From positions 248,001 to 312,000 of the forward strand of contig NZ_CANMCZ010000002.1 of the NCBI RefSeq assembly GCF_947496485.1: DNA of 64,000 nt. Direction: 5' to 3'. Positions 1 through 64,000 of the stretch are shown piece after piece. Position 1 is the first letter of the stretch; every line of letters begins with the position of its first letter. Origin of the DNA: an uncultured Winogradskyella sp. (lineage in GTDB: Bacteria; Bacteroidota; Bacteroidia; Flavobacteriales; Flavobacteriaceae). The position numbers were made by a program, and so were the translations under genes. The notes under the pieces were generated by a model. The model ran no database searches and was not told the DNA's origin. It was given only the letters and a program-made list of their open reading frames with translations.

Positions 1-3000
1 GGTGAGTTAATCAATGAGCCTTCTGCAAAAAGCGTCTCTTTAAATCTAGATGTTGATGGAAAAGGATTTACTATAGATAATTTAAGGACAGATGTAACAG
101 GTGATATTTTTGTTTTAGACTACAATGGCTATGTATATGAAAACATTAATATTTCTGGAGATTTAGGAAACAAGATATTTAATGGAATTTTAAAAACGGA
201 TGATCCAAATTTAAATCTCAATTTTAATGGGCTAGTAGATTTTTCTCAAGAGATTAAAAAATTCGATTTTAAAGCCAATGTTGGCTATGCTAACTTAGGT
301 GTTTTGAACTTTGTTACTAGAGATAGTATTTCAGAATTTAGAGGTTTAGTTAATATGACTGCTAACGGTTCTACTTATGACAATGCTAGTGGAACTATTA
401 ATATAAAAAATACATTTTATAATAATCAAGATGGCGAGTATAAATTTGAAGATTTTGATATCGTGTCTTCTTTTAAAAATACTGAACGGACCATAGCCAT
501 AAACTCCCCAGACATCATTAATGGTAAAATTACTGGACAGTTTAAAACTAAGGATATATTAAAGTTAGTAGAAAATTCTATAGGAAGTATTTATACTAAT
601 TACATACCAAATGAAGTAGAAGAGGGGCAATATATTAATTTCAGGTTTAATATATATTCTAAAATTGCTGCAGTATTTTTTAAAGATCTTACCCTTGGAA
701 AAAATACGTTTATTGAAGGTAGAATAGAAACTGATGAAAGAGGATTTGAGCTTACATTTAATTCACCAGAGATTAAGTTTAATGAGTATTTTGCCAATAA
801 TATTAATGTTAGTATCGATAACAGTAACCCATTATTTAATACGTTCATAGAAATTGACAGTGTAAATGCAGGTATATATAAAGCGTCACAATTTAGTCTC
901 ATTAACGTAACGAAGAGAGATACTTTATTGATCAAATCTGAATTTAAAGGTGGTAAAAATAATAGAGACGATTATAATCTAAATATGTTTTACACCATTG
1001 ATGAAGATAATATGTCTGTTGTTGGTTTTAGAAAATCGGATATAAAATTTAAGGGTTATGAATGGTTAGTAAATTCTCAAAAAGACACTTTAAATAAAAT
1101 ACGATTTGATAGAGATTTTAAAGCTTTTGATATCTCGCCAATTAAGATAAATCAAGGTAGTGAAGAGATATTACTCTCAGGAATTATAGAAAATTCCTTA
1201 AATAAAAACATTAAGTTAGATTTTAATGATGTACAGCTCGTTAAGATTACACCAAGTATTGATAGTTTGTCATTAAAAGGTGTGGTTACTGGAAAATTAG
1301 AATTGCTTCAAAATAATGGAGTTTATCTACCAAAATCAGATGTGGTAGTTAGTAACCTATTTGTTAATGATTATGATTTAGGTAATCTTACAGCTAAAGT
1401 AGAAGGAAATAACTCAATCACCAATTACAAGGTTGATGTATCTCTTATTAACGATAATTTAAAATCATTATTAGCGAATGGTACAATAGACGTTGCTAAA
1501 AGAAACCCAACAATAAATGTAGATGTCGCTTTTGAAGAGTTTTTACTAGACCCATTAAATCCTTTGGGAGAGGGTGTTATTAATAATATCAGAGGTTTGG
1601 TTTCGGGCAATGCTAAAGTAACAGGAAGTTTAAATAAGCCTAGTATTGATGGGGAGTTGTTACTTGACAGAGCAGGTTTGTCCATTCCATATCTCAATGT
1701 GGATTACGATTTTGATTTCGACTCTAGAGTAACATTAAGCAATCAAAGGTTCAACTTTGATAATGTAGCAATGACCGATTCTAAGTATTTTTCTAAAGGA
1801 AACTTAAATGGTTATATAGAACACAATAATTTTTCGGATTGGAAACTTGGTTTAGAATTATCAACAGATAGGCTTTTAGTATTAAATACCGAAGAATCTG
1901 AAGACGAATTATATTATGGTACAGGTTTTATATCTGGTAAGGCTGAAATTAAAGGGCCTACAGACCAACTAGTTATTGCTGTTAAAGATGGAAGAACCGA
2001 ATCTGGTACAGAATTTTATATACCATTAAATGATTCTGAGAGTTTTGGAGATAACTCTTTTATTCATTTTTTAAGCCCAGAAGAAAAATTAGCAAGAATT
2101 AATGGGGAAATATCAGAGCAAATAGAAGTCAAAGGTTTGGTGCTAGATTTTGATCTAGATGTTAATCAAAATGCACTGATAGAAATTGTAATAGATAAAG
2201 AGGCTGGTAGCACTATTAAAGGTAGAGGAGAGGGTGGTTTAAGATTTTTGATTAATACTAATGGAACCTTTAACATGTGGGGAGATTTTACCGTTTTTGA
2301 GGGCGAATATAACTTTAAATATGGCGGCTTTGTAGAGAAAAAATTTGATGTAGAACCAGGTGGAACTATTGTTTGGGAAGGCGATCCCCTAACAGCAGAA
2401 TTGAATTTAAATGCAGTCTATGCAGGTAAAGCTAATCCATCTGTTTTATTAGATAATCCTATCAGTCAAAGTATTGATGTTGAAGTTGAAATTAATTTAT
2501 CAGGTCAACTAGAACAACCAGAGCCAGAATTCAATTTTAGATTTCCAGGTGTAAGTTCAACAGTAAAATCAGAATTGGATTATAGATTGTCGTCTAAAGA
2601 TGAAAGAGACAATCAAGCTTTAATTTTCTTAGCAACAGGTGGCTTCTCTAGTGGTTTAAGCGGTGTTAATTTTACAGGAACTATTTCGGAAAGATTAAGT
2701 GGAATAGTTAATAATATTTTAGGTACAAACAATGGTAATTTAGATGTTGGAATTGTTGTAGATTTAGGTACAGATACTCCAGAATTACAGACTAATTCGT
2801 CAGTAGGTTTTACGCTTGAAACAAAAATAAATGATAAAATTCTGGTAAATGGTAAGGTTGGTGTACCATTTGGCACTTCGCAACAAACTACAATAACAGG
2901 AGATGTACAAGTTGATTGGTTACTAAACGAAGACGGTTCATTACGTGCAAAAGTATTCAATAGAGAAAATACTATTAGAAACTTCGGTGAAGAAATAGGA

Positions 3001-3195
3001 TATACACAAGGTATTGGTTTATCATATAATGTAGAGTTCGATACTTTTAAAGAATTACTGCAAATTATTTTTTCTGGCAAAAACAGAAAGGATAGAAAAG
3101 CAAAAAAGGAGGCAGAAAAGCAACAGAAGGATGAAGACAATATGATGCCTAGTTATATGTCAATGAAGAAAGAAAAGACAAAATCTAAGTCGTAG
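1..3195 (+). CDS. tamB: Translocation and assembly module protein TamB (DUF490), 5' end missing
   Basis: The reading frame is open from the first base of the window, so the gene starts upstream; 1064 residues are visible. The protein is a long series of short beta-strand repeats, as in TamB/YtfN and other AsmA-like bridge proteins that span the periplasm and help insert outer-membrane proteins or carry lipids. The last 350 residues match the DUF490 C-terminal domain: asparagine- and glycine-rich beta strands, a segment with several conserved Pro-Glu residues (about 840-850) and a final region ending in a strongly basic tail (RKDRKAKKEAEKQQ). The partner TamA/BamA-like gene would be expected upstream, outside the window. 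An internal TTG at 304 could be mistaken for the start; it is not, because the same frame continues above it without a stop. Confidence 0.9.
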   Translation, partial: GELINEPSAKSVSLNLDVDGKGFTIDNLRTDVTGDIFVLDYNGYVYENINISGDLGNKIFNGILKTDDPNLNLNFNGLVDFSQEIKKFDFKANVGYANLGVLNFVTRDSISEFRGLVNMTANGSTYDNASGTINIKNTFYNNQDGEYKFEDFDIVSSFKNTERTIAINSPDIINGKITGQFKTKDILKLVENSIGSIYTNYIPNEVEEGQYINFRFNIYSKIAAVFFKDLTLGKNTFIEGRIETDERGFELTFNSPEIKFNEYFANNINVSIDNSNPLFNTFIEIDSVNAGIYKASQFSLINVTKRDTLLIKSEFKGGKNNRDDYNLNMFYTIDEDNMSVVGFRKSDIKFKGYEWLVNSQKDTLNKIRFDRDFKAFDISPIKINQGSEEILLSGIIENSLNKNIKLDFNDVQLVKITPSIDSLSLKGVVTGKLELLQNNGVYLPKSDVVVSNLFVNDYDLGNLTAKVEGNNSITNYKVDVSLINDNLKSLLANGTIDVAKRNPTINVDVAFEEFLLDPLNPLGEGVINNIRGLVSGNAKVTGSLNKPSIDGELLLDRAGLSIPYLNVDYDFDFDSRVTLSNQRFNFDNVAMTDSKYFSKGNLNGYIEHNNFSDWKLGLELSTDRLLVLNTEESEDELYYGTGFISGKAEIKGPTDQLVIAVKDGRTESGTEFYIPLNDSESFGDNSFIHFLSPEEKLARINGEISEQIEVKGLVLDFDLDVNQNALIEIVIDKEAGSTIKGRGEGGLRFLINTNGTFNMWGDFTVFEGEYNFKYGGFVEKKFDVEPGGTIVWEGDPLTAELNLNAVYAGKANPSVLLDNPISQSIDVEVEINLSGQLEQPEPEFNFRFPGVSSTVKSELDYRLSSKDERDNQALIFLATGGFSSGLSGVNFTGTISERLSGIVNNILGTNNGNLDVGIVVDLGTDTPELQTNSSVGFTLETKINDKILVNGKVGVPFGTSQQTTITGDVQVDWLLNEDGSLRAKVFNRENTIRNFGEEIGYTQGIGLSYNVEFDTFKELLQIIFSGKNRKDRKAKKEAEKQQKDEDNMMPSYMSMKKEKTKSKS

Positions 3196-3322
3196 CAATT
3201 CAATTTATTAAAATACTTATTAACGAAAACGTTTGAATTACTTTTTCGCTCACTATTTTATGACAATAGTCACTTAATTGTATCTATTGTTTATTAATTT
3301 TACTAAAAATATTATTTTAATA

Positions 3323-4309
3323 ATGCTACATACAATAAATAAAATAGGTGTTATGACTTCTGGTGGTGATTCTCCAGGAATGAATGCAGCTGTCAGATCT
3401 GTAGTAAGAGCATGTGCATTTCATAATTTGGAATGTTACGGTATTTACAGAGGATACGAAGGAATGATCGACGGTGATTTTGTTAAAATGGATGCTCGTA
3501 GCGTAAAGGGCATTATTAATAAAGGCGGTACTATATTAAAATCTGCTAGATCTAAAGAATTTAGAACCAAAGAGGGTAGAGCAAAAGCATACGAGCAACT
3601 AAAAAAGGCAGAAATAGATGCTTTTGTAGTTATTGGTGGTGATGGTAGTTTTACAGGCGCTATGATTTTTAACCAAGAATACGATTTTCCGGTAATGGGC
3701 ATTCCTGGAACTATTGATAACGATATTTTTGGAACCACTCATACCTTAGGTTACGATACAGCATTAAATACAGTTGTAGAAGTTATAGATAAGATTAGAG
3801 ACACAGCAAGTTCTCATAATCGTTTGTTTTTTATAGAAGTTATGGGGCGTGATGTTGGTCATATTGCACTAAATGTGGGTATTGGGGCTGGTGCAGAAGA
3901 AATTTTAATACCTGAGGAAGATTTAGGTTTAGACCGATTATTAGATTCTTTAAGACGAAGTAAAAAAACAGGTAAATCTTCTAGTATCGTCATTGTTGCC
4001 GAAGGTGATAAGATTGGTAAAAATGTCTTTGAGCTTAAAGATTATGTCGATGTAAATATGTCAGAGTATGAAGTACGTGTATCTGTTTTAGGACATATGC
4101 AAAGAGGTGGTTCACCTTCTTGTTTTGATAGGGTTTTGGCCAGTAGAATGGGAGTTAAAGCAGTAGAAAGTTTAATTACAGGAAAAAGTAATTTTATGGT
4201 TGGTTTAAAGAATGATATCATTGATTTAACACCATTTGACCAAGCAGTAAAGGGAAAATCAAAAATAAATATGGAACTTCTTAGAGTTTCAGATATAATG
4301 TCAATTTAA
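3323..4309 (+). CDS. pfkA: ATP-dependent 6-phosphofructokinase
   Basis: Phosphorylates fructose 6-phosphate to fructose 1,6-bisphosphate with ATP in glycolysis, in the cytoplasm. The 328-residue length is typical of bacterial PfkA. Visible motifs are the ATP loop SGGDSPGMN (13-21), GGDGS (105-109; glycine rather than aspartate at 108 argues for ATP over pyrophosphate as donor), the catalytic PGTIDND with D132, and the substrate-binding MGRDVGH and GHMQRGG segments. The start is set at the ATG 3323; a TTG 45 bases upstream would add an A/T-driven stretch of Ile, Phe and Asn that the family does not have. It lies 31 bases before gap, so the two glycolytic genes are probably cotranscribed. Confidence 0.95.
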   Translation: MLHTINKIGVMTSGGDSPGMNAAVRSVVRACAFHNLECYGIYRGYEGMIDGDFVKMDARSVKGIINKGGTILKSARSKEFRTKEGRAKAYEQLKKAEIDAFVVIGGDGSFTGAMIFNQEYDFPVMGIPGTIDNDIFGTTHTLGYDTALNTVVEVIDKIRDTASSHNRLFFIEVMGRDVGHIALNVGIGAGAEEILIPEEDLGLDRLLDSLRRSKKTGKSSSIVIVAEGDKIGKNVFELKDYVDVNMSEYEVRVSVLGHMQRGGSPSCFDRVLASRMGVKAVESLITGKSNFMVGLKNDIIDLTPFDQAVKGKSKINMELLRVSDIMSI

Positions 4310-4327
4310 TAACAAATAAAAAATTAA

Positions 4328-5341
<1,014 letters not shown>

Positions 5342-5358
5342 TAACTAGTATTAATTCT

Positions 5359-5402
5359 AAAATTCCGTAGGATTATGAATTAGTCATACCTACGGAATTT
5401 TT
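5359..5402 (+). terminator. Rho-independent terminator after gap
   Basis: A 13-bp perfect stem (5359-5371 with 5389-5401) closes a loop that can itself pair (TATGA with TCATA), followed by a T run. It lies between gap and the kinase at 5416, so the kinase probably depends on read-through or on its own weak promoter. Confidence 0.85.
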
Positions 5403-5415
5403 AATTTTGGTCATT

Positions 5416-6285
5416 ATGATTTTAATTACAGATGGCGGTTCTACAAAATGCGATTGGATTGCAATCGATAAAAACGGTAAACAAACTGCTGATAAAATAA
5501 GAACCAAAGGTTTAAATCCTGCTATTTTGAGCGAAAAAAAGCTTAACAAAATAATAAGGAAAAGTGATGAACTTATAGCAATGAGTAATGATGTAACTCA
5601 TGTGTTTTTTTATGGTGCTGGTTGTGGTACGGAAAAACCAAGAGCTACACTAAAAGAAATATTGGAGATTATATTTCCCAAAGCAAACGTTGATGTTCAA
5701 GAAGACACTATGGCGGCTGTAAGAGCAACAATAAATTCTAATGATGAAGCTGCAGTAGTCTGTATATTAGGTACAGGTTCTAATTGTAGTTATTTTGATG
5801 GTAAACAATTACATCAACGTGTACTAAGCCTTGGTTATACATTAATGGATGAGGCAAGTGGAAATTATTATGGTAAAGAACTAATACGCGATTATTATTT
5901 CGATATAATGCCACACACATTAAAGTTAGCGTTTGACCATAAATATAATGTAGATGCAGATTTCATAAAATATAACCTCTATAAGCAACCAAACCCAAAT
6001 GCTTATTTGGCAAATTTTGCTGAGTTTATGTTTTTAAATAAAGACTCAGATTATATTAAAGATTTAATTAAGAAAGGATTACGAAAGTTTACTGAACATA
6101 TGATTCTTCAATTTAAAGAGGAATTGCAAACAGGTATTCCGGTCCACTTTGCAGGATCAATAGCATATTTTTCGCAAGATGAAATAAAGGAAGTTGCAAA
6201 AGAATATGGATTCAAAGTAGGAAATTTTGTGAGGCGTCCTATTGAAGGTTTGATGGATTACCATATAAAAAATTTAAAACAATAA
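5416..6285 (+). CDS. N-acetylglucosamine kinase-like protein (BadF/BadG/BcrA/BcrD ATPase family)
   Basis: A 289-residue member of the ASKHA sugar-kinase fold. Residues 6-14 (DGGSTKCDW) form the first phosphate loop, ED at 96-97 is placed like the catalytic acid, LGTGSN (118-123) is the second phosphate loop, and GSIAYFS near the C-terminus is the adenosine loop. Families with this pattern phosphorylate N-acetylglucosamine or related amino sugars, which would feed peptidoglycan recycling or chitin use; the sugar cannot be fixed from sequence. The start is the ATG 5416; a TTG at 5407 would only add three residues. It directly follows gap but beyond a terminator. Confidence 0.8.
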   Translation: MILITDGGSTKCDWIAIDKNGKQTADKIRTKGLNPAILSEKKLNKIIRKSDELIAMSNDVTHVFFYGAGCGTEKPRATLKEILEIIFPKANVDVQEDTMAAVRATINSNDEAAVVCILGTGSNCSYFDGKQLHQRVLSLGYTLMDEASGNYYGKELIRDYYFDIMPHTLKLAFDHKYNVDADFIKYNLYKQPNPNAYLANFAEFMFLNKDSDYIKDLIKKGLRKFTEHMILQFKEELQTGIPVHFAGSIAYFSQDEIKEVAKEYGFKVGNFVRRPIEGLMDYHIKNLKQ

Positions 6286-6339
6286 AAAGAAGTTAATAAG
6301 TCTGTGTTTATTTCCTGTTAATAAATCTCATTTAGGCTC

Positions 6340-6370
6340 TTGTAAAACTTATTAATTGGTTATATCTTTG
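6340..6370 (+). promoter_or_regulatory. Bacteroidota-type promoter before the 60-residue membrane protein
   Basis: A TATCTTTG -7 box (6363-6370) matches TAnnTTTG exactly, with a TTG -33 element at 6340-6342 and a 20-base spacer. The start codon follows 27 bases downstream of the -7 box. Confidence 0.75.
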
Positions 6371-6397
6371 CACTAGAAATTAAAATGAAACACCATT

Positions 6398-6580
6398 ATG
6401 TTCGAATTTGATCAGTATTTAGGATTTTTAGCATTTTTAACCATATTAACTATTGGGTTTTGGTTAATGATATTCCTTTTAACTTTCGTAATCCCTTACT
6501 GGGTATTCGGATCTGCTATTGAGCGTTTCAAAGAAGTTAGAGAAGAAAAGAAGGCTAAGCGTGAAGGTTTAACACACTAA
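6398..6580 (+). CDS. Small membrane protein of unknown function
   Basis: Sixty residues: an acidic N-terminus, one long hydrophobic stretch or hairpin (about 9-38, ending IPYWVFG) and a highly charged C-terminal helix rich in Lys, Arg and Glu. It has its own promoter at 6340-6370 and its own terminator at 6603-6630, so it is an independent transcription unit. This makes it more credible as a gene than its length alone would. I do not recognise the function. Confidence 0.75.
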   Translation: MFEFDQYLGFLAFLTILTIGFWLMIFLLTFVIPYWVFGSAIERFKEVREEKKAKREGLTH

Positions 6581-6602
6581 GTTTCAAACTATATACAATA
6601 TT

Positions 6603-6630
6603 AAAGAGCGCAATAAGCGCTCTTTTTTTA
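6603..6630 (+). terminator. Rho-independent terminator
   Basis: A 9-bp perfect stem (6603-6611 with 6617-6625), 5-base loop and T run follow the small membrane protein gene. Confidence 0.9.
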
Positions 6631-6673
6631 TAGCTTATTATTAGGTACTTTAGTAACACTAATTAATACCATT

Positions 6674-8011
6674 ATGAAACAGATTATTATTCTTTTATTA
6701 ATTGCCAATTTTCAACTACAAGCACAGCGAATACTTTCAGAACGTCAACGTGCTGAAGTAGTTGATAGTATTTTAGAGGACAGGTTCAATAATCTACTAC
6801 CAAAACTAATGGATGATACAGGTTTCGATATGTGGATTCTAATTTCTAGAGAATACAATGAGGATCCGGTTTTAAAAACTATGCTGCCAGCAACTTGGTT
6901 AAATGCAAGACGTAGAACAATTCTTGTATTTTACAGAAATAAAGAAAAAAATACGATTGAAAAACTAGCGGTAGCTAGATATAATTTTGGTAAAAATATT
7001 GTATCTGCTTGGAATAAGGAAAAGGAGCCCAATCAGTGGAAGCGTTTGATACAGATTATAGAAGAAAGAAATCCGGATTCTATTGGACTTAATTATTCTG
7101 ATTTCTTCAATATTTGTGATGGTTTAGTAAAAACTGACTACGAAGCATTTATGTCTTATTTGCCAAAACAGTATGAGTCTAAAGTGAAATCAGCCGAGCA
7201 ATTAGCAATTGGCTGGATTGAAACAAGAACAGATACAGAAATGGTGATTTACAATCAATTGGTTGATATTACTCACGATATCATCGCTGAAGCTTTTTCA
7301 GAGAATGTAATCACAGCTGGTATTACAACTACAACAGATGTAGAGTGGTGGATGAGAGACAAAGTAACAGCTTTGGGACTAGAAACTTGGTTCCATCCAA
7401 CGGTTGATGTACAAAGAACCGCAGAAGAATTGGGGAATCATTTATATGCTTTTTCAAATAGACCTGAGGATATGGTTATCCTTCCAGGCGATTTGTTGCA
7501 TTGCGATTTTGGAATCACATATTTAAGATTAAATACAGATTGTCAGGAGCTCGCTTATGTTCTTAAGCCAAACGAGACTAAACCTCCAAAATATTTAGTT
7601 GATGCACTTAAAGATGGAAATCGTGTTCAAGATATTTTCACCAATAATTTTGAAACAGGGAAAACTGGTAATCAAGTTTTAAAACAATCTTTAGAGCAAG
7701 GTAAATCTGAAACTTTAAGACCAGCAATTTATACACATCCATTAGGTACTTATGGGCATTCTTCTGGAACAACATTGGGTATGTGGGATTCACAAGGTGG
7801 AGTGCCAGTAACAGGTGACTATCCATTACACGAAAATACTGTTTATGCTATAGAACTTAATACAACGGTTACCATTCCAGCATGGAAAAGAGATATTAGA
7901 ATAATGTTAGAAGAAGCAGGTTTTTGGGGAAAGGATGGATTTAGATATGTTAATGGAAGACAGACTAAATTATTAACTATTCCTAGAGTTAAAGAGCATC
8001 AAGGCAATTAA
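6674..8011 (+). CDS. Secreted M24-family metallopeptidase (Xaa-Pro aminopeptidase-like)
   Basis: The 445-residue protein begins with a Sec signal peptide (about 1-18, cleavage near LQAQ), so it should act in the periplasm or outside. An N-terminal creatinase-like domain (about 20-180) precedes the pita-bread catalytic domain. All five metal-ligand positions of the M24 fold can be seen: D278 (HCDFG), D289 (NTDCQ), H362 (YGHSSG), E394 (AIELN) and E413 or E414 (LEEAG). This suggests an active di-metal aminopeptidase or prolidase, though M24 members also include non-peptidase hydrolases. It overlaps the end of the convergent MFS gene by 4 bases. Confidence 0.85.
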   Translation: MKQIIILLLIANFQLQAQRILSERQRAEVVDSILEDRFNNLLPKLMDDTGFDMWILISREYNEDPVLKTMLPATWLNARRRTILVFYRNKEKNTIEKLAVARYNFGKNIVSAWNKEKEPNQWKRLIQIIEERNPDSIGLNYSDFFNICDGLVKTDYEAFMSYLPKQYESKVKSAEQLAIGWIETRTDTEMVIYNQLVDITHDIIAEAFSENVITAGITTTTDVEWWMRDKVTALGLETWFHPTVDVQRTAEELGNHLYAFSNRPEDMVILPGDLLHCDFGITYLRLNTDCQELAYVLKPNETKPPKYLVDALKDGNRVQDIFTNNFETGKTGNQVLKQSLEQGKSETLRPAIYTHPLGTYGHSSGTTLGMWDSQGGVPVTGDYPLHENTVYAIELNTTVTIPAWKRDIRIMLEEAGFWGKDGFRYVNGRQTKLLTIPRVKEHQGN

Positions 8012-9285
8012 TTTATGTTACTTTTTGAATGTCTGTAAAACAGAAATGAAGCTATCAAACCAGCTAGAGTAAATAAACTCATTACACCAAATGCATGTTG
8101 CAGACCTATAGCACCTTCATTGGCATCTAAAAAATAACCCATTAATAATCCAGCGAAAATATCTGGTGTATAACCAACTATAGAGATAAAACCAACCGCA
8201 GTTCCTGTGACAGCTAATGGTATTTTGGCTTCTTCAAGTGTAGCAAAATAGAGGACTCTAGCTGAATAAACACCTAAAGCCATAGAGCCTATAGATAGAA
8301 TAAATAAAAGTGTAGTAGTATCATCAGTAATTCCTAAGTAAAAAATGAGACTTGTTATAGTCATTAGCAAGAAGCCTATCACAATCCAAAGAGAAGCCTT
8401 TGTTCTATCAGCCAATAAACCAATTGTAACACCTATTACTGGTCGCATGTACAATAGGTAAGTACCAACTTTTGCAGCTTCAATTTTGTTATAACCCATC
8501 ACTTCTTCTGCATATTTGCTGAAGAGATCAGTCATTTTATAACCATAATAGGCGCACAGAATAATAATCATGAGTAGCCAAACGGCTTTAAATTTCATGA
8601 CGATTTTAAAATTGTCAATGGTCAATAATTTTGCTTTATTCTCAGAACCTAATTTTTCAGATTCATTAAATCTCAAAAAGAAAAAAACGATAAAGCCGAT
8701 AATCATAACTGCAATTGAGGTGTAGTATATGACTTCTTTAAATGCTATACGTCGTTCTTCAATCGAAGTTAGCTCTATGTTTTTGTTAATAAATAGTGAG
8801 AAAATAAGAACACCTGCAGATCCGAAAAGTGCTGCTACTAAACCACGACCACCATCTAAAAAGCCAAAGGCAATACCTTGTTTATTTTTACCTCCCCAAA
8901 TTCTGGTGGCTTTTATCATGGCTGCCCAAAACAAGAATATAGTTGTAAAACCCCAAAATCCATAAAGGATATATAAGTTAGAAAGGGAAGGGTATGTAGC
9001 TAAATAGAAACCGCCAAATGCTGTTAGAATTAGAGCAACAGACATTAATATATTTGGTTTAAACTTGTCTGCCAGCGGTCCTCCAAAAAGGTAGGATATT
9101 AATGCAACTGTTCCGTAAGCCGCAAAACAACTTCCTATTTGCGTATCAGTAATGGAAAAAGATTCTAGAAATGTTGTTCTAAAAATACGTTGTAAAACAA
9201 AGGGTAAGATAAAAACAGCCTCTGCTGCTAATATCAATAATATTATAACATATAAAGGCTGTTTTTTAGTTGTTTGTTGTTGCAT
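8008..9285 (-). CDS. Major facilitator superfamily transporter
   Basis: A 425-residue inner-membrane protein with about twelve hydrophobic segments. The loop after helix 2 reads GGPLADKF, the family's conserved basic/acidic loop, and a second version (GLLADRTK) begins the second half. The substrate is not evident. It starts 1 base after the acyl-CoA carboxylase gene on the same strand, so the two are almost certainly cotranscribed. A link to branched-chain acid or related carboxylate metabolism is therefore plausible but inferred only from that neighbour. Confidence 0.85.
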   Translation of the reverse strand: MQQQTTKKQPLYVIILLILAAEAVFILPFVLQRIFRTTFLESFSITDTQIGSCFAAYGTVALISYLFGGPLADKFKPNILMSVALILTAFGGFYLATYPSLSNLYILYGFWGFTTIFLFWAAMIKATRIWGGKNKQGIAFGFLDGGRGLVAALFGSAGVLIFSLFINKNIELTSIEERRIAFKEVIYYTSIAVMIIGFIVFFFLRFNESEKLGSENKAKLLTIDNFKIVMKFKAVWLLMIIILCAYYGYKMTDLFSKYAEEVMGYNKIEAAKVGTYLLYMRPVIGVTIGLLADRTKASLWIVIGFLLMTITSLIFYLGITDDTTTLLFILSIGSMALGVYSARVLYFATLEEAKIPLAVTGTAVGFISIVGYTPDIFAGLLMGYFLDANEGAIGLQHAFGVMSLFTLAGLIASFLFYRHSKSNIN

Positions 9286-9286
9286 A

Positions 9287-10930
9287 TTATACCTGCAACA
9301 CGCCTAAATTAAATGGTTTTTCAATAGGAGCGTGGTTAGCTGCTTCAATACCCATGCTTATCCATGTTCTGGTATCTAATGGATCAATAACGCCATCTGT
9401 CCAAATACGGGATGCTGCATAATATGGTGATACTTGGTTGTCGTATCTATTTTTTATTTTACTAAATAGTTCTTCTTCTTTTTCTTTAGTAATGGTTTCG
9501 CCTCTTTTCTTTAATGAAGCGGTCTCTATTTGTAATAACACTTTTGCAGCTGAATTTCCACTCATTACAGCTAGTTCTGCACTAGGCCAAGCAACAATTA
9601 ATCTTGGGTCATAAGCTTTACCACACATGGCATAATTTCCGGCGCCATAACTATTTCCTAATATAATTGTGAATTTTGGTACTACAGAATTGCTAACAGC
9701 ATTTACCATTTTTGCTCCATCTTTTATAATACCAGAATGCTCAGATTTGCTTCCAACCATAAAACCAGTGACATCTTGTAAGAAGACTAGAGGTATTTTT
9801 TTCTGATTACAGTTCGCAATAAATCGAGTTGCTTTATCAGCTGAATCATTATAAATCACACCACCAAACTGCATTTCTGCAGATTTAGTTTTTGAGCCTT
9901 TTGTTTTTACTAACTGACGTTGATTTGCAACAATCCCAACAGCCCAACCGTCAATACGTGCGTAAGCTGTAATTATGGTTTTGCCATAACCTTCTTTATA
10001 TTCATCAAATTCAGAGTTATCTACCAAACGCTTAATAATCTCTTTCATGTCGTATTGGTCAGCTCTACTTTTTGGCAGAATACCATAGATATCTTCAGGG
10101 TTTTCTTTGGGTTTAGAAGCCTTGGCTCTGTTATAGCCTGCTTTATCGTAATCACCAATCTTATCAACAATGTTTTTTATTTTGTCCAAAGCATCCTTGT
10201 CATCCTTTGCTTTATAATCTGTTACACCAGAGATTTCGCAATGTGTTGTAGCTCCACCAAGAGTTTCATTGTCAATAGTTTCACCAATAGCTGCTTTTAC
10301 TAGGTAGCTTCCAGCTAAAAAAATACTTCCTGTTTTATCTACTATTAGAGCTTCATCACTCATAATTGGTAAATAAGCGCCACCAGCAACGCAACTGCCC
10401 ATAACTGCGGCAATTTGGGTAATTCCCATACTGCTCATCACAGCATTGTTGCGAAATATGCGTCCAAAATGTTCTTTATCAGGAAAGATTTCATCCTGCA
10501 TAGGTAGAAAAACACCAGCACTATCGACTAAATATATTATTGGTAATCTATTTTCTATGGCAATTTCCTGAGCTCTTAAATTCTTTTTTCCAGTTATTGG
10601 GAACCAGGCCCCAGCCTTTACAGTAGCATCGTTGGCAACAACAATACATTGCTTTCCTTTAATATGCCCAATCTTTACAACAACTCCACCAGATGGACAG
10701 CCACCATACTGCTCATACATACCTTCACCAGCAAAAGCACCAATTTCTATAGACTTAGCTTTGGCATCTAACAGATAATCAATACGCTCACGAGCTGTCA
10801 TTTTTCCTTTGCTATGGTGTTTGTCAATACTTTTTTGACCACCACCAAGTTTTACTTTAGTTAGCCTTTTTTTAAGGTCTGAGAGTAGAAGTTTATTATG
10901 ATCTTCGTTTTTGTTGAATTTGATATCCAT
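9287..10930 (-). CDS. Acyl-CoA carboxylase beta subunit, methylcrotonyl-CoA carboxylase type
   Basis: The carboxyltransferase subunit of a biotin-dependent acyl-CoA carboxylase, 547 residues, the usual size for this family. It carries the two crotonase-fold halves. The segment VDSAGVFLPMQDEIFPD and the following HFGRIF are characteristic of the methylcrotonyl-CoA carboxylase beta subunit (leucine degradation). The second half has FLQDVTGFMVG and GNSYGAGNYAMCGKAYDPR. The matching biotin carboxylase/carrier subunit is not in this window, so it must be encoded elsewhere. Propionyl- or geranyl-CoA carboxylase activity is the alternative. The gene heads a two-gene operon with the MFS transporter. 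Confidence 0.88.
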   Translation of the reverse strand: MDIKFNKNEDHNKLLLSDLKKRLTKVKLGGGQKSIDKHHSKGKMTARERIDYLLDAKAKSIEIGAFAGEGMYEQYGGCPSGGVVVKIGHIKGKQCIVVANDATVKAGAWFPITGKKNLRAQEIAIENRLPIIYLVDSAGVFLPMQDEIFPDKEHFGRIFRNNAVMSSMGITQIAAVMGSCVAGGAYLPIMSDEALIVDKTGSIFLAGSYLVKAAIGETIDNETLGGATTHCEISGVTDYKAKDDKDALDKIKNIVDKIGDYDKAGYNRAKASKPKENPEDIYGILPKSRADQYDMKEIIKRLVDNSEFDEYKEGYGKTIITAYARIDGWAVGIVANQRQLVKTKGSKTKSAEMQFGGVIYNDSADKATRFIANCNQKKIPLVFLQDVTGFMVGSKSEHSGIIKDGAKMVNAVSNSVVPKFTIILGNSYGAGNYAMCGKAYDPRLIVAWPSAELAVMSGNSAAKVLLQIETASLKKRGETITKEKEEELFSKIKNRYDNQVSPYYAASRIWTDGVIDPLDTRTWISMGIEAANHAPIEKPFNLGVLQV

Positions 10931-11016
10931 TAATTAATACAGAATTGTTTTGCACGAATTTACAAAACATTGTATTAAGTGTTCAAGCTAATTTCTAAAT
11001 GAACTGTTAAAAATGT

Positions 11017-11043
11017 ATTACATGGAAATATATTCCTTGGAAA
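11017..11043. promoter_or_regulatory. Two operator-like sites before the DoxX/oxidoreductase/MarR operon
   Basis: ATTACATGGAAA (11017-11028) and ATTCCTTGGAAA (11032-11043) each match 10 of 12 bases of TTTCCATGGAAA, the centre of the perfect palindrome at 12806-12823. The second covers the -33 region of the promoter at 11036-11067, the position expected for a repressor. The MarR protein coded at 12296 is the obvious candidate ligand; this is inference. Confidence 0.55.
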
Positions 11044-11067
11044 ATAAATATTTTTTTAATAAATTTG
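11036..11067 (+). promoter_or_regulatory. Promoter of the DoxX-MarR operon
   Basis: TAAATTTG (11060-11067) fits the TAnnTTTG -7 box. CTTG (11036-11039) lies 20 bases upstream as a possible -33 box. The first gene starts 30 bases after the -7 box. Confidence 0.6.
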
Positions 11068-11097
11068 TTTAATATTTAAAAACAAAATGTACTCAAT

Positions 11098-11454
11098 ATG
11101 AAGCGAGACAGAATAATATATTATATAGCAACTGGTTTATTGACATTACTAATGATATTTTCAGTAAGTCAATATTTCTTTAACCACGAAACAATTAAAG
11201 AAGCCTTTACAAGTTTTGGATATCCTACATATTTAATTTATCCATATGGAATTATTAAACTTATTGGAATACTAGTTTTATGGTTGCCAGGATTGAGAAG
11301 TCTAAAGGAGTGGGCTTACTCTGGTTTTTTCTTTGCCTTTATTCTAGCGTTTTTCGCACATTATATGATTAGTGATGGTGAACAAATGGGTGCTCTTGTG
11401 GCTATAATATTATTATTGGTGTCATATATATTCTACAGAAGAATTAATAAATAG
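11098..11454 (+). CDS. DoxX-family small membrane protein
   Basis: A 118-residue protein with four hydrophobic helices (about 7-26, 45-64, 70-90, 95-113), the layout of the DoxX/DoxD-like family. It has the pattern of a first helix followed by FFNHETIKEAF and a tyrosine-proline segment typical of Bacteroidota members. DoxX proteins are often found with oxidoreductases and thiol or quinone stress genes. Here it leads a run (FMN reductase, GNAT, MarR) whose gaps are 2-25 bases. Confidence 0.8.
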   Translation: MKRDRIIYYIATGLLTLLMIFSVSQYFFNHETIKEAFTSFGYPTYLIYPYGIIKLIGILVLWLPGLRSLKEWAYSGFFFAFILAFFAHYMISDGEQMGALVAIILLLVSYIFYRRINK

Positions 11455-11479
11455 ATAATTGACTTAATAACTTAAACTA

Positions 11480-12010
11480 ATGAAAAAGATTATAACATTT
11501 GCAGGAAGTATTAGCAGTACATCAATTAACAAACAATTGGCAACATATGCATCGCAATTGTTAGATAATGTCAATACAACTATCTTAGATCTAAATGATT
11601 TTGAAATGCCAATCTACAGTCCTGAAAGAGAGAATGAATTGGGTTTTCCAAAGGAGGCAGTAGAATTTGTAAATCATCTCAAAAACTCAGATGGTATTAT
11701 AATTTCTTTAGCAGAATATAATGGTGCATACTCAGGAGCTTTCAAAAATATATTTGATTGGGCATCTCGTGTAGAAGGAAAAACATTTTTAGGTAAACCA
11801 ATGTTGTTAATGGCTTCGTCGCCAGGTGGAAGAGGGGGAGCTTCAGTTTTAGAGATGGCTTCTGATCGTTTTCCAAGACATGATGCAAATATTGTTGGTA
11901 AATTTTCTTTACCATCATTCTACGATAATTTTTCAGATGGAGAAATTACTAATGATAAGTTAAATAAAGAATTACTAGAAGAGGTAAAACAGTTTCAAGA
12001 AAGTTTGTAA
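11480..12010 (+). CDS. NAD(P)H-dependent FMN reductase / quinone reductase-like flavoprotein
   Basis: A 176-residue flavodoxin-fold protein. The N-terminal phosphate-binding loop is AGSISSTSINKQLA (8-21). LAEYNGAYSGAFKNIFDWASR (about 79-99) is the conserved segment of NADPH-dependent FMN reductases and azo/chromate/quinone reductases. SSPGGRGG (about 113-120) completes the flavin site. Such enzymes usually reduce quinones or electrophiles, which fits the MarR and pirin genes alongside. It is the second gene of the operon starting at 11098. Confidence 0.87.
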   Translation: MKKIITFAGSISSTSINKQLATYASQLLDNVNTTILDLNDFEMPIYSPERENELGFPKEAVEFVNHLKNSDGIIISLAEYNGAYSGAFKNIFDWASRVEGKTFLGKPMLLMASSPGGRGGASVLEMASDRFPRHDANIVGKFSLPSFYDNFSDGEITNDKLNKELLEEVKQFQESL

Positions 12011-12012
12011 TT

Positions 12013-12294
12013 ATGAAGATACAGCAAATTGATAATGAAAAGAAAGGAGAATTCTTTTATGAATTAGATGAAAAGAAACTTGGCTTAATGAGCTATAGTC
12101 ATGCTGGGTCTGACAAAATAATAATTGATCATACCGAAGTTGATATGTCCCTTAAAGGTCAAGGTTTAGGCTATAAGTTAGTGGAAGCTGCAGTTAACTA
12201 TGCGAGGGAGAACAATATAAAAATTATGCCATTGTGCCCTTTTGCAAATGCAGTTTTTAAAAAGCGAAGTGAATACAATGACGTAAGATTTTAA
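12013..12294 (+). CDS. Small GNAT-type N-acetyltransferase (YjdJ-like)
   Basis: A 93-residue minimal GNAT domain. DHTEVDMSLKGQGLGYKLV (about 40-58) holds the acetyl-CoA pyrophosphate loop (GQGLGYKL). IMPLCPFANAVFKKR near the C-terminus is the conserved PxCPF segment of the Gcn5-related YjdJ family, whose substrates are unknown. The gene starts 2 bases after the FMN reductase stop and ends 1 base before marR, so it is translationally packed into the operon. Confidence 0.85.
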   Translation: MKIQQIDNEKKGEFFYELDEKKLGLMSYSHAGSDKIIIDHTEVDMSLKGQGLGYKLVEAAVNYARENNIKIMPLCPFANAVFKKRSEYNDVRF

Positions 12295-12295
12295 T

Positions 12296-12733
12296 ATGGG
12301 TGATTTAGCAAAAGATATCAATTCAACATTTCCAAACAATAGAGTAAAAGCATTGCTCAATGTTATTTATACGGCTAATTGGATTACGAGTTGTCAGAAC
12401 GAATTTTTTAAAGATTATGGCATTTCACCACAGCAGTATAACATATTAAGAATTTTACGTGGGGCAGGCGAACCATTGAAAGTACAAACTATTAAAGATA
12501 GAATGTTAGAGCGCTCGCCAAATGCTACGCGTTTAATGGATAAGCTTTGTGCTAAAAACTATATTGAGCGTATACCATCAGCGCATGACAGACGCGTTGT
12601 TAAAATCGTTATCACAGAATCTGGAAAAGATTTACTAGAATCTATTCCAAATAACCTAAATAAAGATTTATTAAAGAATCTAGATGAAAGAGAAGCTGAG
12701 CAGTTAAGTAATCTGCTTGACAAAATGCGTTGA
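12296..12733 (+). CDS. MarR-family transcriptional regulator
   Basis: A 145-residue winged-helix repressor. The DNA-recognition helix region reads QQYNILRILRG ... KVQTIKDRMLERSPNATRLMDKL (about 45-85), and the wing is the diagnostic HDRRVVKIVITESGKDLL (about 98-115). There are cysteines at about 39 and 82, but no clear single N-terminal redox cysteine as in OhrR, so the signal it senses cannot be named. Flanking palindromes at 11017-11043 and 12806-12823 are its likely operators, implying control of its own operon and of the pirins. Confidence 0.9.
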   Translation: MGDLAKDINSTFPNNRVKALLNVIYTANWITSCQNEFFKDYGISPQQYNILRILRGAGEPLKVQTIKDRMLERSPNATRLMDKLCAKNYIERIPSAHDRRVVKIVITESGKDLLESIPNNLNKDLLKNLDEREAEQLSNLLDKMR

Positions 12734-12805
12734 CAAATTTTAAGTTTTTTATACTGAACTAGTTTTACTATCTCATATGTAATTCAACGCATTTTTTTAA
12801 TTAAA

Positions 12806-12823
12806 TAGTTTCCATGGAAACTA
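12806..12823. promoter_or_regulatory. 18-bp perfect palindrome before the first pirin gene
   Basis: TAGTTTCCATGGAAACTA is its own reverse complement. It sits 72 bases after marR and just upstream of the pirin genes. A possible ATG (12814) lies at its exact centre, which argues that the true pirin start is the next ATG at 12838. Proposed MarR operator. Confidence 0.65.
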
Positions 12824-12837
12824 AAAACACAATAAAA

Positions 12838-13710
12838 ATGAAACTAAACACAATAAAAAGTGTAGGACGAAGCGATTTCGTTAATATGGGGCCAATTAGG
12901 TTGCGTCAACCATTACCTACACAACAAATAGAAATCGTAGATCCATTTATTCTATTACATCATTACGGACCGTATAAAATTAATGAAAAAAATAATCCTT
13001 TTGATTTAGGTCCACATCCACATAGAGGTTTTGAACCAGTGACTTTTCTTGTCCAAGGCGAACAACTACATCGCGATTCTTTGGGTAATGAAAGTATTGT
13101 AAAGGCTGGAGATGTGCAATGGACAACAGCTGGGCGAGGTATTATTCATGCTGAAGGACCGACAAAAGAGCTCGTTAAAAAAGGTGGTGTTATTGAAGGG
13201 ATTCAGCTATGGTTAAATCTTCCGGCTGAAAAGAAAATGATGCAGGCCAATTATCAGCATGCCAAACATGAAGATTTTAGAGTTGTTACGTCTGACGATG
13301 GTAAAGTTGAAACTAGAGTGATAGCTGGTGAATTCAATGAGACTTATGGAAGAATTACTACTCAAACTGCAGTAAATACCTTAATTATTGATGCAAAAGT
13401 AGAAGGAACTCAAACGATTAAGTATTCTAATTCACAGCAAGGAATGCTTTATTTATTGAAAGGTAAGGTTAAAGTAAATGGAAACACAGGCTTGGAGTTA
13501 GATAAAAATCAAATCATTCAATTTCATCAAGATGGTGAAGGCTTTTCAATAGAAGCTGAAGCGAATAGTTTGTTACTGTTTTTATCTGGAGAGCCATTTA
13601 ATGAACCTGTGGCGACTTATGGGCCTTATGTAATGAATAATCAAACAGAAATTATGGAAGCTATGCGAGATTACCAAATGGGTAAAATGGGATTTCTTCC
13701 TGCGAATTAA
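12838..13710 (+). CDS. Pirin-family protein
   Basis: A bicupin of about 290 residues. The N-terminal cupin carries the metal-binding pattern of pirins: HPHRG followed by HRDS, then a second His/Glu pair in GRGIIHAEG. Pirins bind iron; bacterial ones include quercetin dioxygenases and redox-responsive regulators of dehydrogenases. The exact activity is unknown. I place the start at 12838, behind an A-rich leader, because the upstream in-frame ATG at 12814 falls in the centre of an 18-bp palindrome; using 12814 would add eight residues. A second pirin gene follows. Confidence 0.87.
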   Translation: MKLNTIKSVGRSDFVNMGPIRLRQPLPTQQIEIVDPFILLHHYGPYKINEKNNPFDLGPHPHRGFEPVTFLVQGEQLHRDSLGNESIVKAGDVQWTTAGRGIIHAEGPTKELVKKGGVIEGIQLWLNLPAEKKMMQANYQHAKHEDFRVVTSDDGKVETRVIAGEFNETYGRITTQTAVNTLIIDAKVEGTQTIKYSNSQQGMLYLLKGKVKVNGNTGLELDKNQIIQFHQDGEGFSIEAEANSLLLFLSGEPFNEPVATYGPYVMNNQTEIMEAMRDYQMGKMGFLPAN

Positions 13711-13717
13711 ATTTCTT

Positions 13718-13750
13718 TGTCATTCCTGAAAAGGCAGGAATCTAATTTTT
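13718..13750. repeat. Degenerate GTCATTCCTG intergenic palindrome
   Basis: Between the two pirin genes, ATTCCTG (13722-13728) pairs with CAGGAAT (13735-13741) and is preceded by TTGT. It looks like a short copy of the GTCATTCCTGCGAAGGCAGGAAT repeat found scattered in Flavobacteriaceae genomes. It may also act as an mRNA hairpin. Confidence 0.5.
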
Positions 13751-13764
13751 AAAAAAATAAAGCT

Positions 13765-14481
13765 ATGAAAACAATAATTCATAAATCAAATACAAGAGGC
13801 TATGCAGATCATGGCTGGTTAAAATCATACCATACGTTTAGTTTTGCTAGTTACCAAGATCCGGAGCGAATGAATTTTGGTATGTTGAGAGTATTAAATG
13901 ATGACCTTGTACAGCCGAAAATGGGATTTGGCACACACCCTCACCAGAATATGGAAATTATTTCAATTCCCTTAAAAGGCGCTTTATCCCATAAGGATAG
14001 TATGGGGAATAAACGTGCCATTGAAGTTGATGAAGTCCAAGTAATGAGTGCTGGTACAGGTTTAACACATTCTGAATTTAATGATAGCATGACTAATGAG
14101 GTTAATTTTCTACAACTATGGATTATACCTGAAGAAAAGAGTGTAAAACCTAATTATGAACAACGTAAGTTTTCTGTTGAGGGTAGAAAAAATCAACTTC
14201 AAGCTGTTGTCGCACCAAAACATAAATTACAAGGTGATGCTTTACCCATAAGTCAACAAGCATATATATACAGAACAAATTTAGATTTAGATAAGTTATT
14301 GGATATAGATTTAAAATCTGACAACAATGGACTTTACATTTTTGTTGTTGAAGGAAATGTAGATGTTGATGGTAATACACTTTCTATAAGAGACGCTATT
14401 GGTGTTTATGAAACAGAAAAGGTTCAAATAAAATCTAATGATAATTCAGAATTGGTTATTGTTGAAGTTCCTATGAGCTAA
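13765..14481 (+). CDS. Pirin-family protein (YhhW/quercetinase type)
   Basis: A 238-residue bicupin close to E. coli YhhW, a pirin with quercetin 2,3-dioxygenase activity. The start MKTIIHKSNTRGYADHGWLKSYHTFSF is the family signature. Metal ligands are visible in THPHQNMEI and LSHKDS and in GTGLTHSEFN. With the preceding pirin, the FMN reductase and MarR it forms a probable electrophile or aromatic-compound response group. The transcript ends at the terminator at 14504-14533. Confidence 0.9.
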   Translation: MKTIIHKSNTRGYADHGWLKSYHTFSFASYQDPERMNFGMLRVLNDDLVQPKMGFGTHPHQNMEIISIPLKGALSHKDSMGNKRAIEVDEVQVMSAGTGLTHSEFNDSMTNEVNFLQLWIIPEEKSVKPNYEQRKFSVEGRKNQLQAVVAPKHKLQGDALPISQQAYIYRTNLDLDKLLDIDLKSDNNGLYIFVVEGNVDVDGNTLSIRDAIGVYETEKVQIKSNDNSELVIVEVPMS

Positions 14482-14503
14482 AACTATAATTGGTTAATAG
14501 CGG

Positions 14504-14533
14504 AAAAGCATCCTAATTTAGGATGCTTTTTTT
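14504..14533 (+). terminator. Rho-independent terminator after the pirin genes
   Basis: A 10-bp perfect stem (14504-14513 with 14521-14530), 7-base loop and T run. Confidence 0.9.
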
Positions 14534-14590
14534 GGTTTATTTCACGATATTTGTAATTCAACTAACTATCAAAAAAATAAGATTAAGATT

Positions 14591-14773
14591 ATGGCGATGA
14601 ATAAAAATACAGTGCTGGCATGGGCTACCACAATTATGATTATTGTTGGATTGGCATTAATTGCATTAGGTGCCTTTAGGTATGATGATGTAGCTGGTTG
14701 GGGATTTGCTGCTGTAGGTGGTGGCTTTTTCTGTATAGCTTGGGTGTTTAACGCATTAAAAGGACGTGTTTAA
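14591..14773 (+). CDS. Small two-helix membrane protein next to ettA (CAL67264-type)
   Basis: Sixty residues with two hydrophobic helices (about 10-29 and 34-54) separated by the short loop FRYDDVAGWG. I recall a Flavobacteriia-specific family of this size, named CAL67264, lying beside an ABC-F gene, and this protein fits it; that identification is from memory. The gene ends 2 bases before ettA, so coupled translation is likely. A functional link to ribosome control is unproven. Confidence 0.75.
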   Translation: MAMNKNTVLAWATTIMIIVGLALIALGAFRYDDVAGWGFAAVGGGFFCIAWVFNALKGRV

Positions 14774-14775
14774 TT

Positions 14776-16467
14776 ATGAGCGACGATAAACAAATTATAT
14801 TTTCAATGTCTGGTGTTACTAAGACATTCCAATCAGCTAATACACCAGTTTTAAAGAATATTTATTTAAGTTTCTTTTATGGAGCTAAAATTGGAATCTT
14901 GGGTCTTAACGGTTCTGGTAAGTCAACTTTATTAAAGATTATTGCAGGTGTTGATAAGAATTATCAAGGTGATGTGGTTTTTAAGCCAGGTTATACTGTA
15001 GGTTATTTAGAGCAAGAACCACAATTAGATGACAACAAAACAGTAATGGAAGTTGTACGAGAAGGTGCTGCTGAAACGGTTGCAATTCTCGATGAGTATA
15101 ACAGTATTAATGATCAGTTTGGGTTGGAGGAAGTCTACAGCAATCCAGATAAGATGGAAAAGCTAATGAATCGCCAAGCTGAGCTGCAAGATCAAATTGA
15201 CGCAGCAAATGCATGGGAACTAGATACTAAACTAGAAATAGCTATGGATGCATTGCGCACACCAGATAGCGAAAAAAAGATTGGTGTTCTATCTGGTGGA
15301 GAGCGACGTCGTGTCGCATTATGCCGTTTATTATTACAAGAGCCTGATGTATTATTATTAGATGAGCCAACTAACCACTTAGATGCAGAATCTGTGCACT
15401 GGTTAGAGCATCACTTAGCACAATATAAGGGAACGGTTATTGCTGTAACACACGATAGATATTTCCTAGATAATGTTGCTGGTTGGATTTTAGAACTTGA
15501 TAGAGGTGAAGGTATACCGTGGAAAGGCAATTATTCGTCTTGGTTAGATCAGAAATCTAAACGTATGGCTCAAGAAAGCAAAGTAGCATCTAAGCGTCAA
15601 AAGACTTTAGAACGAGAGCTTGACTGGGTACGACAAGGAGCAAAAGGTCGTCAAACAAAGCAAAAAGCTCGTTTGAAGAACTACGATAAATTAATGAGTC
15701 AAGATCAAAAGCAACTCGATGAAAAATTAGAGATTTATATACCAAACGGTCCACGTTTAGGAACTAATGTTATTGAAGCTATTGGAGTTGCTAAAGGGTA
15801 TGATGACAAGCTTTTGTATGACGATTTAAATTTTAACCTTCCTCAAGCTGGTATTGTAGGTGTTATTGGTCCTAATGGGGCTGGTAAAACCACAATTTTT
15901 AGGATGATAATGGGTGAAGAAACTCCAGACAAAGGCGAGTTTAAAGTGGGAGAAACTGCAAAAATTGCTTATGTAGATCAAAAGCACTCTAATATTGATT
16001 CCGAAAAATCTATTTGGCAAAACTTTAGTGATGAGCAAGAGTTAATTATGATGGGAGGACGACAGGTAAATTCTAGAGCCTATTTAAGTCGTTTCAACTT
16101 TTCGGGAAGTGAACAAAATAAAAAAGTAAAATTGCTTTCTGGTGGTGAACGTAACCGCTTGCACTTAGCTATGACACTTAAAGAAGAGGGTAATGTATTA
16201 CTTTTAGATGAGCCTACTAATGATTTAGATGTTAATACATTACGAGCTTTAGAAGAAGGTTTAGAAAACTTTGCAGGTTGTGCTGTGGTGATTAGTCATG
16301 ATAGATGGTTTTTGGATAGAATATGTACGCATATCTTGGCATTTGAAGGGGATTCTCAAGTGTATTTCTTTGAAGGTGGGTTTAGTGAATATGAAGAAAA
16401 TAAGAAGAAACGTCTTGGAGGTGATTTAATGCCAAAACGTATTAAATATAGAAAATTAGTGAGATAG
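14776..16467 (+). CDS. ettA: Energy-dependent translational throttle protein EttA (ABC-F)
   Basis: A soluble ABC-F ATPase with two nucleotide-binding domains and no membrane domain, 563 residues. Domain 1 has GLNGSGKST (48-56), the signature LSGGERRRVALCRLL and the Walker B LLLLDEPTNHLD. Domain 2 has GPNGAGKTT, LSGGERNRLHLAM and LLLLDEPTNDLD. The linker between them is rich in Lys/Arg/Gln and contains the arm and P-site tRNA interaction motif region typical of EttA. It binds the ribosomal E site and gates the first elongation step according to the ATP/ADP ratio. The gene is paired with the 60-residue membrane protein upstream. Confidence 0.95.
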   Translation: MSDDKQIIFSMSGVTKTFQSANTPVLKNIYLSFFYGAKIGILGLNGSGKSTLLKIIAGVDKNYQGDVVFKPGYTVGYLEQEPQLDDNKTVMEVVREGAAETVAILDEYNSINDQFGLEEVYSNPDKMEKLMNRQAELQDQIDAANAWELDTKLEIAMDALRTPDSEKKIGVLSGGERRRVALCRLLLQEPDVLLLDEPTNHLDAESVHWLEHHLAQYKGTVIAVTHDRYFLDNVAGWILELDRGEGIPWKGNYSSWLDQKSKRMAQESKVASKRQKTLERELDWVRQGAKGRQTKQKARLKNYDKLMSQDQKQLDEKLEIYIPNGPRLGTNVIEAIGVAKGYDDKLLYDDLNFNLPQAGIVGVIGPNGAGKTTIFRMIMGEETPDKGEFKVGETAKIAYVDQKHSNIDSEKSIWQNFSDEQELIMMGGRQVNSRAYLSRFNFSGSEQNKKVKLLSGGERNRLHLAMTLKEEGNVLLLDEPTNDLDVNTLRALEEGLENFAGCAVVISHDRWFLDRICTHILAFEGDSQVYFFEGGFSEYEENKKKRLGGDLMPKRIKYRKLVR

Positions 16468-16490
16468 GAGTTCAAACTTTATTAATAAAA

Positions 16491-16515
16491 AAAAGCCAGC
16501 AACTGCTGGCTTTTT
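16491..16515. terminator. Bidirectional terminator between ettA and the minus-strand small genes
   Basis: The stem AAAGCCAGC / GCTGGCTTT with an A run on the left and a T run on the right can stop transcription from both sides. Confidence 0.85.
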
Positions 16516-16531
16516 CAATTTATGTAGTTTA

Positions 16532-16699
16532 TTATTTTCCTTCTAACTGTTTAATTTTTGCTTTTAACTTGGAAACTTTAAACAAATTTATACATACTAA
16601 AATAGTCATAGTAATTACAGCTATAGACAATATACTTATAATTTTTTCAGACGAATCTGTTTTTAAGACGTCATTTAAGATTAATAGTTGGATTTGCAT
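16532..16699 (-). CDS. Small single-span membrane protein, 55 residues
   Basis: Read on the minus strand, an ATG at 16699 opens 55 codons to a TAA at 16532. The product has a polar N-terminus, one transmembrane helix (about 20-40, SILSIAVITMTILVCINLF) and a basic coiled C-terminal tail (KVSKLKAKIKQLEGK). It follows the stop of the next upstream gene by 14 bases. Its helix-plus-tail resembles that protein (KLKAENKKLME there), so the two look like a tandem paralogous pair. No function is recognised. Confidence 0.6.
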   Translation of the reverse strand: MQIQLLILNDVLKTDSSEKIISILSIAVITMTILVCINLFKVSKLKAKIKQLEGK

Positions 16700-16713
16700 A
16701 AAATAGTAAGTAA

Positions 16714-16938
16714 TTAATTATCACCATAAAGGTGTCCACTGCCAAAATCTTTATTAGATTCTTCATAATCCTTAAAAGCATTGGTTTCCATTAGTTTTTT
16801 GTTCTCAGCCTTAAGCTTATACATCTTAACGATGGCAATAAGAATAAAAACTAAAAAAATAGATGCAACGGCTATTAAAATCATAGTAAGTTGAGTGGTT
16901 GTCACTATTATAGCCTTTGAGAGTAGGGTTTTAAGCAT
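16714..16938 (-). CDS. Small single-span membrane protein, 74 residues
   Basis: A short N-terminus is followed by a long hydrophobic helix (about 16-40), a Lys/Glu-rich coiled segment (YKLKAENKKLMETNAF) and an acidic Gly-rich end (SNKDFGSGHLYGDN). The layout recalls small Flavobacteriaceae membrane proteins with a cytoplasmic coiled tail. It is first of a two-gene unit with the 55-residue protein at 16532-16699, sharing the terminator at 16491-16515. No function is assigned. Confidence 0.65.
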   Translation of the reverse strand: MLKTLLSKAIIVTTTQLTMILIAVASIFLVFILIAIVKMYKLKAENKKLMETNAFKDYEESNKDFGSGHLYGDN

Positions 16939-17141
16939 ATTATTTAAGTTTAGACTTGGGTTCTAAGTTGCTAATATAGAAAAAAACTTAAAGTTAAATA
17001 CTTAATTTTAAATTATTTACAAAATACATATGAACATTTCATCGATTAAGTGACTAAATAATAGGACGAAAAACATTGATTTTACTGCTAGTTGTAGCAT
17101 TTTAAACTTATTAACAACCAAAAATTTAATATTTTCTAGAC

Positions 17142-17909
17142 TTAATACCAATCAAGTAGTACTACCTTAATAGAAGAATCACCATCATTAACTAATTTCT
17201 TAAATCTTTCAATATCACTTAATCCTTCGGTTCCTCTATAATGATATGGATAAACATGCTGAGGCTTAAAGTCTAGAACAGCGCTGGCTGCGCTATCTAC
17301 AGTCATAGTATAAGGTAGATTCATACAGACAAATGCTTTATCGATATTCTTTAGGCTTCGCATTTCTGGTATATCTTCTGTATCTCCAGATATGTATATG
17401 CGTTGATCATTTATAGTAAGCACATAACCATTACCACGTCCTTTAGTATGATACTTTAATGCTTCTTTTCTGAGATTATACATCGGTATAGCTTCAATAT
17501 TAATAGTATTGTGCTTGTAAGAATCGTTATTATTGAGAGTAACAATAGTTTTACTTGTCGTACTTGATATTTTGTCAGTAACTGCTTTTGGAGCTATTAT
17601 AGTTACGTCACTTAAGTTTAATGCTTCAAGTGTACTGTTACTCAAATGATCACCATGAATATCTGTTATCAATACTAAAGTTGGTGGTTTTTGTCCTTTA
17701 AAAGCCTCTAAACCACCTACAGGATCAATATAAATAATTTCATCTTCATTTTCTATAACTAAAGTTCCATGTGTAATGGGTATTATTTTTGCAGAAGGGT
17801 CAGATACTACTTCTTCTTTAGAAACAGAAGCTGACTCGTCTGCTTTTTCATTTTTACAAGCAAACACAATAGAAATAATAAGTAATAATAAGGTTTTAGA
17901 TAGTTTCAT
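17142..17909 (-). CDS. Metallo-beta-lactamase-fold hydrolase, lipoprotein
   Basis: A 255-residue protein that begins with a lipoprotein signal (MKLSKTLLLLIISIVFAC, lipobox at VFAC, Cys 18), so it is probably anchored in the envelope. The MBL fold is marked by TDIHGDHL (D-x-H-x-D-H), SGDTEDIPEM and a late histidine in YPYHYRG. The set resembles UPF0173/UlaG-like members rather than classical beta-lactamases, and the first histidine of HxHxDH is replaced by Asp. The substrate is unknown. The start at 17909 is chosen because a longer frame upstream would hide the signal peptide. Its promoter region is shared with the coiled-coil gene on the other strand. Confidence 0.82.
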   Translation of the reverse strand: MKLSKTLLLLIISIVFACKNEKADESASVSKEEVVSDPSAKIIPITHGTLVIENEDEIIYIDPVGGLEAFKGQKPPTLVLITDIHGDHLSNSTLEALNLSDVTIIAPKAVTDKISSTTSKTIVTLNNNDSYKHNTINIEAIPMYNLRKEALKYHTKGRGNGYVLTINDQRIYISGDTEDIPEMRSLKNIDKAFVCMNLPYTMTVDSAASAVLDFKPQHVYPYHYRGTEGLSDIERFKKLVNDGDSSIKVVLLDWY

Positions 17910-18077
17910 ATCCTTGGCGTTTTTCTTTAAAGATATAGAAGAAGTATTTATTATTAAAATCTTGTAACATTTTAATTGCAAATACTACTTATAATTTAGC
18001 TGGTAAAGTTTTTATAGTCATAAAAAATTACCGAAATTGCTTATCCGAAAATTGTTCAACCAAATAATACTATAAAT

Positions 18078-19418
18078 ATGTCTGATGATTTTGATTTATT
18101 AGAAACAAGTTCCAACGAAAAAACCGAAAAAGTTGATGTAAACTGGGGAAAAGCCATTGACCAAATGAAGTCAAAATTGGCACAAGAGGATGATCCAGAA
18201 AGTCGTCAAAAAATATTAAATGCAACGTTGGATAATGTTGTGGACATGGCAGAAAAGGATAGAACTACCTTGCTAGATGCGATTAAAGATCTTACAGATT
18301 ACCAAGATGAAGTAGGTATTATGTTTGAAGGCTTTTCAGCATTAAATGCCGCTGAGCAAAAGATTATTGATGATGCCATAAAAAGATTAGAACGTGCTAA
18401 AGTTGAACTTGAAGATGCCAAAAACAAACCAGATACATGGTGGAATAATCTTTGGGGAAGAAAAGGTAAGATAAGAGATGCAGAAGTAGAACTACAAAAT
18501 GCGCAAAAAGAGCGTGATGCTTCAGATAACAAAGCAAAAGCTATGTTTCAACAGCGTATTGAAACTGCAGATGTTCAGACGTTGTTAAATGAATTATCTT
18601 TTAAGAGTCAAGCTGCAATTAAGCGTTTAAAAGACAGAGAGCTCGAAATTAAAGAAGTTGAAGAAAGTCTAAAAACAGCAATAGTTGAGGCTAGTAACAA
18701 CCATACTAAGGCACTTCAAAAGAAAAAAGAGGTAGAGGCAAAGCTTGAAGAGCAATATGCTTTATTAAAACAAGCACGTCAAGCACTAGAAGAAGTTGCA
18801 GACAAACAATCTACCGAATATTCTGAAGCCTTAGAAAAAGTAACGCAATTAGAGCAAAAAGTTGAAGAACTAGAAGGTTTGAAAAATGCGTATACAACTT
18901 TAGCGGCTTCAAAAGATAGTTTTGTGCATAAGCATAATTTAACCATTAAGGTACTAACGTCTTTGCGTAGTAATTTACAAACACATAGAGCTAAGTTAAA
19001 GTCAGATACTGACGAACGTTTAAAATACTATGATGGCTATGTGGTAGCGTTAAAAGCACGTACAGACCAAGAGTTTGCAGCCATTTTAGAGCATTTGGGT
19101 GTTAAGACCGATGAACATATAGGCGAAACCTTAGCTGCGATGCATACCGCAAGTGCTAAAGCACGTCAGGAAATGATGGATAATATACCTGTTCATGAGA
19201 AAGTAATGCAAGGTGTTTATGGTAGTTACGCTGAAGCTTTAGGTGAGATTAGAACTAAAGATGCAGAGATTCAGAAAAACTTTGCAGATCGCTATGGTAT
19301 TGATATGAAAGAGATTTTTGACGAATACTATAAAGCAGATCCGAATGCACCATCTGATGGAGGTGAACCAGCTGGTGAGCCAAAACCAGAGGCTACTGAA
19401 GATGATTTGTTAGGGTAA
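18078..19418 (+). CDS. Long coiled-coil protein, TelA-like, first gene of an uncharacterised nine-gene cluster
   Basis: A 446-residue, almost wholly helical, strongly charged protein with no signal peptide or membrane segment. Heptad-rich coiled coil runs from about 95 to 290 (many AKVELEDAKN- and EEVADKQS-type stretches), followed by a helical C-terminal domain (about 290-425) and an acidic, proline-containing tail ending EATEDDLLG. The general build recalls TelA-type toxic-anion resistance proteins, and Flavobacteriaceae homologues are often labelled microtubule-binding protein, a label without evidence. It heads the co-directional block that includes the AAA+ ATPase at 21191 and may be its scaffold or substrate. 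Confidence 0.72.
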   Translation: MSDDFDLLETSSNEKTEKVDVNWGKAIDQMKSKLAQEDDPESRQKILNATLDNVVDMAEKDRTTLLDAIKDLTDYQDEVGIMFEGFSALNAAEQKIIDDAIKRLERAKVELEDAKNKPDTWWNNLWGRKGKIRDAEVELQNAQKERDASDNKAKAMFQQRIETADVQTLLNELSFKSQAAIKRLKDRELEIKEVEESLKTAIVEASNNHTKALQKKKEVEAKLEEQYALLKQARQALEEVADKQSTEYSEALEKVTQLEQKVEELEGLKNAYTTLAASKDSFVHKHNLTIKVLTSLRSNLQTHRAKLKSDTDERLKYYDGYVVALKARTDQEFAAILEHLGVKTDEHIGETLAAMHTASAKARQEMMDNIPVHEKVMQGVYGSYAEALGEIRTKDAEIQKNFADRYGIDMKEIFDEYYKADPNAPSDGGEPAGEPKPEATEDDLLG

Positions 19419-19498
19419 TTTTTAGTTGCTGAACTACATTTCAGATTTGATATATCAACTTATACTATACACTTGATTTTTTACAGGTGAATATTTAA

Positions 19499-20056
19499 AT
19501 GGAAAATTTTCTAAGAAAAATAAAACTAATTGATTCGTTTTCTACAACGTTGAATACCTCTAAGTCTGATTTTACTTCAGCATTACGAAATCATGTTGAT
19601 GAAGCCGAAATTGATAGTTTCTTTTCTGGTGTTTTTGAAATGTTTTCATCAAGTGAAAATAAATTCAAGGGTTTAGTAAGCCATAGCGGATTTAAAATAA
19701 GAAAGCGAAGACGTTTTTTTGAGAGAAACTTTGGAAAGGCTATAGCTAAAGGTAATCTTAGAGAACAAGGAGATAAATTGGTGATTAATACAGAAATTAA
19801 TGCTTTTAATAACTATATGATTTTTATGTTTGGTGCTTTGATTGTCTTTTACTTGGTCTTTTTTATCATCGTTTTTGGTAGTATTTTTTCTGAAAATTCA
19901 GAGCTTCCGGTTTTTGTACCAATCTTTGTGCTTGTTCATGCTGTATTTATGTTTGGAATCCCATATTTCATTATGCGAAAAGGAGTAAGACGTATGAAAC
20001 AAGATTTAGAAAGAGAGTTTCATTTTATAATTAGTAAATCTCATTCACTTAGATGA
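19499..20056 (+). CDS. Membrane protein of unknown function in the AAA+ cluster
   Basis: A 185-residue protein with a soluble N-terminal part of about 100 residues including a very basic patch (KIRKRRRFFERNFGK, about 66-80), then two transmembrane helices (about 105-128 and 138-158) and a basic cytoplasmic tail. No family is recognised. The last 4 bases overlap the start of the next gene, implying translational coupling. Membrane attachment here and in the genes at 25429 and 26056 suggests the cluster acts at the inner membrane. Confidence 0.75.
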   Translation: MENFLRKIKLIDSFSTTLNTSKSDFTSALRNHVDEAEIDSFFSGVFEMFSSSENKFKGLVSHSGFKIRKRRRFFERNFGKAIAKGNLREQGDKLVINTEINAFNNYMIFMFGALIVFYLVFFIIVFGSIFSENSELPVFVPIFVLVHAVFMFGIPYFIMRKGVRRMKQDLEREFHFIISKSHSLR

Positions 20057-21102
20057 TTGTAACACCATTAGATTCAGCAACTTTAGACTCTAAAGAACAA
20101 TACGTGTTCTATCACAAAATGATAGACTTTACACTAAAAGAGCTTATTGTTGCAGTTCAGGAAAAGCAGTTGCTTAACAAACAAGAAATCTTACTGTTTA
20201 AACAATATTGCGATCTATTGCTGTATTCTATTGAAGCCATGCGTGTAAAATATATGTATGACGATGAAGAGAATATGAAGGTAGATTTAACCGATTCTGG
20301 ATTTCCAAATTATTTAGAATTCCGATACTTATTTAATGATTTGGAATTACGAGAAGACTATTTAGGAAGATTAACAAATATTGATGTTCTCAAAGAAGAA
20401 TTTTTAGACACTTTAATGAGAAAGAAAGAGCCTATAGCTAAACGCAAACTCTTTCAAGCCGCTTCAATTGTCTATTATACATCTGCTAAAAAGGAATATA
20501 TTTTTAATCGTTTTGTACAAGGTAAGATTATTGCGTCACCAAATACTTCTGTTGCTGAGCATTTGGTAAGTTGGAGTTTTTATGATGTATCTCACAACAG
20601 ACCTTTTATTTGCTATTTGTATTTTGATTATGATGGTAGAAATGTGCAAGATTATAAAAGTGAAATCTACACAGTTTTAAAAAATACATCAGATAGAGAA
20701 ATGGCGTTAGATACTATGGCTTATGCTATTGATAAGCGTTTACCAAAAGTATTGCCCAAACTTATAAAGCGTATCGATTTAGGACCAATACACAACGTAT
20801 TTGCTAAAGATGAAAACGAAGTAACGCATGCTGTTTTAGATGGTATTGCCAAAAAAACGATTCCTCTAGAGTCTTATGCAGTTTCATTTAAAATAGATGA
20901 ATTAAGCTCTAAAAGCGAATTTAAAGAAGGTAGTTTCTTTAATAAGCAAGTTTTTCAGAAGTGGGATAATATTTTTAGACAACGCTATGTATTTGCGCCA
21001 CATCGTATTATACAATTGCTATACAATAAAACACCAGAGGTTATGAATAAGTTGGCAATACCACCAATTCAAATTTCTGAATTAAAAACTAATAACAAGT
21101 AG
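20053..21102 (+). CDS. Soluble protein of unknown function in the AAA+ cluster
   Basis: A 349-residue protein without signal peptide or membrane helices. It is rich in helices and acidic residues, with conserved-looking aromatic stretches (EQYVFYHKMIDFTLKEL near the start, WSFYDVSHNRPFICYLYFDYDG about 174-195). No catalytic motif is apparent. It overlaps the upstream membrane protein by 4 bases and is followed by a 75-base palindromic repeat before the ATPase gene. Its likely role is as a structural or adaptor partner; this is inferred from position only. Confidence 0.75.
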   Translation: MIVTPLDSATLDSKEQYVFYHKMIDFTLKELIVAVQEKQLLNKQEILLFKQYCDLLLYSIEAMRVKYMYDDEENMKVDLTDSGFPNYLEFRYLFNDLELREDYLGRLTNIDVLKEEFLDTLMRKKEPIAKRKLFQAASIVYYTSAKKEYIFNRFVQGKIIASPNTSVAEHLVSWSFYDVSHNRPFICYLYFDYDGRNVQDYKSEIYTVLKNTSDREMALDTMAYAIDKRLPKVLPKLIKRIDLGPIHNVFAKDENEVTHAVLDGIAKKTIPLESYAVSFKIDELSSKSEFKEGSFFNKQVFQKWDNIFRQRYVFAPHRIIQLLYNKTPEVMNKLAIPPIQISELKTNNK

Positions 21103-21177
21103 CGTCATAAACAGAAACGAAGCGATATGGTTATCTTTCTAATAGAAACAGGTTGCTTCACTTTATTCGCAATGACG
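21103..21177. repeat. 75-base imperfect palindrome with CGTCAT/ATGACG ends
   Basis: It starts CGTCAT (21103-21108) and ends with the exact complement ATGACG (21172-21177). Inside, ACGAAGCGA on the left faces TTGCTTCAC on the right. This is the shape of the cgtcattgcgaggaacgaagcaatct-type intergenic repeat of Bacteroidota. It is the only insertion-like interruption inside the cluster. Confidence 0.6.
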
Positions 21178-21190
21178 TAAAAAAAACAAT

Positions 21191-23146
21191 ATGGAACACA
21201 ATTCAACTTTTCCCATAAAACAAAATGAACTCAATATGCTTCGTGATGAAGCGACTTCATATTTAAAATCTATTCAATGGGAGCAAAGTCAACGTGCTAA
21301 AAACAAGGATAACGATGGTAAAGATGAATCTATCCTATTATACCTATCAAGAGCAAATAATGGGAGCAATGTCAATGTAACTTCGGTCTCTAAAACCATA
21401 CTAGCTCTAAAAAAGCGTTTGTTGCCGGAGTCTGTTGCACTTCCAATATATTTAAATCAGACGTTATTTGCTGTTCAAGAAGGATTGACTTTAGGAATTT
21501 GGATTAAAGATTCTTATTATGATGCTTCAGGTCTATCTAGTTTGAGCGAAAATAAATCTGCTCTAGACAGTTCAGGCAAACGCGAATACGAAAGTAAGAT
21601 GCATACAGCAACAGCATTTATGTTGTTTGCTTCTGCCTATAAGATCTTACACGATTTAAAACCACATGCATCAGACGATTTGTCTGTGATGAAACAAAAG
21701 TTTGCAGGCATTCCTGAGGTTTCACTTTTTTCCCCATTAAAAGGAATATCATGTCAACTGTTTTATTACGATAAGTATTTAGGTCATCCTGATATTATAA
21801 AATCAGACAAAGATGTTATTGACTTCACAGTGGTTTATTTCGAAGCTTTAATAGATGAAATTCAACTACGAAAAAGTAACTTAGAATATACCGAATCAAT
21901 CACTGACAGAACTTATAAACTTGAAAAATCGGATTTTGCTGTTTCGGGCTGGGAAAATGTGTTTGCAGGTACAGCGGTGAGTGTTGAGTTTAATAAAATT
22001 CAATTTGAGCAAATTGTAGGTAATAAAGATGCTAAGCACTTTGCAAGACGTTTAACTGAACGTATACTAAGCTACGATTTTGAAGCTAAGAAAAATCCAT
22101 TTCAAGAGCTTGGAGGTTTTATGCCAGTATTTATGGGTTACGGTATTCCAGGAACAGGAAAAAGTATGTTGATCGCTGCTATCGCTACCAGGTTAAAAGA
22201 GCATAGTGAAAACTTAGACATTCCATTTTTGTTTCATCCAATGCCAGACACATTGATTAGTACGTTTCAAGGTGGTTCTGCTGAGAAAATGGTAGAGTGG
22301 ATGAAACCTTTGCAAGATCCAACACGATTAATCTTTGCACCAATAGATGATGCTGAAAATAATTTACAAGAGCGTACAGCTCAAGGAGTTTCTGCTGGTG
22401 TTAAGGAAGTAATAGGTGTGTTTTTAAGATATACGGAAGGGGCTTATGCCGTTAATTACGGAAATAGTTCTATTGGTTTATTTACCAACTTACCAGAAAT
22501 GTTAGACAAGGCTGTAATTTCACGCGTACAAGGGCGATTTAAAATCGATGGAGCGCGTAATGAAAAAGACTTTGTAGATCAGGATCACTTATGGTGGAGA
22601 AAGCTAGAAGATACAATGCCAGATTTTATAAATATGAGTAACCCTAAGGATTATAAATATTTAGACGCACAGCAAGTCGCAAAAAATTTAGGTGAGATTT
22701 TAGATAAAGTCGATAAGCCAACAGAAGAACGAGTTTTAGATACATTTAATAAAGTTGAAAATAAGTATAAAGATTCTGAACATATGTTCTATGCACATTT
22801 ATATACAGAAATTCAGAAGATATTTCCATTCTTTTCGTCTCGTGATGTGCGTAATATTCAAAAAGCAGTATCGTTGCGTTTAACGGATTTTGATTTGGAA
22901 AAAGATTGGTTTGAAAATCCTGAAACTTATTTCAAACAAGATTACGATACCAAATTCGGAATGTTGCAAGAGTTAATGAGAGCCAATATGAAAGGGCTCG
23001 ACTTTAGTGATATTAGAAGACAAGAAGTCGTTCGTTATTTAGATAACGTTGCAACTATAGCAGACACTGACTTTAAACGTAAAGTTGATGCTAGGATTAA
23101 CCAATTGAATATTGAAACTGAGGCTCGGGAGCAGTTTGGGAAATAG
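21191..23146 (+). CDS. AAA+ ATPase with a large unique N-terminal domain
   Basis: A 651-residue protein. Residues 1-305 form a domain I do not recognise. The AAA+ module follows: Walker A GIPGTGKS (318-325), pore-loop-like FQGGSAEKMVEW (359-370), Walker B LIFAPIDD (380-387; Asp-Asp instead of the usual Asp-Glu), sensor-1-like TNLPEMLD (432-439) and arginine-finger candidates R445 and R449 in SRVQGRF. The C-terminal 200 residues are helical and contain FFSSRDVRNIQKAVSLRL, the typical AAA+ C-domain style. It probably remodels or unfolds a partner, perhaps the coiled-coil protein at 18078. It is not closely similar to FtsH, MoxR, ClpX or McrB. Confidence 0.85.
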   Translation: MEHNSTFPIKQNELNMLRDEATSYLKSIQWEQSQRAKNKDNDGKDESILLYLSRANNGSNVNVTSVSKTILALKKRLLPESVALPIYLNQTLFAVQEGLTLGIWIKDSYYDASGLSSLSENKSALDSSGKREYESKMHTATAFMLFASAYKILHDLKPHASDDLSVMKQKFAGIPEVSLFSPLKGISCQLFYYDKYLGHPDIIKSDKDVIDFTVVYFEALIDEIQLRKSNLEYTESITDRTYKLEKSDFAVSGWENVFAGTAVSVEFNKIQFEQIVGNKDAKHFARRLTERILSYDFEAKKNPFQELGGFMPVFMGYGIPGTGKSMLIAAIATRLKEHSENLDIPFLFHPMPDTLISTFQGGSAEKMVEWMKPLQDPTRLIFAPIDDAENNLQERTAQGVSAGVKEVIGVFLRYTEGAYAVNYGNSSIGLFTNLPEMLDKAVISRVQGRFKIDGARNEKDFVDQDHLWWRKLEDTMPDFINMSNPKDYKYLDAQQVAKNLGEILDKVDKPTEERVLDTFNKVENKYKDSEHMFYAHLYTEIQKIFPFFSSRDVRNIQKAVSLRLTDFDLEKDWFENPETYFKQDYDTKFGMLQELMRANMKGLDFSDIRRQEVVRYLDNVATIADTDFKRKVDARINQLNIETEAREQFGK

Positions 23147-23155
23147 AAGTAATTT

Positions 23156-23563
23156 ATGAGTAAATTGGAATTGGACCATATAATTGGATATTTAAATGAT
23201 AAGTCATCAACTCATGATGCATATTTTGGTTTCACTTATGAAGATGATTGTCCTCATATACAGGCGAACGAAGATGGTTTAAAGTTATTTTCTAGACAAT
23301 TGTTAAAAGCCATAAGACTTTTTGAAGATCGAAAAAATAGTGAAAATCCAACTATAAGTATTGAAGGTGGTGATTGGCTTATAGGAGAAGATTTTTATAG
23401 TTACATAGAACCTGTCTATGTTTCTAGAAAAGAATATTTGAAAAAGGAAAATAAGAGTAGCACTAAAGATTATGTATATAATACCATTGGTCTTACAATT
23501 TTTGGATTGATTATAATTTCAATAATAGTTGGATTTGGAACGATGATTAGTTGGATATTCTAA
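23156..23563 (+). CDS. Small tail-anchored protein of unknown function
   Basis: A 135-residue protein: a soluble, acidic domain (about 1-95, with DCPHIQANEDGLKLFSRQLLKAI at about 32-54 followed by an ISIEGGDWLIGEDFYSYIEPVY segment) and one C-terminal transmembrane helix (about 110-132). The layout is that of a tail-anchored protein. It starts 9 bases after the AAA+ gene, and its stop overlaps the next start by 1 base (TAATG), so it is translated as part of the operon. No family is assigned. Confidence 0.72.
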   Translation: MSKLELDHIIGYLNDKSSTHDAYFGFTYEDDCPHIQANEDGLKLFSRQLLKAIRLFEDRKNSENPTISIEGGDWLIGEDFYSYIEPVYVSRKEYLKKENKSSTKDYVYNTIGLTIFGLIIISIIVGFGTMISWIF

Positions 23564-24150
23564 TGAAAACGCAAAATCTAAAAAATATAAATAGAATCAC
23601 TCTTTCTCACGAATGGGCTAAACTAGATAGAATTGATTATGATTATCAATTTAAAAATGAAGAATGGAAAAGTCTATCAAGAGAATGTTATAACCGTGGC
23701 GATGGTGCTGCAATATTGTTATATAATATCGAAAATCAGACAGTGATTTTAACCCAGCAATTCAGAATGCCGATTTACGAGAGTAATAGAAAAGAAGCAA
23801 TGTCTATAGAAGTTTGTGCAGGCGCAATTGATAATAGTGATACTCCTTTAGACACTATAATCAGAGAGACAAAAGAAGAAGTTGGTTACAAAATAAAAGA
23901 AGCCGAACAAGTTTTAACAGCATATACATCACCAGGTGCATTAACCGAAAAAATGTATTTATTTATTGCAGAGTATAACACAACAATGAGGATTAATGAA
24001 GGTGGAGGACTAGATAGTGAAGATGAAGAAATAGAAGTCTTAGAAATGCCATTTTCTAAGGCTATTAAAATGATTGAGAAAGAAGAGATTATTGATGCTA
24101 AAACGATAATGCTTTTGCAATACGTGCAGATTAATAAGTTATTAGATTAA
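23563..24150 (+). CDS. nudK: Nudix hydrolase, GDP-mannose pyrophosphatase NudK type
   Basis: A 195-residue Nudix protein that hydrolyses GDP-mannose or a related sugar nucleotide. The Nudix box is at about 90-112: Gly-x5-Asp-x7-RETKEEVGY, with Asp at the first acidic position as in E. coli NudK. The following TSPGALTEKMYLFIAEY and the C-terminal GGGLDSEDEEIEVLEMPFSKA closely follow NudK, giving good subfamily confidence. The start is the ATG 23563, which overlaps the preceding stop (TAATG). The next gene begins on the base after its stop. A sugar-nucleotide hydrolase buried inside the AAA+ cluster is unexpected. Confidence 0.87.
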   Translation: MKTQNLKNINRITLSHEWAKLDRIDYDYQFKNEEWKSLSRECYNRGDGAAILLYNIENQTVILTQQFRMPIYESNRKEAMSIEVCAGAIDNSDTPLDTIIRETKEEVGYKIKEAEQVLTAYTSPGALTEKMYLFIAEYNTTMRINEGGGLDSEDEEIEVLEMPFSKAIKMIEKEEIIDAKTIMLLQYVQINKLLD

Positions 24151-25386
24151 ATGGATAAATTAAAAGAAGCTAATCTATATAGAAGTGAACTCATTCCGGT
24201 AAGTGGAAAGTTAGTTGAACGTTATAATAAATGCCTTAAAACGCTTGGTTTTACAGAGACTAAACTCAAGTCGTTTTATATTGATGGAGTAGGTTGGAGT
24301 CCAGAAGTTGCAGAAGAAAAGAAGGATATACAATACCTTAATCATGGTGATGCCAATCCTCATGGAATCATAATATCACCATTGCAAAAAGGAAAACCTG
24401 TGTATTTGCCTTTCCACTCCTTTGATAGAGAAATGATGCAGCATGTATTTAGAACACATGGTCAAAAAATTAATGATATTACCAGAGATTCTGCCATTTG
24501 CATTGATTTTGATCAAGATATTGATGTGTTTTATGAGCCTTTGGATATTTTAAAATATGACGATGTCAGTATTACTTTCCGATTAATCGATAATTTAGAA
24601 CAAATTCAAAAAGATCAATTAGAGCTTGTACACAAATTTAAATCTGCGAATAACTTTATAGATGAAAGTATACATCAGCAATTATTAGATTCTGCAAAAT
24701 CTTATGGAGATTTAAGAGATAGAGATTTAGAATTACATCCATTGCATTTTTCAACAGGTTCGTTCTATTCGAGAGCATTCGATGGTGTATATTTACTTAG
24801 AGATTTTATAAAACCAATTGTTGTTTTTGAAAGCAAAGAATATTACAAGGAAGCCATAAAAGATACGATTCATGATGTGCTGATTTACCATATTGATCAA
24901 CCAGAATTAGTAGATAAACTAAAAGATCACATCATTATTGAGTGTGATTTGGAGCATATTGTAAAAACACCAAATTACGAAAGAATTAAGAAGTACGAAT
25001 TAGCACAATTCTTAAAAGAGACAGAGCATCCAATTAAGGATATATTAAATGATAAAGTTTTATTTAAAAGTTATTTAAATAAAATTGATATTAAAGCGCG
25101 TAAGCAGGTGATGGGAGTAGAACTATATCTCGAAAAATTAGAGCGAAGCAATGCTCATAAAATAGAGGACATCGTGGATCAATCCTTTTATTTTGCTCTA
25201 CATCAACCGCATTCATCTTTATCAGCTGAACACCGCGATCTAATTCATAAGCTATTAATTAACATAGCACCAAAGGATGTCTTATTCTTGTACTGGTACG
25301 ATAAAGAACAGTTTTATAAGAGTTACGAAGGTTGGGGTGATTCTTTTAAGGATTGGGTAATAGATCGTATTAGTAACAATATTTGA
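24151..25386 (+). CDS. Soluble protein of unknown function in the AAA+ cluster
   Basis: A 411-residue cytoplasmic-looking protein with no signal peptide and no membrane helix. The N-terminal 180 residues have mixed alpha/beta character, with short motifs such as SFYIDGVGWSPEVAEE and YLPFHSFDREMM. The C-terminal half is helical and charged. I see no catalytic signature. It abuts nudK with no gap and is followed 42 bases later by a membrane protein, so it belongs to the same transcription unit. Confidence 0.75.
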   Translation: MDKLKEANLYRSELIPVSGKLVERYNKCLKTLGFTETKLKSFYIDGVGWSPEVAEEKKDIQYLNHGDANPHGIIISPLQKGKPVYLPFHSFDREMMQHVFRTHGQKINDITRDSAICIDFDQDIDVFYEPLDILKYDDVSITFRLIDNLEQIQKDQLELVHKFKSANNFIDESIHQQLLDSAKSYGDLRDRDLELHPLHFSTGSFYSRAFDGVYLLRDFIKPIVVFESKEYYKEAIKDTIHDVLIYHIDQPELVDKLKDHIIIECDLEHIVKTPNYERIKKYELAQFLKETEHPIKDILNDKVLFKSYLNKIDIKARKQVMGVELYLEKLERSNAHKIEDIVDQSFYFALHQPHSSLSAEHRDLIHKLLINIAPKDVLFLYWYDKEQFYKSYEGWGDSFKDWVIDRISNNI

Positions 25387-25428
25387 TAATTTTAGACTAA
25401 TTTTATAAGAACCTTAAACACAGAAACA

Positions 25429-25965
25429 ATGGGAATAGATATTATAGTTTTTATAGCATCAATATTATTTGGTATTTTCTTGTACTGGCGAGAGTCTAAT
25501 GGTAATGGTGTTTATCGTTTTTTAAACAAGGTTGTAAATAGTAAAGAATTACAAATGAGTCCCGATAACCCAAAAGGATTTGTTTATAAGCAAGCATTTA
25601 TACCAAGACTAATATTTATAGTTACATCGGTACTTGTAATCGGACTTATTATTCAATTTTTAACACCTATAGAGGTTTTTACTAATTATTTTGTACTCTC
25701 TGGATTTGCATCGTTTGCTACTGGAACCTTAATAGGAACCTACTTGGCTAATTTTGTTATTAAAACAACTGAAGTTGTAGAAGAAAAAAGTGATTCTATT
25801 GGTGATTTGGTTGATGATGCTGTTGAAAAAGGAAAAGATTTTATTGACGATTTAAAAACTAAAGAACCTAAAGTAGTTGAAGAAGCTAAAAAAGAAATAG
25901 AAACTGAGCCAGAAGTCGATAAACAAAGTGCTCGAGACCGATTGAAAGATAAGGGTCTTATGTAA
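25429..25965 (+). CDS. Membrane protein with acidic cytoplasmic tail
   Basis: A 178-residue protein with hydrophobic helices at about 3-19, 58-80 and 88-110, then a charged tail of about 65 residues rich in Glu, Asp and Lys (DLVDDAVEKGKDFIDDLKTKE and on), probably coiled or disordered, ending ARDRLKDKGLM. No family is recognised. It is placed between soluble and membrane members of the cluster and may anchor the soluble proteins. Confidence 0.75.
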   Translation: MGIDIIVFIASILFGIFLYWRESNGNGVYRFLNKVVNSKELQMSPDNPKGFVYKQAFIPRLIFIVTSVLVIGLIIQFLTPIEVFTNYFVLSGFASFATGTLIGTYLANFVIKTTEVVEEKSDSIGDLVDDAVEKGKDFIDDLKTKEPKVVEEAKKEIETEPEVDKQSARDRLKDKGLM

Positions 25966-26055
25966 AAATATTCTCAGTTTTAACTAAATCGATACTAATA
26001 AAAACAGATTGTTGTAGCCAACTAAAAATTAGCTTAGCAATTAGAATTAAATACT

Positions 26056-27750
26056 ATGATAAAATCATACTGGAATAAAGGAGGAAAACAAAAACGAATC
26101 ACAATATTTCTTGCACTTTTATTGCTAATACTACTATTCTTTTTTAGAGACGATTATCAGCCAGTCTTACTATTCTTAAGAAAGTATATTTTTGTAATCT
26201 TAGTCAGTTTATTGATTCTAATTTTAGGTTTAAGAAAATTTAGAAGAACATCGAGTACAGGTGGACGATTGGGAATTTTAGCGCTTCTAATAGTGTTTTT
26301 TGGGATTATATACGTGTTTGGATGGCATTATAAAATGTATGATTATATGAAAACTTATAATGTTTTCAATAGTCTCAATAAGGTTGAAATCGATGAACTT
26401 CCTCTAACACAAAACGAGCGTATTCAACCCTTAAGAAACATTTTTTCTATGGCGAACGAAAGCGTTGGTGAAACCAAAGATGTTTCTTTACCACACTTAG
26501 TTAGAATCGGTACAGAGAACAAGTGGACTATGGCAATTCAGCCAAGCGAGAAGTATATTATGCAACGTATTAGTGATAACACAGAAGAAGTATTTTCTGT
26601 AAGCAGCACAACACCCTTTCCTAGATTTTCTAATGAAAACCGAATCGACGTCACTTTTTCTATTGGTGAATCCTTAAAGTTCAGCAGAAACACGTATAAC
26701 GCGGTAGTACAGCGTTTTAATCCTTGGATGTTATTAAATTATGAGCCAAGCGATACATTTTACATGAAAAATGATGAAGGTAACTGGGTGGAAGTCGTAA
26801 GCTTGATAAAATGGAAAGGCTTTTTCTTTCCATATCCAACATTTGGAGGTGTAATGATTATAGATAGTGGTGAACACGATTTTAATGACTATGTGGAGCG
26901 AATTACCATTGGAAAAGGAACATTTGTACATCCAGATGACATAAAGAATTATCCGTTTTTAAATAAACAAAATACATTAGCCGAAGAAGTTTCACAACTT
27001 CAAGCAGAATCTTTAAAGTTTTTAGGAGGATTCAGTGACCCATTACCTTGGAATATGGAAACTGCCGTAAAAATTCCGCTGATGCCAAAAGACCAAAATC
27101 AACAACCATACGTTACTGATTTTGATTTTACAGGAAGTAATTCTGATGCCTATAGTGGTTTATACCATTGGTTTGGGTTAGAGCCAGTAGGTGATGAGCG
27201 TACCAGCTTAAGTTATAGTGTGTTTATTCCTGCCGATGGTACAGATAAAATGTACTATTTTGATCATGCAACAAAAAAGCAAGGGTATGCAGGTGTTTCT
27301 GCTATGCCATTAAAAGTGAAAGAATCTCGTAAAGAGTATGATTGGAACGCAAGTACACCTGTTGAGTTTAGGCCTTATATTAAAGATATTGCTGGTAGAA
27401 AGCGCATGTTCTTCTTAGGAACAATATCTTCTATAAGTGCTACTGACGCACAACAATTTGACGGTTCTGCAACACCAGATTTAGTCTTAATAGACAGTGA
27501 ATATAGAGATGTGATTTGGATAGATGTAAAGCATCCAAGCACTTGGGATGAAGAAGTTTATAATCAACTTAATGAAGCTTGGAGATCTAGTGAAGGTATT
27601 GGTTATTATTTTAAAGAAGAGCCAAAGGATGAAGATATTATGGAAAAAGCTTTAGACTCTTTAAAGATGATTCCAAAGGTTGAAGATAATTCTTCGCAAA
27701 TAGAAAAATTACAACGTGAATTGGATTCTTTGAAGGCAGTTGGGAACTAA
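26056..27750 (+). CDS. Large membrane protein with extracytoplasmic domain, last gene of the AAA+ cluster
   Basis: A 564-residue protein. Three hydrophobic helices lie in the first 100 residues (about 15-30, 38-56, 70-92). Residues 100-520 form a large domain rich in beta strands and aromatic residues (for example KWKGFFFPYPTFGGVM about 250-265 and GLYHWFGLEPVGDERTSLSYS about 367-387). A short C-terminal coiled coil (KLQRELDSLKAVG) ends the chain. No catalytic motif is seen. With three membrane helices the bulk would lie outside the cytoplasm, giving the cluster a face on the periplasm. Confidence 0.75.
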   Translation: MIKSYWNKGGKQKRITIFLALLLLILLFFFRDDYQPVLLFLRKYIFVILVSLLILILGLRKFRRTSSTGGRLGILALLIVFFGIIYVFGWHYKMYDYMKTYNVFNSLNKVEIDELPLTQNERIQPLRNIFSMANESVGETKDVSLPHLVRIGTENKWTMAIQPSEKYIMQRISDNTEEVFSVSSTTPFPRFSNENRIDVTFSIGESLKFSRNTYNAVVQRFNPWMLLNYEPSDTFYMKNDEGNWVEVVSLIKWKGFFFPYPTFGGVMIIDSGEHDFNDYVERITIGKGTFVHPDDIKNYPFLNKQNTLAEEVSQLQAESLKFLGGFSDPLPWNMETAVKIPLMPKDQNQQPYVTDFDFTGSNSDAYSGLYHWFGLEPVGDERTSLSYSVFIPADGTDKMYYFDHATKKQGYAGVSAMPLKVKESRKEYDWNASTPVEFRPYIKDIAGRKRMFFLGTISSISATDAQQFDGSATPDLVLIDSEYRDVIWIDVKHPSTWDEEVYNQLNEAWRSSEGIGYYFKEEPKDEDIMEKALDSLKMIPKVEDNSSQIEKLQRELDSLKAVGN

Positions 27751-27770
27751 TGAATAGTTAGAGTTAATTT

Positions 27771-28892
27771 ATGAAAAAGCACCTGTCAATTTTTAAAATC
27801 TTTATTTTTTTAACCATTCAGTCCTGCTCTAGTCAACATTTTAAACAGAAAATTGAAGTTGACAATTCGTTAAATTCATTTGATAGAAAAGTAGATTCTA
27901 TTATTGCCAATAAAATGAATACTTACAATATTCCTGGGCTATCAATTGGTATTGTCAAAAAAGATTCGATAGTATATTCAAAAGGCTATGGAGTAAAGAA
28001 TATTAATACTAAAGATTTAGTTAGCAAAAACACAAATTTTCATACTGCGTCCATTAGTAAATTGTTTACGGCTCAAGCAATAATAATGCTTGTTCAGGAA
28101 AATAAAATTAGCCTTAACACCAAACTGACAGAGGTCATTCCAGAATTATTATATAAGGATGAAAGAGTGAAAGATATAACGATAAAATCTCTACTTAATC
28201 ATACATCTGGTTTAACTGACGTGAGTAAATATAATTGGGAAAACAATAATCAATCTGACAATAGTTTGAGGGATTATATTATAGGTCTTACATTAAAATT
28301 ACAGTCTGAGCCACATGCAGAATATAACTATAGTAATTTAGGATATAATATTTTAGGTTATGTGGTTGAAAAACTATCTAAAACTAGTTTTGACGAATTT
28401 GTTAAAGAAAGTATTCTTGTTCCAAGTCAAATGTCAAATAGCGATTTCAGATATTTTAAAATAGCAGATTCAATAAAAACATCTCCACATTCTAAAAGAA
28501 TGATCTCTAAAAAGATATATGAACGAAAAATTTATCCTTACACACGAGAACAAGCACCTAGTAGTACTCTAAATTCATCTGCGAATGATTTGAATAAGTG
28601 GATGATTTCATTTTTAAAATCATCTGACAGCTTGAGTTCGAAAAAAAGCTTTGCAAGAATGTCTCTACCAAGCTTTGAACAGTATCCCTATATTGGTTTG
28701 GGTTTTCAGTTAAGCAATCTGTACAATGAAAAAGCTATTGGACACTATGGAGGTGATAAAGGATATAGAAGTTACTTGATAATGGTTCCAGAAAAAAGAA
28801 TAGGACTAGTTTTATTAGCGAATTGCGATTATGATGAAGATTTTAGACAAGAAATTTTGCATCCAATATTAAAACTAATTATAAATGAATAG
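27771..28892 (+). CDS. Serine hydrolase of the class C beta-lactamase fold, lipoprotein
   Basis: A 373-residue protein with a lipoprotein signal (lipobox near IQSC, Cys 19), so it is envelope-anchored. The active-site motifs are intact: SxxK as S94-I-S-K97, YxN as Y187-S-N189 and the third motif as HYGGDKG. This family includes penicillin-binding proteins, D-aminopeptidases, esterases and true AmpC enzymes; the lipoprotein anchor and overall style suggest a peptidase or esterase rather than an antibiotic-resistance enzyme. It starts 20 bases after the membrane protein of the AAA+ cluster and may simply be read through from it. Confidence 0.87.
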   Translation: MKKHLSIFKIFIFLTIQSCSSQHFKQKIEVDNSLNSFDRKVDSIIANKMNTYNIPGLSIGIVKKDSIVYSKGYGVKNINTKDLVSKNTNFHTASISKLFTAQAIIMLVQENKISLNTKLTEVIPELLYKDERVKDITIKSLLNHTSGLTDVSKYNWENNNQSDNSLRDYIIGLTLKLQSEPHAEYNYSNLGYNILGYVVEKLSKTSFDEFVKESILVPSQMSNSDFRYFKIADSIKTSPHSKRMISKKIYERKIYPYTREQAPSSTLNSSANDLNKWMISFLKSSDSLSSKKSFARMSLPSFEQYPYIGLGFQLSNLYNEKAIGHYGGDKGYRSYLIMVPEKRIGLVLLANCDYDEDFRQEILHPILKLIINE

Positions 28893-29009
28893 AAAAATAT
28901 CTCAAGTAATTGTTAAGGCTAAGATTTGAGAATTTTGGGAATTGGAAAATCGATAAATTTTTAAATTTGACAAAATCCAAATAATTGAACAAACATTAAT
29001 ATTTAATTC

Positions 29010-29474
29010 TCATAACTCCAACAACATCTTAATATCAGAACGGACATAAGGACTATTCTTCTCAAGTTCTAATTCCTTAAATCCATATTTGCGATACAAA
29101 TAAATAGCATTTTCTAATTTAGTGCTAGAATAGAGTAGTAGGCCTTTTAAATTTTGTGCTTTTCCAAAATCAATACAATGTTGAAGCAGTTGTTGCCCAA
29201 TTTTTTGTCCACGTTCTTCTGGTAATACAGCCATTTTAGTTAATTCTAAAATTCCAGATTCTTCTGTTGGCATGAGGGCAACAGTTCCAACAACTTTATT
29301 AACTTTCATTGCAAAGAATATAAAACCACCTTTGTCAATAATGTATTTATCTGGCTTGCTTAAGACTTCTTGGTCATAAGGTTCAACATAGAAGAATGTT
29401 TTTAGCCATTCAATATTTAGATCGTAAAAGCTTTGTGTGTACTTATTATTAAAATCAATAATCCTAATTGCCAT
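29010..29474 (-). CDS. GNAT-family N-acetyltransferase
   Basis: A 154-residue GNAT domain. The acetyl-CoA site is LPEERGQKIGQQLLQHC (about 82-98), preceded by the strand GILELTKMAV, and the late ENAIYLYRKYGFKEL segment is typical of small-molecule or peptide acetyltransferases. Its start overlaps the end of hutG by 11 bases, so it is translated with it; a role in modifying an amino-acid intermediate is possible but unproven. Confidence 0.87.
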   Translation of the reverse strand: MAIRIIDFNNKYTQSFYDLNIEWLKTFFYVEPYDQEVLSKPDKYIIDKGGFIFFAMKVNKVVGTVALMPTEESGILELTKMAVLPEERGQKIGQQLLQHCIDFGKAQNLKGLLLYSSTKLENAIYLYRKYGFKELELEKNSPYVRSDIKMLLEL

Positions 29475-30483
29475 GTGCTCTAATAAAATCTGTGATTAAA
29501 TAGGTAATGAGTTTGCCAACTTTAGTAGTAGACTTTTTAGTTGGTGCGGCTTCACAAATATGCAAATAAGTAGCATTTTTATGTTTTCCGAAATAATGTA
29601 CAAACTGTCTAGCTTGTTTTACACTAAAACCACTAGAAGTCATAGCACTACTTGGAATATTCTCAATAGCATCGCAATCTATTTCAATTCCAAAATTTTT
29701 ACCAGAAACATGATTTAATGCTGTTTCCATTTCAGATTCAAAATCTAGTTCATTCCGTACTTCAATAGCTTCATAACTAGTGTATTTGACTGATTTTAAT
29801 TTCTTTATAGTTTTTAGTAAATTATTAGATGTGTAATTTTCGTGTAAACCAAAAATGAAATAATTTTTAAGGAAACCTTCTGCAAATGCATAACTAAATC
29901 CATTACCACTATGTCTGCCTTCTTCGGCTCTAAAATCTGTATGTGCATCAAAATTGATAGCATTGACTTTATCGTTTTTTGCTAATGCAGAGCCTTTTAT
30001 GTTTCCATAGGCGTTGTTATGACCACCTCCTATAACTATAGGAATTTTACCAGCTTTTATAATAGAAGAGACCATATGAGTAACATCGTTATCTATTTGT
30101 TCTACAAAGTTTCTAGCTTTTGTTGTATGCCTCTTTTTAGATGTATCTAGGCTAATTATTGATTTTCTCATGTCTGAATAATCTAAATGGCCTAATATCA
30201 AAACGCGTTTTGCACTTGTAAAGTTATTGCTTTGGATGTTTAACAAAACTTTAAGCGCAGCATCCCAAGCTTTGTAAGTTCCTGTTTTTCCGTTATTTGC
30301 ATAAACTCCAATGTCTTCTTTAATACCAAAAATAACATAGTGAACATCTAAATTATCAATTGCATCGTATATGTTAGTGAGTTTAGTTATTAACTGAATA
30401 TGTTCTCCAAATTTTGATTCACCTTTTCGTTTCTTTAAAAGATGTTGTTTTTCTTTTTCTGTAAATAAAATGAGATTTTGCAT
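29464..30483 (-). CDS. hutG: Formimidoylglutamase (arginase/ureohydrolase family)
   Basis: Hydrolyses N-formimidoyl-glutamate to glutamate and formamide, the last step of histidine degradation. The 339-residue protein carries the ureohydrolase di-manganese ligands in GGGHNNAYGN (His), NFDAHTDFR (Asp, His, Asp) and EIDCDAIENIPSS (Asp, Asp). Its Bacteroidota-type long form and the presence of hutI 1.6 kb away support HutG over agmatinase or arginase. hutU and hutH are not in the window. Its upstream region is shared with the divergent gene at 30587. Confidence 0.82.
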   Translation of the reverse strand: MQNLILFTEKEKQHLLKKRKGESKFGEHIQLITKLTNIYDAIDNLDVHYVIFGIKEDIGVYANNGKTGTYKAWDAALKVLLNIQSNNFTSAKRVLILGHLDYSDMRKSIISLDTSKKRHTTKARNFVEQIDNDVTHMVSSIIKAGKIPIVIGGGHNNAYGNIKGSALAKNDKVNAINFDAHTDFRAEEGRHSGNGFSYAFAEGFLKNYFIFGLHENYTSNNLLKTIKKLKSVKYTSYEAIEVRNELDFESEMETALNHVSGKNFGIEIDCDAIENIPSSAMTSSGFSVKQARQFVHYFGKHKNATYLHICEAAPTKKSTTKVGKLITYLITDFIRAHGN

Positions 30484-30586
30484 TTGGATACTTAATTTAA
30501 AATAAAAGTACAGTTTTATTTAATGACTTTAAACTCAAATTAATTTTTAAAAAGCGAATTAACAATAACATTAAAACAAACAATTT

Positions 30587-31474
30587 ATGGAAGGCTCACA
30601 AAAAACAAGTACAGGTCTAAAAGTTGGATTAGGAATATTATTAGTTTTATTCTTAGGAACTGCGTTTTACACATCTAAGCTTTACACAGAAAAGCAAGAG
30701 ACAGAAAAGACATTGATTAGCGAGAAGCAACAAGTAATGAACGATCTTAACAATATGGCACAAGAATATGATGCCGCTATTGCAGAAGGTGAAGTTAAAA
30801 ACCAAGATTTATTGGCAGCAAGAGATCGTATTCAAGGTTTAATGGATTCATTAAAAATATCTCAAAATAGCGTAGGCAGTTTATGGAGATACAAGAAGAA
30901 ATTTTTAGCATTAGAAGAAGAAATGGATGTTCTATTAGCTGAAAACGATCGTTTAAAAGGTGAAAACCAATACTTAGCATCGTCTTTAGATAGTACACAA
31001 GTACAGCTAGCTGAGCGTACTATGTTCACTGATTCTCTTTTAGTTCAAAACACAGAACTAGCTACTGTTGTTAAAGATGCAGCAGCTTTGCAAACAGTTG
31101 GATTAGTAGGAATGGGAGTTCTTGAAAGAAGTAGTGGTAAGCAAGTGCCTATGGAGCGTGCAAGACGAAGTGATAAAATTAAAGTTTGCTTTACCGTTGC
31201 TAAAAATATGTTGACAGAAGCAGGAGATAAAGAATTGTATGTACAAGTCATAGATCCTTTAAACAACGTATTAGGAGCAAATGATCAAGTACAATTTGAC
31301 GACCAAGTATTAAACTATAGTTTAATAAGTCGTTTTAACTACGAAAACAGAAACTTAAATATTTGCGAATATGTTTCACCTTCAGATGATTCAAAGTTTG
31401 AAGCAGGACGTTACAAGATAAATGTATTTAATGATAAAGCATTAATTTCTTCTTCAGAATTTACACTGAAATAA
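30587..31474 (+). CDS. Membrane-anchored coiled-coil protein of unknown function
   Basis: A 295-residue protein with a single N-terminal transmembrane helix (about 12-28), a coiled coil of about 130 residues (about 30-160, Glu/Gln/Lys-rich with DRIQGLMDSLK-type heptads) and a compact C-terminal beta domain of about 130 residues, probably periplasmic. Proteins of this kind are common in Flavobacteriaceae and sometimes carry the label chromosome partitioning protein, which the sequence does not justify. It lies alone on the plus strand between the two parts of the hut locus and ends at the terminator at 31502-31535. Confidence 0.8.
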   Translation: MEGSQKTSTGLKVGLGILLVLFLGTAFYTSKLYTEKQETEKTLISEKQQVMNDLNNMAQEYDAAIAEGEVKNQDLLAARDRIQGLMDSLKISQNSVGSLWRYKKKFLALEEEMDVLLAENDRLKGENQYLASSLDSTQVQLAERTMFTDSLLVQNTELATVVKDAAALQTVGLVGMGVLERSSGKQVPMERARRSDKIKVCFTVAKNMLTEAGDKELYVQVIDPLNNVLGANDQVQFDDQVLNYSLISRFNYENRNLNICEYVSPSDDSKFEAGRYKINVFNDKALISSSEFTLK

Positions 31475-31501
31475 GAATTGATTATTTGATTGATTGATAG
31501 C

Positions 31502-31535
31502 AAAAATCCGGAAGTGAAAGCTTCTGGATTTTTTT
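31502..31535. terminator. Terminator between the coiled-coil gene and the convergent hut-associated gene
   Basis: A 13-bp stem with one G-T pair (31502-31514 with 31521-31533) is flanked by A and T runs, so it can work for both directions. The minus-strand stop codon at 31534 overlaps its edge. Confidence 0.85.
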
Positions 31536-32100
31536 ATTGACTTAATGCTAATATGCATTGTTCCCTTATATTCCAAACCTCTTTAAAACTATATAGTATA
31601 TCATTTTCTTTTATCCAAGATTTAAGAAATTGTTGATGAAGATTAACCTTATAACTACCAATTTGCTTGGCTTCTATATCTTCTTCATATAATATGGAAT
31701 CATAAAAACGATTAGAGGCATTAGTTGATGTAAAGTCAAATATCTGTTCTTTATATTTTAAATATGTGTGTGCTTCTGGTATATAGATTAACCGGTGCTT
31801 GCTAAGTACAGACCCAATACCTTTAGTATTTGAAGCATTCATTTTGTATATGCCTAAGCATAATGAAATATATTCAATACTATTTTCAACAGTCAATTGC
31901 TTTAAAAAAGCATGCTTTGTAGAGCATGTTCCTTTTTGTTCTTTAATCACTGAAGCAAAATCACTTCTGTCAGAATTTCTACCATAAGGAAGTTCTTTTA
32001 CTAGATTGCAGACATCCATAAAGTTTGTAACTCCAAATTCTAGGCATTGCCTAGATAAAGATCCTTGGTCAGAAATTTTAAAATTAAAGTAATTGTCCAT
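31534..32100 (-). CDS. Transglutaminase-fold protein coupled to hutI
   Basis: A 188-residue protein, probably cytoplasmic. The arrangement C59 in KGTCSTKHAFL, H111 in PEAHTYLKY and D122 in IFDFTST reproduces the Cys-His-Asp triad order and local context of transglutaminase-like cysteine enzymes. The start is placed at 32100, giving 17 bases of overlap with the end of hutI; a longer frame to 32151 would overlap further and is less likely. Its function is not known. The tight overlap suggests it acts with the histidine-degradation enzymes or on a related amide. Confidence 0.72.
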   Translation of the reverse strand: MDNYFNFKISDQGSLSRQCLEFGVTNFMDVCNLVKELPYGRNSDRSDFASVIKEQKGTCSTKHAFLKQLTVENSIEYISLCLGIYKMNASNTKGIGSVLSKHRLIYIPEAHTYLKYKEQIFDFTSTNASNRFYDSILYEEDIEAKQIGSYKVNLHQQFLKSWIKENDILYSFKEVWNIREQCILALSQ

Positions 32101-33319
32101 TAATAATAACTTGTTCCACAGGATTATGGGCAAACGCATAAGGAATCTCACTATAATGATTCATTGGTTTTGTGATAATTAAATTTGCCTTTTTTCCTCG
32201 GGTAATGCTACCATACATATTGCTAATTCCCATGGCATAAGCACCATTTACCGTAGCCGCATTTATGGCTTCTTCAGGTGTCATTTTTAATTTTATACAA
32301 GCAGCACTCACAACAAAATTCATGTTACCACTTGGCGCAGAACCTGGATTATAGTCTGTAGCAATAGCTAATGGTAAACCAGCATCTATAAGTTCTCTGG
32401 CAGGAGTGTAAGGAATACCAAGAAAGTAAGAACAACCAGGCAACGCAACAGGAATAGTATTGCTATTTTTTAAAGCTTTAATATCGTCTTTATTTAATTC
32501 TTCTAAATGATCTACGGAAAGTGCATTGTGCTTTACACCCAAAGCAACACCACCAAGAATATTAAATTGGTTTACATGGATTTTTGGTCTCAAATTATAT
32601 TTTGAACCTGCTTTTAGGATAGCTTCTGTATCCTTTATGTCAAAGTAGCCTTCTTCACAAAATACATCAATATATTGCGCTATATTTAGTTTGGCAGCTT
32701 TTGGGATAAGCTCTTCAGTGATTAGCTTAATATAATCCTGTTTTTTGCTTCTAAACTCTTCAGGAATGGCATGCGCAGCCAACAATGTAGGAGTAATTAA
32801 GGCTAAGCTCTCACGTTTAATACGTTTTATAACACGTAGCATTTTTAACTCAGCTTCAACAGTTAGGCCATAACCCGTTTTAATTTCTACAGCTCCAGTT
32901 CCCATTTTTATGAGCTCATCTAAGCGTTTTATAGATTGGATATATAAATCATCTTCAGAAGTATCTTGGAGTAGTTTTGCTGAGTTTAAAATTCCACCAC
33001 CATTATTAGAAATTTCGGTATAAGTCAAACCATTTATACGATCTACAAACTCAGAAGTTCTATCTCCTGCATAAACAATATGTGTATGAGAATCGCACCA
33101 AGAGGGCAATACAATTTTACCTGTGGCATCTATGACGGTTTCGGCTTCAATGCCTTCACAATTTTCCATTTTACCATATTCAATAATGGTATCGTGCTCT
33201 ATATAAACATAGGCATTCTCTTTTACAGTAAGTCTTTGCATATCGCTACCTTTTAGTACAGTAAGATTGTGCTTATGAACTTGAAGTAGTTGTTTTATAT
33301 TGGTTATAAGTATTGACAT
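32084..33319 (-). CDS. hutI: Imidazolonepropionase
   Basis: Opens the ring of 4-imidazolone-5-propionate to N-formimidoyl-glutamate, the third step of histidine degradation. The 411-residue amidohydrolase shows the metal motif DSHTHIVYAGDR, the substrate-arginine region FVDRINGLTYTEI, HVNQF, SVDHLEEL and the catalytic ATDYNPGSAPSGN. The length is standard. It is followed with overlap by the transglutaminase-fold gene, then, after an unrelated gene on the other strand, by hutG. Confidence 0.95.
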   Translation of the reverse strand: MSILITNIKQLLQVHKHNLTVLKGSDMQRLTVKENAYVYIEHDTIIEYGKMENCEGIEAETVIDATGKIVLPSWCDSHTHIVYAGDRTSEFVDRINGLTYTEISNNGGGILNSAKLLQDTSEDDLYIQSIKRLDELIKMGTGAVEIKTGYGLTVEAELKMLRVIKRIKRESLALITPTLLAAHAIPEEFRSKKQDYIKLITEELIPKAAKLNIAQYIDVFCEEGYFDIKDTEAILKAGSKYNLRPKIHVNQFNILGGVALGVKHNALSVDHLEELNKDDIKALKNSNTIPVALPGCSYFLGIPYTPARELIDAGLPLAIATDYNPGSAPSGNMNFVVSAACIKLKMTPEEAINAATVNGAYAMGISNMYGSITRGKKANLIITKPMNHYSEIPYAFAHNPVEQVIINGQLL

Positions 33320-33361
33320 ATTAGTAAGTTGTTTTTTGTAAAGATTGTTATTTTTTTGAAC

Positions 33362-33397
33362 AAAAAAAAGCGCTTGTCTATATTAAACAAGCGCTTT
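33362..33397 (-). terminator. Rho-independent terminator of the FG-GAP protein gene
   Basis: An 11-bp perfect stem (33367-33377 with 33387-33397) is followed, in the minus direction, by a U run from the A tract at 33362-33369. Confidence 0.9.
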
Positions 33398-33423
33398 AAT
33401 GAAATATAATAACAAAAACTCTT

Positions 33424-34845
33424 TTATCCTTTTATAAATTTATAAGTAAAACCATTATTGATTTTAATAGTATAAATACCATTTGATAATTGTGATACAT
33501 CAAGTGCTTCATTAGTATATAATGTTTTTTCCAAGACTTTTTTACCTAAAAGATCAACTATCGAAATTTCGATTGAAGTATCGCTATAACCAGATATGTT
33601 TAAAACATCTTTAGCAGGATTAGGATAGATGCTAATGGTGTTTGATTCAAAATCGTTAACACTTAAAAGATTAATTCTATTTTCCATCCAATCAACAGTA
33701 TCACTAGAATTACCAATAGCAGCTATGTCGATATCTAAATCGCCATCAAAATCTGCTGCAGTAACATGGAACATTTGGTGGTTGTTATCAACAATCAATG
33801 TTGGAGTAGCGCTAGGGCTAGCATTAGCTGCTCCTTTAAACCAAACTATAGCATCATCCGCTGATCCTCCATCGGTTAAAATAACATCATTTAATCCATC
33901 TTCATCAATGTCGGTAACAAGGATGGCGCCAGGTCTATCGATAATAGTCTCATCGGAAATGGTGTTTGCTGTAGATGCACCATTTTTTATTTTGTTAAAC
34001 CATTCTACTTCACCCGAGGAATTATCTAGTTTAACAACATCCATTATTCCATCATTGTTCACATCTGCAAATGCAACTACCAATAAAAAAGAGTTACCAC
34101 TATCTACTGTTTGCGTGTCTTTAACCCAAGAGACTGAAGTAGGATCACTACCATCATATTGGTTATAATAAATTTCAACAGATTGACTATTCACAAAACC
34201 AACCACAACATCCAAATCGCCATCAGCATCGAAATCCGCGACATCAATATGGTAAGGCCCATCAGTTGTGGCACTTTCTATGGTAGTTTCTACAAAAAAA
34301 TTCCCCATTCCGTCACCAGAAAACCATTGTGTCCAGTTACTGCCATAGGATGGCACCACTATATCTATGTGATTATCACCATTAATATCTCCAGCAACCA
34401 CATCTCCCGGTGAAGCAATATTACTCGCAATTGAAACTTCTGTATAGACATAGGTGTTATCCATACTTGTTGAACTCAGGTAATACACTAACTTATTCTG
34501 GATTGCTGAACTTGCAACAATATCAAAAGCTCCATCTTCATTAACATCGGCTAGCGTTAAACCATCAACCCATCGTATGGTTGAAGAAACAATAATCTCA
34601 ACAGGAAAATTTCCATTGCCATCATTTAAATAACATTTAATGTAATCTTGAAGAGGAGTACCTCCATTGTAGTCATATGTAGCCATTACGAGATCCATAT
34701 CTCCATCACCATCAATATCACCAGATGCAATTTCATAAGGTTCATTACCAGTATTAGGGTCTACATTACTTAGTATCCAAGCTTGAGAGAAATTTAAATT
34801 ACTGAAACCAGCAAAAATTAAAATTGTGAGTAAAGTTTTTTTCAT
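33424..34845 (-). CDS. Secreted FG-GAP/VCBS-repeat protein with type IX sorting domain
   Basis: A 473-residue exported protein: Sec signal peptide (about 1-20), then seven FG-GAP-type repeats each carrying a calcium-loop motif such as DIDGDGDMDLV, DVNEDGAFDIV, DINGDNHIDIV, DFDADGDLDVV, DVNNDGIMDVV, DIDEDGLNDVI and DFDGDLDIDIA. These form a beta-propeller. The last 75 residues (ISIYPNPAKDVLNISG to the end, IYTIKINNGFTYKFIKG) are a type A T9SS sorting domain, so the protein is exported through the type IX secretion system and probably held at the cell surface. Its ligand is unknown. It is a single-gene unit with its own terminator. Confidence 0.92.
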   Translation of the reverse strand: MKKTLLTILIFAGFSNLNFSQAWILSNVDPNTGNEPYEIASGDIDGDGDMDLVMATYDYNGGTPLQDYIKCYLNDGNGNFPVEIIVSSTIRWVDGLTLADVNEDGAFDIVASSAIQNKLVYYLSSTSMDNTYVYTEVSIASNIASPGDVVAGDINGDNHIDIVVPSYGSNWTQWFSGDGMGNFFVETTIESATTDGPYHIDVADFDADGDLDVVVGFVNSQSVEIYYNQYDGSDPTSVSWVKDTQTVDSGNSFLLVVAFADVNNDGIMDVVKLDNSSGEVEWFNKIKNGASTANTISDETIIDRPGAILVTDIDEDGLNDVILTDGGSADDAIVWFKGAANASPSATPTLIVDNNHQMFHVTAADFDGDLDIDIAAIGNSSDTVDWMENRINLLSVNDFESNTISIYPNPAKDVLNISGYSDTSIEISIVDLLGKKVLEKTLYTNEALDVSQLSNGIYTIKINNGFTYKFIKG

Positions 34846-34882
34846 ATTAAATAGTTTAAATCTTTTGTAAGATAGTCATTCT

Positions 34883-36280
34883 TTATTTTAAACTGCCAAC
34901 CATGTCTTCTGGTTTTACCCATTCGTCATAGTCTTCAGCAGAAACGTAACCTAAATTAATCGCCTCTTCTTTTAAAGTTGTTCCATTTTTATGCGCTGTA
35001 TTTGCAATTTCTGCCGCTTTGTAATAGCCTATTTTGGTGTTTAAGGCTGTTACTAACATCAATGAGTTATTCAACAACTCTTTAATAACTTGATGGTTTG
35101 GCTCTATACCACTAGCACAATGCTCATCAAAACTCACACAGGCATCACCAATTAACTGAGCCGATTGTAAAATATTTGCAGCCATCATTGGTTTAAAGAC
35201 ATTAAGCTCATAATGACCTTGAGTGCCACCAACAGTAACAGCAACATCGTTACCCATTACTTGAGCACAAACCATAGTTAATGCTTCGCATTGTGTTGGG
35301 TTAACTTTTCCTGGCATAATAGAACTTCCTGGTTCGTTTGCCGGAATTATAATTTCGCCAATACCAGAGCGAGGACCAGAAGCCATCATTCTTATATCAT
35401 TTGCTATTTTGTTTAAAGATACTGCGATCTGCTTTAGTGCTCCGTGTGTTTCTACGATGGCATCATGTGCAGCTAAGGCTTCAAATTTATTTTCAGCAGT
35501 AATAAATGGCAATCCAGTAAATTCGGCAATGTATTTTGCGACAAGGACATCATAACCTTCTGGTGTGTTTAATCCTGTGCCAACGGCAGTTCCTCCCAAT
35601 GCTAATTCGCTAAGATGTGCTAAGGTATTTTCTAAAGCTTTTAGACCATGATCTAATTGCGACACATAACCAGAAATTTCCTGACCTAGTGTTAACGGAG
35701 TTGCATCCATTAAATGTGTACGACCTATTTTTACTACATTTTTAAATGCAATGGATTTGTTATGTAATGTATTGCGTAACTGAATGATTCCAGGAATTGT
35801 AGTTTCTACAACTTTCTTATATGCTGCAATATGCATACCAGTAGGAAAGGTATCGTTAGAGGATTGCGATTTGTTAACATCATCATTTGGTTGAATGGTT
35901 TTCTCTCCTTCACCTATCACTTTACCAGCAATTTGATGTGCTCTGTTTGCAACCACTTCGTTTACATTCATATTGCTCTGCGTACCAGAACCCGTTTGCC
36001 AGATGACTAAGGGAAATTGATCGTTGTGCTTATTATCTAATATTTCATCACAAACCTGCGCAATTAAATCGCGCTTCTCCTTAGATAAAACGTCTAATTC
36101 GCAGTTAGCAAAAGCAGCCGCTTTTTTTAGATATGCAAAACCGTGTACGACTTCTAAAGGCATAGAAGCAGGTGCACCAATTTTAAAGTTATTACGTGAT
36201 CGTTCTGTCTGTGCTCCCCAAAGTTTGTCTGCAGGCACTTTAACTTCGCCCATCGTATCTTTTTCTATTCTGTAAGTCAT
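34883..36280 (-). CDS. fumC: Class II fumarate hydratase
   Basis: Interconverts fumarate and malate in the citric acid cycle, without an iron-sulfur cluster. The 465-residue length and the signature [16 protein letters not shown] (about 316-331), plus [23 protein letters not shown] and [12 protein letters not shown], identify the family. It is a single gene; a promoter-like TAATTTTG (minus strand, 36306-36313) lies 26 bases upstream of the start. Confidence 0.95.
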
Positions 36281-36592
36281 TGTGTTGTAATTTATATAGG
36301 TATTACAAAATTACAGATTTTGAAAGTTAATTAATACAGAATATGGGCTTTTATTTGAAGAATTGTAAAGCCTAAACGTTAATAAGTTTTGTCTCTAAAA
36401 GCGAAATATACGTTGTTCTACGTATTGATAATCTACTAGGAAAAAACTAACTTCGCTTACTTGTACTGAACTTGTTTCAGTAAAATTTGATATAGGTCAT
36501 TAAAACGGACCCATATCACTAAGTTGTGCTTCATTATTTCTCACTCAATTGAAGTTAAATAATTATCCTACCTTATAAGAAATCTATAACCA
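36281..36592. other. 312-base intergenic region between fumC and a DUF6090 gene
   Basis: It contains the fumC -7 box (CAAAATTA, 36306-36313), one copy of an 18-base imperfect palindrome (36408-36425) and the element AAAAAACTAACTT (36441-36453) with TGATATAGGTCAT (36488-36500). The last two are shared with the region upstream of the second DUF6090 gene. No small gene was identified here. Confidence 0.7.
36408..36425. promoter_or_regulatory. Imperfect palindrome ATACGT(T/A)GTTCTACGTAT, copy 1
   Basis: ATACGTTGTTCTACGTAT differs by one base from the perfect copy at 61836-61853. It lies 168 bases before the first DUF6090 gene. No TAnnTTTG box follows it at the distance seen for copy 2, so it may be degenerate. 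Confidence 0.5.
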
Positions 36593-37636
36593 ATGATAAA
36601 GTTCTTTAGAAAAATAAGACAAAACTTACTATCTGAAAACAAAATTAGTAAGTATTTGATTTATGCCATTGGAGAAATAATACTTGTGGTTATAGGTATC
36701 TTAATTGCCCTCAACATAAATAACAAAAATGAGCAACGAATAAAAGCAGAAAAACTCGACACTATTTACATTGAAATTCAAAGAGAACTAGCATTAAATA
36801 TTAATAGAGTTTCATTTCTCATTGATTTTTACGAGAAAAAAGATTCACTAATTTATTTGGTACTAAATAATAAATTAGCAAAAGCAGATTATATTAAAAC
36901 ACCAGAAATTTCTTTTGTTTTATTTGACAATCATCAATTTAACATTCAAAATAAGGGCTATTTGAGATTAACTAATGAACTTGATATTTTACCTGAAAAT
37001 TTTAGTGCTATTCTAAACAAATTGAATATAGTTTATGAAGAAAATAAATATGTAACAGATAACGCTCAACGGCAGTATAATGAATTTAATTGGAACTCAG
37101 CAAAAAGTTTATCTGATTCAAAAATTTGGTATTTAGATTTTTTTTATAAGAATAATTTGAATGATGAAGCTCTTGAATATATGATTAACGACCCTTTTTA
37201 TAAAAATAAGGTATTGGATTATAAAGTATTTTATATTAATTTGTATTTGCCAAGATTTAAGAAAAATGCAGTAAGTGCATACGAAGCCTTATCAAAAATA
37301 ACTGGCAAGAAAGATCATATCGATACATCCATTTATTTTCAAACCGACGATGACTTGTCAAAATATGTTGGTGAGTTTAAAATTAATTCGAATGATGCTA
37401 GATTTAATGAAGAAGAAGGATATAATATTATAAATTTTGAAGTAAGGGATAGTCAATTTTACTGCACTATATTTGGAGATATTGAAATTGAACTGTTCCC
37501 ACACGCGGAAAACGTTTTCATTTTGGGTGATCAGGACGATGCTAAATTTAGCTTTATTCAAAATGAAAATGGTCATACTACAGGATTTCAACTATTTAAT
37601 GAATCTGTGTATACAGATTGGTCAAAAATTCAATAA
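36593..37636 (+). CDS. DUF6090-family membrane protein
   Basis: A 347-residue protein. The N-terminus MIKFFRKIRQNLLSENKISKY followed by YAIGEIILVVIGILIALNINN is the DUF6090 hallmark: a basic amphipathic start, a GEI motif and one transmembrane helix (about 24-42). A helical region (about 45-250) and a compact C-terminal domain follow; the latter has a TDDDLSKYVGEF-type start resembling DUF3471-like beta domains. The function is unknown. A paralogue at 62487-63770 has the same N-terminus and shared upstream DNA. Confidence 0.85.
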   Translation: MIKFFRKIRQNLLSENKISKYLIYAIGEIILVVIGILIALNINNKNEQRIKAEKLDTIYIEIQRELALNINRVSFLIDFYEKKDSLIYLVLNNKLAKADYIKTPEISFVLFDNHQFNIQNKGYLRLTNELDILPENFSAILNKLNIVYEENKYVTDNAQRQYNEFNWNSAKSLSDSKIWYLDFFYKNNLNDEALEYMINDPFYKNKVLDYKVFYINLYLPRFKKNAVSAYEALSKITGKKDHIDTSIYFQTDDDLSKYVGEFKINSNDARFNEEEGYNIINFEVRDSQFYCTIFGDIEIELFPHAENVFILGDQDDAKFSFIQNENGHTTGFQLFNESVYTDWSKIQ

Positions 37637-37733
37637 ATAGCGAAAGCACAACACCTTGTATAATTAATTGCTGAAACACGCAACGAAATCATACGCAACA
37701 ACGTTAAGCGTAACTGTCAGTTTCGCATAAATA
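37637..37733. other. Intergenic segment with GTATAATTAATTGC and AACGTT motifs
   Basis: The segment after the DUF6090 gene contains CACAACACCTTGTATAATTA, then ACGCAACGAAATCATACGC and AACAACGTTAAGCGTAAC. From memory, similar sequences occur downstream of many genes in Flavobacteriaceae. It is probably a decayed dispersed element rather than part of a gene. Confidence 0.35.
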
Positions 37734-38426
37734 TTAACCCTCAACTTTAGGCAAATGAACACCTCGTGTTAGTAAAACAACACCCATTGCTACCAGCCAT
37801 AATACTTTAACATGGAATAGTGGTTTATAGATTTCGTAATTATCTGGTATACCCATAACAATACCCATAGCAGCAAGACCTAATAGCACTGTAAACCAGC
37901 CCAACCATTTACTAACGATATGCCATTTAATAAAACCAGCACCCAATAATACCAAGCCAACACCAGAGAACACACGCCCAAAACGAATAAAGCAGGTCAC
38001 ATACTGGTTAGTATATAGAATATCATTGACAAAGGCTTGGATTTCGGTTGCAGATTTTCCTGCCGTTTCACCAACTCCCCAAGCACCAAAATTATAGAAA
38101 TACGCATTAGCAATTGCTAAGGTAAACGTACCAATAATTACCATACCAGCACCTGGCAATAGCATTACACGATAAGGTTTACATGCTGTAGCAGCTACTA
38201 AGGCAAAGAGTGCAATACCCATAGTTACCCAACCAAATATATGAATACGGTACATCCAAATCCATGTCCATACATCTTCTCCAATAGCCTCAAAATCTTC
38301 AGCGACAATATACTCACCAATATGATGTGGCGATAAGGCCCAACCTAGCCATAGCATTAATGCAGCAGCTATAAAAGCCCAACCTGTAAATTTAGTTTCA
38401 AAATCTTTTTTTATGATATTCATCAT
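37734..38426 (-). CDS. Multi-span membrane protein divergent to the sulfite oxidase operon
   Basis: A 230-residue inner-membrane protein with about six hydrophobic helices. The N-terminal part has WAFIAAALMLWLGWALSPHHIGEY, with a His-His pair after helix 1, and tryptophans and histidines recur near helix ends (RIHIFGWVTMG, KPLFHVKVLWLVAMG). Such His positions could ligate heme, but no family is recognised. It shares a 121-base divergent region, with its inverted repeat, with the sulfite oxidase operon, so common control is likely. Confidence 0.75.
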   Translation of the reverse strand: MMNIIKKDFETKFTGWAFIAAALMLWLGWALSPHHIGEYIVAEDFEAIGEDVWTWIWMYRIHIFGWVTMGIALFALVAATACKPYRVMLLPGAGMVIIGTFTLAIANAYFYNFGAWGVGETAGKSATEIQAFVNDILYTNQYVTCFIRFGRVFSGVGLVLLGAGFIKWHIVSKWLGWFTVLLGLAAMGIVMGIPDNYEIYKPLFHVKVLWLVAMGVVLLTRGVHLPKVEG

Positions 38427-38470
38427 TGTGTGTTTTTAAGTAATTTTTCAATTTAGTGTTATCAATAAAA

Positions 38471-38492
38471 TATGTTTGTAACATTAGTTACA
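38471..38492 (+). promoter_or_regulatory. Sulfite oxidase operon promoter with overlapping inverted repeat
   Basis: TATGTTTG (38471-38478) fits the TAnnTTTG box on the plus strand. TGTAAC-N4-GTTACA (38477-38492) overlaps its end and the expected transcription start, a repressor-like position. The repeat has the size and symmetry of Crp/Fnr-family operators. The regulator is not in the window. Confidence 0.6.
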
Positions 38493-38547
38493 GAGGTTGA
38501 ATAGAGAAACAGTAACTTGTAAAGTCGATTGATTAAATTATAAGTTT

Positions 38548-39768
38548 TTGAAAAGAAAAGATTTTATAAAAAAGACAACTCTAAGTTCCTTAGCAATGGT
38601 TATAGGAGCAGAGCTTGTTTTTGGTTCAAAAATGCTTGAAGGTTATATCCCATTAGCATTGCAAGATCCTGACCCTTTTAAGCTATTTAATAAGCATAAG
38701 GACATGGTTGTGCTAAATGATAAACCTTGGAATATTGAAGCACAAGCCCATTTATTGGATGATAAAATCACACCGAATTCGTGCATGTTTATTAGAAACA
38801 ATGGATTGGTACCAGAAGGTATTGATGCAAAAGCATGGACGTTGACTATTGATGGTGAATCGGTTAAAAACCAAAAAACATATACACTAGAGGAGTTAAA
38901 ATCTAAGTTTAACCATCACACCTATCAATTAACATTAGAATGTGGAGGTAATGGACGCGCTGAGTTTAATCCTCCGGCAAAAGGCAACCAATGGACGGTT
39001 GGTGCTGTACATTGTGCCTCTTGGACAGGTGTGAGATTACGTGATGTTTTAGAAGATGCAGGTATTAAAAGTAATGCGGTTTATATAGGGTTTCATGCTG
39101 TGGATAAGCATTTGAGTATGGATCCTAAAAAAGAACCGATTTCTAGAGGTTGTCCTATGTCTAAAGCCTTACAAGATGAAACCATTTTGGCTTTTAAAAT
39201 GAATGGTAAAGCTATTCCTTTAATTCATGGTTATCCTTTGCGTTTGGTTGCTGGTGGTTGGCCAGCTTCAGTGTCTGGCAAATGGGTAAACAGAATTAGT
39301 ATTAGAAACAAAGTTCATGATGGTACAAAAATGACAGGAACTGCGTATAGAGTTCCATGTAAGCCAGTTGCACCAGGCGAAAAAGTGAAAGATGAGGATA
39401 TGTGCATTATCGAATCTATGCCTGTAAAATCATTAATTACGTATCCTAAAACTGGAGCAATAATCAGTAAGAGTAAGTCTCTAAATATTAGAGGACATGC
39501 TTGGGCAGGAGAATTAGAGGTCGCTAAAATGGAATATTCCATAGATTTTGGGTCGACATGGAACACCTGTACTATTGAAAAGCCAGCCAATCGTTTGGCA
39601 TGGCAACATTTTTCAGCACGTGTTGATTTTCCAAAAAGTGGTTATTACGAAGTGTGGGCAAGAGCAACGGATACCAATGGATTAGCGCAGCCTATGTTAT
39701 TGCCAGGATGGAATCCGAAAGGCTATTTGAATAATGCCTGCCATAGAATAGCAGTAAAAGTGAAATAA
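38548..39768 (+). CDS. Molybdopterin-dependent sulfite oxidase / sulfite dehydrogenase catalytic subunit
   Basis: A 406-residue protein of the sulfite oxidase fold. C132 in LTLECGGNGRAEF corresponds to the cysteine that binds molybdenum (C207 in the human enzyme). The Mo-cofactor domain (about 55-270) is followed by the dimerisation domain (about 275-400). The N-terminus KRKDFIKK followed by a hydrophobic stretch looks like a Tat signal, but with Arg-Lys in place of the twin arginines. The start is TTG: the frame is closed by a stop 18 bases upstream and no ATG lies between. A cytochrome c gene follows directly, so electrons from sulfite probably pass to it in the periplasm. Related family members oxidise other substrates (YedY-like methionine sulfoxide reductase), so the reaction is likely but not certain. 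Confidence 0.87.
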   Translation: MKRKDFIKKTTLSSLAMVIGAELVFGSKMLEGYIPLALQDPDPFKLFNKHKDMVVLNDKPWNIEAQAHLLDDKITPNSCMFIRNNGLVPEGIDAKAWTLTIDGESVKNQKTYTLEELKSKFNHHTYQLTLECGGNGRAEFNPPAKGNQWTVGAVHCASWTGVRLRDVLEDAGIKSNAVYIGFHAVDKHLSMDPKKEPISRGCPMSKALQDETILAFKMNGKAIPLIHGYPLRLVAGGWPASVSGKWVNRISIRNKVHDGTKMTGTAYRVPCKPVAPGEKVKDEDMCIIESMPVKSLITYPKTGAIISKSKSLNIRGHAWAGELEVAKMEYSIDFGSTWNTCTIEKPANRLAWQHFSARVDFPKSGYYEVWARATDTNGLAQPMLLPGWNPKGYLNNACHRIAVKVK

Positions 39769-40242
39769 ATGGCAGAAGAATTCAATTTTAAATCGGAAGT
39801 AAAAAAGCTTTATAGCTTATTACTGTTCCTTTTCACCTTGTTTGTCGTTGGTGGTGGAGGCTTAATTTATTATGTGAATAATCCTGATGTTTTTGATTTT
39901 GAGTCGAAAACAGAAACCATTGCTGTCGCTCCAATTGAAGAAGACGAAGACCGAATTGAAAATGGGATACATGTAAGGACTGGTTTAATTGATGCAGAAG
40001 GGTTAATGACTGTAGTCAATAATTGTACTAATTGCCATTCGGCTAAGATTGTGACTCAAAATAGAATGAATACTGAACGTTGGAATGCAACAATCAAATG
40101 GATGCAAGAGACTCAAAATCTATGGGATTTGGGCGGTAATCAAGAAATAATTGTTAATTATTTGGTTGCTAATTATCCGCCAAAAGCAATGGGAAGGCGT
40201 ATGGAGTTAACAGATATAAAATGGTATGAATTGGAGGATTAG
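39769..40242 (+). CDS. Membrane-anchored monoheme cytochrome c
   Basis: A 157-residue protein with an N-terminal transmembrane anchor (about 16-36), an acidic linker and a single heme motif C86-T-N-C89-H90. Met candidates for the sixth ligand lie at RMNTERW and KWMQE. It begins on the base after the sulfite oxidase stop, so it is almost certainly its electron acceptor (SorB-like role), held on the periplasmic face of the inner membrane. Confidence 0.87.
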   Translation: MAEEFNFKSEVKKLYSLLLFLFTLFVVGGGGLIYYVNNPDVFDFESKTETIAVAPIEEDEDRIENGIHVRTGLIDAEGLMTVVNNCTNCHSAKIVTQNRMNTERWNATIKWMQETQNLWDLGGNQEIIVNYLVANYPPKAMGRRMELTDIKWYELED

Positions 40243-41143
40243 TTTTATAGCCATTACTCTGGTTTTGTTGTCTTGTCAAAAAGACAAGACGGTTATAACA
40301 AATACTAAAGTGTCTTACATAATAGAGGTAGAGACTTTAAAAACAGTGGTTGATGAGCCATATATAAAAATATTAGATTTCAGAAAAAAAGAGTTTTATG
40401 ATAATGAACATATGCAAGGAGCAATACATATTTGGAGAACAGATATTGAAAATACATCCTTTCCATATGGTGGTATGATGCCAAGTAGAGAACAGATTGA
40501 AACTTTATTTGGAAAATTAGGTATAAATACTAATGATACAATTATAGTTTATGATGATAATGGGATGTGCGAATCCTCGAGATTATGGTGGATATTGCAA
40601 TACTATAATTTTAAAAATATTAAGTTATTGAATGGAGGGTTTTCTGAATGGAAGGCAAATAAAGGACAAGTAACGACTAAAGTACCTAGACTAATAGAAA
40701 CAGAATTTAAACTGAGTAATGAACCTAAGCTAGAGTATTTTATTTCAAAAGCGGAAATGGAAAATGCTTTACATCAAAATACGGTAATAATAGATACCAG
40801 GACTACGGATGAGTTTTCTGGTAAGCGACATAAAAGAGGTGCTTTTAAAGGGGGTAGAATTCCAAAGAGTATTCATATGGATTGGGCAAAAGCCATAAAT
40901 CATAATACTGATAAACGTCTAAAATCTGTAGAAGAATTAGAAGCTATTTATAGCCTATTAAATTTAAATAAGAAGGATTCAATAATTGTGTATTGTCATA
41001 GCGGTGTAAGATCAGCGCATACAGCATTTGTACTTACACAGCTATTAGGATACAAAAATGTAAGGAATTACGATGGGTCATGGATTGAATGGAGCTATTT
41101 CGATAACTTACCTTTTGAAAGCGATAGTATAACGAAAAATTAA
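40226..41143 (+). CDS. Tandem rhodanese-domain sulfurtransferase, lipoprotein
   Basis: A 305-residue protein with a lipoprotein signal (MNWRISFIAITLVLLSC, Cys 17). It has two rhodanese domains: the first (about 30-150) has YDDNGMCESSR where the active cysteine would be, and is probably inactive; the second (about 170-300) has the full loop C257-HSGVRS. This is the thiosulfate or mercaptopyruvate sulfurtransferase layout. It overlaps the cytochrome gene by 17 bases. Rhodaneses release sulfite when using thiosulfate, so the enzyme may supply the sulfite oxidase encoded upstream; this link is inferred. Confidence 0.87.
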   Translation: MNWRISFIAITLVLLSCQKDKTVITNTKVSYIIEVETLKTVVDEPYIKILDFRKKEFYDNEHMQGAIHIWRTDIENTSFPYGGMMPSREQIETLFGKLGINTNDTIIVYDDNGMCESSRLWWILQYYNFKNIKLLNGGFSEWKANKGQVTTKVPRLIETEFKLSNEPKLEYFISKAEMENALHQNTVIIDTRTTDEFSGKRHKRGAFKGGRIPKSIHMDWAKAINHNTDKRLKSVEELEAIYSLLNLNKKDSIIVYCHSGVRSAHTAFVLTQLLGYKNVRNYDGSWIEWSYFDNLPFESDSITKN

Positions 41144-41151
41144 AAATTAAA

Positions 41152-42027
41152 ATGGAAAAATATTTAGATGCATTTGTAAATGCTTTTACTGGCACAGCAG
41201 ACTGGACATGGAAATCGATTTTATTTGAAGTACCATGGTACACCAATTATTTTTGGGGACTCACAGCCATTTCGCTTTTTGTGTGGCTTTTAGAAATTGC
41301 ATTTCCTTGGCGAAAAGAGCAATCTATATTTAGACGCGATTTTTGGTTAGATGCGTTTTACATGTACTTTAACTTTTTTATGTTCTCGATAGTAATTAGT
41401 GGTTTTTATGAAATTCTAGGCTTACTGTTTGGTGAAATCAATATTACAGCTAAAAGCATTGCGCTATTAGATATTTCAAATTGGGCACCTTGGGCACAGC
41501 TGTTGGTATTTTTTATTATTCTAGATTTTGTGCAATGGTTTACCCATGTTTTATTACATAAATATCGTTTTTTATGGAAATTTCATAAGGTGCACCATAG
41601 TGTTAAAGAAATGGGCTTTGCAGCACATTTAAGATACCATTGGATGGAGAATGTTTTGTACAAACCGCTTAAAACTTTTGGAGTAATGCTTCTTGGTGGT
41701 TTTGAACCAGAGCAGGCCTATATCGTTCACTTTATTGCCATTGCTATTGGTCACTTTAACCATTCTAACATTAAGATTACTTGGGGACCACTGAAGTATA
41801 TATTTAACAATCCGGTGATGCATTTGTATCATCATGCTTTTGTGCTTCCAGAAGGTACCTATGGTGTTAATTATGGTATTAGTTTAAGTCTTTGGGATTA
41901 TATTTTTAAAACTAATTATATACCAGAAGATAGTGGTACAATAGAAATTGGGTTTAAAGGCGATGATAAGTTTCCTAAAGATTTTATACATCAAAATCTT
42001 TATGGTTTCAAAAAAGGTGAGAAATAG
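41152..42027 (+). CDS. Sterol desaturase / fatty acid hydroxylase family membrane enzyme
   Basis: A 291-residue integral membrane protein with about four to five hydrophobic segments. The di-iron histidine motifs of the family are seen in order: HVLLHKYRFLWKFHKVHHS (about 130-148), an HFNHSN motif (about 200) and MHLYHHAF (about 222-229). It would hydroxylate or desaturate a lipid. Its position, 8 bases after the rhodanese gene, puts it in the sulfite operon, but no metabolic link is obvious. Close relatives are alkylglycerol monooxygenase-like proteins. Confidence 0.87.
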   Translation: MEKYLDAFVNAFTGTADWTWKSILFEVPWYTNYFWGLTAISLFVWLLEIAFPWRKEQSIFRRDFWLDAFYMYFNFFMFSIVISGFYEILGLLFGEINITAKSIALLDISNWAPWAQLLVFFIILDFVQWFTHVLLHKYRFLWKFHKVHHSVKEMGFAAHLRYHWMENVLYKPLKTFGVMLLGGFEPEQAYIVHFIAIAIGHFNHSNIKITWGPLKYIFNNPVMHLYHHAFVLPEGTYGVNYGISLSLWDYIFKTNYIPEDSGTIEIGFKGDDKFPKDFIHQNLYGFKKGEK

Positions 42028-42046
42028 TTTAAAACGTTATCACTAT

Positions 42047-42073
42047 TTGGCTAATAATTTAATTATTAGCCAA
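42047..42073. terminator. 27-base near-perfect inverted repeat between convergent genes
   Basis: Arms of 13 bases, TTGGCTAATAATT and its exact complement, surround a single central base. There is no T run. It lies between convergent genes and probably stops or stabilises both transcripts. Confidence 0.55.
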
Positions 42074-42139
42074 CAATTTACCATCAAGTACTTAAGTTTT
42101 AGGTTTGGTGTATTAGCTAATTCTTAATTGTGAAAACAC

Positions 42140-43180
42140 TCAAAATTTAATTCCAAATTTAAAGCCTAGAGTAAAATTAAATTCTGTTCCGTCATCAACC
42201 CCTTGAATATTTGATCGTCTAAAATTTAAGAAATAGCCATCTATATCTTCATCCAAAACATCTGTTTCTGGGTTGTAATTTCGATTAGGATTTTTTATTT
42301 CCACAAATCTCAATCCAAAACCAGAATAGAGGTCGAGATATAAGCGTTTACCTATTGGGAAATTAATACCGTATTTTAGATTAAATACATCAATAGATTT
42401 TTGAACTGCAAACGTTTCTCTAACAAAGTAACTTATATCTTCATTTGTTCGCGTAAATCTTAAATCGTCATTAAACTGATAGCGTAAAAAGCGCGCTTCT
42501 AAGCCTATATATTCATTTATTCTTGGGTTACTAGAGACATTAACCAGATTATAATATTTCAACTCATAACGAAACATTCTACCTTTATTCTCTACAAGCT
42601 TAAAGTCTGGTTCACCACCAAGCCTGTCCGTATAAACAGTTCCGTATTCTCCACTAATACTCATGCGATCTGCAAAAAAGTATTCTGCACCAATGGTTAG
42701 CATAGGTTGAGAAAAAGCATCTATAGCTTTTAGAGGAGTTGTATAAATGAAGATGTCATTTTTATTAAAGCGGAGTGCTTTCTTTTTGGGTATATAAAAT
42801 GTGTTAGTACTACTATCTATCTGAAAATATAAATGTTTCTGATATGTAAATCGTTTTTGGTTGGTTAAATCTACTAAAAAACCCGCACCAAAGGAATAAG
42901 GTATAAATAGATTAAAAAAGATAGCGGGAGATGTTTTTCTTGGAAATTTAAAATCGTTAGAAATGCTACCATTGCTTAATTTAATGACCAAAGAATCTTT
43001 TGTACGCTTCGGAAAAATTTCTGTTGTACCGTCTTCAACAGTTGATGTTCCATTGTTAAACTCTACTCTGGTATTAGTTGGTGCCGTAATGGTGACTCTA
43101 GTCGTTTTACCATTAACTAAAGTTGCACACGAGGTACATAAAAGTAATAGTAAAATAAGTTTCAGAAAATGATGCATCAA
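42140..43180 (-). CDS. Envelope lipoprotein of unknown function
   Basis: A 346-residue protein with a lipoprotein signal (LLLLLLCTSC). The first part (about 25-75) resembles a small PEGA-type beta domain (TRVTITAPTNTRVEFNNGTSTVEDG). The rest is beta-rich with alternating hydrophobic residues, as in small outer-membrane barrels (for example RMSISGEYGTVY and the final FNFTLGFKFGIKF, which ends in Phe). Taken together it may be an outer-membrane-associated protein. The start is the first of two adjacent Met codons (43180 or 43177). lolD lies 48 bases upstream on the same strand. Confidence 0.72.
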   Translation of the reverse strand: MMHHFLKLILLLLLCTSCATLVNGKTTRVTITAPTNTRVEFNNGTSTVEDGTTEIFPKRTKDSLVIKLSNGSISNDFKFPRKTSPAIFFNLFIPYSFGAGFLVDLTNQKRFTYQKHLYFQIDSSTNTFYIPKKKALRFNKNDIFIYTTPLKAIDAFSQPMLTIGAEYFFADRMSISGEYGTVYTDRLGGEPDFKLVENKGRMFRYELKYYNLVNVSSNPRINEYIGLEARFLRYQFNDDLRFTRTNEDISYFVRETFAVQKSIDVFNLKYGINFPIGKRLYLDLYSGFGLRFVEIKNPNRNYNPETDVLDEDIDGYFLNFRRSNIQGVDDGTEFNFTLGFKFGIKF

Positions 43181-43228
43181 GGTGTTTTACTTAAGATGTA
43201 AAAAGTGTGAAATGGTTGCGTGAATTGG

Positions 43229-43900
43229 CTAAACAATTTTACCGTCTATCATGGTCAGTTTACGATCTGCCATATTTGCCAATTCCTGGTTATGTGTTAC
43301 GATAACAAAGGTTTGTTTAAACTCGTCTCTTAGTTTGAAAAATAGGTTGTGAAGTTGTTCAGCAGACTCGCTATCTAAGTTACCAGAAGGCTCGTCAGCA
43401 AAGATGATGTTTGGTTGGTTTATTAGAGCTCTGGCTACAGCGACACGTTGTTGTTCTCCACCAGACATGCTGTTGGGTTTATGATCAATACGATCTTTTA
43501 AACCTAAATAATCCAATAATTCTTGAGCACGTTTTTCGGCTTCAGCTTTTGGAGTATTATTTATAAATGCAGGAATACAAACATTCTCTAATGCACTAAA
43601 TTCTGGTAGTAATTGGTGAAACTGAAATATAAAACCAATATTCATATTTCTAAATTTCGCTAAAGCTTTATCATTCAACGATTTTATAGATTGACCATTG
43701 ATAACCAATTCGGTAGCTTCTGTGTAATCTGGTTTATCTAAAGTTCCTAAGATTTGAAGTAGAGTAGTTTTGCCTGCGCCAGAAGCGCCAACAATAGAAA
43801 TGATTTCACTTTCTAAAATATTTAAATCTACACCTTTTAAGACCTGAAGGTCTTTGTAAGCCTTCTTAATTTGTTTTGCAGAAATAACAGTTTTACTCAT
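43229..43900 (-). CDS. lolD: ABC transporter ATP-binding protein, LolD type
   Basis: A 223-residue ATPase. Walker [10 protein letters not shown] (37-45), signature [15 protein letters not shown], Walker [13 protein letters not shown] and switch histidine in IVTHNQ are all present. The Q-loop region [19 protein letters not shown] is very close to LolD, the ATPase that drives lipoprotein release from the inner membrane with LolC/LolE. MacB and FtsE relatives are alternatives. The LolCE permease is not in the window. Confidence 0.87.
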
Positions 43901-43939
43901 ACGGTGTGAAAGTAATACTTAATGAATTAATTCACAAAA

Positions 43940-46384
43940 CTAAGATGCAGATTTGTTTCCTTTAAACACCGATTTAATGCCATTAAAGTCTATAAAATAT
44001 TGAACGCGCAAAGAGAAGGTATTTTGCATCGGTTGGTCAAATAAGGTATTTAGACTTTCAGAATAACTGTCTTCAGACATGTCGTCGAAATTAAATAATT
44101 GATTTCTATACAAAGCCGTTAGGAAACTACCTGGTGCAAATTGCCAAGAGTAACTTAAGTCAATATTCCAAGTACTAAAGTTTATGTTTGGACTATCACC
44201 AATATTATTAACTGTATAGCCAGAATCAGTGGTTAAGCGACCGTTATCTAACAATGTAAATAATTCATCATCATAATTTACGGTATCCCAATAATGCCTG
44301 AACGTAAGTGCCAAAGTATTAAATGGATTAAAGGTGTAATTTGCAGATATACTATTAGTAAGTGTCTGTCTGTTTCGCTCTCCAAAAATTGGTTGATCAT
44401 CTACAAATGAGGCATAACCTCTTTGACCATTAGCCATTCTAAGCTGAATTTCATATATCATTAATAGCTTATCGTTAGCTCTAACTCTTGGTCTTATACT
44501 AAAGTTATAGCCAAAAAGATCTCTACCTTCCTCAAAAATTTTGAAAAAGTTGATATTGGTATCAAAAGCAAATTTCTTATTATAATTAGAAGAGTAGAAG
44601 CCACCTGTACTTACAATATTTTCGAAAATAAAAGGCCTTCCATCTCTAGATTCAAAATAATCATATTGCTTTCCTGGTTCAATAAACAATCTAAACCCAT
44701 AACCATTTAAATTCTTGGTCTGCGCATTGTAGCGAGCACCAAAATTAAAACCTGTAAATGTTCCTGGGTTAGCTAGATTTCGATAATTTACCCAAGCGTT
44801 GATGCGATAATTGTTAAGATTTCCCTTTGGTTCAAAAATTTGATAAGATACATCTGCACCAAAATTGTTGAAGTTATTCCTAAAATTAAGACCGAGATCA
44901 TTAATATCGAACTTGGTATCAGCATAGCTATGATCAGCGCTGTAACGCCAATTTCCATGTGTTTTTCCAACAAAAATATTGCTATTAAATCCGGTTTCAT
45001 TATCACCAAATTGAGGATTAATAGTACTCATTTTTGCTTCAGCGACTATTCTGTAGGTGTTGCGTTTATTCTGAAGGTCTGCAACTAGTGCTGTTGCATT
45101 GGCATCTCTAAACTCACCTTCTCGTATTACGTTTGTATTAATTAAACTCAAAGATGAGTTACCATTAAATTGTTGATCTACTACTAATATGTTATAATTA
45201 GTAAATGGTTCAACAACTTCATTACGTTTTTCACCAGTAACTGTATTTGTTACTGTAGCTTTTGTTTTCTCAGTAATAGCATTAAAAATACCAACTCCCA
45301 GTCCCTTTTTGGTTCTACCAGAAATTTTAATCGCATTTAAAACTTTAACCTCATTGGGTATATTCGCCTCCTCATCATCTGATAAGACCAATTCACCACT
45401 TGGTCCATTACCAACACGTCTTGAAAAGAATAAATCCCCCTTAGAAAACAAATCAACTCCTTCTGTAAAAAATTGACGTTGTTCAGAGAAGGTTTGTTCA
45501 AAAGGACCAAGGTTTAAAACCACATTGTCAAAACCGGCTTGACTAAAATCTGGAACTAAGGTAGCATCTAATGTAAAATTATCTGTAAGCCCATATTTAA
45601 CGTCCATTCCAAAGGTTAAATCGGTTTCTGTATCACCATCGAAGCTGTTTATAATTCCAGTAGAAAAAGGATAGAGATTAAGTCTTACTGGTGGTTTTAT
45701 ATTTTTTAAACCTACTAATTGTCCATGATATAATCCAATATTACCGATAGTTGGGTCGAATTTATTCCAAGTAAACTGAGATCGTGTACGTCTGAACTGT
45801 CTATGAAATTGTAAACCCCAAGTTGGTTCTTCTTGGTCTGCAAATCGGAGCGTTCTGTATGGAATCTTCATTTCTACAATCCATCCATCATCCACTATTT
45901 TTACTGCACTTTTCCAAACGGCATTCCAGCTAAAATCCTCACCAATGCTTGGATTTGCAATGGCATCCGCTTGTTGACCAGAACTAAATACAAAGAATTG
46001 AGTATCATTTTGCGCATCATTATTTGGATTTAAAACCAAAGCAAAAAAATCATTTTGTCCAAAATTATCACGGCTGGTTAATTGCTTCATTATTTTAGAA
46101 GGGTCATCATAAAGATATGCTGCGACATATATGGCCTCATCATCATAGGCCATTTTAACTTCTGTGCGTTCTTCTGGAGGAGGTGTGTTCCCTATTTCTG
46201 GTCTAAACTGAATAAAACCTGTAGCTATATCAGCATTTTCCCAAACGGCATCATTAAGCACACCATCAATTTTTGGAGGTGTTTCTGTTCGTTCAATTTT
46301 TAAGGTTTTTTTATCTTCTTGAGATAGTACTATGTTATAAAAACATAAAAAGGAAAAGCATAAGCAAAGAAAACGAAAGCGCAT
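43940..46384 (-). CDS. DUF5916-family outer-membrane protein with CBM9-like N-terminus
   Basis: An 814-residue exported protein with a signal peptide (about 1-21, LSQ). An N-terminal carbohydrate-binding module of family 9 type (about 30-220, PKIDGVLNDAVWENAD to the MKIPYRTLRFA stretch) is followed by a DUF5916 region that reads as an outer-membrane beta-barrel with many alternating strands. The last residues lack a classic terminal Phe but the strand pattern (NTFSLRVQYFIDF) is close to it. Proteins of this type are widespread in Flavobacteriaceae; the substrate is unknown. A -7 box TAGATTTG lies upstream on the minus strand (46457-46464). Confidence 0.87.
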   Translation of the reverse strand: MRFRFLCLCFSFLCFYNIVLSQEDKKTLKIERTETPPKIDGVLNDAVWENADIATGFIQFRPEIGNTPPPEERTEVKMAYDDEAIYVAAYLYDDPSKIMKQLTSRDNFGQNDFFALVLNPNNDAQNDTQFFVFSSGQQADAIANPSIGEDFSWNAVWKSAVKIVDDGWIVEMKIPYRTLRFADQEEPTWGLQFHRQFRRTRSQFTWNKFDPTIGNIGLYHGQLVGLKNIKPPVRLNLYPFSTGIINSFDGDTETDLTFGMDVKYGLTDNFTLDATLVPDFSQAGFDNVVLNLGPFEQTFSEQRQFFTEGVDLFSKGDLFFSRRVGNGPSGELVLSDDEEANIPNEVKVLNAIKISGRTKKGLGVGIFNAITEKTKATVTNTVTGEKRNEVVEPFTNYNILVVDQQFNGNSSLSLINTNVIREGEFRDANATALVADLQNKRNTYRIVAEAKMSTINPQFGDNETGFNSNIFVGKTHGNWRYSADHSYADTKFDINDLGLNFRNNFNNFGADVSYQIFEPKGNLNNYRINAWVNYRNLANPGTFTGFNFGARYNAQTKNLNGYGFRLFIEPGKQYDYFESRDGRPFIFENIVSTGGFYSSNYNKKFAFDTNINFFKIFEEGRDLFGYNFSIRPRVRANDKLLMIYEIQLRMANGQRGYASFVDDQPIFGERNRQTLTNSISANYTFNPFNTLALTFRHYWDTVNYDDELFTLLDNGRLTTDSGYTVNNIGDSPNINFSTWNIDLSYSWQFAPGSFLTALYRNQLFNFDDMSEDSYSESLNTLFDQPMQNTFSLRVQYFIDFNGIKSVFKGNKSAS

Positions 46385-46424
46385 AATTGATTGACTGATG
46401 ATGGTTTTATAAAATTAAAGATGT

Positions 46425-46464
46425 AATCACCATGTGATTGTTACATTTTAATATTGCAAATCTA
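46425..46464 (-). promoter_or_regulatory. Promoter of the DUF5916 gene with a downstream inverted repeat
   Basis: On the minus strand TAGATTTG (46457-46464) is a good -7 box. Downstream, AATCAC-CAT-GTGATT (46425-46439) is a 6-base inverted repeat in the expected leader, either an operator or an RNA hairpin. Confidence 0.5.
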
Positions 46465-46593
46465 CATTCTCATACTATGAAACGCTCTTAATTAAACGTT
46501 AAAAAACCTACGTTTAAAGCCATGTAAACTGATAGTATTCGTTTTTGGAATACTTCTTGCTTTCTATGAGTAGATTAGTAATTAAAAATATAA

Positions 46594-46866
46594 ATGAAAA
46601 AATATCAAATACTTTTATTAGGTCTATTATTTGATGCTTTAGGATTCGTCTCTTTTATTATTCCTGGAATAGGGGAGTTCTCGGATATTATCTGGGCACC
46701 AGTTTCCGCTTGGTTAATGACAAAATTGTATAAGGGAAGAGAAGGCAAGATAGCTGGAGTAATAACCTTTGTTGAGGAGGCATTGCCTGGCTTTGATGTT
46801 ATACCAACGTTTACACTAATGTGGTTATATACATATGTCTTTAAATCTAAATCTAAGAATAATTAA
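46594..46866 (+). CDS. Small two-helix membrane protein
   Basis: Ninety residues with hydrophobic segments at about 5-25, 35-48 and 62-82 and a Lys-rich C-terminus. The repeated-looking IPGIGEFSD and LPGFDVIPT segments suggest an internal duplication of a re-entrant or hairpin unit. No family is recognised. It ends 7 bases from the convergent phosphatidyltransferase gene. Confidence 0.7.
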   Translation: MKKYQILLLGLLFDALGFVSFIIPGIGEFSDIIWAPVSAWLMTKLYKGREGKIAGVITFVEEALPGFDVIPTFTLMWLYTYVFKSKSKNN

Positions 46867-46872
46867 ATTCTT

Positions 46873-47634
46873 TTAAAGTAGTTTTCTGATCGTAATGAAA
46901 ACAATGATCATTAATGAATAGCCTATAAAAAAAGGAATAATAAATTCTTTTAAACCTGTTACCAGCATAATAGCAATGATTAAGAGTTGAAAGCCTAAAC
47001 CAAAAGTTGAGATGGAAGTCATTAACCATTTAGGTAGTACCTTGCCTTTAGGTGCATTTTTATCGAGGGCGTAAATGATCTTATCAAATAGACCGTATAA
47101 TAGTTTATAGAGACCAAATAAAATGTTGACATTTTTTTGCTTTTCTCCTGCTAGTGCAGTGGGTGTGGTGTCTTCGAATATTCGACTTGTGGTATCGCCA
47201 TTAAATTGATTTCTCAATATCACGTAATAGTAATTGTATAACGTACCTTGTAATTGGATTCCTAGAAATGCTAAAATTGTATGATAGATATTGGTATCTG
47301 TTATGTGCCATAAGGCTAATAAAATTATGGCATTTAGAATAATATCCGCTACTGAATCGAGATAGCGACCAGTATAGGAAGGGGTTTTCTTTATCCTTGC
47401 TAATTCGCCATCAGCAGCGTCTAAAATAGATTTAAAAATAAGAAAGAAAGCAGCATACCAATAGTATCCATAAATAATACAGAATACTGCAAATAGTCCG
47501 GATACAATAAATCCTATAGTAACATGTATAGGTGTGAATTTTGTGTCTTTTAATGCTAAAGAAATAACTCTTGCTGCTGGTCTTCCATAATCAGAAAGAT
47601 CAACGAATTTGTGTGCTTTTGGTAATTTTGACAT
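46873..47634 (-). CDS. CDP-alcohol phosphatidyltransferase family protein
   Basis: A 253-residue integral membrane enzyme with about six helices. The catalytic motif D-x2-DG-x2-AR-x8-G-x3-D-x3-D is present in full as DAADGELAR ... GRYLDSVAD (about 92-117). It transfers a phosphatidyl group from a CDP-lipid to an alcohol; the alcohol (glycerol phosphate, inositol, serine or other) cannot be told. Relative to PgsA it has an extra loop of about 40 residues in the second half. Confidence 0.9.
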   Translation of the reverse strand: MSKLPKAHKFVDLSDYGRPAARVISLALKDTKFTPIHVTIGFIVSGLFAVFCIIYGYYWYAAFFLIFKSILDAADGELARIKKTPSYTGRYLDSVADIILNAIILLALWHITDTNIYHTILAFLGIQLQGTLYNYYYVILRNQFNGDTTSRIFEDTTPTALAGEKQKNVNILFGLYKLLYGLFDKIIYALDKNAPKGKVLPKWLMTSISTFGLGFQLLIIAIMLVTGLKEFIIPFFIGYSLMIIVFITIRKLL

Positions 47635-47685
47635 TTAACTTTGTCATTGTAATAGGTCTTGAGGAATATACCTTAATATTCAAAA

Positions 47686-47859
47686 TCAGTGTTGTTTAAT
47701 TTCACTTTCAAAAATATCTATAAACACAAATGTTTTTTCTGATTCAGATAAATTTTCAAAAGATTTAAATTCATTTGCCTTATTCCAAACAACCGTACCA
47801 ACAAGTTCTATAATGTCAGTTACATCGTTTTGATTTAATGCAAAATCAATTTCAGTCAT
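47686..47859 (-). CDS. Small acidic protein, 57 residues
   Basis: On the minus strand an ATG at 47859 opens 57 codons to a TGA at 47686. The product is soluble and acidic: MTEIDFALNQNDVTDIIELV, then a helical segment and an FVFIDIFESEIKQH end. Support for a real gene comes from a TATCTTTG -7 box (47886-47893) 26 bases upstream and a terminator bounding the unit above. No function is recognised. Confidence 0.55.
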   Translation of the reverse strand: MTEIDFALNQNDVTDIIELVGTVVWNKANEFKSFENLSESEKTFVFIDIFESEIKQH

Positions 47860-47885
47860 TAAATATTATACTCATTTTGAAGTTG

Positions 47886-47908
47886 CAAAGATACACTAAT
47901 ATTTAGTG
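47886..47908 (-). promoter_or_regulatory. Promoter with inverted repeat in the spacer
   Basis: TATCTTTG (minus strand, 47886-47893) is directly preceded by the perfect inverted repeat CACTAA-TAT-TTAGTG (47894-47908), which fills the spacer between the -7 and -33 boxes. This is a typical repressor position. Confidence 0.6.
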
Positions 47909-47941
47909 ACTTTATTTTCTATAAAGCAGAAAATAGTTCAT

Positions 47942-47971
47942 AAAAAAAGCACTCTTTTGAGTGCTTTTTTT
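47942..47971. terminator. Bidirectional terminator after the metal-related TonB operon
   Basis: A 13-bp perfect stem, 4-base loop and flanking A/T runs (47942-47954 with 47959-47971) lie just after the lipoprotein gene at 47988. Confidence 0.92.
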
Positions 47972-47987
47972 GAACTATTCTGAAATT

Positions 47988-48557
47988 CTAGTTTACATCA
48001 TAAGTAAATGTAGCCTCAACATCAGTTTCTCCGCCAGCGTTAGTAATATCTCCATCACTTACACCAGAAGCATCTTTAGTAGGCTCGTGTCTTAATGTTA
48101 TTGTTACTGTATTACCAGTTGCGGCTGTACCAGAATTAAAATTAATACTTAGGCCTATTGGGTTACCGTCTTCATCAGCATCTGAGTAGCCTACTGAGCT
48201 ATTAGAATTTCCGCTAAAGCTATAAAACACTTGGTGCTCGTCTGCTTCATCAGCAACTTCTTCTGTAATATCTTCTGCAGGATCTTCTAACTCATTTAAG
48301 AACTTAACAGTTCCGATATAATCACTCGATGCATTTATACTGCCCATTGTTGTAATTACTGGCGCATTTGGTCCATCTGCATCTAAATCTTTGCTTTCAA
48401 AAATAACAGTGTCCCCAGACCCTACAGGAATTAAAGTTAGCTGCACTGTTGTTATGACTTCTTCTTCATTTACGAGTACTGGTGTATCATCATCTGAACA
48501 TGCCATAAAAAATGTTGAACTTAAAATGGCGATAAATAAATATTTAATAGTTTTCAT
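47988..48557 (-). CDS. Lipoprotein associated with the TonB receptor
   Basis: A 189-residue protein with a lipoprotein signal (FFMACSDDD, Cys 20) and an acidic, Thr/Ser-rich beta domain. Proteins of this size and style that follow TonB receptors in Flavobacteriaceae are often called type 1 periplasmic binding fold proteins; that label is from memory and the fold is not evident here. It starts 28 bases after the receptor gene stop, so the two form one operon and it may sit next to the receptor on the outer membrane. Confidence 0.75.
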   Translation of the reverse strand: MKTIKYLFIAILSSTFFMACSDDDTPVLVNEEEVITTVQLTLIPVGSGDTVIFESKDLDADGPNAPVITTMGSINASSDYIGTVKFLNELEDPAEDITEEVADEADEHQVFYSFSGNSNSSVGYSDADEDGNPIGLSINFNSGTAATGNTVTITLRHEPTKDASGVSDGDITNAGGETDVEATFTYDVN

Positions 48558-48585
48558 GTTAATGTGTTTAAAATGTTTTTTCTTT

Positions 48586-50988
48586 TTAAAAATTAAATTG
48601 TAATTGTAACATAATATTTCTTCCTAGGTCATCAGCAAAATAACGAAGGCGATTTAGATAAGCTCTATAATTAGTGTCTAATAAATTGTTAACACTTAGA
48701 GCAAGGTTTAAATTTGTAAATTTTGATGTCTTAAAAGTTACTTCAGAATAAAAATGTAATAAATGAAATGCATTGGGTGGAGTACTAATGTCTACCAACA
48801 CATTTTCATTTGTTTCTGCAATAAAGGTTTCAAAATTATTATCTGGAAACTGAGTTTGCTCAAATGTCCACTCACTTGTCAATGAAGCAGAAAAATTATT
48901 CCAACTATCATTTGTATAACTCAAGCTATTTCTTGTGTTAAAAGCAGGAATATTTATTAAAGGTCTATTATTTTCTAGATCATTTCCAACAGTGTAAGAC
49001 GATTTATTTAAAATATTGATTGTTTCAGTGATATCATAGCTTGCACTAAGATCAATACCATAGAATTCAGCATCTGATTGTAAATAGTTCCATACAGGGA
49101 AAGCACCTCTAATTGTTTGTTCTATTCCGAAAGGTTCTAAGTATATAAAGTCATTTATCCGATTGTAAAACCCTTCAATAGTTATATTTAAGTCCTTGTT
49201 ACTGTAATTATAACTCGCAGATATTCTATTGGAAATTTCTTGATTTAATCTTAAATCTCCAAGCTCAATACGAGCAGCAGAGTGGTGTAGACCGTCACTA
49301 AATAATTCTGAAGGATTAGGTGGTCTGCTAGATAAACTGTAATTACCAATTAGATAACTATAATCATTTAGAAGGTATTTAATACCAGCTGAGGCTGAAA
49401 AATTATGATAATCAAAAACAGGATTTACCAATAATTGTGTTCCTAAATCTTGGATGACTATATCTGCGAAATCCACATCATATCCTCGTTCTTCCCAACG
49501 GCTTGTACGATAAAACTTTTGAGCATCAATGCGATTAAAATCATATCTAAGTCCAAAATCTAAAGTTATTAATGTATTTACAGCATATTCTGCTGTTGTA
49601 TAAACTCCGAAGTCGTACTTATCATAATCAGGAATTAAACGTCTTACACCAGTATCTGGATTTGCGAAATTATTTTGATATCTACCCATCAGTCCAAAAT
49701 TCAATTTGTAATCAGAGTTTGAATCTAAAATGACATCAGTAGACAAGGTGTGAGTTTCTAAATTGAGGTCTAAAGCTGGTTTATCTTTATCATCACCTAC
49801 ACGAACATCAAACTCAAAACGCTGATTATTTTGATAATCATATTGTAAATTAACTTTTCCAAAATTTTTGAATCGCTTATAATACATCGCTTTAACTAAG
49901 TGGTGTGTTACGTCTTGCTTAGGAAAACCAATATCATAAGTAAAATCTTCAATAATCAGTGGTTCTTGTCTATTAATAGCATTGACCAAATCAAGTATAT
50001 TGCCTATATGAGATGCTCTAAGAATACCAATTTCATTATTTAAATAACTGTAAAATATCTCGAAACCAGACTCAAAAGTTTTCTTGCCAGATCTTACAGA
50101 GAAGCCTTTAGAATTGGCCCCTGTATTGCTCAGTACATAGTCTGGCGCTTCAAAATCGCCATTCTTTCTCAAAGAGCCTTGTGCATTTATAAACCAACCA
50201 TTAGCGTAATTTTTATTTAAAGAAGAACTTATACTAATTCCTCTGCCATTGGTCTGACCTCCCAAAGTTGTTTTGCCAAAAAGTGTGTCTCTTAAAATAA
50301 TTCTGCTAGGATTAACAACAATAACTCCACCAATAGCATCTCCACCATAAGCTAAAGCGCCAGAGCCTTTAATAACTGAAATCTGTGCTGCTGAATTAAT
50401 GTCTATGTTTGGTGCATGCTCAATTCCCCATTCTTGATCTTGTAGTCTTACATTATTATTCAAAATAAGTAATCTGCTACTATGCATTCCATTAATCATA
50501 GGTTTTACAATTGAGTTACCTGTATTAATGGAAGATACACCAGCAACTTCTTTTAAAGCATCACCAATATTTAAAGCGCTATACTTTTTGAGTACACTAG
50601 CTTTAAGTACTGTTTCTTGAGCCGTCTTAGTTTCTTTTTTACTCGTATTACCCGAAACAGATATTTCATTAAGCTCTTCAATATGATGTTCTAGTTGAAT
50701 AGTTTTATAAGTGTCTCCTTCTATAATAAAACTTACTGTTTTTGTTTCACATCCAATATGTGATATTTTTAGAGTTAGTGTGCCACTGCATAAATCTTCA
50801 ATTTTGAATTTACCATCAATATCAGACACAATGTATTTATCGAGCTCTTTAATAAAAATAGTAGCCGATGCTATTGGTGTACCATCATGAAAATCTGAAA
50901 GTTCTCCTAAAAAAGTATATGTACAATCTTGGCTGTAGCCAAAGCATGATAGTGCTATAGCTATACCAACAATGATTTGTTTCATCAC
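48586..50988 (-). CDS. TonB-dependent outer-membrane receptor
   Basis: An 800-residue receptor: signal peptide (about 1-19), carboxypeptidase-regulatory-like domain (about 22-110), plug domain (about 125-230; SALNIGDALKEVAGVSS and GSGALAYGGDAIGGVIVV) and a 22-strand barrel ending in LQLQFNF with terminal Phe. The plug segment GMHSSRLLILNNNVRLQDQEWGIEHAP recalls ZnuD-type zinc receptors. With the His/Cys-rich gene upstream this suggests transport of a metal or metal complex; this is inference. Confidence 0.88.
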   Translation of the reverse strand: MMKQIIVGIAIALSCFGYSQDCTYTFLGELSDFHDGTPIASATIFIKELDKYIVSDIDGKFKIEDLCSGTLTLKISHIGCETKTVSFIIEGDTYKTIQLEHHIEELNEISVSGNTSKKETKTAQETVLKASVLKKYSALNIGDALKEVAGVSSINTGNSIVKPMINGMHSSRLLILNNNVRLQDQEWGIEHAPNIDINSAAQISVIKGSGALAYGGDAIGGVIVVNPSRIILRDTLFGKTTLGGQTNGRGISISSSLNKNYANGWFINAQGSLRKNGDFEAPDYVLSNTGANSKGFSVRSGKKTFESGFEIFYSYLNNEIGILRASHIGNILDLVNAINRQEPLIIEDFTYDIGFPKQDVTHHLVKAMYYKRFKNFGKVNLQYDYQNNQRFEFDVRVGDDKDKPALDLNLETHTLSTDVILDSNSDYKLNFGLMGRYQNNFANPDTGVRRLIPDYDKYDFGVYTTAEYAVNTLITLDFGLRYDFNRIDAQKFYRTSRWEERGYDVDFADIVIQDLGTQLLVNPVFDYHNFSASAGIKYLLNDYSYLIGNYSLSSRPPNPSELFSDGLHHSAARIELGDLRLNQEISNRISASYNYSNKDLNITIEGFYNRINDFIYLEPFGIEQTIRGAFPVWNYLQSDAEFYGIDLSASYDITETINILNKSSYTVGNDLENNRPLINIPAFNTRNSLSYTNDSWNNFSASLTSEWTFEQTQFPDNNFETFIAETNENVLVDISTPPNAFHLLHFYSEVTFKTSKFTNLNLALSVNNLLDTNYRAYLNRLRYFADDLGRNIMLQLQFNF

Positions 50989-51022
50989 ATGTTTTTGTTA
51001 GTGTAAATAATTTGAAAAAATA

Positions 51023-51364
51023 CTACACTAACTGAGGTGGACCTCTAAGAAACCTTGATAATTGCTGATAATTATTAAAAGAAATATAATAGTTTGTCGT
51101 TTCATTAAAAAACGGAAACTCTACTTTAATTTCATATTTTGATAATACGAAAAATTGATTTTCACTGAGTTTGAATTTATAAAAATCACAATCTAAGTCA
51201 GACTCATGAAAATGGGTTTTTGATTCGTTATCTGATTCACAGACTTCATGCGTATGATGATTAAAGGCATGCTCTAGTTTTAAAGCAGAAGGTAATAATA
51301 CAGCCAGTACTAGCACAATTGCTAAGACTCTAAATACTGATGATATTACTGTTTTAAAATTCAA
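51023..51364 (-). CDS. Small His/Cys-rich membrane-anchored protein
   Basis: A 113-residue protein with an N-terminal transmembrane or signal segment (about 8-27). A His/Cys/Asp-rich stretch follows (EHAFNHHTHEVCESDNES, then THFHESDLDCDF; about 31-61), then a beta-rich end that finishes RGPPQLV, an ending that recurs in small proteins upstream of TonB receptors in this family of bacteria. The metal-ligand richness suggests binding of zinc or copper in the periplasm. It overlaps the upstream gene by 4 bases and precedes the receptor by 34. Confidence 0.75.
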   Translation of the reverse strand: MNFKTVISSVFRVLAIVLVLAVLLPSALKLEHAFNHHTHEVCESDNESKTHFHESDLDCDFYKFKLSENQFFVLSKYEIKVEFPFFNETTNYYISFNNYQQLSRFLRGPPQLV

Positions 51365-51855
51365 TCTAAAAAACGTTTAAATCCAAATCGTTTGAGCATT
51401 TTCTTTTCAAACTCCCAGAAAAATTTGAACTGCCCAAAAAGCCATCCAAAAGTAACTAAAAGAATCTGATAAAAGACAAGACCAATGATAATAAATAAAA
51501 CCCAATAGAGTAGTGGATTTAAGTTTTCTTTAGTAATTCCAATTAACTCTATTATTGGTCGACCAATATATAATGAAGAAGAGCCAGTAATGGCAAATAC
51601 TATAAATACACGAATCATTTCCCACTTGTAATCGAGAATCCACTTTTTTTCTAATTTCTTAAAAATAAATAACGTTAATTTTAGTAATAAGAAAAAAAGA
51701 ACAACTGAAGCTATTATGGTCAATATCAGTCCGTAAGGTTTTAAAAAGGCATTTGAAATTTTAAAAGCTGAATAACCTAAAGCTAAAACACCAAAAAAGG
51801 GAAATAACAACTGCCAATTATGTTGAATTTCCCAATGTTTTTTAAATTTTTCCAT
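51361..51855 (-). CDS. Membrane protein of unknown function
   Basis: A 164-residue protein with about four hydrophobic helices (about 14-32, 38-58, 82-103, 115-143). A highly basic stretch lies between helices 2 and 3 (FKKLEKKWILDYKWE) and the C-terminus ends in a basic, aromatic tail. Its stop overlaps the start of the His/Cys-rich gene (ATGA), so it is the first visible gene of the receptor operon. The family was not recognised. Confidence 0.75.
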   Translation of the reverse strand: MEKFKKHWEIQHNWQLLFPFFGVLALGYSAFKISNAFLKPYGLILTIIASVVLFFLLLKLTLFIFKKLEKKWILDYKWEMIRVFIVFAITGSSSLYIGRPIIELIGITKENLNPLLYWVLFIIIGLVFYQILLVTFGWLFGQFKFFWEFEKKMLKRFGFKRFLD

Positions 51856-51906
51856 AGCACTTTAAAAGTGCTGCAAATTTAGTGAATTTTATGTATTTTT
51901 CACAGG

Positions 51907-52344
51907 TTATATCCTGGGAACAAAAGGCGATAATCTCTGATTGTATTTTAATTGAAAATATAGAAAATAGTTATATAGTTTATAATTAATATCATAACCA
52001 TAATCTGTATATGTATCATAGTCTATGCGAAGTTCATAAAGACTTGGATCAAAAGTCATAGGTTGAAGGTTTCTCTGGTTCCAAGTTTGTACCATAAGCG
52101 CATTTCTGGATTCTAACCATTGCTGTGAGTGAAAGCCTCTAGGGCGAGCAGTAGATACTAACCATGCATTAAATCCTGGTTCAATAATAATAATTTCATA
52201 GTCGCTATCTTCGCTACTTATAGATACAGTGTCATTTTCTACTAGACCACTATCGTTACCATTATCAATGGTTTGATTGTTGTTATACGATTTACAGCTG
52301 GCGATAAGCGCTATAATGATGATAAAAGGAATAATCTTGTTCAT
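51907..52344 (-). CDS. Lipoprotein, DUF6146-like
   Basis: A 145-residue lipoprotein (signal IIALIASC, Cys 17), followed by an acidic linker and a compact domain with EPGFNAWLVSTARPRGFHSQ and WNQRNLQP. Its C-terminus has many tyrosines (YGYDINYKLYNYFLYFQLKY). I believe this is the DUF6146 family of Flavobacteriia, from memory. The function is unknown. Confidence 0.75.
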   Translation of the reverse strand: MNKIIPFIIIIALIASCKSYNNNQTIDNGNDSGLVENDTVSISSEDSDYEIIIIEPGFNAWLVSTARPRGFHSQQWLESRNALMVQTWNQRNLQPMTFDPSLYELRIDYDTYTDYGYDINYKLYNYFLYFQLKYNQRLSPFVPRI

Positions 52345-52510
52345 AGTATATTAAAGATATTAAAAATTTATTAGTGTTTTAAGTTTTTTACTTTGATTTA
52401 ACACTACAAACTAACATCAATATTTATGATTATAAAATCGTAATTGCGTTATCCTCTCATTTGAATGAGTAAAGCTGTATGTTTTATAAGTTTTCAGATT
52501 TTTAAATAAA

Positions 52511-52536
52511 AAAAGCAGTTCTATTGAACCGCTTTT
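52511..52536 (-). terminator. Terminator of the DUF937 gene
   Basis: An 11-bp stem with one mismatch (52511-52521 with 52526-52536), 4-base loop, and in the minus direction a U run from the A tract before it. Confidence 0.8.
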
Positions 52537-52556
52537 ATATAATAGAATAATGGATC

Positions 52557-53192
52557 TTATTTTCCGAATAAGCCTCCTAAAAGACCACCAAGACCACCTT
52601 TCTTTTTTCCTCCACCAAGTACCATACCTGCAACATCATCAATAACACTACCATCACCATCAGCATCTAATATTTTTTCTAAAAAGCTTTGTTCGTTTTT
52701 AGTTTCATTTCCACCAAGTAAGCCGCCTAAAAGACCACCAAGATCACTTTGAGAGCTAACATTGTTTTGGCGCGCTTGTTTTCCTAAAACACCCATTAAA
52801 ATTGGCGCAGCCACTTTAAGGATATTACCAACAGAACCAGCATCTAGACCAGATTTTTGACCGATTACTTGTTGTACTCCTTGTTGTCTACTTCCTAAAA
52901 CATGACCTAGAATTTTTGAACCATCAGTTTTTACGTTATCATCGACTCCTCCTCCAAATAAACCACCAAGGTTTTCTAAGATACTTCCGTCATGCTTTCC
53001 GCTTAGTGCTCCCATAAGACCCTGAGCACCTTCTGGAGTAGAAGCATTACGCTCCATAGCTTTCATAAGTACAGGTAACGCCATTGTTAATACGCTACTC
53101 GTTTTATTTTGATCTGTTCCTGTAGAACCAGAAACACCACTAATAATAGTTTTTCCTAAGTCACTGTTTAATAAGTCTAAAATTCCTGCCAT
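52557..53192 (-). CDS. DUF937 domain protein (YidB-like)
   Basis: A 211-residue glycine-rich protein. The N-terminal MAGILDLLNSDLGKTIISGVS and the KTSSVLTMALPVLMKAMERNA segment are typical of DUF937, and Gly-Gly-Leu repeats (GGLLGGLLGG, KGGLGGLLGGLFGK) fill the second half. A D-x-D-G-D segment (ILDADGDGSVIDD, about 178-190) looks like a calcium-type loop. No enzymatic role is known; cytoplasmic location is likely as no signal is seen. Confidence 0.87.
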   Translation of the reverse strand: MAGILDLLNSDLGKTIISGVSGSTGTDQNKTSSVLTMALPVLMKAMERNASTPEGAQGLMGALSGKHDGSILENLGGLFGGGVDDNVKTDGSKILGHVLGSRQQGVQQVIGQKSGLDAGSVGNILKVAAPILMGVLGKQARQNNVSSQSDLGGLLGGLLGGNETKNEQSFLEKILDADGDGSVIDDVAGMVLGGGKKKGGLGGLLGGLFGK

Positions 53193-53241
53193 TTTGTTTT
53201 GAATATAATTAAGTTAATAAAAATTAAGTTTAGTAAGGTAC

Positions 53242-53269
53242 AAAAAAAAAGTCCCACAATTGTAGGACT
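53242..53269 (-). terminator. Terminator of the serC-serA unit
   Basis: AGTCC-CACAATTGTA-GGACT forms a stem (53250-53269). In the minus direction it is followed by a U run from the A tract at 53242-53250. Confidence 0.85.
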
Positions 53270-53300
53270 CATTTTAATTGATTTGGTCACATTTTATTAG

Positions 53301-54251
53301 TTAACCTAAAATACTAATGATCTGATCGGCTAATTCTGTACCTATTCTATCTTGGGCTTCATTTGTAGCTGCTCCTGTGTGTGGTGTTAGTGACAAAGCA
53401 GGATTCATTAGTAATTGAATTTCTGGCTTTGGTTCTTTTTCAAAAACATCTAAAGCAGCTCTTGCCACCTTACCACTTTCTATAGCTTTTACTAGTGCTA
53501 CTTCATTAACAACACCACCACGTGCAGCATTAGCTATAATAACGCCGTCTTTCATTTGATTGAAATCCTTTTCGTCAATAACATAATCCTTTTGTGCAGG
53601 AACGTGTAATGTCAAAAAGTCAGCTTGTTTCAAGACGTCTTCTTTAGAAATAGTTTCGATTTCAAAATTCACTTTTTGCCCATCGAAGAAATCTAATTGT
53701 AAATCAGCTTTTTCTAAAAAAGGATCGAAAGCAACAACTTTCATACCTGCTCCAAGCGCTACTTTTGCTGTGGCTTGACCAATACGACCAAAACCAAGTA
53801 CACCAAGAGTTTTTCCTTTTAGCTCTGTTCCTTTAGCATAGGCTTTCTTCAGACCTTTAAAGTTTGCATCACCTTCTAATGGCATATCACGATTAGAATT
53901 ATGTAGAAAACGCGCTAAACCATAAAAGTGTCCAAAGACTAATTCTGCCACAGAATGCGATGATGCAGCGGGTGTATTAATTACTTTTAGACCTTTGCTA
54001 CGTGCATACTCAACATCGATATTGTCCATGCCGACACCACCACGGCCAATAACTTTTAGGCTAGGGCAGTTGTCTATAATGTTTTTTCTAACTGTTGTTG
54101 CACTTCTGACTAATAAAACGGAAATTTCATTCTCATTAATATAGTTTTCCAACTGTTCTTGTGCAACGGTTGTTGTTATCACTTCGTAACCAGCAGCTTC
54201 TAAAGCGTTGATACCACTTTGAGAAACTCCGTCATTTGCTAATACTTTCAT
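53301..54251 (-). CDS. serA: D-3-phosphoglycerate dehydrogenase, short form without ACT domain
   Basis: Oxidises 3-phosphoglycerate to 3-phosphohydroxypyruvate, the first step of serine synthesis. It is 316 residues, so it lacks the C-terminal ACT regulatory domain of long SerA. Motifs are the NAD-binding GFGRIGQATAKVALG (about 144-158), the catalytic-Arg context ANAARGGVVNE, Glu in DVFEKEP and His in TPHTGAATNEAQ. The start at 54251 avoids a six-residue, poorly fitting extension. It follows serC, 90 bases downstream, with a palindromic repeat between, which supports this dehydrogenase specificity over other D-2-hydroxyacids. Confidence 0.88.
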   Translation of the reverse strand: MKVLANDGVSQSGINALEAAGYEVITTTVAQEQLENYINENEISVLLVRSATTVRKNIIDNCPSLKVIGRGGVGMDNIDVEYARSKGLKVINTPAASSHSVAELVFGHFYGLARFLHNSNRDMPLEGDANFKGLKKAYAKGTELKGKTLGVLGFGRIGQATAKVALGAGMKVVAFDPFLEKADLQLDFFDGQKVNFEIETISKEDVLKQADFLTLHVPAQKDYVIDEKDFNQMKDGVIIANAARGGVVNEVALVKAIESGKVARAALDVFEKEPKPEIQLLMNPALSLTPHTGAATNEAQDRIGTELADQIISILG

Positions 54252-54263
54252 CGTTATATGTTT

Positions 54264-54331
54264 TGTCATTTCGAGGAAGTATGACCTGGTAATCTCATTG
54301 AATAGATTCCTTTACTTCGTTCGGAACAACG
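54264..54331. repeat. Degenerate GTCATTTCGAG intergenic palindrome between serC and serA
   Basis: The left arm starts TTGTCATTTCGAGGAAGTA and the right arm (54311-54331) is its diverged complement (TACTTCGTTCGGAACAA), with AATCTCATT facing AATAGATT. It resembles the gtcatttcgagcg-type dispersed repeat of Flavobacteriaceae. Confidence 0.55.
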
Positions 54332-54341
54332 ATTACTGTTT

Positions 54342-55403
54342 TTATGCTTTGCTTTCTAATTCACTCATTATTTCTACTAATGCTTTCACGCTGTCCAGTG
54401 ATAATGCATTGTACATTGATGCTCGGTAGCCGCCAACGCTTCTATGACCATTTATACCATTAATACCAGCTTCTTTGACCATAGCATCAAACGTTTCTTT
54501 TAGATTTTCGTTTTCTAAAGTAAACGTAGCATTCATAGTTGAGCGATCTTCTTTTGCAGAATACCCTTTAAATAATGGGTTTAAATCTATTTCAGAATAA
54601 ATGAGTCTAGCTTTCTTTTCGTTTTCTTCTTCAATAGCTTTGATGCCGCCCAAATCTTTTAACCATTGCATTGTTAACATAGATACATATACTGCAAATA
54701 CAGGAGGTGTATTAAACATACTGCCTTTTTCGATATGTACTTTGTAATCCATCATGGAAGGAATTTTACGAGACACTTTGCCTAATATATCTTCTTTAAC
54801 AACCACCAGAGTTGTACCTGCAGGTCCCATGTTTTTTTGAGCACCAGCATAGATTAAATCGAACTGTGAAAAATCTAATTGACGAGAAAATATATCACTA
54901 CTCATATCACATACCATAGGTATTGGTGACTTAGGAAAACTTTTCATTTGCGTTCCGAAAATAGTGTTGTTAGATGTGCAGTGAAAATAATCGTAATCAT
55001 CTGGTATGTCATAACCTTTAGGAATATAATTAAAGCCAGCATTTTTAGAAGAACCTACTTCATAAATATCATCATAAATCTTAGCTTCTTTAATCGCCTT
55101 ATCACTCCATGTACCAGTATTTAAATAACCTGCTCTTTTTTCTAAAAGATTTAATGCTACCATTAAAAACTGTGAGCTTGCACCACCTTGCAAGAATAAA
55201 GCTTTGTAACCCTTTCCTTCTAAGCCTAACAATTCTAGAGCTAAAGATCTTGCGTTTTCCATTACGTCTACAAATGGTTTACTGCGATGTGATATCTCCA
55301 AAAGCGAAAGCCCTTCATCAAAGTCTAAAACAGCTGCTGCTGCTTGTTCCATTACCGATTTTGGCAATACACATGGTCCTGCACTAAAATTATGTTTTTT
55401 CAT
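54342..55403 (-). CDS. serC: Phosphoserine aminotransferase
   Basis: Converts 3-phosphohydroxypyruvate and glutamate to phosphoserine and 2-oxoglutarate. This 353-residue PLP enzyme begins MKKHNFSAGPCVLP, the SerC signature, has LFLQGGASSQF and NNTIFGTQ phosphate-binding segments, and the PLP lysine in IYAGAQKNMGPAG (about 190-202). HRSVGGYRASMYNAL near the end is typical. It begins the serC-serA unit. Confidence 0.95.
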   Translation of the reverse strand: MKKHNFSAGPCVLPKSVMEQAAAAVLDFDEGLSLLEISHRSKPFVDVMENARSLALELLGLEGKGYKALFLQGGASSQFLMVALNLLEKRAGYLNTGTWSDKAIKEAKIYDDIYEVGSSKNAGFNYIPKGYDIPDDYDYFHCTSNNTIFGTQMKSFPKSPIPMVCDMSSDIFSRQLDFSQFDLIYAGAQKNMGPAGTTLVVVKEDILGKVSRKIPSMMDYKVHIEKGSMFNTPPVFAVYVSMLTMQWLKDLGGIKAIEEENEKKARLIYSEIDLNPLFKGYSAKEDRSTMNATFTLENENLKETFDAMVKEAGINGINGHRSVGGYRASMYNALSLDSVKALVEIMSELESKA

Positions 55404-55481
55404 GATTTTTGTTGTTTTTTGACAGCTACAAAGGTGCTAATTAATTGCTAAAATTATGTTGCGAAATTGATAATTTTTTGG

Positions 55482-56540
55482 CTATGTTGTTAACAAGAAT
55501 TCAACAGTATCTACATTATCTGCATAATCCCAAAGTTGTGGCTTTTGGGTTTCACCAAATTCAATTTCATTATCGGTAAATCCATTAGCAACGATACATT
55601 GTATTTTATCAGCTTCAGAGTTCAGTTTTTTACGTAAGTCCTCAGTGGTGGTGTAGTAATCATAAAAAAGTGTAGCAATAGGAGAGGCGTAGCTTTCATC
55701 TTGTTTTATCATTAGAAAACCGTTCTCTAGCATATCAAATTCGCTCATTAAATACACTGCTTTGTTATAGTCGTAATTGTTTGCGTATTTAGCTTCATTA
55801 ATTATAGGATGCCATTTATAAACTGCATTAAAGAATGCATCAAAATTATAATCTTTTGGCACAAAAAGTTTAGACACATTTCTACAGCCTAAACCATAAT
55901 ATCTAAAGATATCTTCTGACAAGGCTTCAAGTTGTTCGTCAGTCTCATTTCCTGTTAATACAGCAACAGAGTTTCTGTTTTTTCTGATTATAGAAGGTTT
56001 GTCCTTAAAGTAATATTCAAAATAACGTGCTGTATTATCACTTCCTGTGGCAATGACAGCATCAAATCCTTCCAATTTTTCTTGGGTGAATTTAATTTTA
56101 CCTTTAAAATCTGGCTCAACAAGTTCTAAATATTTAGCTAAAAAGGGTAGTAGGTGTTTATCGTTAGATGATTGTTTTACCAGTACACTATGACCAGAAA
56201 TAAGTACAGATAAAAAATCATGAAAACCAACCAAAGGAATATTTCCTGCCATGATAATGGCGATAACTTTTGAATTTTTAGTATTAAAGTTATACTTGTC
56301 TAACCATTTATTAATATTATTGTAATTCAATGCATTAGACCATGACTCAAGACTAAATAGAATGTTCTTCTCTGTAAACCAGCCATTGTGTTCTTTAGCT
56401 AATTTCATTTGATGTTTAAAACCATCAAAAAACAAATCGTTCGCTTTAACACTATCATTTTTAGTGATACTATTTTGTTTAAATTGACTTAAAAATTCAC
56501 CTAATTTTACAAAAGCGTTAATTCTTTGTTGTAAATCCAT
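55482..56540 (-). CDS. Acyl-CoA reductase (LuxC-like aldehyde dehydrogenase fold)
   Basis: A 352-residue protein of the LuxC/acyl-CoA reductase family. The visible segments are the nucleotide-binding VIAIIMAGNIPLVGFHDF (about 100-117), VIATGSDNTARYFEYYF and the catalytic-cysteine region YYGLGCRNVSKLFVP (about 211-225). It would reduce a fatty acyl-CoA to an aldehyde; no luciferase genes are present. The start is set at 56540 because the longer frame to 56597 runs into the promoter of the divergent ferredoxin. It lies upstream of serC. Confidence 0.85.
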   Translation of the reverse strand: MDLQQRINAFVKLGEFLSQFKQNSITKNDSVKANDLFFDGFKHQMKLAKEHNGWFTEKNILFSLESWSNALNYNNINKWLDKYNFNTKNSKVIAIIMAGNIPLVGFHDFLSVLISGHSVLVKQSSNDKHLLPFLAKYLELVEPDFKGKIKFTQEKLEGFDAVIATGSDNTARYFEYYFKDKPSIIRKNRNSVAVLTGNETDEQLEALSEDIFRYYGLGCRNVSKLFVPKDYNFDAFFNAVYKWHPIINEAKYANNYDYNKAVYLMSEFDMLENGFLMIKQDESYASPIATLFYDYYTTTEDLRKKLNSEADKIQCIVANGFTDNEIEFGETQKPQLWDYADNVDTVEFLLTT

Positions 56541-56546
56541 TTTGGG

Positions 56547-56592
56547 TTTGGTTATAAGATGTTTTGGCTCTATTTTTGCAACTGCAAAATTA
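56547..56592. promoter_or_regulatory. Divergent promoters of acyl-CoA reductase and ferredoxin
   Basis: Plus strand: TTTG (56547-56550), 20-base spacer, TATTTTTG (56571-56578), 39 bases before the ferredoxin start. Minus strand: TAATTTTG, read from 56592 to 56585, 44 bases before the reductase start. The two -7 boxes are only 6 bases apart, so polymerase can occupy only one at a time. Confidence 0.7.
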
Positions 56593-56617
56593 CGCAATAA
56601 ATAAAAGAAAAATTACT

Positions 56618-56971
56618 ATGGCAATTATAATCACAGACGAATGTATTAATTGTGGAGCATGTGAGCCAGAATGTCCAAATACTGCTATTTACGAAGGAGC
56701 TGATGATTGGAGGTATTCTGACGGCACCAGTCTAACTGGTAAAGTTGTGTTACCGAATGGTAAAGAAGTAGATGCAGACGAAACGCAAGAGCCTATTGAT
56801 GACGAAGTATATTACATTGCGCCAGACAAATGTACAGAATGTATGGGCTTTCATGAAGAGCCACAGTGCGCTGCGGTTTGTCCTGTAGATTGTTGTGTGC
56901 CAGATGAAAATGTTGTCGAAACTGAGGAAGAGTTACTTGGTAAGCAGCGTTTTATGCATCCTGATGATTAG
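56618..56971 (+). CDS. 4Fe-4S dicluster ferredoxin
   Basis: A 117-residue ferredoxin with two clusters: [12 protein letters not shown] near the N-terminus, and [22 protein letters not shown], with a longer spacing in the second set. This is the YfhL/bacterial 2[4Fe-4S] family, a low-potential electron carrier. The insertion between the motifs is about 60 residues. The start at 56618 follows an A-rich leader and gives the usual [12 protein letters not shown] beginning; the longer frame from 56564 covers the promoter. Confidence 0.9.
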
Positions 56972-56997
56972 AATATAAGCTTAATTTAAGTATTATT

Positions 56998-57026
56998 AAT
57001 CCTAAGTCTTTGACTTGGGATTTTTT
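56998..57026 (+). terminator. Terminator after the ferredoxin gene
   Basis: AATCCTAAGTC pairs with GACTTGGGATT over an 11-bp stem with one G-T pair and a 3-base loop, then a T run. A close relative is at 62320-62347. Confidence 0.9.
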
Positions 57027-57040
57027 ATTAATATTGAATT

Positions 57041-57796
57041 ATGAAGTATCTCCTTACAACTATTGGTTTTGTCTTTATTCTTTCTTGCCAACAGAAAGGG
57101 AAATTATCCTTAGAACCATTAAAAATAGATTCTATAGACAGTATTCCTTTTTTAATGACACGAATGCAAATAGATTCTGTTTTTGAGACTGTTACTTATG
57201 GTCAGTTTGGTAGTGCTAAAGAAGGTGAAATCTGTAATCAGTATATTTTGGATAAAAGAAATACTGTGATTCAAAAAACGAAAAGTTTCATGTGTTGTAG
57301 TTATATTCATAGATACGATTCTTTGGGATTTTTGATTTATAGGTCTACATTCTCAGATTTTTTGGCAGAATACAATAGAACCTATAAAAGAGAAGGTGGT
57401 AGAATTATTGAATTAGAAAAAAGCTTACATAATGATGAAAAGCGCAGTGTATACTATTTAAATCAAACAAAAATTGCTTTTAAAACTTCTAGAAATAATC
57501 TAGATCCTACATACGATGAAAAAGTTGCATACAATTACAACAAAAGTGATAAAATAACCAAAAAGACCACTGAAATAATAAATCTAAAAGAATTATCAAA
57601 TAGGAAAGAGAAGCGTGTAAAGACTTACTCTTGGGTTGGATCTAACTTAGATCAAACCAATGAAAAGGATTATTTTGAAAACGGTATTGATTATTATGAG
57701 ACTGTAACAAAGTTTGATTTAGATGGTTTTCCTGTTTCAAAAATTATGTATAAAAATCACGATGTAATCTGCAAAACAATTATTATAAAGTACTAG
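57041..57796 (+). CDS. Lipoprotein of unknown function
   Basis: A 251-residue protein with a lipoprotein signal (FVFILSC, Cys 16). The remainder is beta-rich and polar, with repeated YD(S)LGF-, DGFPV- and tyrosine-containing turns that resemble RHS/YD-type or MORN-like periodicity. The central pair of adjacent cysteines (MCCSY) is notable. No family is recognised. Confidence 0.72.
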   Translation: MKYLLTTIGFVFILSCQQKGKLSLEPLKIDSIDSIPFLMTRMQIDSVFETVTYGQFGSAKEGEICNQYILDKRNTVIQKTKSFMCCSYIHRYDSLGFLIYRSTFSDFLAEYNRTYKREGGRIIELEKSLHNDEKRSVYYLNQTKIAFKTSRNNLDPTYDEKVAYNYNKSDKITKKTTEIINLKELSNRKEKRVKTYSWVGSNLDQTNEKDYFENGIDYYETVTKFDLDGFPVSKIMYKNHDVICKTIIIKY

Positions 57797-57802
57797 TAAG
57801 AG

Positions 57803-57834
57803 AAAAGCCTGGGCATTATAACTCAGGCTTTTTT
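57803..57834. terminator. Terminator between convergent lipoprotein genes
   Basis: AAAAGCCTGGG pairs with CTCAGGCTTTT over 11 bp (one G-T pair) with an 8-base loop and a T run; weaker in the minus direction. Confidence 0.88.
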
Positions 57835-57848
57835 ATGCTTTGTAGTCT

Positions 57849-58979
57849 TTATTCTTGCTTTATATCAGAAAGCTCAAAAACTAAGTATTGCATTAAGCGT
57901 TCTACATTTGTTGCATCAGAAGTTTGATTTTCTGTATGAAATGATGAGTATAATACACCACCATCACCATGTAAAAATGTGTAGGCTAAATATTTATCTT
58001 CAGAAATATCATCATACACAACAGGTCCGTTTAACCAAGGTATTACAGTGTTTTCATCAAAAGTATTAACCGCTTGCCAACCACTTAAAAACTCATCTAT
58101 AATTACCGAGTTGTTTTCTATAGTCACGTTAAAGTTTAAGGCTAGCCAATCCATTAAATCAGGATTTAAAATTTCGGCTTCAGTGCTTAATGAATCACCA
58201 CTTCTGTATGGATTACTGAAGCTTAAGTATTGATTACCATTATCTGTAATGTCATTTAAATAGACGTAAGCCCAATCTGTTGAATAGATAAGACCTCCAT
58301 CTGCTATATATTGAGTAATATTATTGCTGAAGTCTGTTTTAGTCTCATTTAAGCCACAGTTTAAAAATATTATGTCATAGTTACTAAGCAGTGCTGGTGA
58401 TTCTATTAAATCTCCAAAGTCAAAATCTACATTAGGTTCTAATTGTGGATTAAAGGTTTTGCTAAAATTAGATTTGTGATGACCATTATGAGAGGATTCA
58501 TTAGATCTGCCAAATGGACCATTACCATCAATAATATCAAAAAGTGGTTCTTGTGTGACCGGGTTTACTAAGCCAATATTGTAGAGTACATCTTCAATAT
58601 GGTCCCAAGAGCCTGTGACTACAGCTATATTTGGTAAGTCTGTAATTTCAATCGTATCTAGTATTATGTCAAAAATATCATTTATACCATCTAGTGCTAC
58701 ATTTTGGGACGATGAAAATAAACCTTTAGAAATTTTAAGTTCATAATCTCCAGATGATAAATTGGTTAATGTAAAATTACCTTCACTATCGGTGATAGTT
58801 TCTTTGATGATAGTGTTTTCTTTAAAAAGTTTAACACTGGCTTTAGATACAGCATCAATGCCATTCGGTGTTACAAATTTACCTGAGATACTAAAATCTT
58901 CTTCGAGATTATCAGGTTTGTCTTTGGAGCAAGAAAAGGTTAAGAGGAGTACTAGAAGTAAAGCGATTGATTTTTTCAT
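57849..58979 (-). CDS. Lipoprotein with carboxypeptidase-regulatory-like domain
   Basis: A 376-residue lipoprotein (signal LLLTFSC, Cys 17). A carboxypeptidase-regulatory-like beta domain (about 30-110, FVTPNGIDAVSKASVKLF ... SSGDYELKISKG) is followed by a domain of about 260 residues with IAVVTGSWDHIEDVLYNIG and YDIIFLNCGLNE, which resembles class I glutamine amidotransferase-like folds used by ThuA-type proteins (residues suggestive, not proof). Surface exposed or periplasmic; role unknown. Confidence 0.75.
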   Translation of the reverse strand: MKKSIALLLVLLLTFSCSKDKPDNLEEDFSISGKFVTPNGIDAVSKASVKLFKENTIIKETITDSEGNFTLTNLSSGDYELKISKGLFSSSQNVALDGINDIFDIILDTIEITDLPNIAVVTGSWDHIEDVLYNIGLVNPVTQEPLFDIIDGNGPFGRSNESSHNGHHKSNFSKTFNPQLEPNVDFDFGDLIESPALLSNYDIIFLNCGLNETKTDFSNNITQYIADGGLIYSTDWAYVYLNDITDNGNQYLSFSNPYRSGDSLSTEAEILNPDLMDWLALNFNVTIENNSVIIDEFLSGWQAVNTFDENTVIPWLNGPVVYDDISEDKYLAYTFLHGDGGVLYSSFHTENQTSDATNVERLMQYLVFELSDIKQE

Positions 58980-59175
58980 AGCGGTTTAATTGAATGGATT
59001 AGTTATATAATAGATGTAAAAATTGCAAAAAGGTTGCGTCTTTTTATATAGAACAGGTTAAATCTATTTTTTCCTACTTATTAAGGACTTAGATATTTTT
59101 TGTACTTAGGAGCCATAAGAATAACCATTATGTATACATTGGCATATTATCTGCACTATATTCAATATTAAAACA

Positions 59176-60225
59176 CTAATTGCCTACTGGCAATTTCTTG
59201 CGATAAGCTGGGAAAAATTCTTTATTGTATAAATCTGTAACCGAATCCTTGCCTAGATGTTTTTTTGTTAATTCTCTATAAACACTTTCATTAACCACAT
59301 ATTTCCAGATTTTGAAGTCTCTAAAGTTTTTTGAAAATCCACTTTTAAATTTAAAAAGCGAATCTTCTTTGCTGTCTTTTCCTCCTCCAAGATTAAAATA
59401 TTTGTAGCCTTCGTGAGTAGACCTAATGCGCATTTCGTCAATAATTAGTTTTATTGGGTTTAGCTCAAAATAATCTTCACTTAAACCAGACAAATGATAC
59501 TGAACAATATTCCCTGTTTTAATAAAAAATGCACCAGCTATAATCTTTTGTGTCTCATTGTGTATACAAACTAACAGCTCAGTATTTATATCGTTACTCG
59601 ACATAAGTTTGTAGAAATAGTCATTACTGAAAAAATAACTTGAATCTGCATTAACACGTTTCATATTATCAATATACAATTCTATGAAAGCCTCAAGATG
59701 GTCTTCAGCAGTTCCATCTATGACTGTACAAAGTTTGCGCGATTTATTTAAGTATGTTTTTAATCGTCTATTGTATTCTGCTCTTTGCTTATCAAGAGGG
59801 TCAGATAAATCTTTATAAACTACTTTACCAAGTGTTGTAATATTTCCTAAGCCTTCATGAAGTGTTTCTTGATCATCTAAAAACGGATGAAGCCTTGAGA
59901 ATACAGCCACAACATTATTATTGTAGAAAAAAGTATTCAATTCCTGCTGAAAGTTTTCCTTTTTAAAACCCTCCTCTATATTTAAAATTAAAATACCTGC
60001 ATAGCCATATACTGATGTGACATCTTTATAATCAGTATTCTCAATATCCCTTAGCATCAGTGGTAACAAAAATGATGTAAGACCATCGGTATATTTTATT
60101 AGTATTGGTAATTCATCATCATTTCTAGAAAGGTGGTGATAATCATAGCTGTGGTAAAAGTCTGAATACTTAACCATGGCTATTTGCTCACGCCATCCTT
60201 TTTTATCTTTAATAACTTCAATCAT
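59176..60225 (-). CDS. FemAB/GNAT-type acyltransferase
   Basis: A 349-residue soluble protein of the FemAB-like (Acetyltransf_6) superfamily, two GNAT-like halves. The core is RAEYNRRLKTYLNKSRKL (about 150-167), IAGAFFIKTGNIVQYHLSG (about 235-253) and KYFNLGGGKDSKEDSLFKFKSGFS (about 291-314), which are diagnostic. Family members add amino acids to peptidoglycan, or acyl groups to sugars in exopolysaccharide. The substrate is not evident, and the gene stands alone. Confidence 0.83.
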   Translation of the reverse strand: MIEVIKDKKGWREQIAMVKYSDFYHSYDYHHLSRNDDELPILIKYTDGLTSFLLPLMLRDIENTDYKDVTSVYGYAGILILNIEEGFKKENFQQELNTFFYNNNVVAVFSRLHPFLDDQETLHEGLGNITTLGKVVYKDLSDPLDKQRAEYNRRLKTYLNKSRKLCTVIDGTAEDHLEAFIELYIDNMKRVNADSSYFFSNDYFYKLMSSNDINTELLVCIHNETQKIIAGAFFIKTGNIVQYHLSGLSEDYFELNPIKLIIDEMRIRSTHEGYKYFNLGGGKDSKEDSLFKFKSGFSKNFRDFKIWKYVVNESVYRELTKKHLGKDSVTDLYNKEFFPAYRKKLPVGN

Positions 60226-60339
60226 TGAAATATTTTGTAATTGTAAATTAGTGTAAAAGCATAAGGGTTTGCTTTTTCAACTAAGTTAGGGTTATTACTA
60301 TTTATAAGTCTAGATATAATTCTTAGGTTTTCTATTTTT

Positions 60340-61521
60340 TTATGTTCTGAACATTGCACCTGTTGGTTTTAAACCGAGATAAGCCATTCCTGCCTGATTC
60401 ATCCAATGTGGTTGAACTATCCCATGTTGTAAAACTGCATGTATATCCCTGTGTGCTCTTTCAATTCGAGAACTGGTATACAAGGATGCGGTACCAGCAA
60501 CTGCATAAATTTCAGACACCATAGATCTTGCATTTGCAGCAGCTTGACAAGAAGCGGCCCATACATCTGCCAATTGTTCATCTGTATAGGTGTCTTTTTC
60601 TAATGACGTTTTCCATATTGCATCAACAGAATTGTGTAATTGTGCACGAGATGAATTCAATAAATTTTTGCCTTTAGCAACTGCAGCTTGTATTGTTAGC
60701 CGATCTCGTAAATCTGGATTTTTCCCAGGAGTCACACGCTCTAAACACATTTTTACTAAATCATCTATAGCACATTTTAGTAAGCCTAATGCTATTGCAG
60801 CGTTACCAGCAGAATTTAAACATCCGATTGGTAAACGACTGTAAGCATTATCAATTGCAACAGGACTGTCGAAATCTATGGCGTATTTTTCATTTACAAA
60901 CACGTCTTTTATTTCTACGTCATGGCTTCCTGTGCCTCTTAATCCTCCTACACTCCATGTATCGATTATATTAATCTCAGATTTAGGAATAAAAAATAAT
61001 TTCAGTTTAGCGCCTGGTCCAAGTGTTTTTGGTAAATCTTCTCCAGTAACTAAGCATCGTAATGCAAACCAATCTGATAATTCGCAGCCAGATACTAAAC
61101 TCCAACGCCCATTTATGTTGTATCCGCCAGGTACAATCTCTGCAAAACCTTCAGGGCGCGCTGAGTTAGCATAGACGTGAGATGGGTTTTTATAAATCTC
61201 TTTCATGCTTTCCTCATCTAAAAAGCGACCAAAAGTACAGGCGAGATGATTGTTCCAAACACTCCAAGCAACAGAAGCCTCTGCACTACTCAGTAACTCA
61301 TAAACCTTTAGTACTTCAACAGGATTGTCTTCCCAACCACCAAGAAATTTTGGTAATCCAAGTCTGAATAATTGAGATTTTTGGAGAGCTTCCACTACGG
61401 CAGGCGCCAATCGACGTAACTTTTCAGTTTCATCTCTATGAGCCAAAGCAATTTCACAAATCTCTTCAACCAAATCGACGGGTGACGTTTTAATTTCTTT
61501 ATACGATAATGTAGTATTCAT
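60340..61521 (-). CDS. Acyl-CoA dehydrogenase-fold flavoprotein (HsaA/hydroxylase type)
   Basis: A 393-residue protein with the acyl-CoA dehydrogenase fold: N-terminal helical domain (about 10-125, with ASVAWSVWNNHLACTFGRFL), beta-domain (about 130-230, YNINGRWSLVSGCELSDWF and GLRGTGSHDVEIKDVFV) and C-terminal helical domain (about 235-390). The lack of a clear catalytic Glu base and the WSLVSGCELSDWF stretch suit the two-component flavin monooxygenases (HsaA, HpaB-like) better than true dehydrogenases. It may need an external flavin reductase. No partner is next to it. Confidence 0.82.
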   Translation of the reverse strand: MNTTLSYKEIKTSPVDLVEEICEIALAHRDETEKLRRLAPAVVEALQKSQLFRLGLPKFLGGWEDNPVEVLKVYELLSSAEASVAWSVWNNHLACTFGRFLDEESMKEIYKNPSHVYANSARPEGFAEIVPGGYNINGRWSLVSGCELSDWFALRCLVTGEDLPKTLGPGAKLKLFFIPKSEINIIDTWSVGGLRGTGSHDVEIKDVFVNEKYAIDFDSPVAIDNAYSRLPIGCLNSAGNAAIALGLLKCAIDDLVKMCLERVTPGKNPDLRDRLTIQAAVAKGKNLLNSSRAQLHNSVDAIWKTSLEKDTYTDEQLADVWAASCQAAANARSMVSEIYAVAGTASLYTSSRIERAHRDIHAVLQHGIVQPHWMNQAGMAYLGLKPTGAMFRT

Positions 61522-61835
61522 TTAATGAACTGTTATTAATGTTATACTATTCTAATTAATCAAGGGAACGAAATAGGGAAAAGCTTATTAGTTACAAATT
61601 TAAGGGGAATTAGTACTAAATAAAACATTATGCTTTTATAATTTCAAAATAAAGGTAACAAGAAGATTGTGGTGGAGACTAAATAATTGTTCAAATGCAA
61701 AAAAAATTGATAATGTGAGTTTTATTGCCTCAATTTTCGAGGTATCTTAAATTCAAAACCTAAACCCGCTTTTTGCACCAATTGCTAGTTTTACGTGAGA
61801 CTTTTCGTAGTGTAACCTCCTGATTATAAAAAAAA

Positions 61836-61853
61836 ATACGTAGTTCTACGTAT
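61836..61853. promoter_or_regulatory. Perfect palindrome ATACGTAGTTCTACGTAT, copy 2
   Basis: Two 8-base arms flank a central TT. It ends 11 bases before the -7 box TATATTTG and so covers the -33 region. The match to 36408-36425 is 17 of 18 bases. Confidence 0.65.
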
Positions 61854-61864
61854 AGTATGGCCTA

Positions 61865-61872
61865 TATATTTG
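61865..61872 (+). promoter_or_regulatory. -7 box of the orphan gene
   Basis: TATATTTG matches TAnnTTTG; the gene starts 42 bases downstream. The usual -33 position is taken by the palindrome. Confidence 0.65.
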
Positions 61873-61914
61873 TTTTAATTTTAAGGTATTAGAAATCAAT
61901 TAAATATTTTAATT

Positions 61915-62289
61915 ATGAGTCAAAGAATTCCTAAAATGATTGCTATGGGTAAAATTGCTGCTGATGGTTCTATAATAAAAGCGACACCAGGCATTAAAGT
62001 TCGACTAGGTATAAATCCTGGTAGTATTCGCGAAGGACAGGATATAGGATATTCTGTGAAGTTACCTGATAGATTAGTATGTGATAAAAATTATATCATT
62101 CAGTTGACGGCAGAAAGTTATTTTGGAGAAGAGGATTTCTTTACAATGACATCCATCTCATCAAGATATCAAACTAAAAAAGGGTTTGAGGTCATTATTT
62201 GGGGTGATGTACCCTATGATACCTTGCCTGGTCTGGTTTCGGTACCAGTTAAAAGTGATTGGCATTTTGTGCTTTATGATATGTTATAA
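61915..62289 (+). CDS. Hypothetical protein, 124 residues
   Basis: A soluble, beta-rich protein without signal peptide or membrane helix. Features are a short GKIAADGSIIKATPGI start and the segments YIIQLTAESYFGEEDFFTMTSISSRYQ and WHFVLYDML at the end. I do not recognise a family. A dedicated promoter with a palindrome and a good terminator at 62320-62347 indicate a regulated single-gene unit. Confidence 0.72.
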   Translation: MSQRIPKMIAMGKIAADGSIIKATPGIKVRLGINPGSIREGQDIGYSVKLPDRLVCDKNYIIQLTAESYFGEEDFFTMTSISSRYQTKKGFEVIIWGDVPYDTLPGLVSVPVKSDWHFVLYDML

Positions 62290-62319
62290 ATTGCTTTAGA
62301 TTAGAGTTACCTATTATCA

Positions 62320-62347
62320 AATCCTGAGTCTTTGGCTTGGGATTTTT
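62320..62347 (+). terminator. Terminator after the orphan gene
   Basis: AATCCTGAGTC pairs with GGCTTGGGATT (wobble pairs allowed) over 11 bp with a 3-base loop and T run. It is clearly related to the terminator at 56998-57026. Confidence 0.85.
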
Positions 62348-62388
62348 GTTTTAAAATTACACTGGTTTACTCATTGATATTCTTTTAC

Positions 62389-62421
62389 AAAAAACTAACT
62401 TGCTTGTTGTGATATAAGTCA
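62389..62421 (+). promoter_or_regulatory. Conserved upstream element of the second DUF6090 gene
   Basis: AAAAAACTAACTT (62389-62401) and TGATATAAGTCA (62410-62421) are also present upstream of the first DUF6090 gene (36441-36453 and 36488-36499), with different spacing. The function is unknown; likely promoter or regulatory element. Confidence 0.5.
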
Positions 62422-62486
62422 CTGAAAAAGAGTTGTCTGAAATATGCTGCTTTTATTTTACCAATTCATTTAATTTACCAAACCAT

Positions 62487-63770
62487 ATGATCACGTTTTT
62501 TAGAAAGATTAGACAAAACCTTATTCAGCAAAATAAGATATCAAAATACTTCAAATATGCTATTGGTGAGATTGTTTTAGTAGTTATTGGGATTTTAATA
62601 GCACTCCAGATTAACAATTGGAATGAATCAAAAAATCAAAATCTAGAACTAAATGATGCCTTACAAAGTATAGCCAATGGAGTGCAGTCTGATCTTAGAG
62701 AGCTTCATCTCTTATCATCCGCAAGATCAGCGATTAAAACAAAAATAGATACACTTTATACGCGCTACATTCCGTTAGAAAAACAATCGATGAGTATTGT
62801 AGAGGCTACATATGTAAATTATACGTTTACTGATATTTCAAAAACTATTCAATTTAACTCTAATTTGAGTGGGTTTGAATCTTTGAAGAATTCCACTTAT
62901 TTTGGAAAAATACAAGGTACAGATCTTTCTTTATTGCTCAGTACATACTTCATTAATGCTGATAAAATTAGAGTGCGAGAAGAACAATATAATAAAGATT
63001 ATGAAGATCTTAAAAAGGAATGGATGGCTTCCTTTAGAAATAACGGACAGGACCTATTTTTGAAACCTTGGGACGCAGGAGATTTTACCATAGTTGGACC
63101 AAAATTTTTAGAAATTTTGAGGGATGATCTTTCGTTAAACATTTTAGAGCTTGCTGGCAATGAACACTTTTTTATCAGACTGTACGAAGATCAAATCTTG
63201 TTGGGAAATAAACTAGTAGAGATGATTCGCGACTCAAAAACCTCTTTTGATGAACAGACAAAGTTAGAGTTAAGCGGAGTTTTATACTCTTTTGGTGATG
63301 CTGATGTTTTAAGTCTTTTAATTAATGGTGAAGCAACAACAGGATTTGATGTAAGGTATGCTGCATCAGATTTATTCTACAACTATTTTTCAAAAGAGAA
63401 AGGTTATTTATCTATAAAATATCCTGCAGATCAATACTTATGGGCATCATCCTATTTTCAGGTTGTTGCTTTAAGAGGTAGAGTCAATGAAATGGACTTT
63501 TCTGGATATTCAAAAGTATTTATAGAGATGAGAGGTGAAAAAGGTGGAGAAACCTTTGAAATAACAATGAAAGACATCAACGATCCGCCAGATGGCTCTG
63601 AAACTAAACTTAAAATTGAGCTCACTAAAGAATGGGAAACATTTGAAATAGAAACCAGTCAATTCACCACAGCAGATATGAACCGTATTATGGTACCTCT
63701 GGCTTTTGTTTTTGTAGGCTCAGAAGGTATGAAGATAAATGTAAAGTCAGTACAGTTTAAGAAGGATTAG
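62487..63770 (+). CDS. DUF6090-family membrane protein, second copy
   Basis: A 427-residue paralogue of the protein at 36593. The first 45 residues match almost position for position (MITFFRKIRQNLIQQNKISKY and YAIGEIVLVVIGILIALQIN), with one transmembrane helix (about 24-42). A helical middle region follows. The last 120 residues form a beta-rich domain (YASSDLF-like stretch, then FSGYSKVFIEMRGEKGGETFEITM), reminiscent of carbohydrate-binding folds, that is different from the end of the first copy. The start at 62487 is preferred over an upstream frame without the conserved N-terminus. Confidence 0.85.
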   Translation: MITFFRKIRQNLIQQNKISKYFKYAIGEIVLVVIGILIALQINNWNESKNQNLELNDALQSIANGVQSDLRELHLLSSARSAIKTKIDTLYTRYIPLEKQSMSIVEATYVNYTFTDISKTIQFNSNLSGFESLKNSTYFGKIQGTDLSLLLSTYFINADKIRVREEQYNKDYEDLKKEWMASFRNNGQDLFLKPWDAGDFTIVGPKFLEILRDDLSLNILELAGNEHFFIRLYEDQILLGNKLVEMIRDSKTSFDEQTKLELSGVLYSFGDADVLSLLINGEATTGFDVRYAASDLFYNYFSKEKGYLSIKYPADQYLWASSYFQVVALRGRVNEMDFSGYSKVFIEMRGEKGGETFEITMKDINDPPDGSETKLKIELTKEWETFEIETSQFTTADMNRIMVPLAFVFVGSEGMKINVKSVQFKKD

Positions 63771-63871
63771 GGTGATTTTTTTTAGATTATTGGCTTGGCA
63801 TTTTTTTGTGATGTAACTAATCTTCATAAAGTGCTACTAATAAGGAGTATGCATATTAATTTAAAGTAAAA

Positions 63872-64000
63872 ATGAAGAAAGAAAGCAATTATACTAAAAG
63901 TATTGGGATAGGGATGATTATAGGTGCTGCTATTGGTCTTACAACAGACAATATTGCGTTATGGTTGAGTCTCGGTCTTGTTTTTGGTGCAGGTTATGCT
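63872..64000 (+). CDS. Small glycine-rich membrane protein, cut by the window end
   Basis: An ATG at 63872 opens 43 codons to the last base. The product begins MKKESNYTKSIGIGMIIG and has Gly-x3-Gly helices (AAIGLTTDNIALWLSLGLVFGAG), as in short glycine-zipper membrane proteins common in Flavobacteriaceae. Full length cannot be seen. Confidence 0.6.
   Translation, partial: MKKESNYTKSIGIGMIIGAAIGLTTDNIALWLSLGLVFGAGYA

Follow-up and report, generated by a model that had tools for sequence, protein, structure and literature searches.

A linked unit of a classical AAA ATPase, a coiled-coil protein and membrane proteins conserved in Bacteroidota, with a core found in distant bacteria

TelA is a long, charged cytoplasmic protein, and TelA/Ter systems combine such a protein with an ATPase and membrane parts. 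In the Vps4/ESCRT-III and PspA/AAA (PSP) systems, an AAA ATPase of the classical clade is likewise found in company with membrane proteins and a helical, coiled-coil partner. In the accessible part of PMC11237479, AAA neighbourhoods with helical coiled-coil and membrane proteins are read as devices for ATP-dependent membrane remodelling. The gene cluster described here, which belongs to an uncultured Winogradskyella sp., resembles both groups of systems in general outline.

The window analysed is a stretch of 64,000 nucleotides. Between positions 18078 and 27750 it contains nine open reading frames, designated A to I, all of them on the plus strand and separated, in order, by 80, -4, 88, 9, 2, 0, 42 and 90 bases. 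An earlier note, made from the DNA alone, had described nine co-directional genes in this region. The list of open reading frames confirms the count and the orientation, but three of the genes (B, E and F) are accessory in related loci and the conserved unit is composed of the other six, A-C-D-G-H-I. A further co-directional gene (27771-28892), serine-hydrolase-like by eye, starts 21 bases 3' of I; since it has no counterpart in 68 full-length related loci (phmmer, E up to 1e-10), the unit is considered to end at I. At the other end, a conserved leader element, CCGAAATTGCTTATCC (18031-18046, plus strand), starts 47 bases upstream of the ATG of A. With up to two mismatches this 16-mer is present in 56 of 82 upstream regions. 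It is the sole match in the genome when at most one mismatch is allowed, and one of six when two are allowed, versus two matches for the reversed control.

Of 80 related loci, 76 maintain the order and strand of the six genes, and the remaining four are on short contigs; the arrangement is more than chance. The same order was found in all six genomes fetched from other Bacteroidia families, and in one related locus (L010) adjacent genes share 1 to 8 bases at four of the unit's five joints. Of 120 genomes of the family, 40 contain D, and precisely these 40 also contain I. In 39 of these 40 genomes both genes lie on one contig within 7 kb (in one case the contig end cuts I), and in the remaining one I is 848 kb away from D. 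D and DUF6638, the family to which G belongs, coincide in the same four members of a set of 296. The proposal of the earlier note that the ATPase, the coiled-coil protein and membrane parts form one linked unit is therefore sustained by conserved linkage. Its author had also made the idea depend on co-occurrence beyond close relatives, which is what was found: the six-gene order in other families and a core in distant bacteria.

The accessory genes are a heterogeneous group. B (19499-20056, plus strand) codes for a two-helix membrane protein of 185 aa and is present in 3/80 loci, whereas E (23156-23563, plus strand), whose 135-aa, tail-anchored product carries a single membrane segment at its C-terminus according to hydropathy, has a counterpart in one of the 80 loci (39 bits). 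F (23566-24150, plus strand; the ATG at 23566 was adopted, although the mechanical open reading frame begins at a TTG at 23551) is a frequent passenger, found in 58/80 loci. It encodes a Nudix hydrolase of the YffH/AdpP family, reaching the curated score of TIGR00052 (150 bits, cut-off 79.55) and remaining below the cut-off of the NudK equivalog (174.2 versus 234). D and G have no gene between them in any of the six genomes from other Bacteroidia families.

Hydropathy and heptad periodicity were measured on 22 proteins, and the products of A, C, D, F and G lack membrane segments. A (18078-19418, plus strand; 446 aa) is present in 79 of the 80 loci (the one that lacks it is a 3.4-kb contig) and has homologues in Vibrio, in rhizobia and in a phage-like contig. 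Because 35 percent of its residues are charged and its mean heptad periodicity is the highest of the 22 proteins, A is predicted to be a coiled-coil protein. This long, charged and cytoplasmic character recalls TelA, and the earlier note had pointed to a TelA/Ter resemblance. Under such an interpretation A would be a diverged TelA and the cluster a metal or oxyanion stress system. Nevertheless, PF05816 (TelA) did not match A (E up to 1) or four distant homologues (0.1), a profile comparison of A with three TelA sequences, a test of low power, gave an hhalign probability of 0.2 percent, and neither TerC, TerD nor TerY was matched by any of the nine proteins. The genome of the window is itself devoid of TelA matches. 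Moreover, TelA has as neighbours, in three loci from Bacteroidota, genes that, judging by their start, are presumably TerD-like, an arrangement that this cluster does not show. The suggested resemblance does not extend beyond the general outline, and we consider this origin very improbable.

C (20053-21102, plus strand) and G (24151-25386, plus strand) encode soluble proteins of 349 and 411 aa, respectively, both present in 79/80 loci. C matches no Pfam family and has homologues across two phyla. The earlier note had taken G for a soluble protein free of motifs; its solubility agrees with the lack of membrane segments, but G is a member of DUF6638 (PF20343; 108.3 bits, above the Pfam gathering cut-off of 27). 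The predicted structure of G has a pLDDT of 80. DUF6638 and DUF2333, a family that reappears below, are both listed in Pfam with no assigned function, and the literature search yielded no paper naming DUF6638.

D (21191-23146, plus strand; 651 aa) matches the Pfam AAA domain (PF00004) with 34.9 bits, the cut-off being 21.2. An alignment of 12 sequences contains invariant motifs: a GxPGTGKS/T stretch, an acidic pair, an asparagine and two arginines, which we take to be Walker A, Walker B, sensor 1 and the arginine fingers. D possesses in this way the features of a classical AAA ATPase (AAA domain, Walker A and B, sensor 1 and arginine fingers), with the peculiarity that the usual DE of Walker B is replaced by DD in all 12 sequences as well as in the copy of the phage-like contig. 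The presence of an aspartate instead of a glutamate suggests that hydrolysis by D could be slow. Its closest solved relatives are VCP-like ATPases and Rpt4, followed at a lower level by Vps4. The earlier note had named membership of the ATPase in an unrelated characterised family as the outcome that would speak against its proposal; D matches the general AAA domain only. Sequence comparisons did not support membership in particular systems. D has no MIT match (Pfam, E up to 1), as a Vps4-type ATPase would, and no PspA_IM30 or Snf7 match was obtained with A (E up to 1) or four of its distant homologues (0.1). The weak match of D to IetA (best 3.9e-5) is confined to the ATPase domain, and no protease (IetS) match was found among the nine proteins, so that the cluster is not assigned to IetAS.

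The last two genes of the unit encode membrane proteins. H (25429-25965, plus strand; 178 aa) is a two-helix protein with, by eye, an acidic tail, present in 77/80 loci and in all six genomes from the other Bacteroidia families. I (26056-27750, plus strand; 564 aa; 76/80 loci) shows by hydropathy three membrane segments and a long remainder, for which a low-confidence structure model indicates a large beta-rich domain. Both belong to the core of the unit in Bacteroidota.

Outside this phylum, the core A-C-D-G is present in the same order in Vibrio and rhizobial megaplasmids and in a 359-kb contig that resembles jumbo phages and is probably one. The order is identical in all six plasmid loci in which it was examined (L107-L110, L113 and L114), and C and D were detected in the same 10 of 72,556 plasmid records. 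Copies on megaplasmids and on a contig of this kind could indicate a defence system against foreign DNA or membrane attack or, on a phage, a device for counter-defence or host takeover. However, D belongs to no PADLOC family beyond the weak AAA-domain matches to IetA, A has only weak PADLOC matches of the coiled-coil type (best E 0.0012), and neither C nor full-length D occurs among 50,697 phage records. Within the family the flanks of the cluster are also conserved (61 of the 68 full-length loci, for instance, share an ABC-F-type gene there), and this constant chromosomal place, together with the probable jumbo phage copy, argues against a plain defence island. A function of this kind, in defence, counter-defence or host takeover, is decidedly improbable.

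The membrane partner of the core is exchanged: Bacteroidota have H and I, several rhizobia and the phage-like contig a DUF2333 protein instead. The DUF2333 gene is located 3' of G in three rhizobial records and 5' of A in the contig. I is not matched by PF10095 (DUF2333), and the hhalign probability between the two is 0.3 percent, calculated from shallow alignments. The sole mention of DUF2333 that we found, in the accessible part of its source, puts it in the neighbourhood of amidase and Nudix genes at a Pseudomonas hcp3 locus; the main text of PMC11237479 does not name it, nor were counterparts of C, G, H or I seen in the accessible part of that study. The replacement of I by DUF2333 beside the core, as well as the occurrence of D and I in the same genomes, would also be expected if D, C and G acted as a chaperone in the assembly or quality control of the membrane protein, be it I or DUF2333, with A as a scaffold and not a substrate. 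Two loci are at odds with this explanation, since neither L107 (Vibrio) nor L110 (R. leguminosarum TP16) holds H, I or a convincing DUF2333 gene near the core (in L107 DUF2333 is a 15-bit match only), so that not every core has a membrane partner linked to it. In addition, one R. leguminosarum plasmid retains a diverged A and DUF2333 with no C, D or G in that gene neighbourhood, which ties A itself to the membrane protein. A chaperone of this type is, in our opinion, rather unlikely.

Judging from the conserved linkage and the spread of the core, the six neighbouring genes very probably constitute one machine. In the model that we favour, D would form a ring of the classical AAA clade in the cytoplasm, for which C and G could serve as adaptors or scaffold. 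Together they would bind, and then remodel or disassemble, assemblies of A situated against the cytoplasmic membrane on its inner side, while H and I, or the DUF2333 protein, would tether the assembly to that membrane and connect it with the periplasm. Most likely the machine would serve to maintain the envelope or to reshape it locally. The earlier note had likewise surmised that the ATPase acts on the coiled-coil protein, perhaps for envelope stress or against foreign elements. In outline, such a mechanism would be analogous to the action of Vps4 on ESCRT-III. As a whole, this model is tentative, with close to an even chance of being correct. A bolder and improbable extension is that the unit represents a separate lineage of membrane-remodelling machines with an ESCRT-III/Vps4-like build from unrelated parts, common to Bacteroidota, Proteobacteria and at least one jumbo phage. 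A would be the polymer, C and G the adaptors, D the disassembly motor and the membrane proteins exchangeable anchors, and an infecting phage might employ them to protect its host's membrane or to change its shape.

The literature search found no study of this gene unit. That the core genes keep their order in two phyla and in a probable jumbo phage, and that D and I were detected in exactly the same genomes (40 of 120), points strongly to a real machine. Should A prove to be acted on by D, the unit would provide a small bacterial model for the handling of coiled-coil assemblies at a membrane by AAA motors. The operon also provides a first hypothesis for DUF6638 and DUF2333, two families with no assigned function.

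The cluster at 18078-27750, in a genome of 4.11 Mb, consists of nine genes (A to I, in order), all on the + strand and separated by intergenic gaps of -4 to 90 bases. The product of A is a charged protein of 446 amino acids that has no membrane segments and is likely a coiled coil; D (21191-23146) is an AAA ATPase, F a YffH/AdpP-type Nudix hydrolase and G a member of DUF6638, and C is a soluble protein for which Pfam gave no match. Membrane helices are carried by B (two), E (a single one, at the C-terminus), H (two, together with an acidic tail) and I (three, beside a large remaining portion).

A profile of D, whose best matches outside the window are from Winogradskyella, retrieved 270 relatives from 84,980 species. 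The best 80 of these 270, all bearing titles of Flavobacteriaceae or of unclassified Bacteroidia and Flavobacteriales, were compared as loci. The genes A, C, D, G, H and I occur together in the same order and on one strand in 76 of the 80. The other four are incomplete (I is missing from L023, both H and I are missing from L028 and L032, and L041 has only D of the six), and their contigs stop within or shortly past the cluster, that of L032 ending 1.1 kb past G. F is present in 58 of the same 80 loci, B in three and E in one, and in many loci the gaps between core genes are filled by other small ORFs, including those for a protein presumably of the S23 four-helix-bundle family. Since the order of the six genes is kept and the remaining ones vary, the conserved unit is composed of six genes, between which passengers are inserted in the family. 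The unit is real and well conserved, as well as smaller than the nine genes of the earlier note. In loci L023 to L102, at least 23 ORFs in the C-D and G-H gaps form one cluster, presumably four-helix-bundle-like, and seven ORFs between core genes form another, presumably GIY-YIG-like.

Conservation of the order A-C-D-G-H-I extends to all six genomes of other Bacteroidia families, four families in total, that have a full-length D (L009, L010, L011, L150, L151 and L152). In L009 the gaps span -1 to 11 bases, in L010 they span -8 to 18 bases, and L011 has one additional ORF between C and D.

With one genome taken per genus of the family, D was found in 40 of 120 genomes and I in the identical 40. 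According to their coordinates, both genes lie on one contig and less than 7 kb apart in 39 of them, including one (G437) in which I is truncated at the contig end; in the other (G508), I sits 848 kb from D. D and DUF6638 were found in the identical four of 296 genomes of the phylum. In the class, full-length D is present in nine of 395 genomes, the window's own counted, and another 22 matches span the AAA region only. The unit is therefore patchy across genomes, and the loci that were opened are whole unless the contig ends. The flanks are also conserved in the family: a gene presumably of ABC-F type is found in 61 of 68 full-length loci. This may reflect a fixed chromosomal place in the family, with vertical descent and losses.

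The upstream regions of A, 80 of which (the window's among them) were aligned, contain conserved blocks around TTTGTAACA and ACGAAATTGCTTATCC. In the window, ACGAAATTGCTTATCC occupies 18031-18046 and TTTGTAACA lies some 70 bases upstream of it; both precede A in most family loci. Of 82 upstream regions, 56 contain the 16-mer with up to two mismatches, in most cases beginning 47 to 54 bases ahead of the annotated start codon, and 51 contain the 9-mer with up to one mismatch. Such blocks are absent from the 60 aligned bases before D and before G, and the window's 16-mer is the sole match with up to one mismatch in its own genome. In the stretches upstream of A compared from the six genomes outside the family, it was not found. 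A single regulated start ahead of A is likely, judging from these sequences.

The core A-C-D-G is also present outside Bacteroidota, on accessory replicons. A tblastn search of 72,556 plasmid records with D gave ten, from Vibrio, Sinorhizobium, Shinella and Rhizobium, and C was found in the identical ten. Profiles built only from Bacteroidota detected all four core proteins in Vibrio L107 (A, E 4.3e-17; C, 3.8e-33; D, 2.4e-86; G, 2.0e-29, computed over the ORFs of this one locus). The order A-C-D-G is kept there and in every one of the six records, out of the ten, that were examined for the core (L107, L108, L109, L110, L113 and L114), D and G being separated by an endonuclease gene and an IS element in L109 and by a 0.8-kb gap in L114. 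In L107 and L108, both on Vibrio megaplasmids (882 and 925 kb), an mfd (transcription-repair coupling factor) gene comes after the core.

A gene for a DUF2333 membrane protein lies downstream of G in L109, L113 and L114; near the core of R. leguminosarum TP16 (L110) it was looked for and not found. In S. meliloti Ak57, the whole set is located between the genes for thymidine kinase and formate-THF ligase. The same two genes flank a diverged A (32 percent identity to that of S. meliloti) and a DUF2333 gene in R. leguminosarum pSK03 (L112, 7777-10131), with no C, D or G in that neighbourhood. Among L111, L112 and L115, DUF2333 also has sigma-70/anti-sigma gene pairs as neighbours in Skermanella and on a plasmid of a Rhodobacteraceae member, and YqhA or TIGR00645 genes as neighbours in Skermanella and R. 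leguminosarum, which hints at envelope stress.

A search of IMG/VR with the DUF6638 profile gave one contig, IMGVR_UViG_3300035698_035310 (L155), of 359,044 bases. Positions 1776-9260 carry, on one strand, DUF2333, A, C, small ORFs, D and G, with near full-length Pfam matches to DUF2333 (304.9 bits) and DUF6638 (335.6 bits) and an AAA match of 45.9 bits. A few genes beyond the core, those for a DnaJ-like protein, a peptide deformylase and a Clp ATPase follow the order seen in the 469-kb Sinorhizobium jumbo phage Phosso, whose Clp protein shows 44.7 percent identity to that of L155 and ranks third among the listed phage matches. L155 also has a partial match, above the family cut-off, to the T4-type capsid protein Gp23, and two terminase profiles found no terminase in it. 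These likenesses indicate that L155 is probably a jumbo phage, either incomplete or with a diverged terminase. Three queries with D and one with C, run against 50,697 phage records, gave a single AAA-only match and nothing else. The unit reaches far beyond close relatives; the earlier note had named a restriction to these as one of the outcomes that would refute it.

The ATPase D keeps GxPGTGKS/T; its sensor-1 residue is asparagine in all 12 aligned sequences, which also share two arginines at AAA finger positions. Walker B of AAA proteins is usually DE; in D this pair (residues 386-387) is DD in 12 of 12 aligned sequences and in the L155 copy. The nearest solved relatives of D are VCP-like ATPases and Rpt4, with Vps4 lower down, all of them motors that pull on or dismantle other proteins. 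D is constantly accompanied by one coiled-coil protein and a pair of soluble ones. The membrane partner of the core varies: it is H with I, a DUF2333 protein, or no convincing candidate at all. In the simplest reading, D together with C and G would act on A, and an exchangeable anchor would tie the assembly of A to the membrane, an anchoring supported by the pair of A and DUF2333 on pSK03. We infer that A may be the substrate and may polymerise, and that the outcome may be envelope upkeep.

Different known systems were compared with the unit. The loose likeness to TelA/Ter mentioned in the earlier note found no backing: TelA matched neither A nor four distant homologues, the window's genome has no TelA, and no Ter genes were found in the cluster. 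PspA, Snf7 and MIT matches, expected of PSP and ESCRT, were likewise absent. AAA neighbours of PspA are described in a review (PMC11237479), and no unit like A-C-D-G-H-I is among the neighbourhoods presented in the sections concerned. As for the suggested protection from foreign elements, matches to defence families are weak: D to IetA, A to coiled-coil proteins such as JetC, and F and G to the candidates PDC-S07 and PDC-S09. On these profile comparisons, the unit would not be classed within any of these systems; by analogy, it may resemble a remodelling AAA system in its working. In the open-licence literature, no published description of the unit and no paper on DUF6638 or COG5345 (the latter a label we presume) was found, and DUF2333 is mentioned in a single paper. 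AAA motors that pair with a coiled-coil protein at a membrane, the kind of machine to which this unit would belong by analogy, are already known; the parts of the unit and the phage link are, as far as the open-licence literature shows, new to us.
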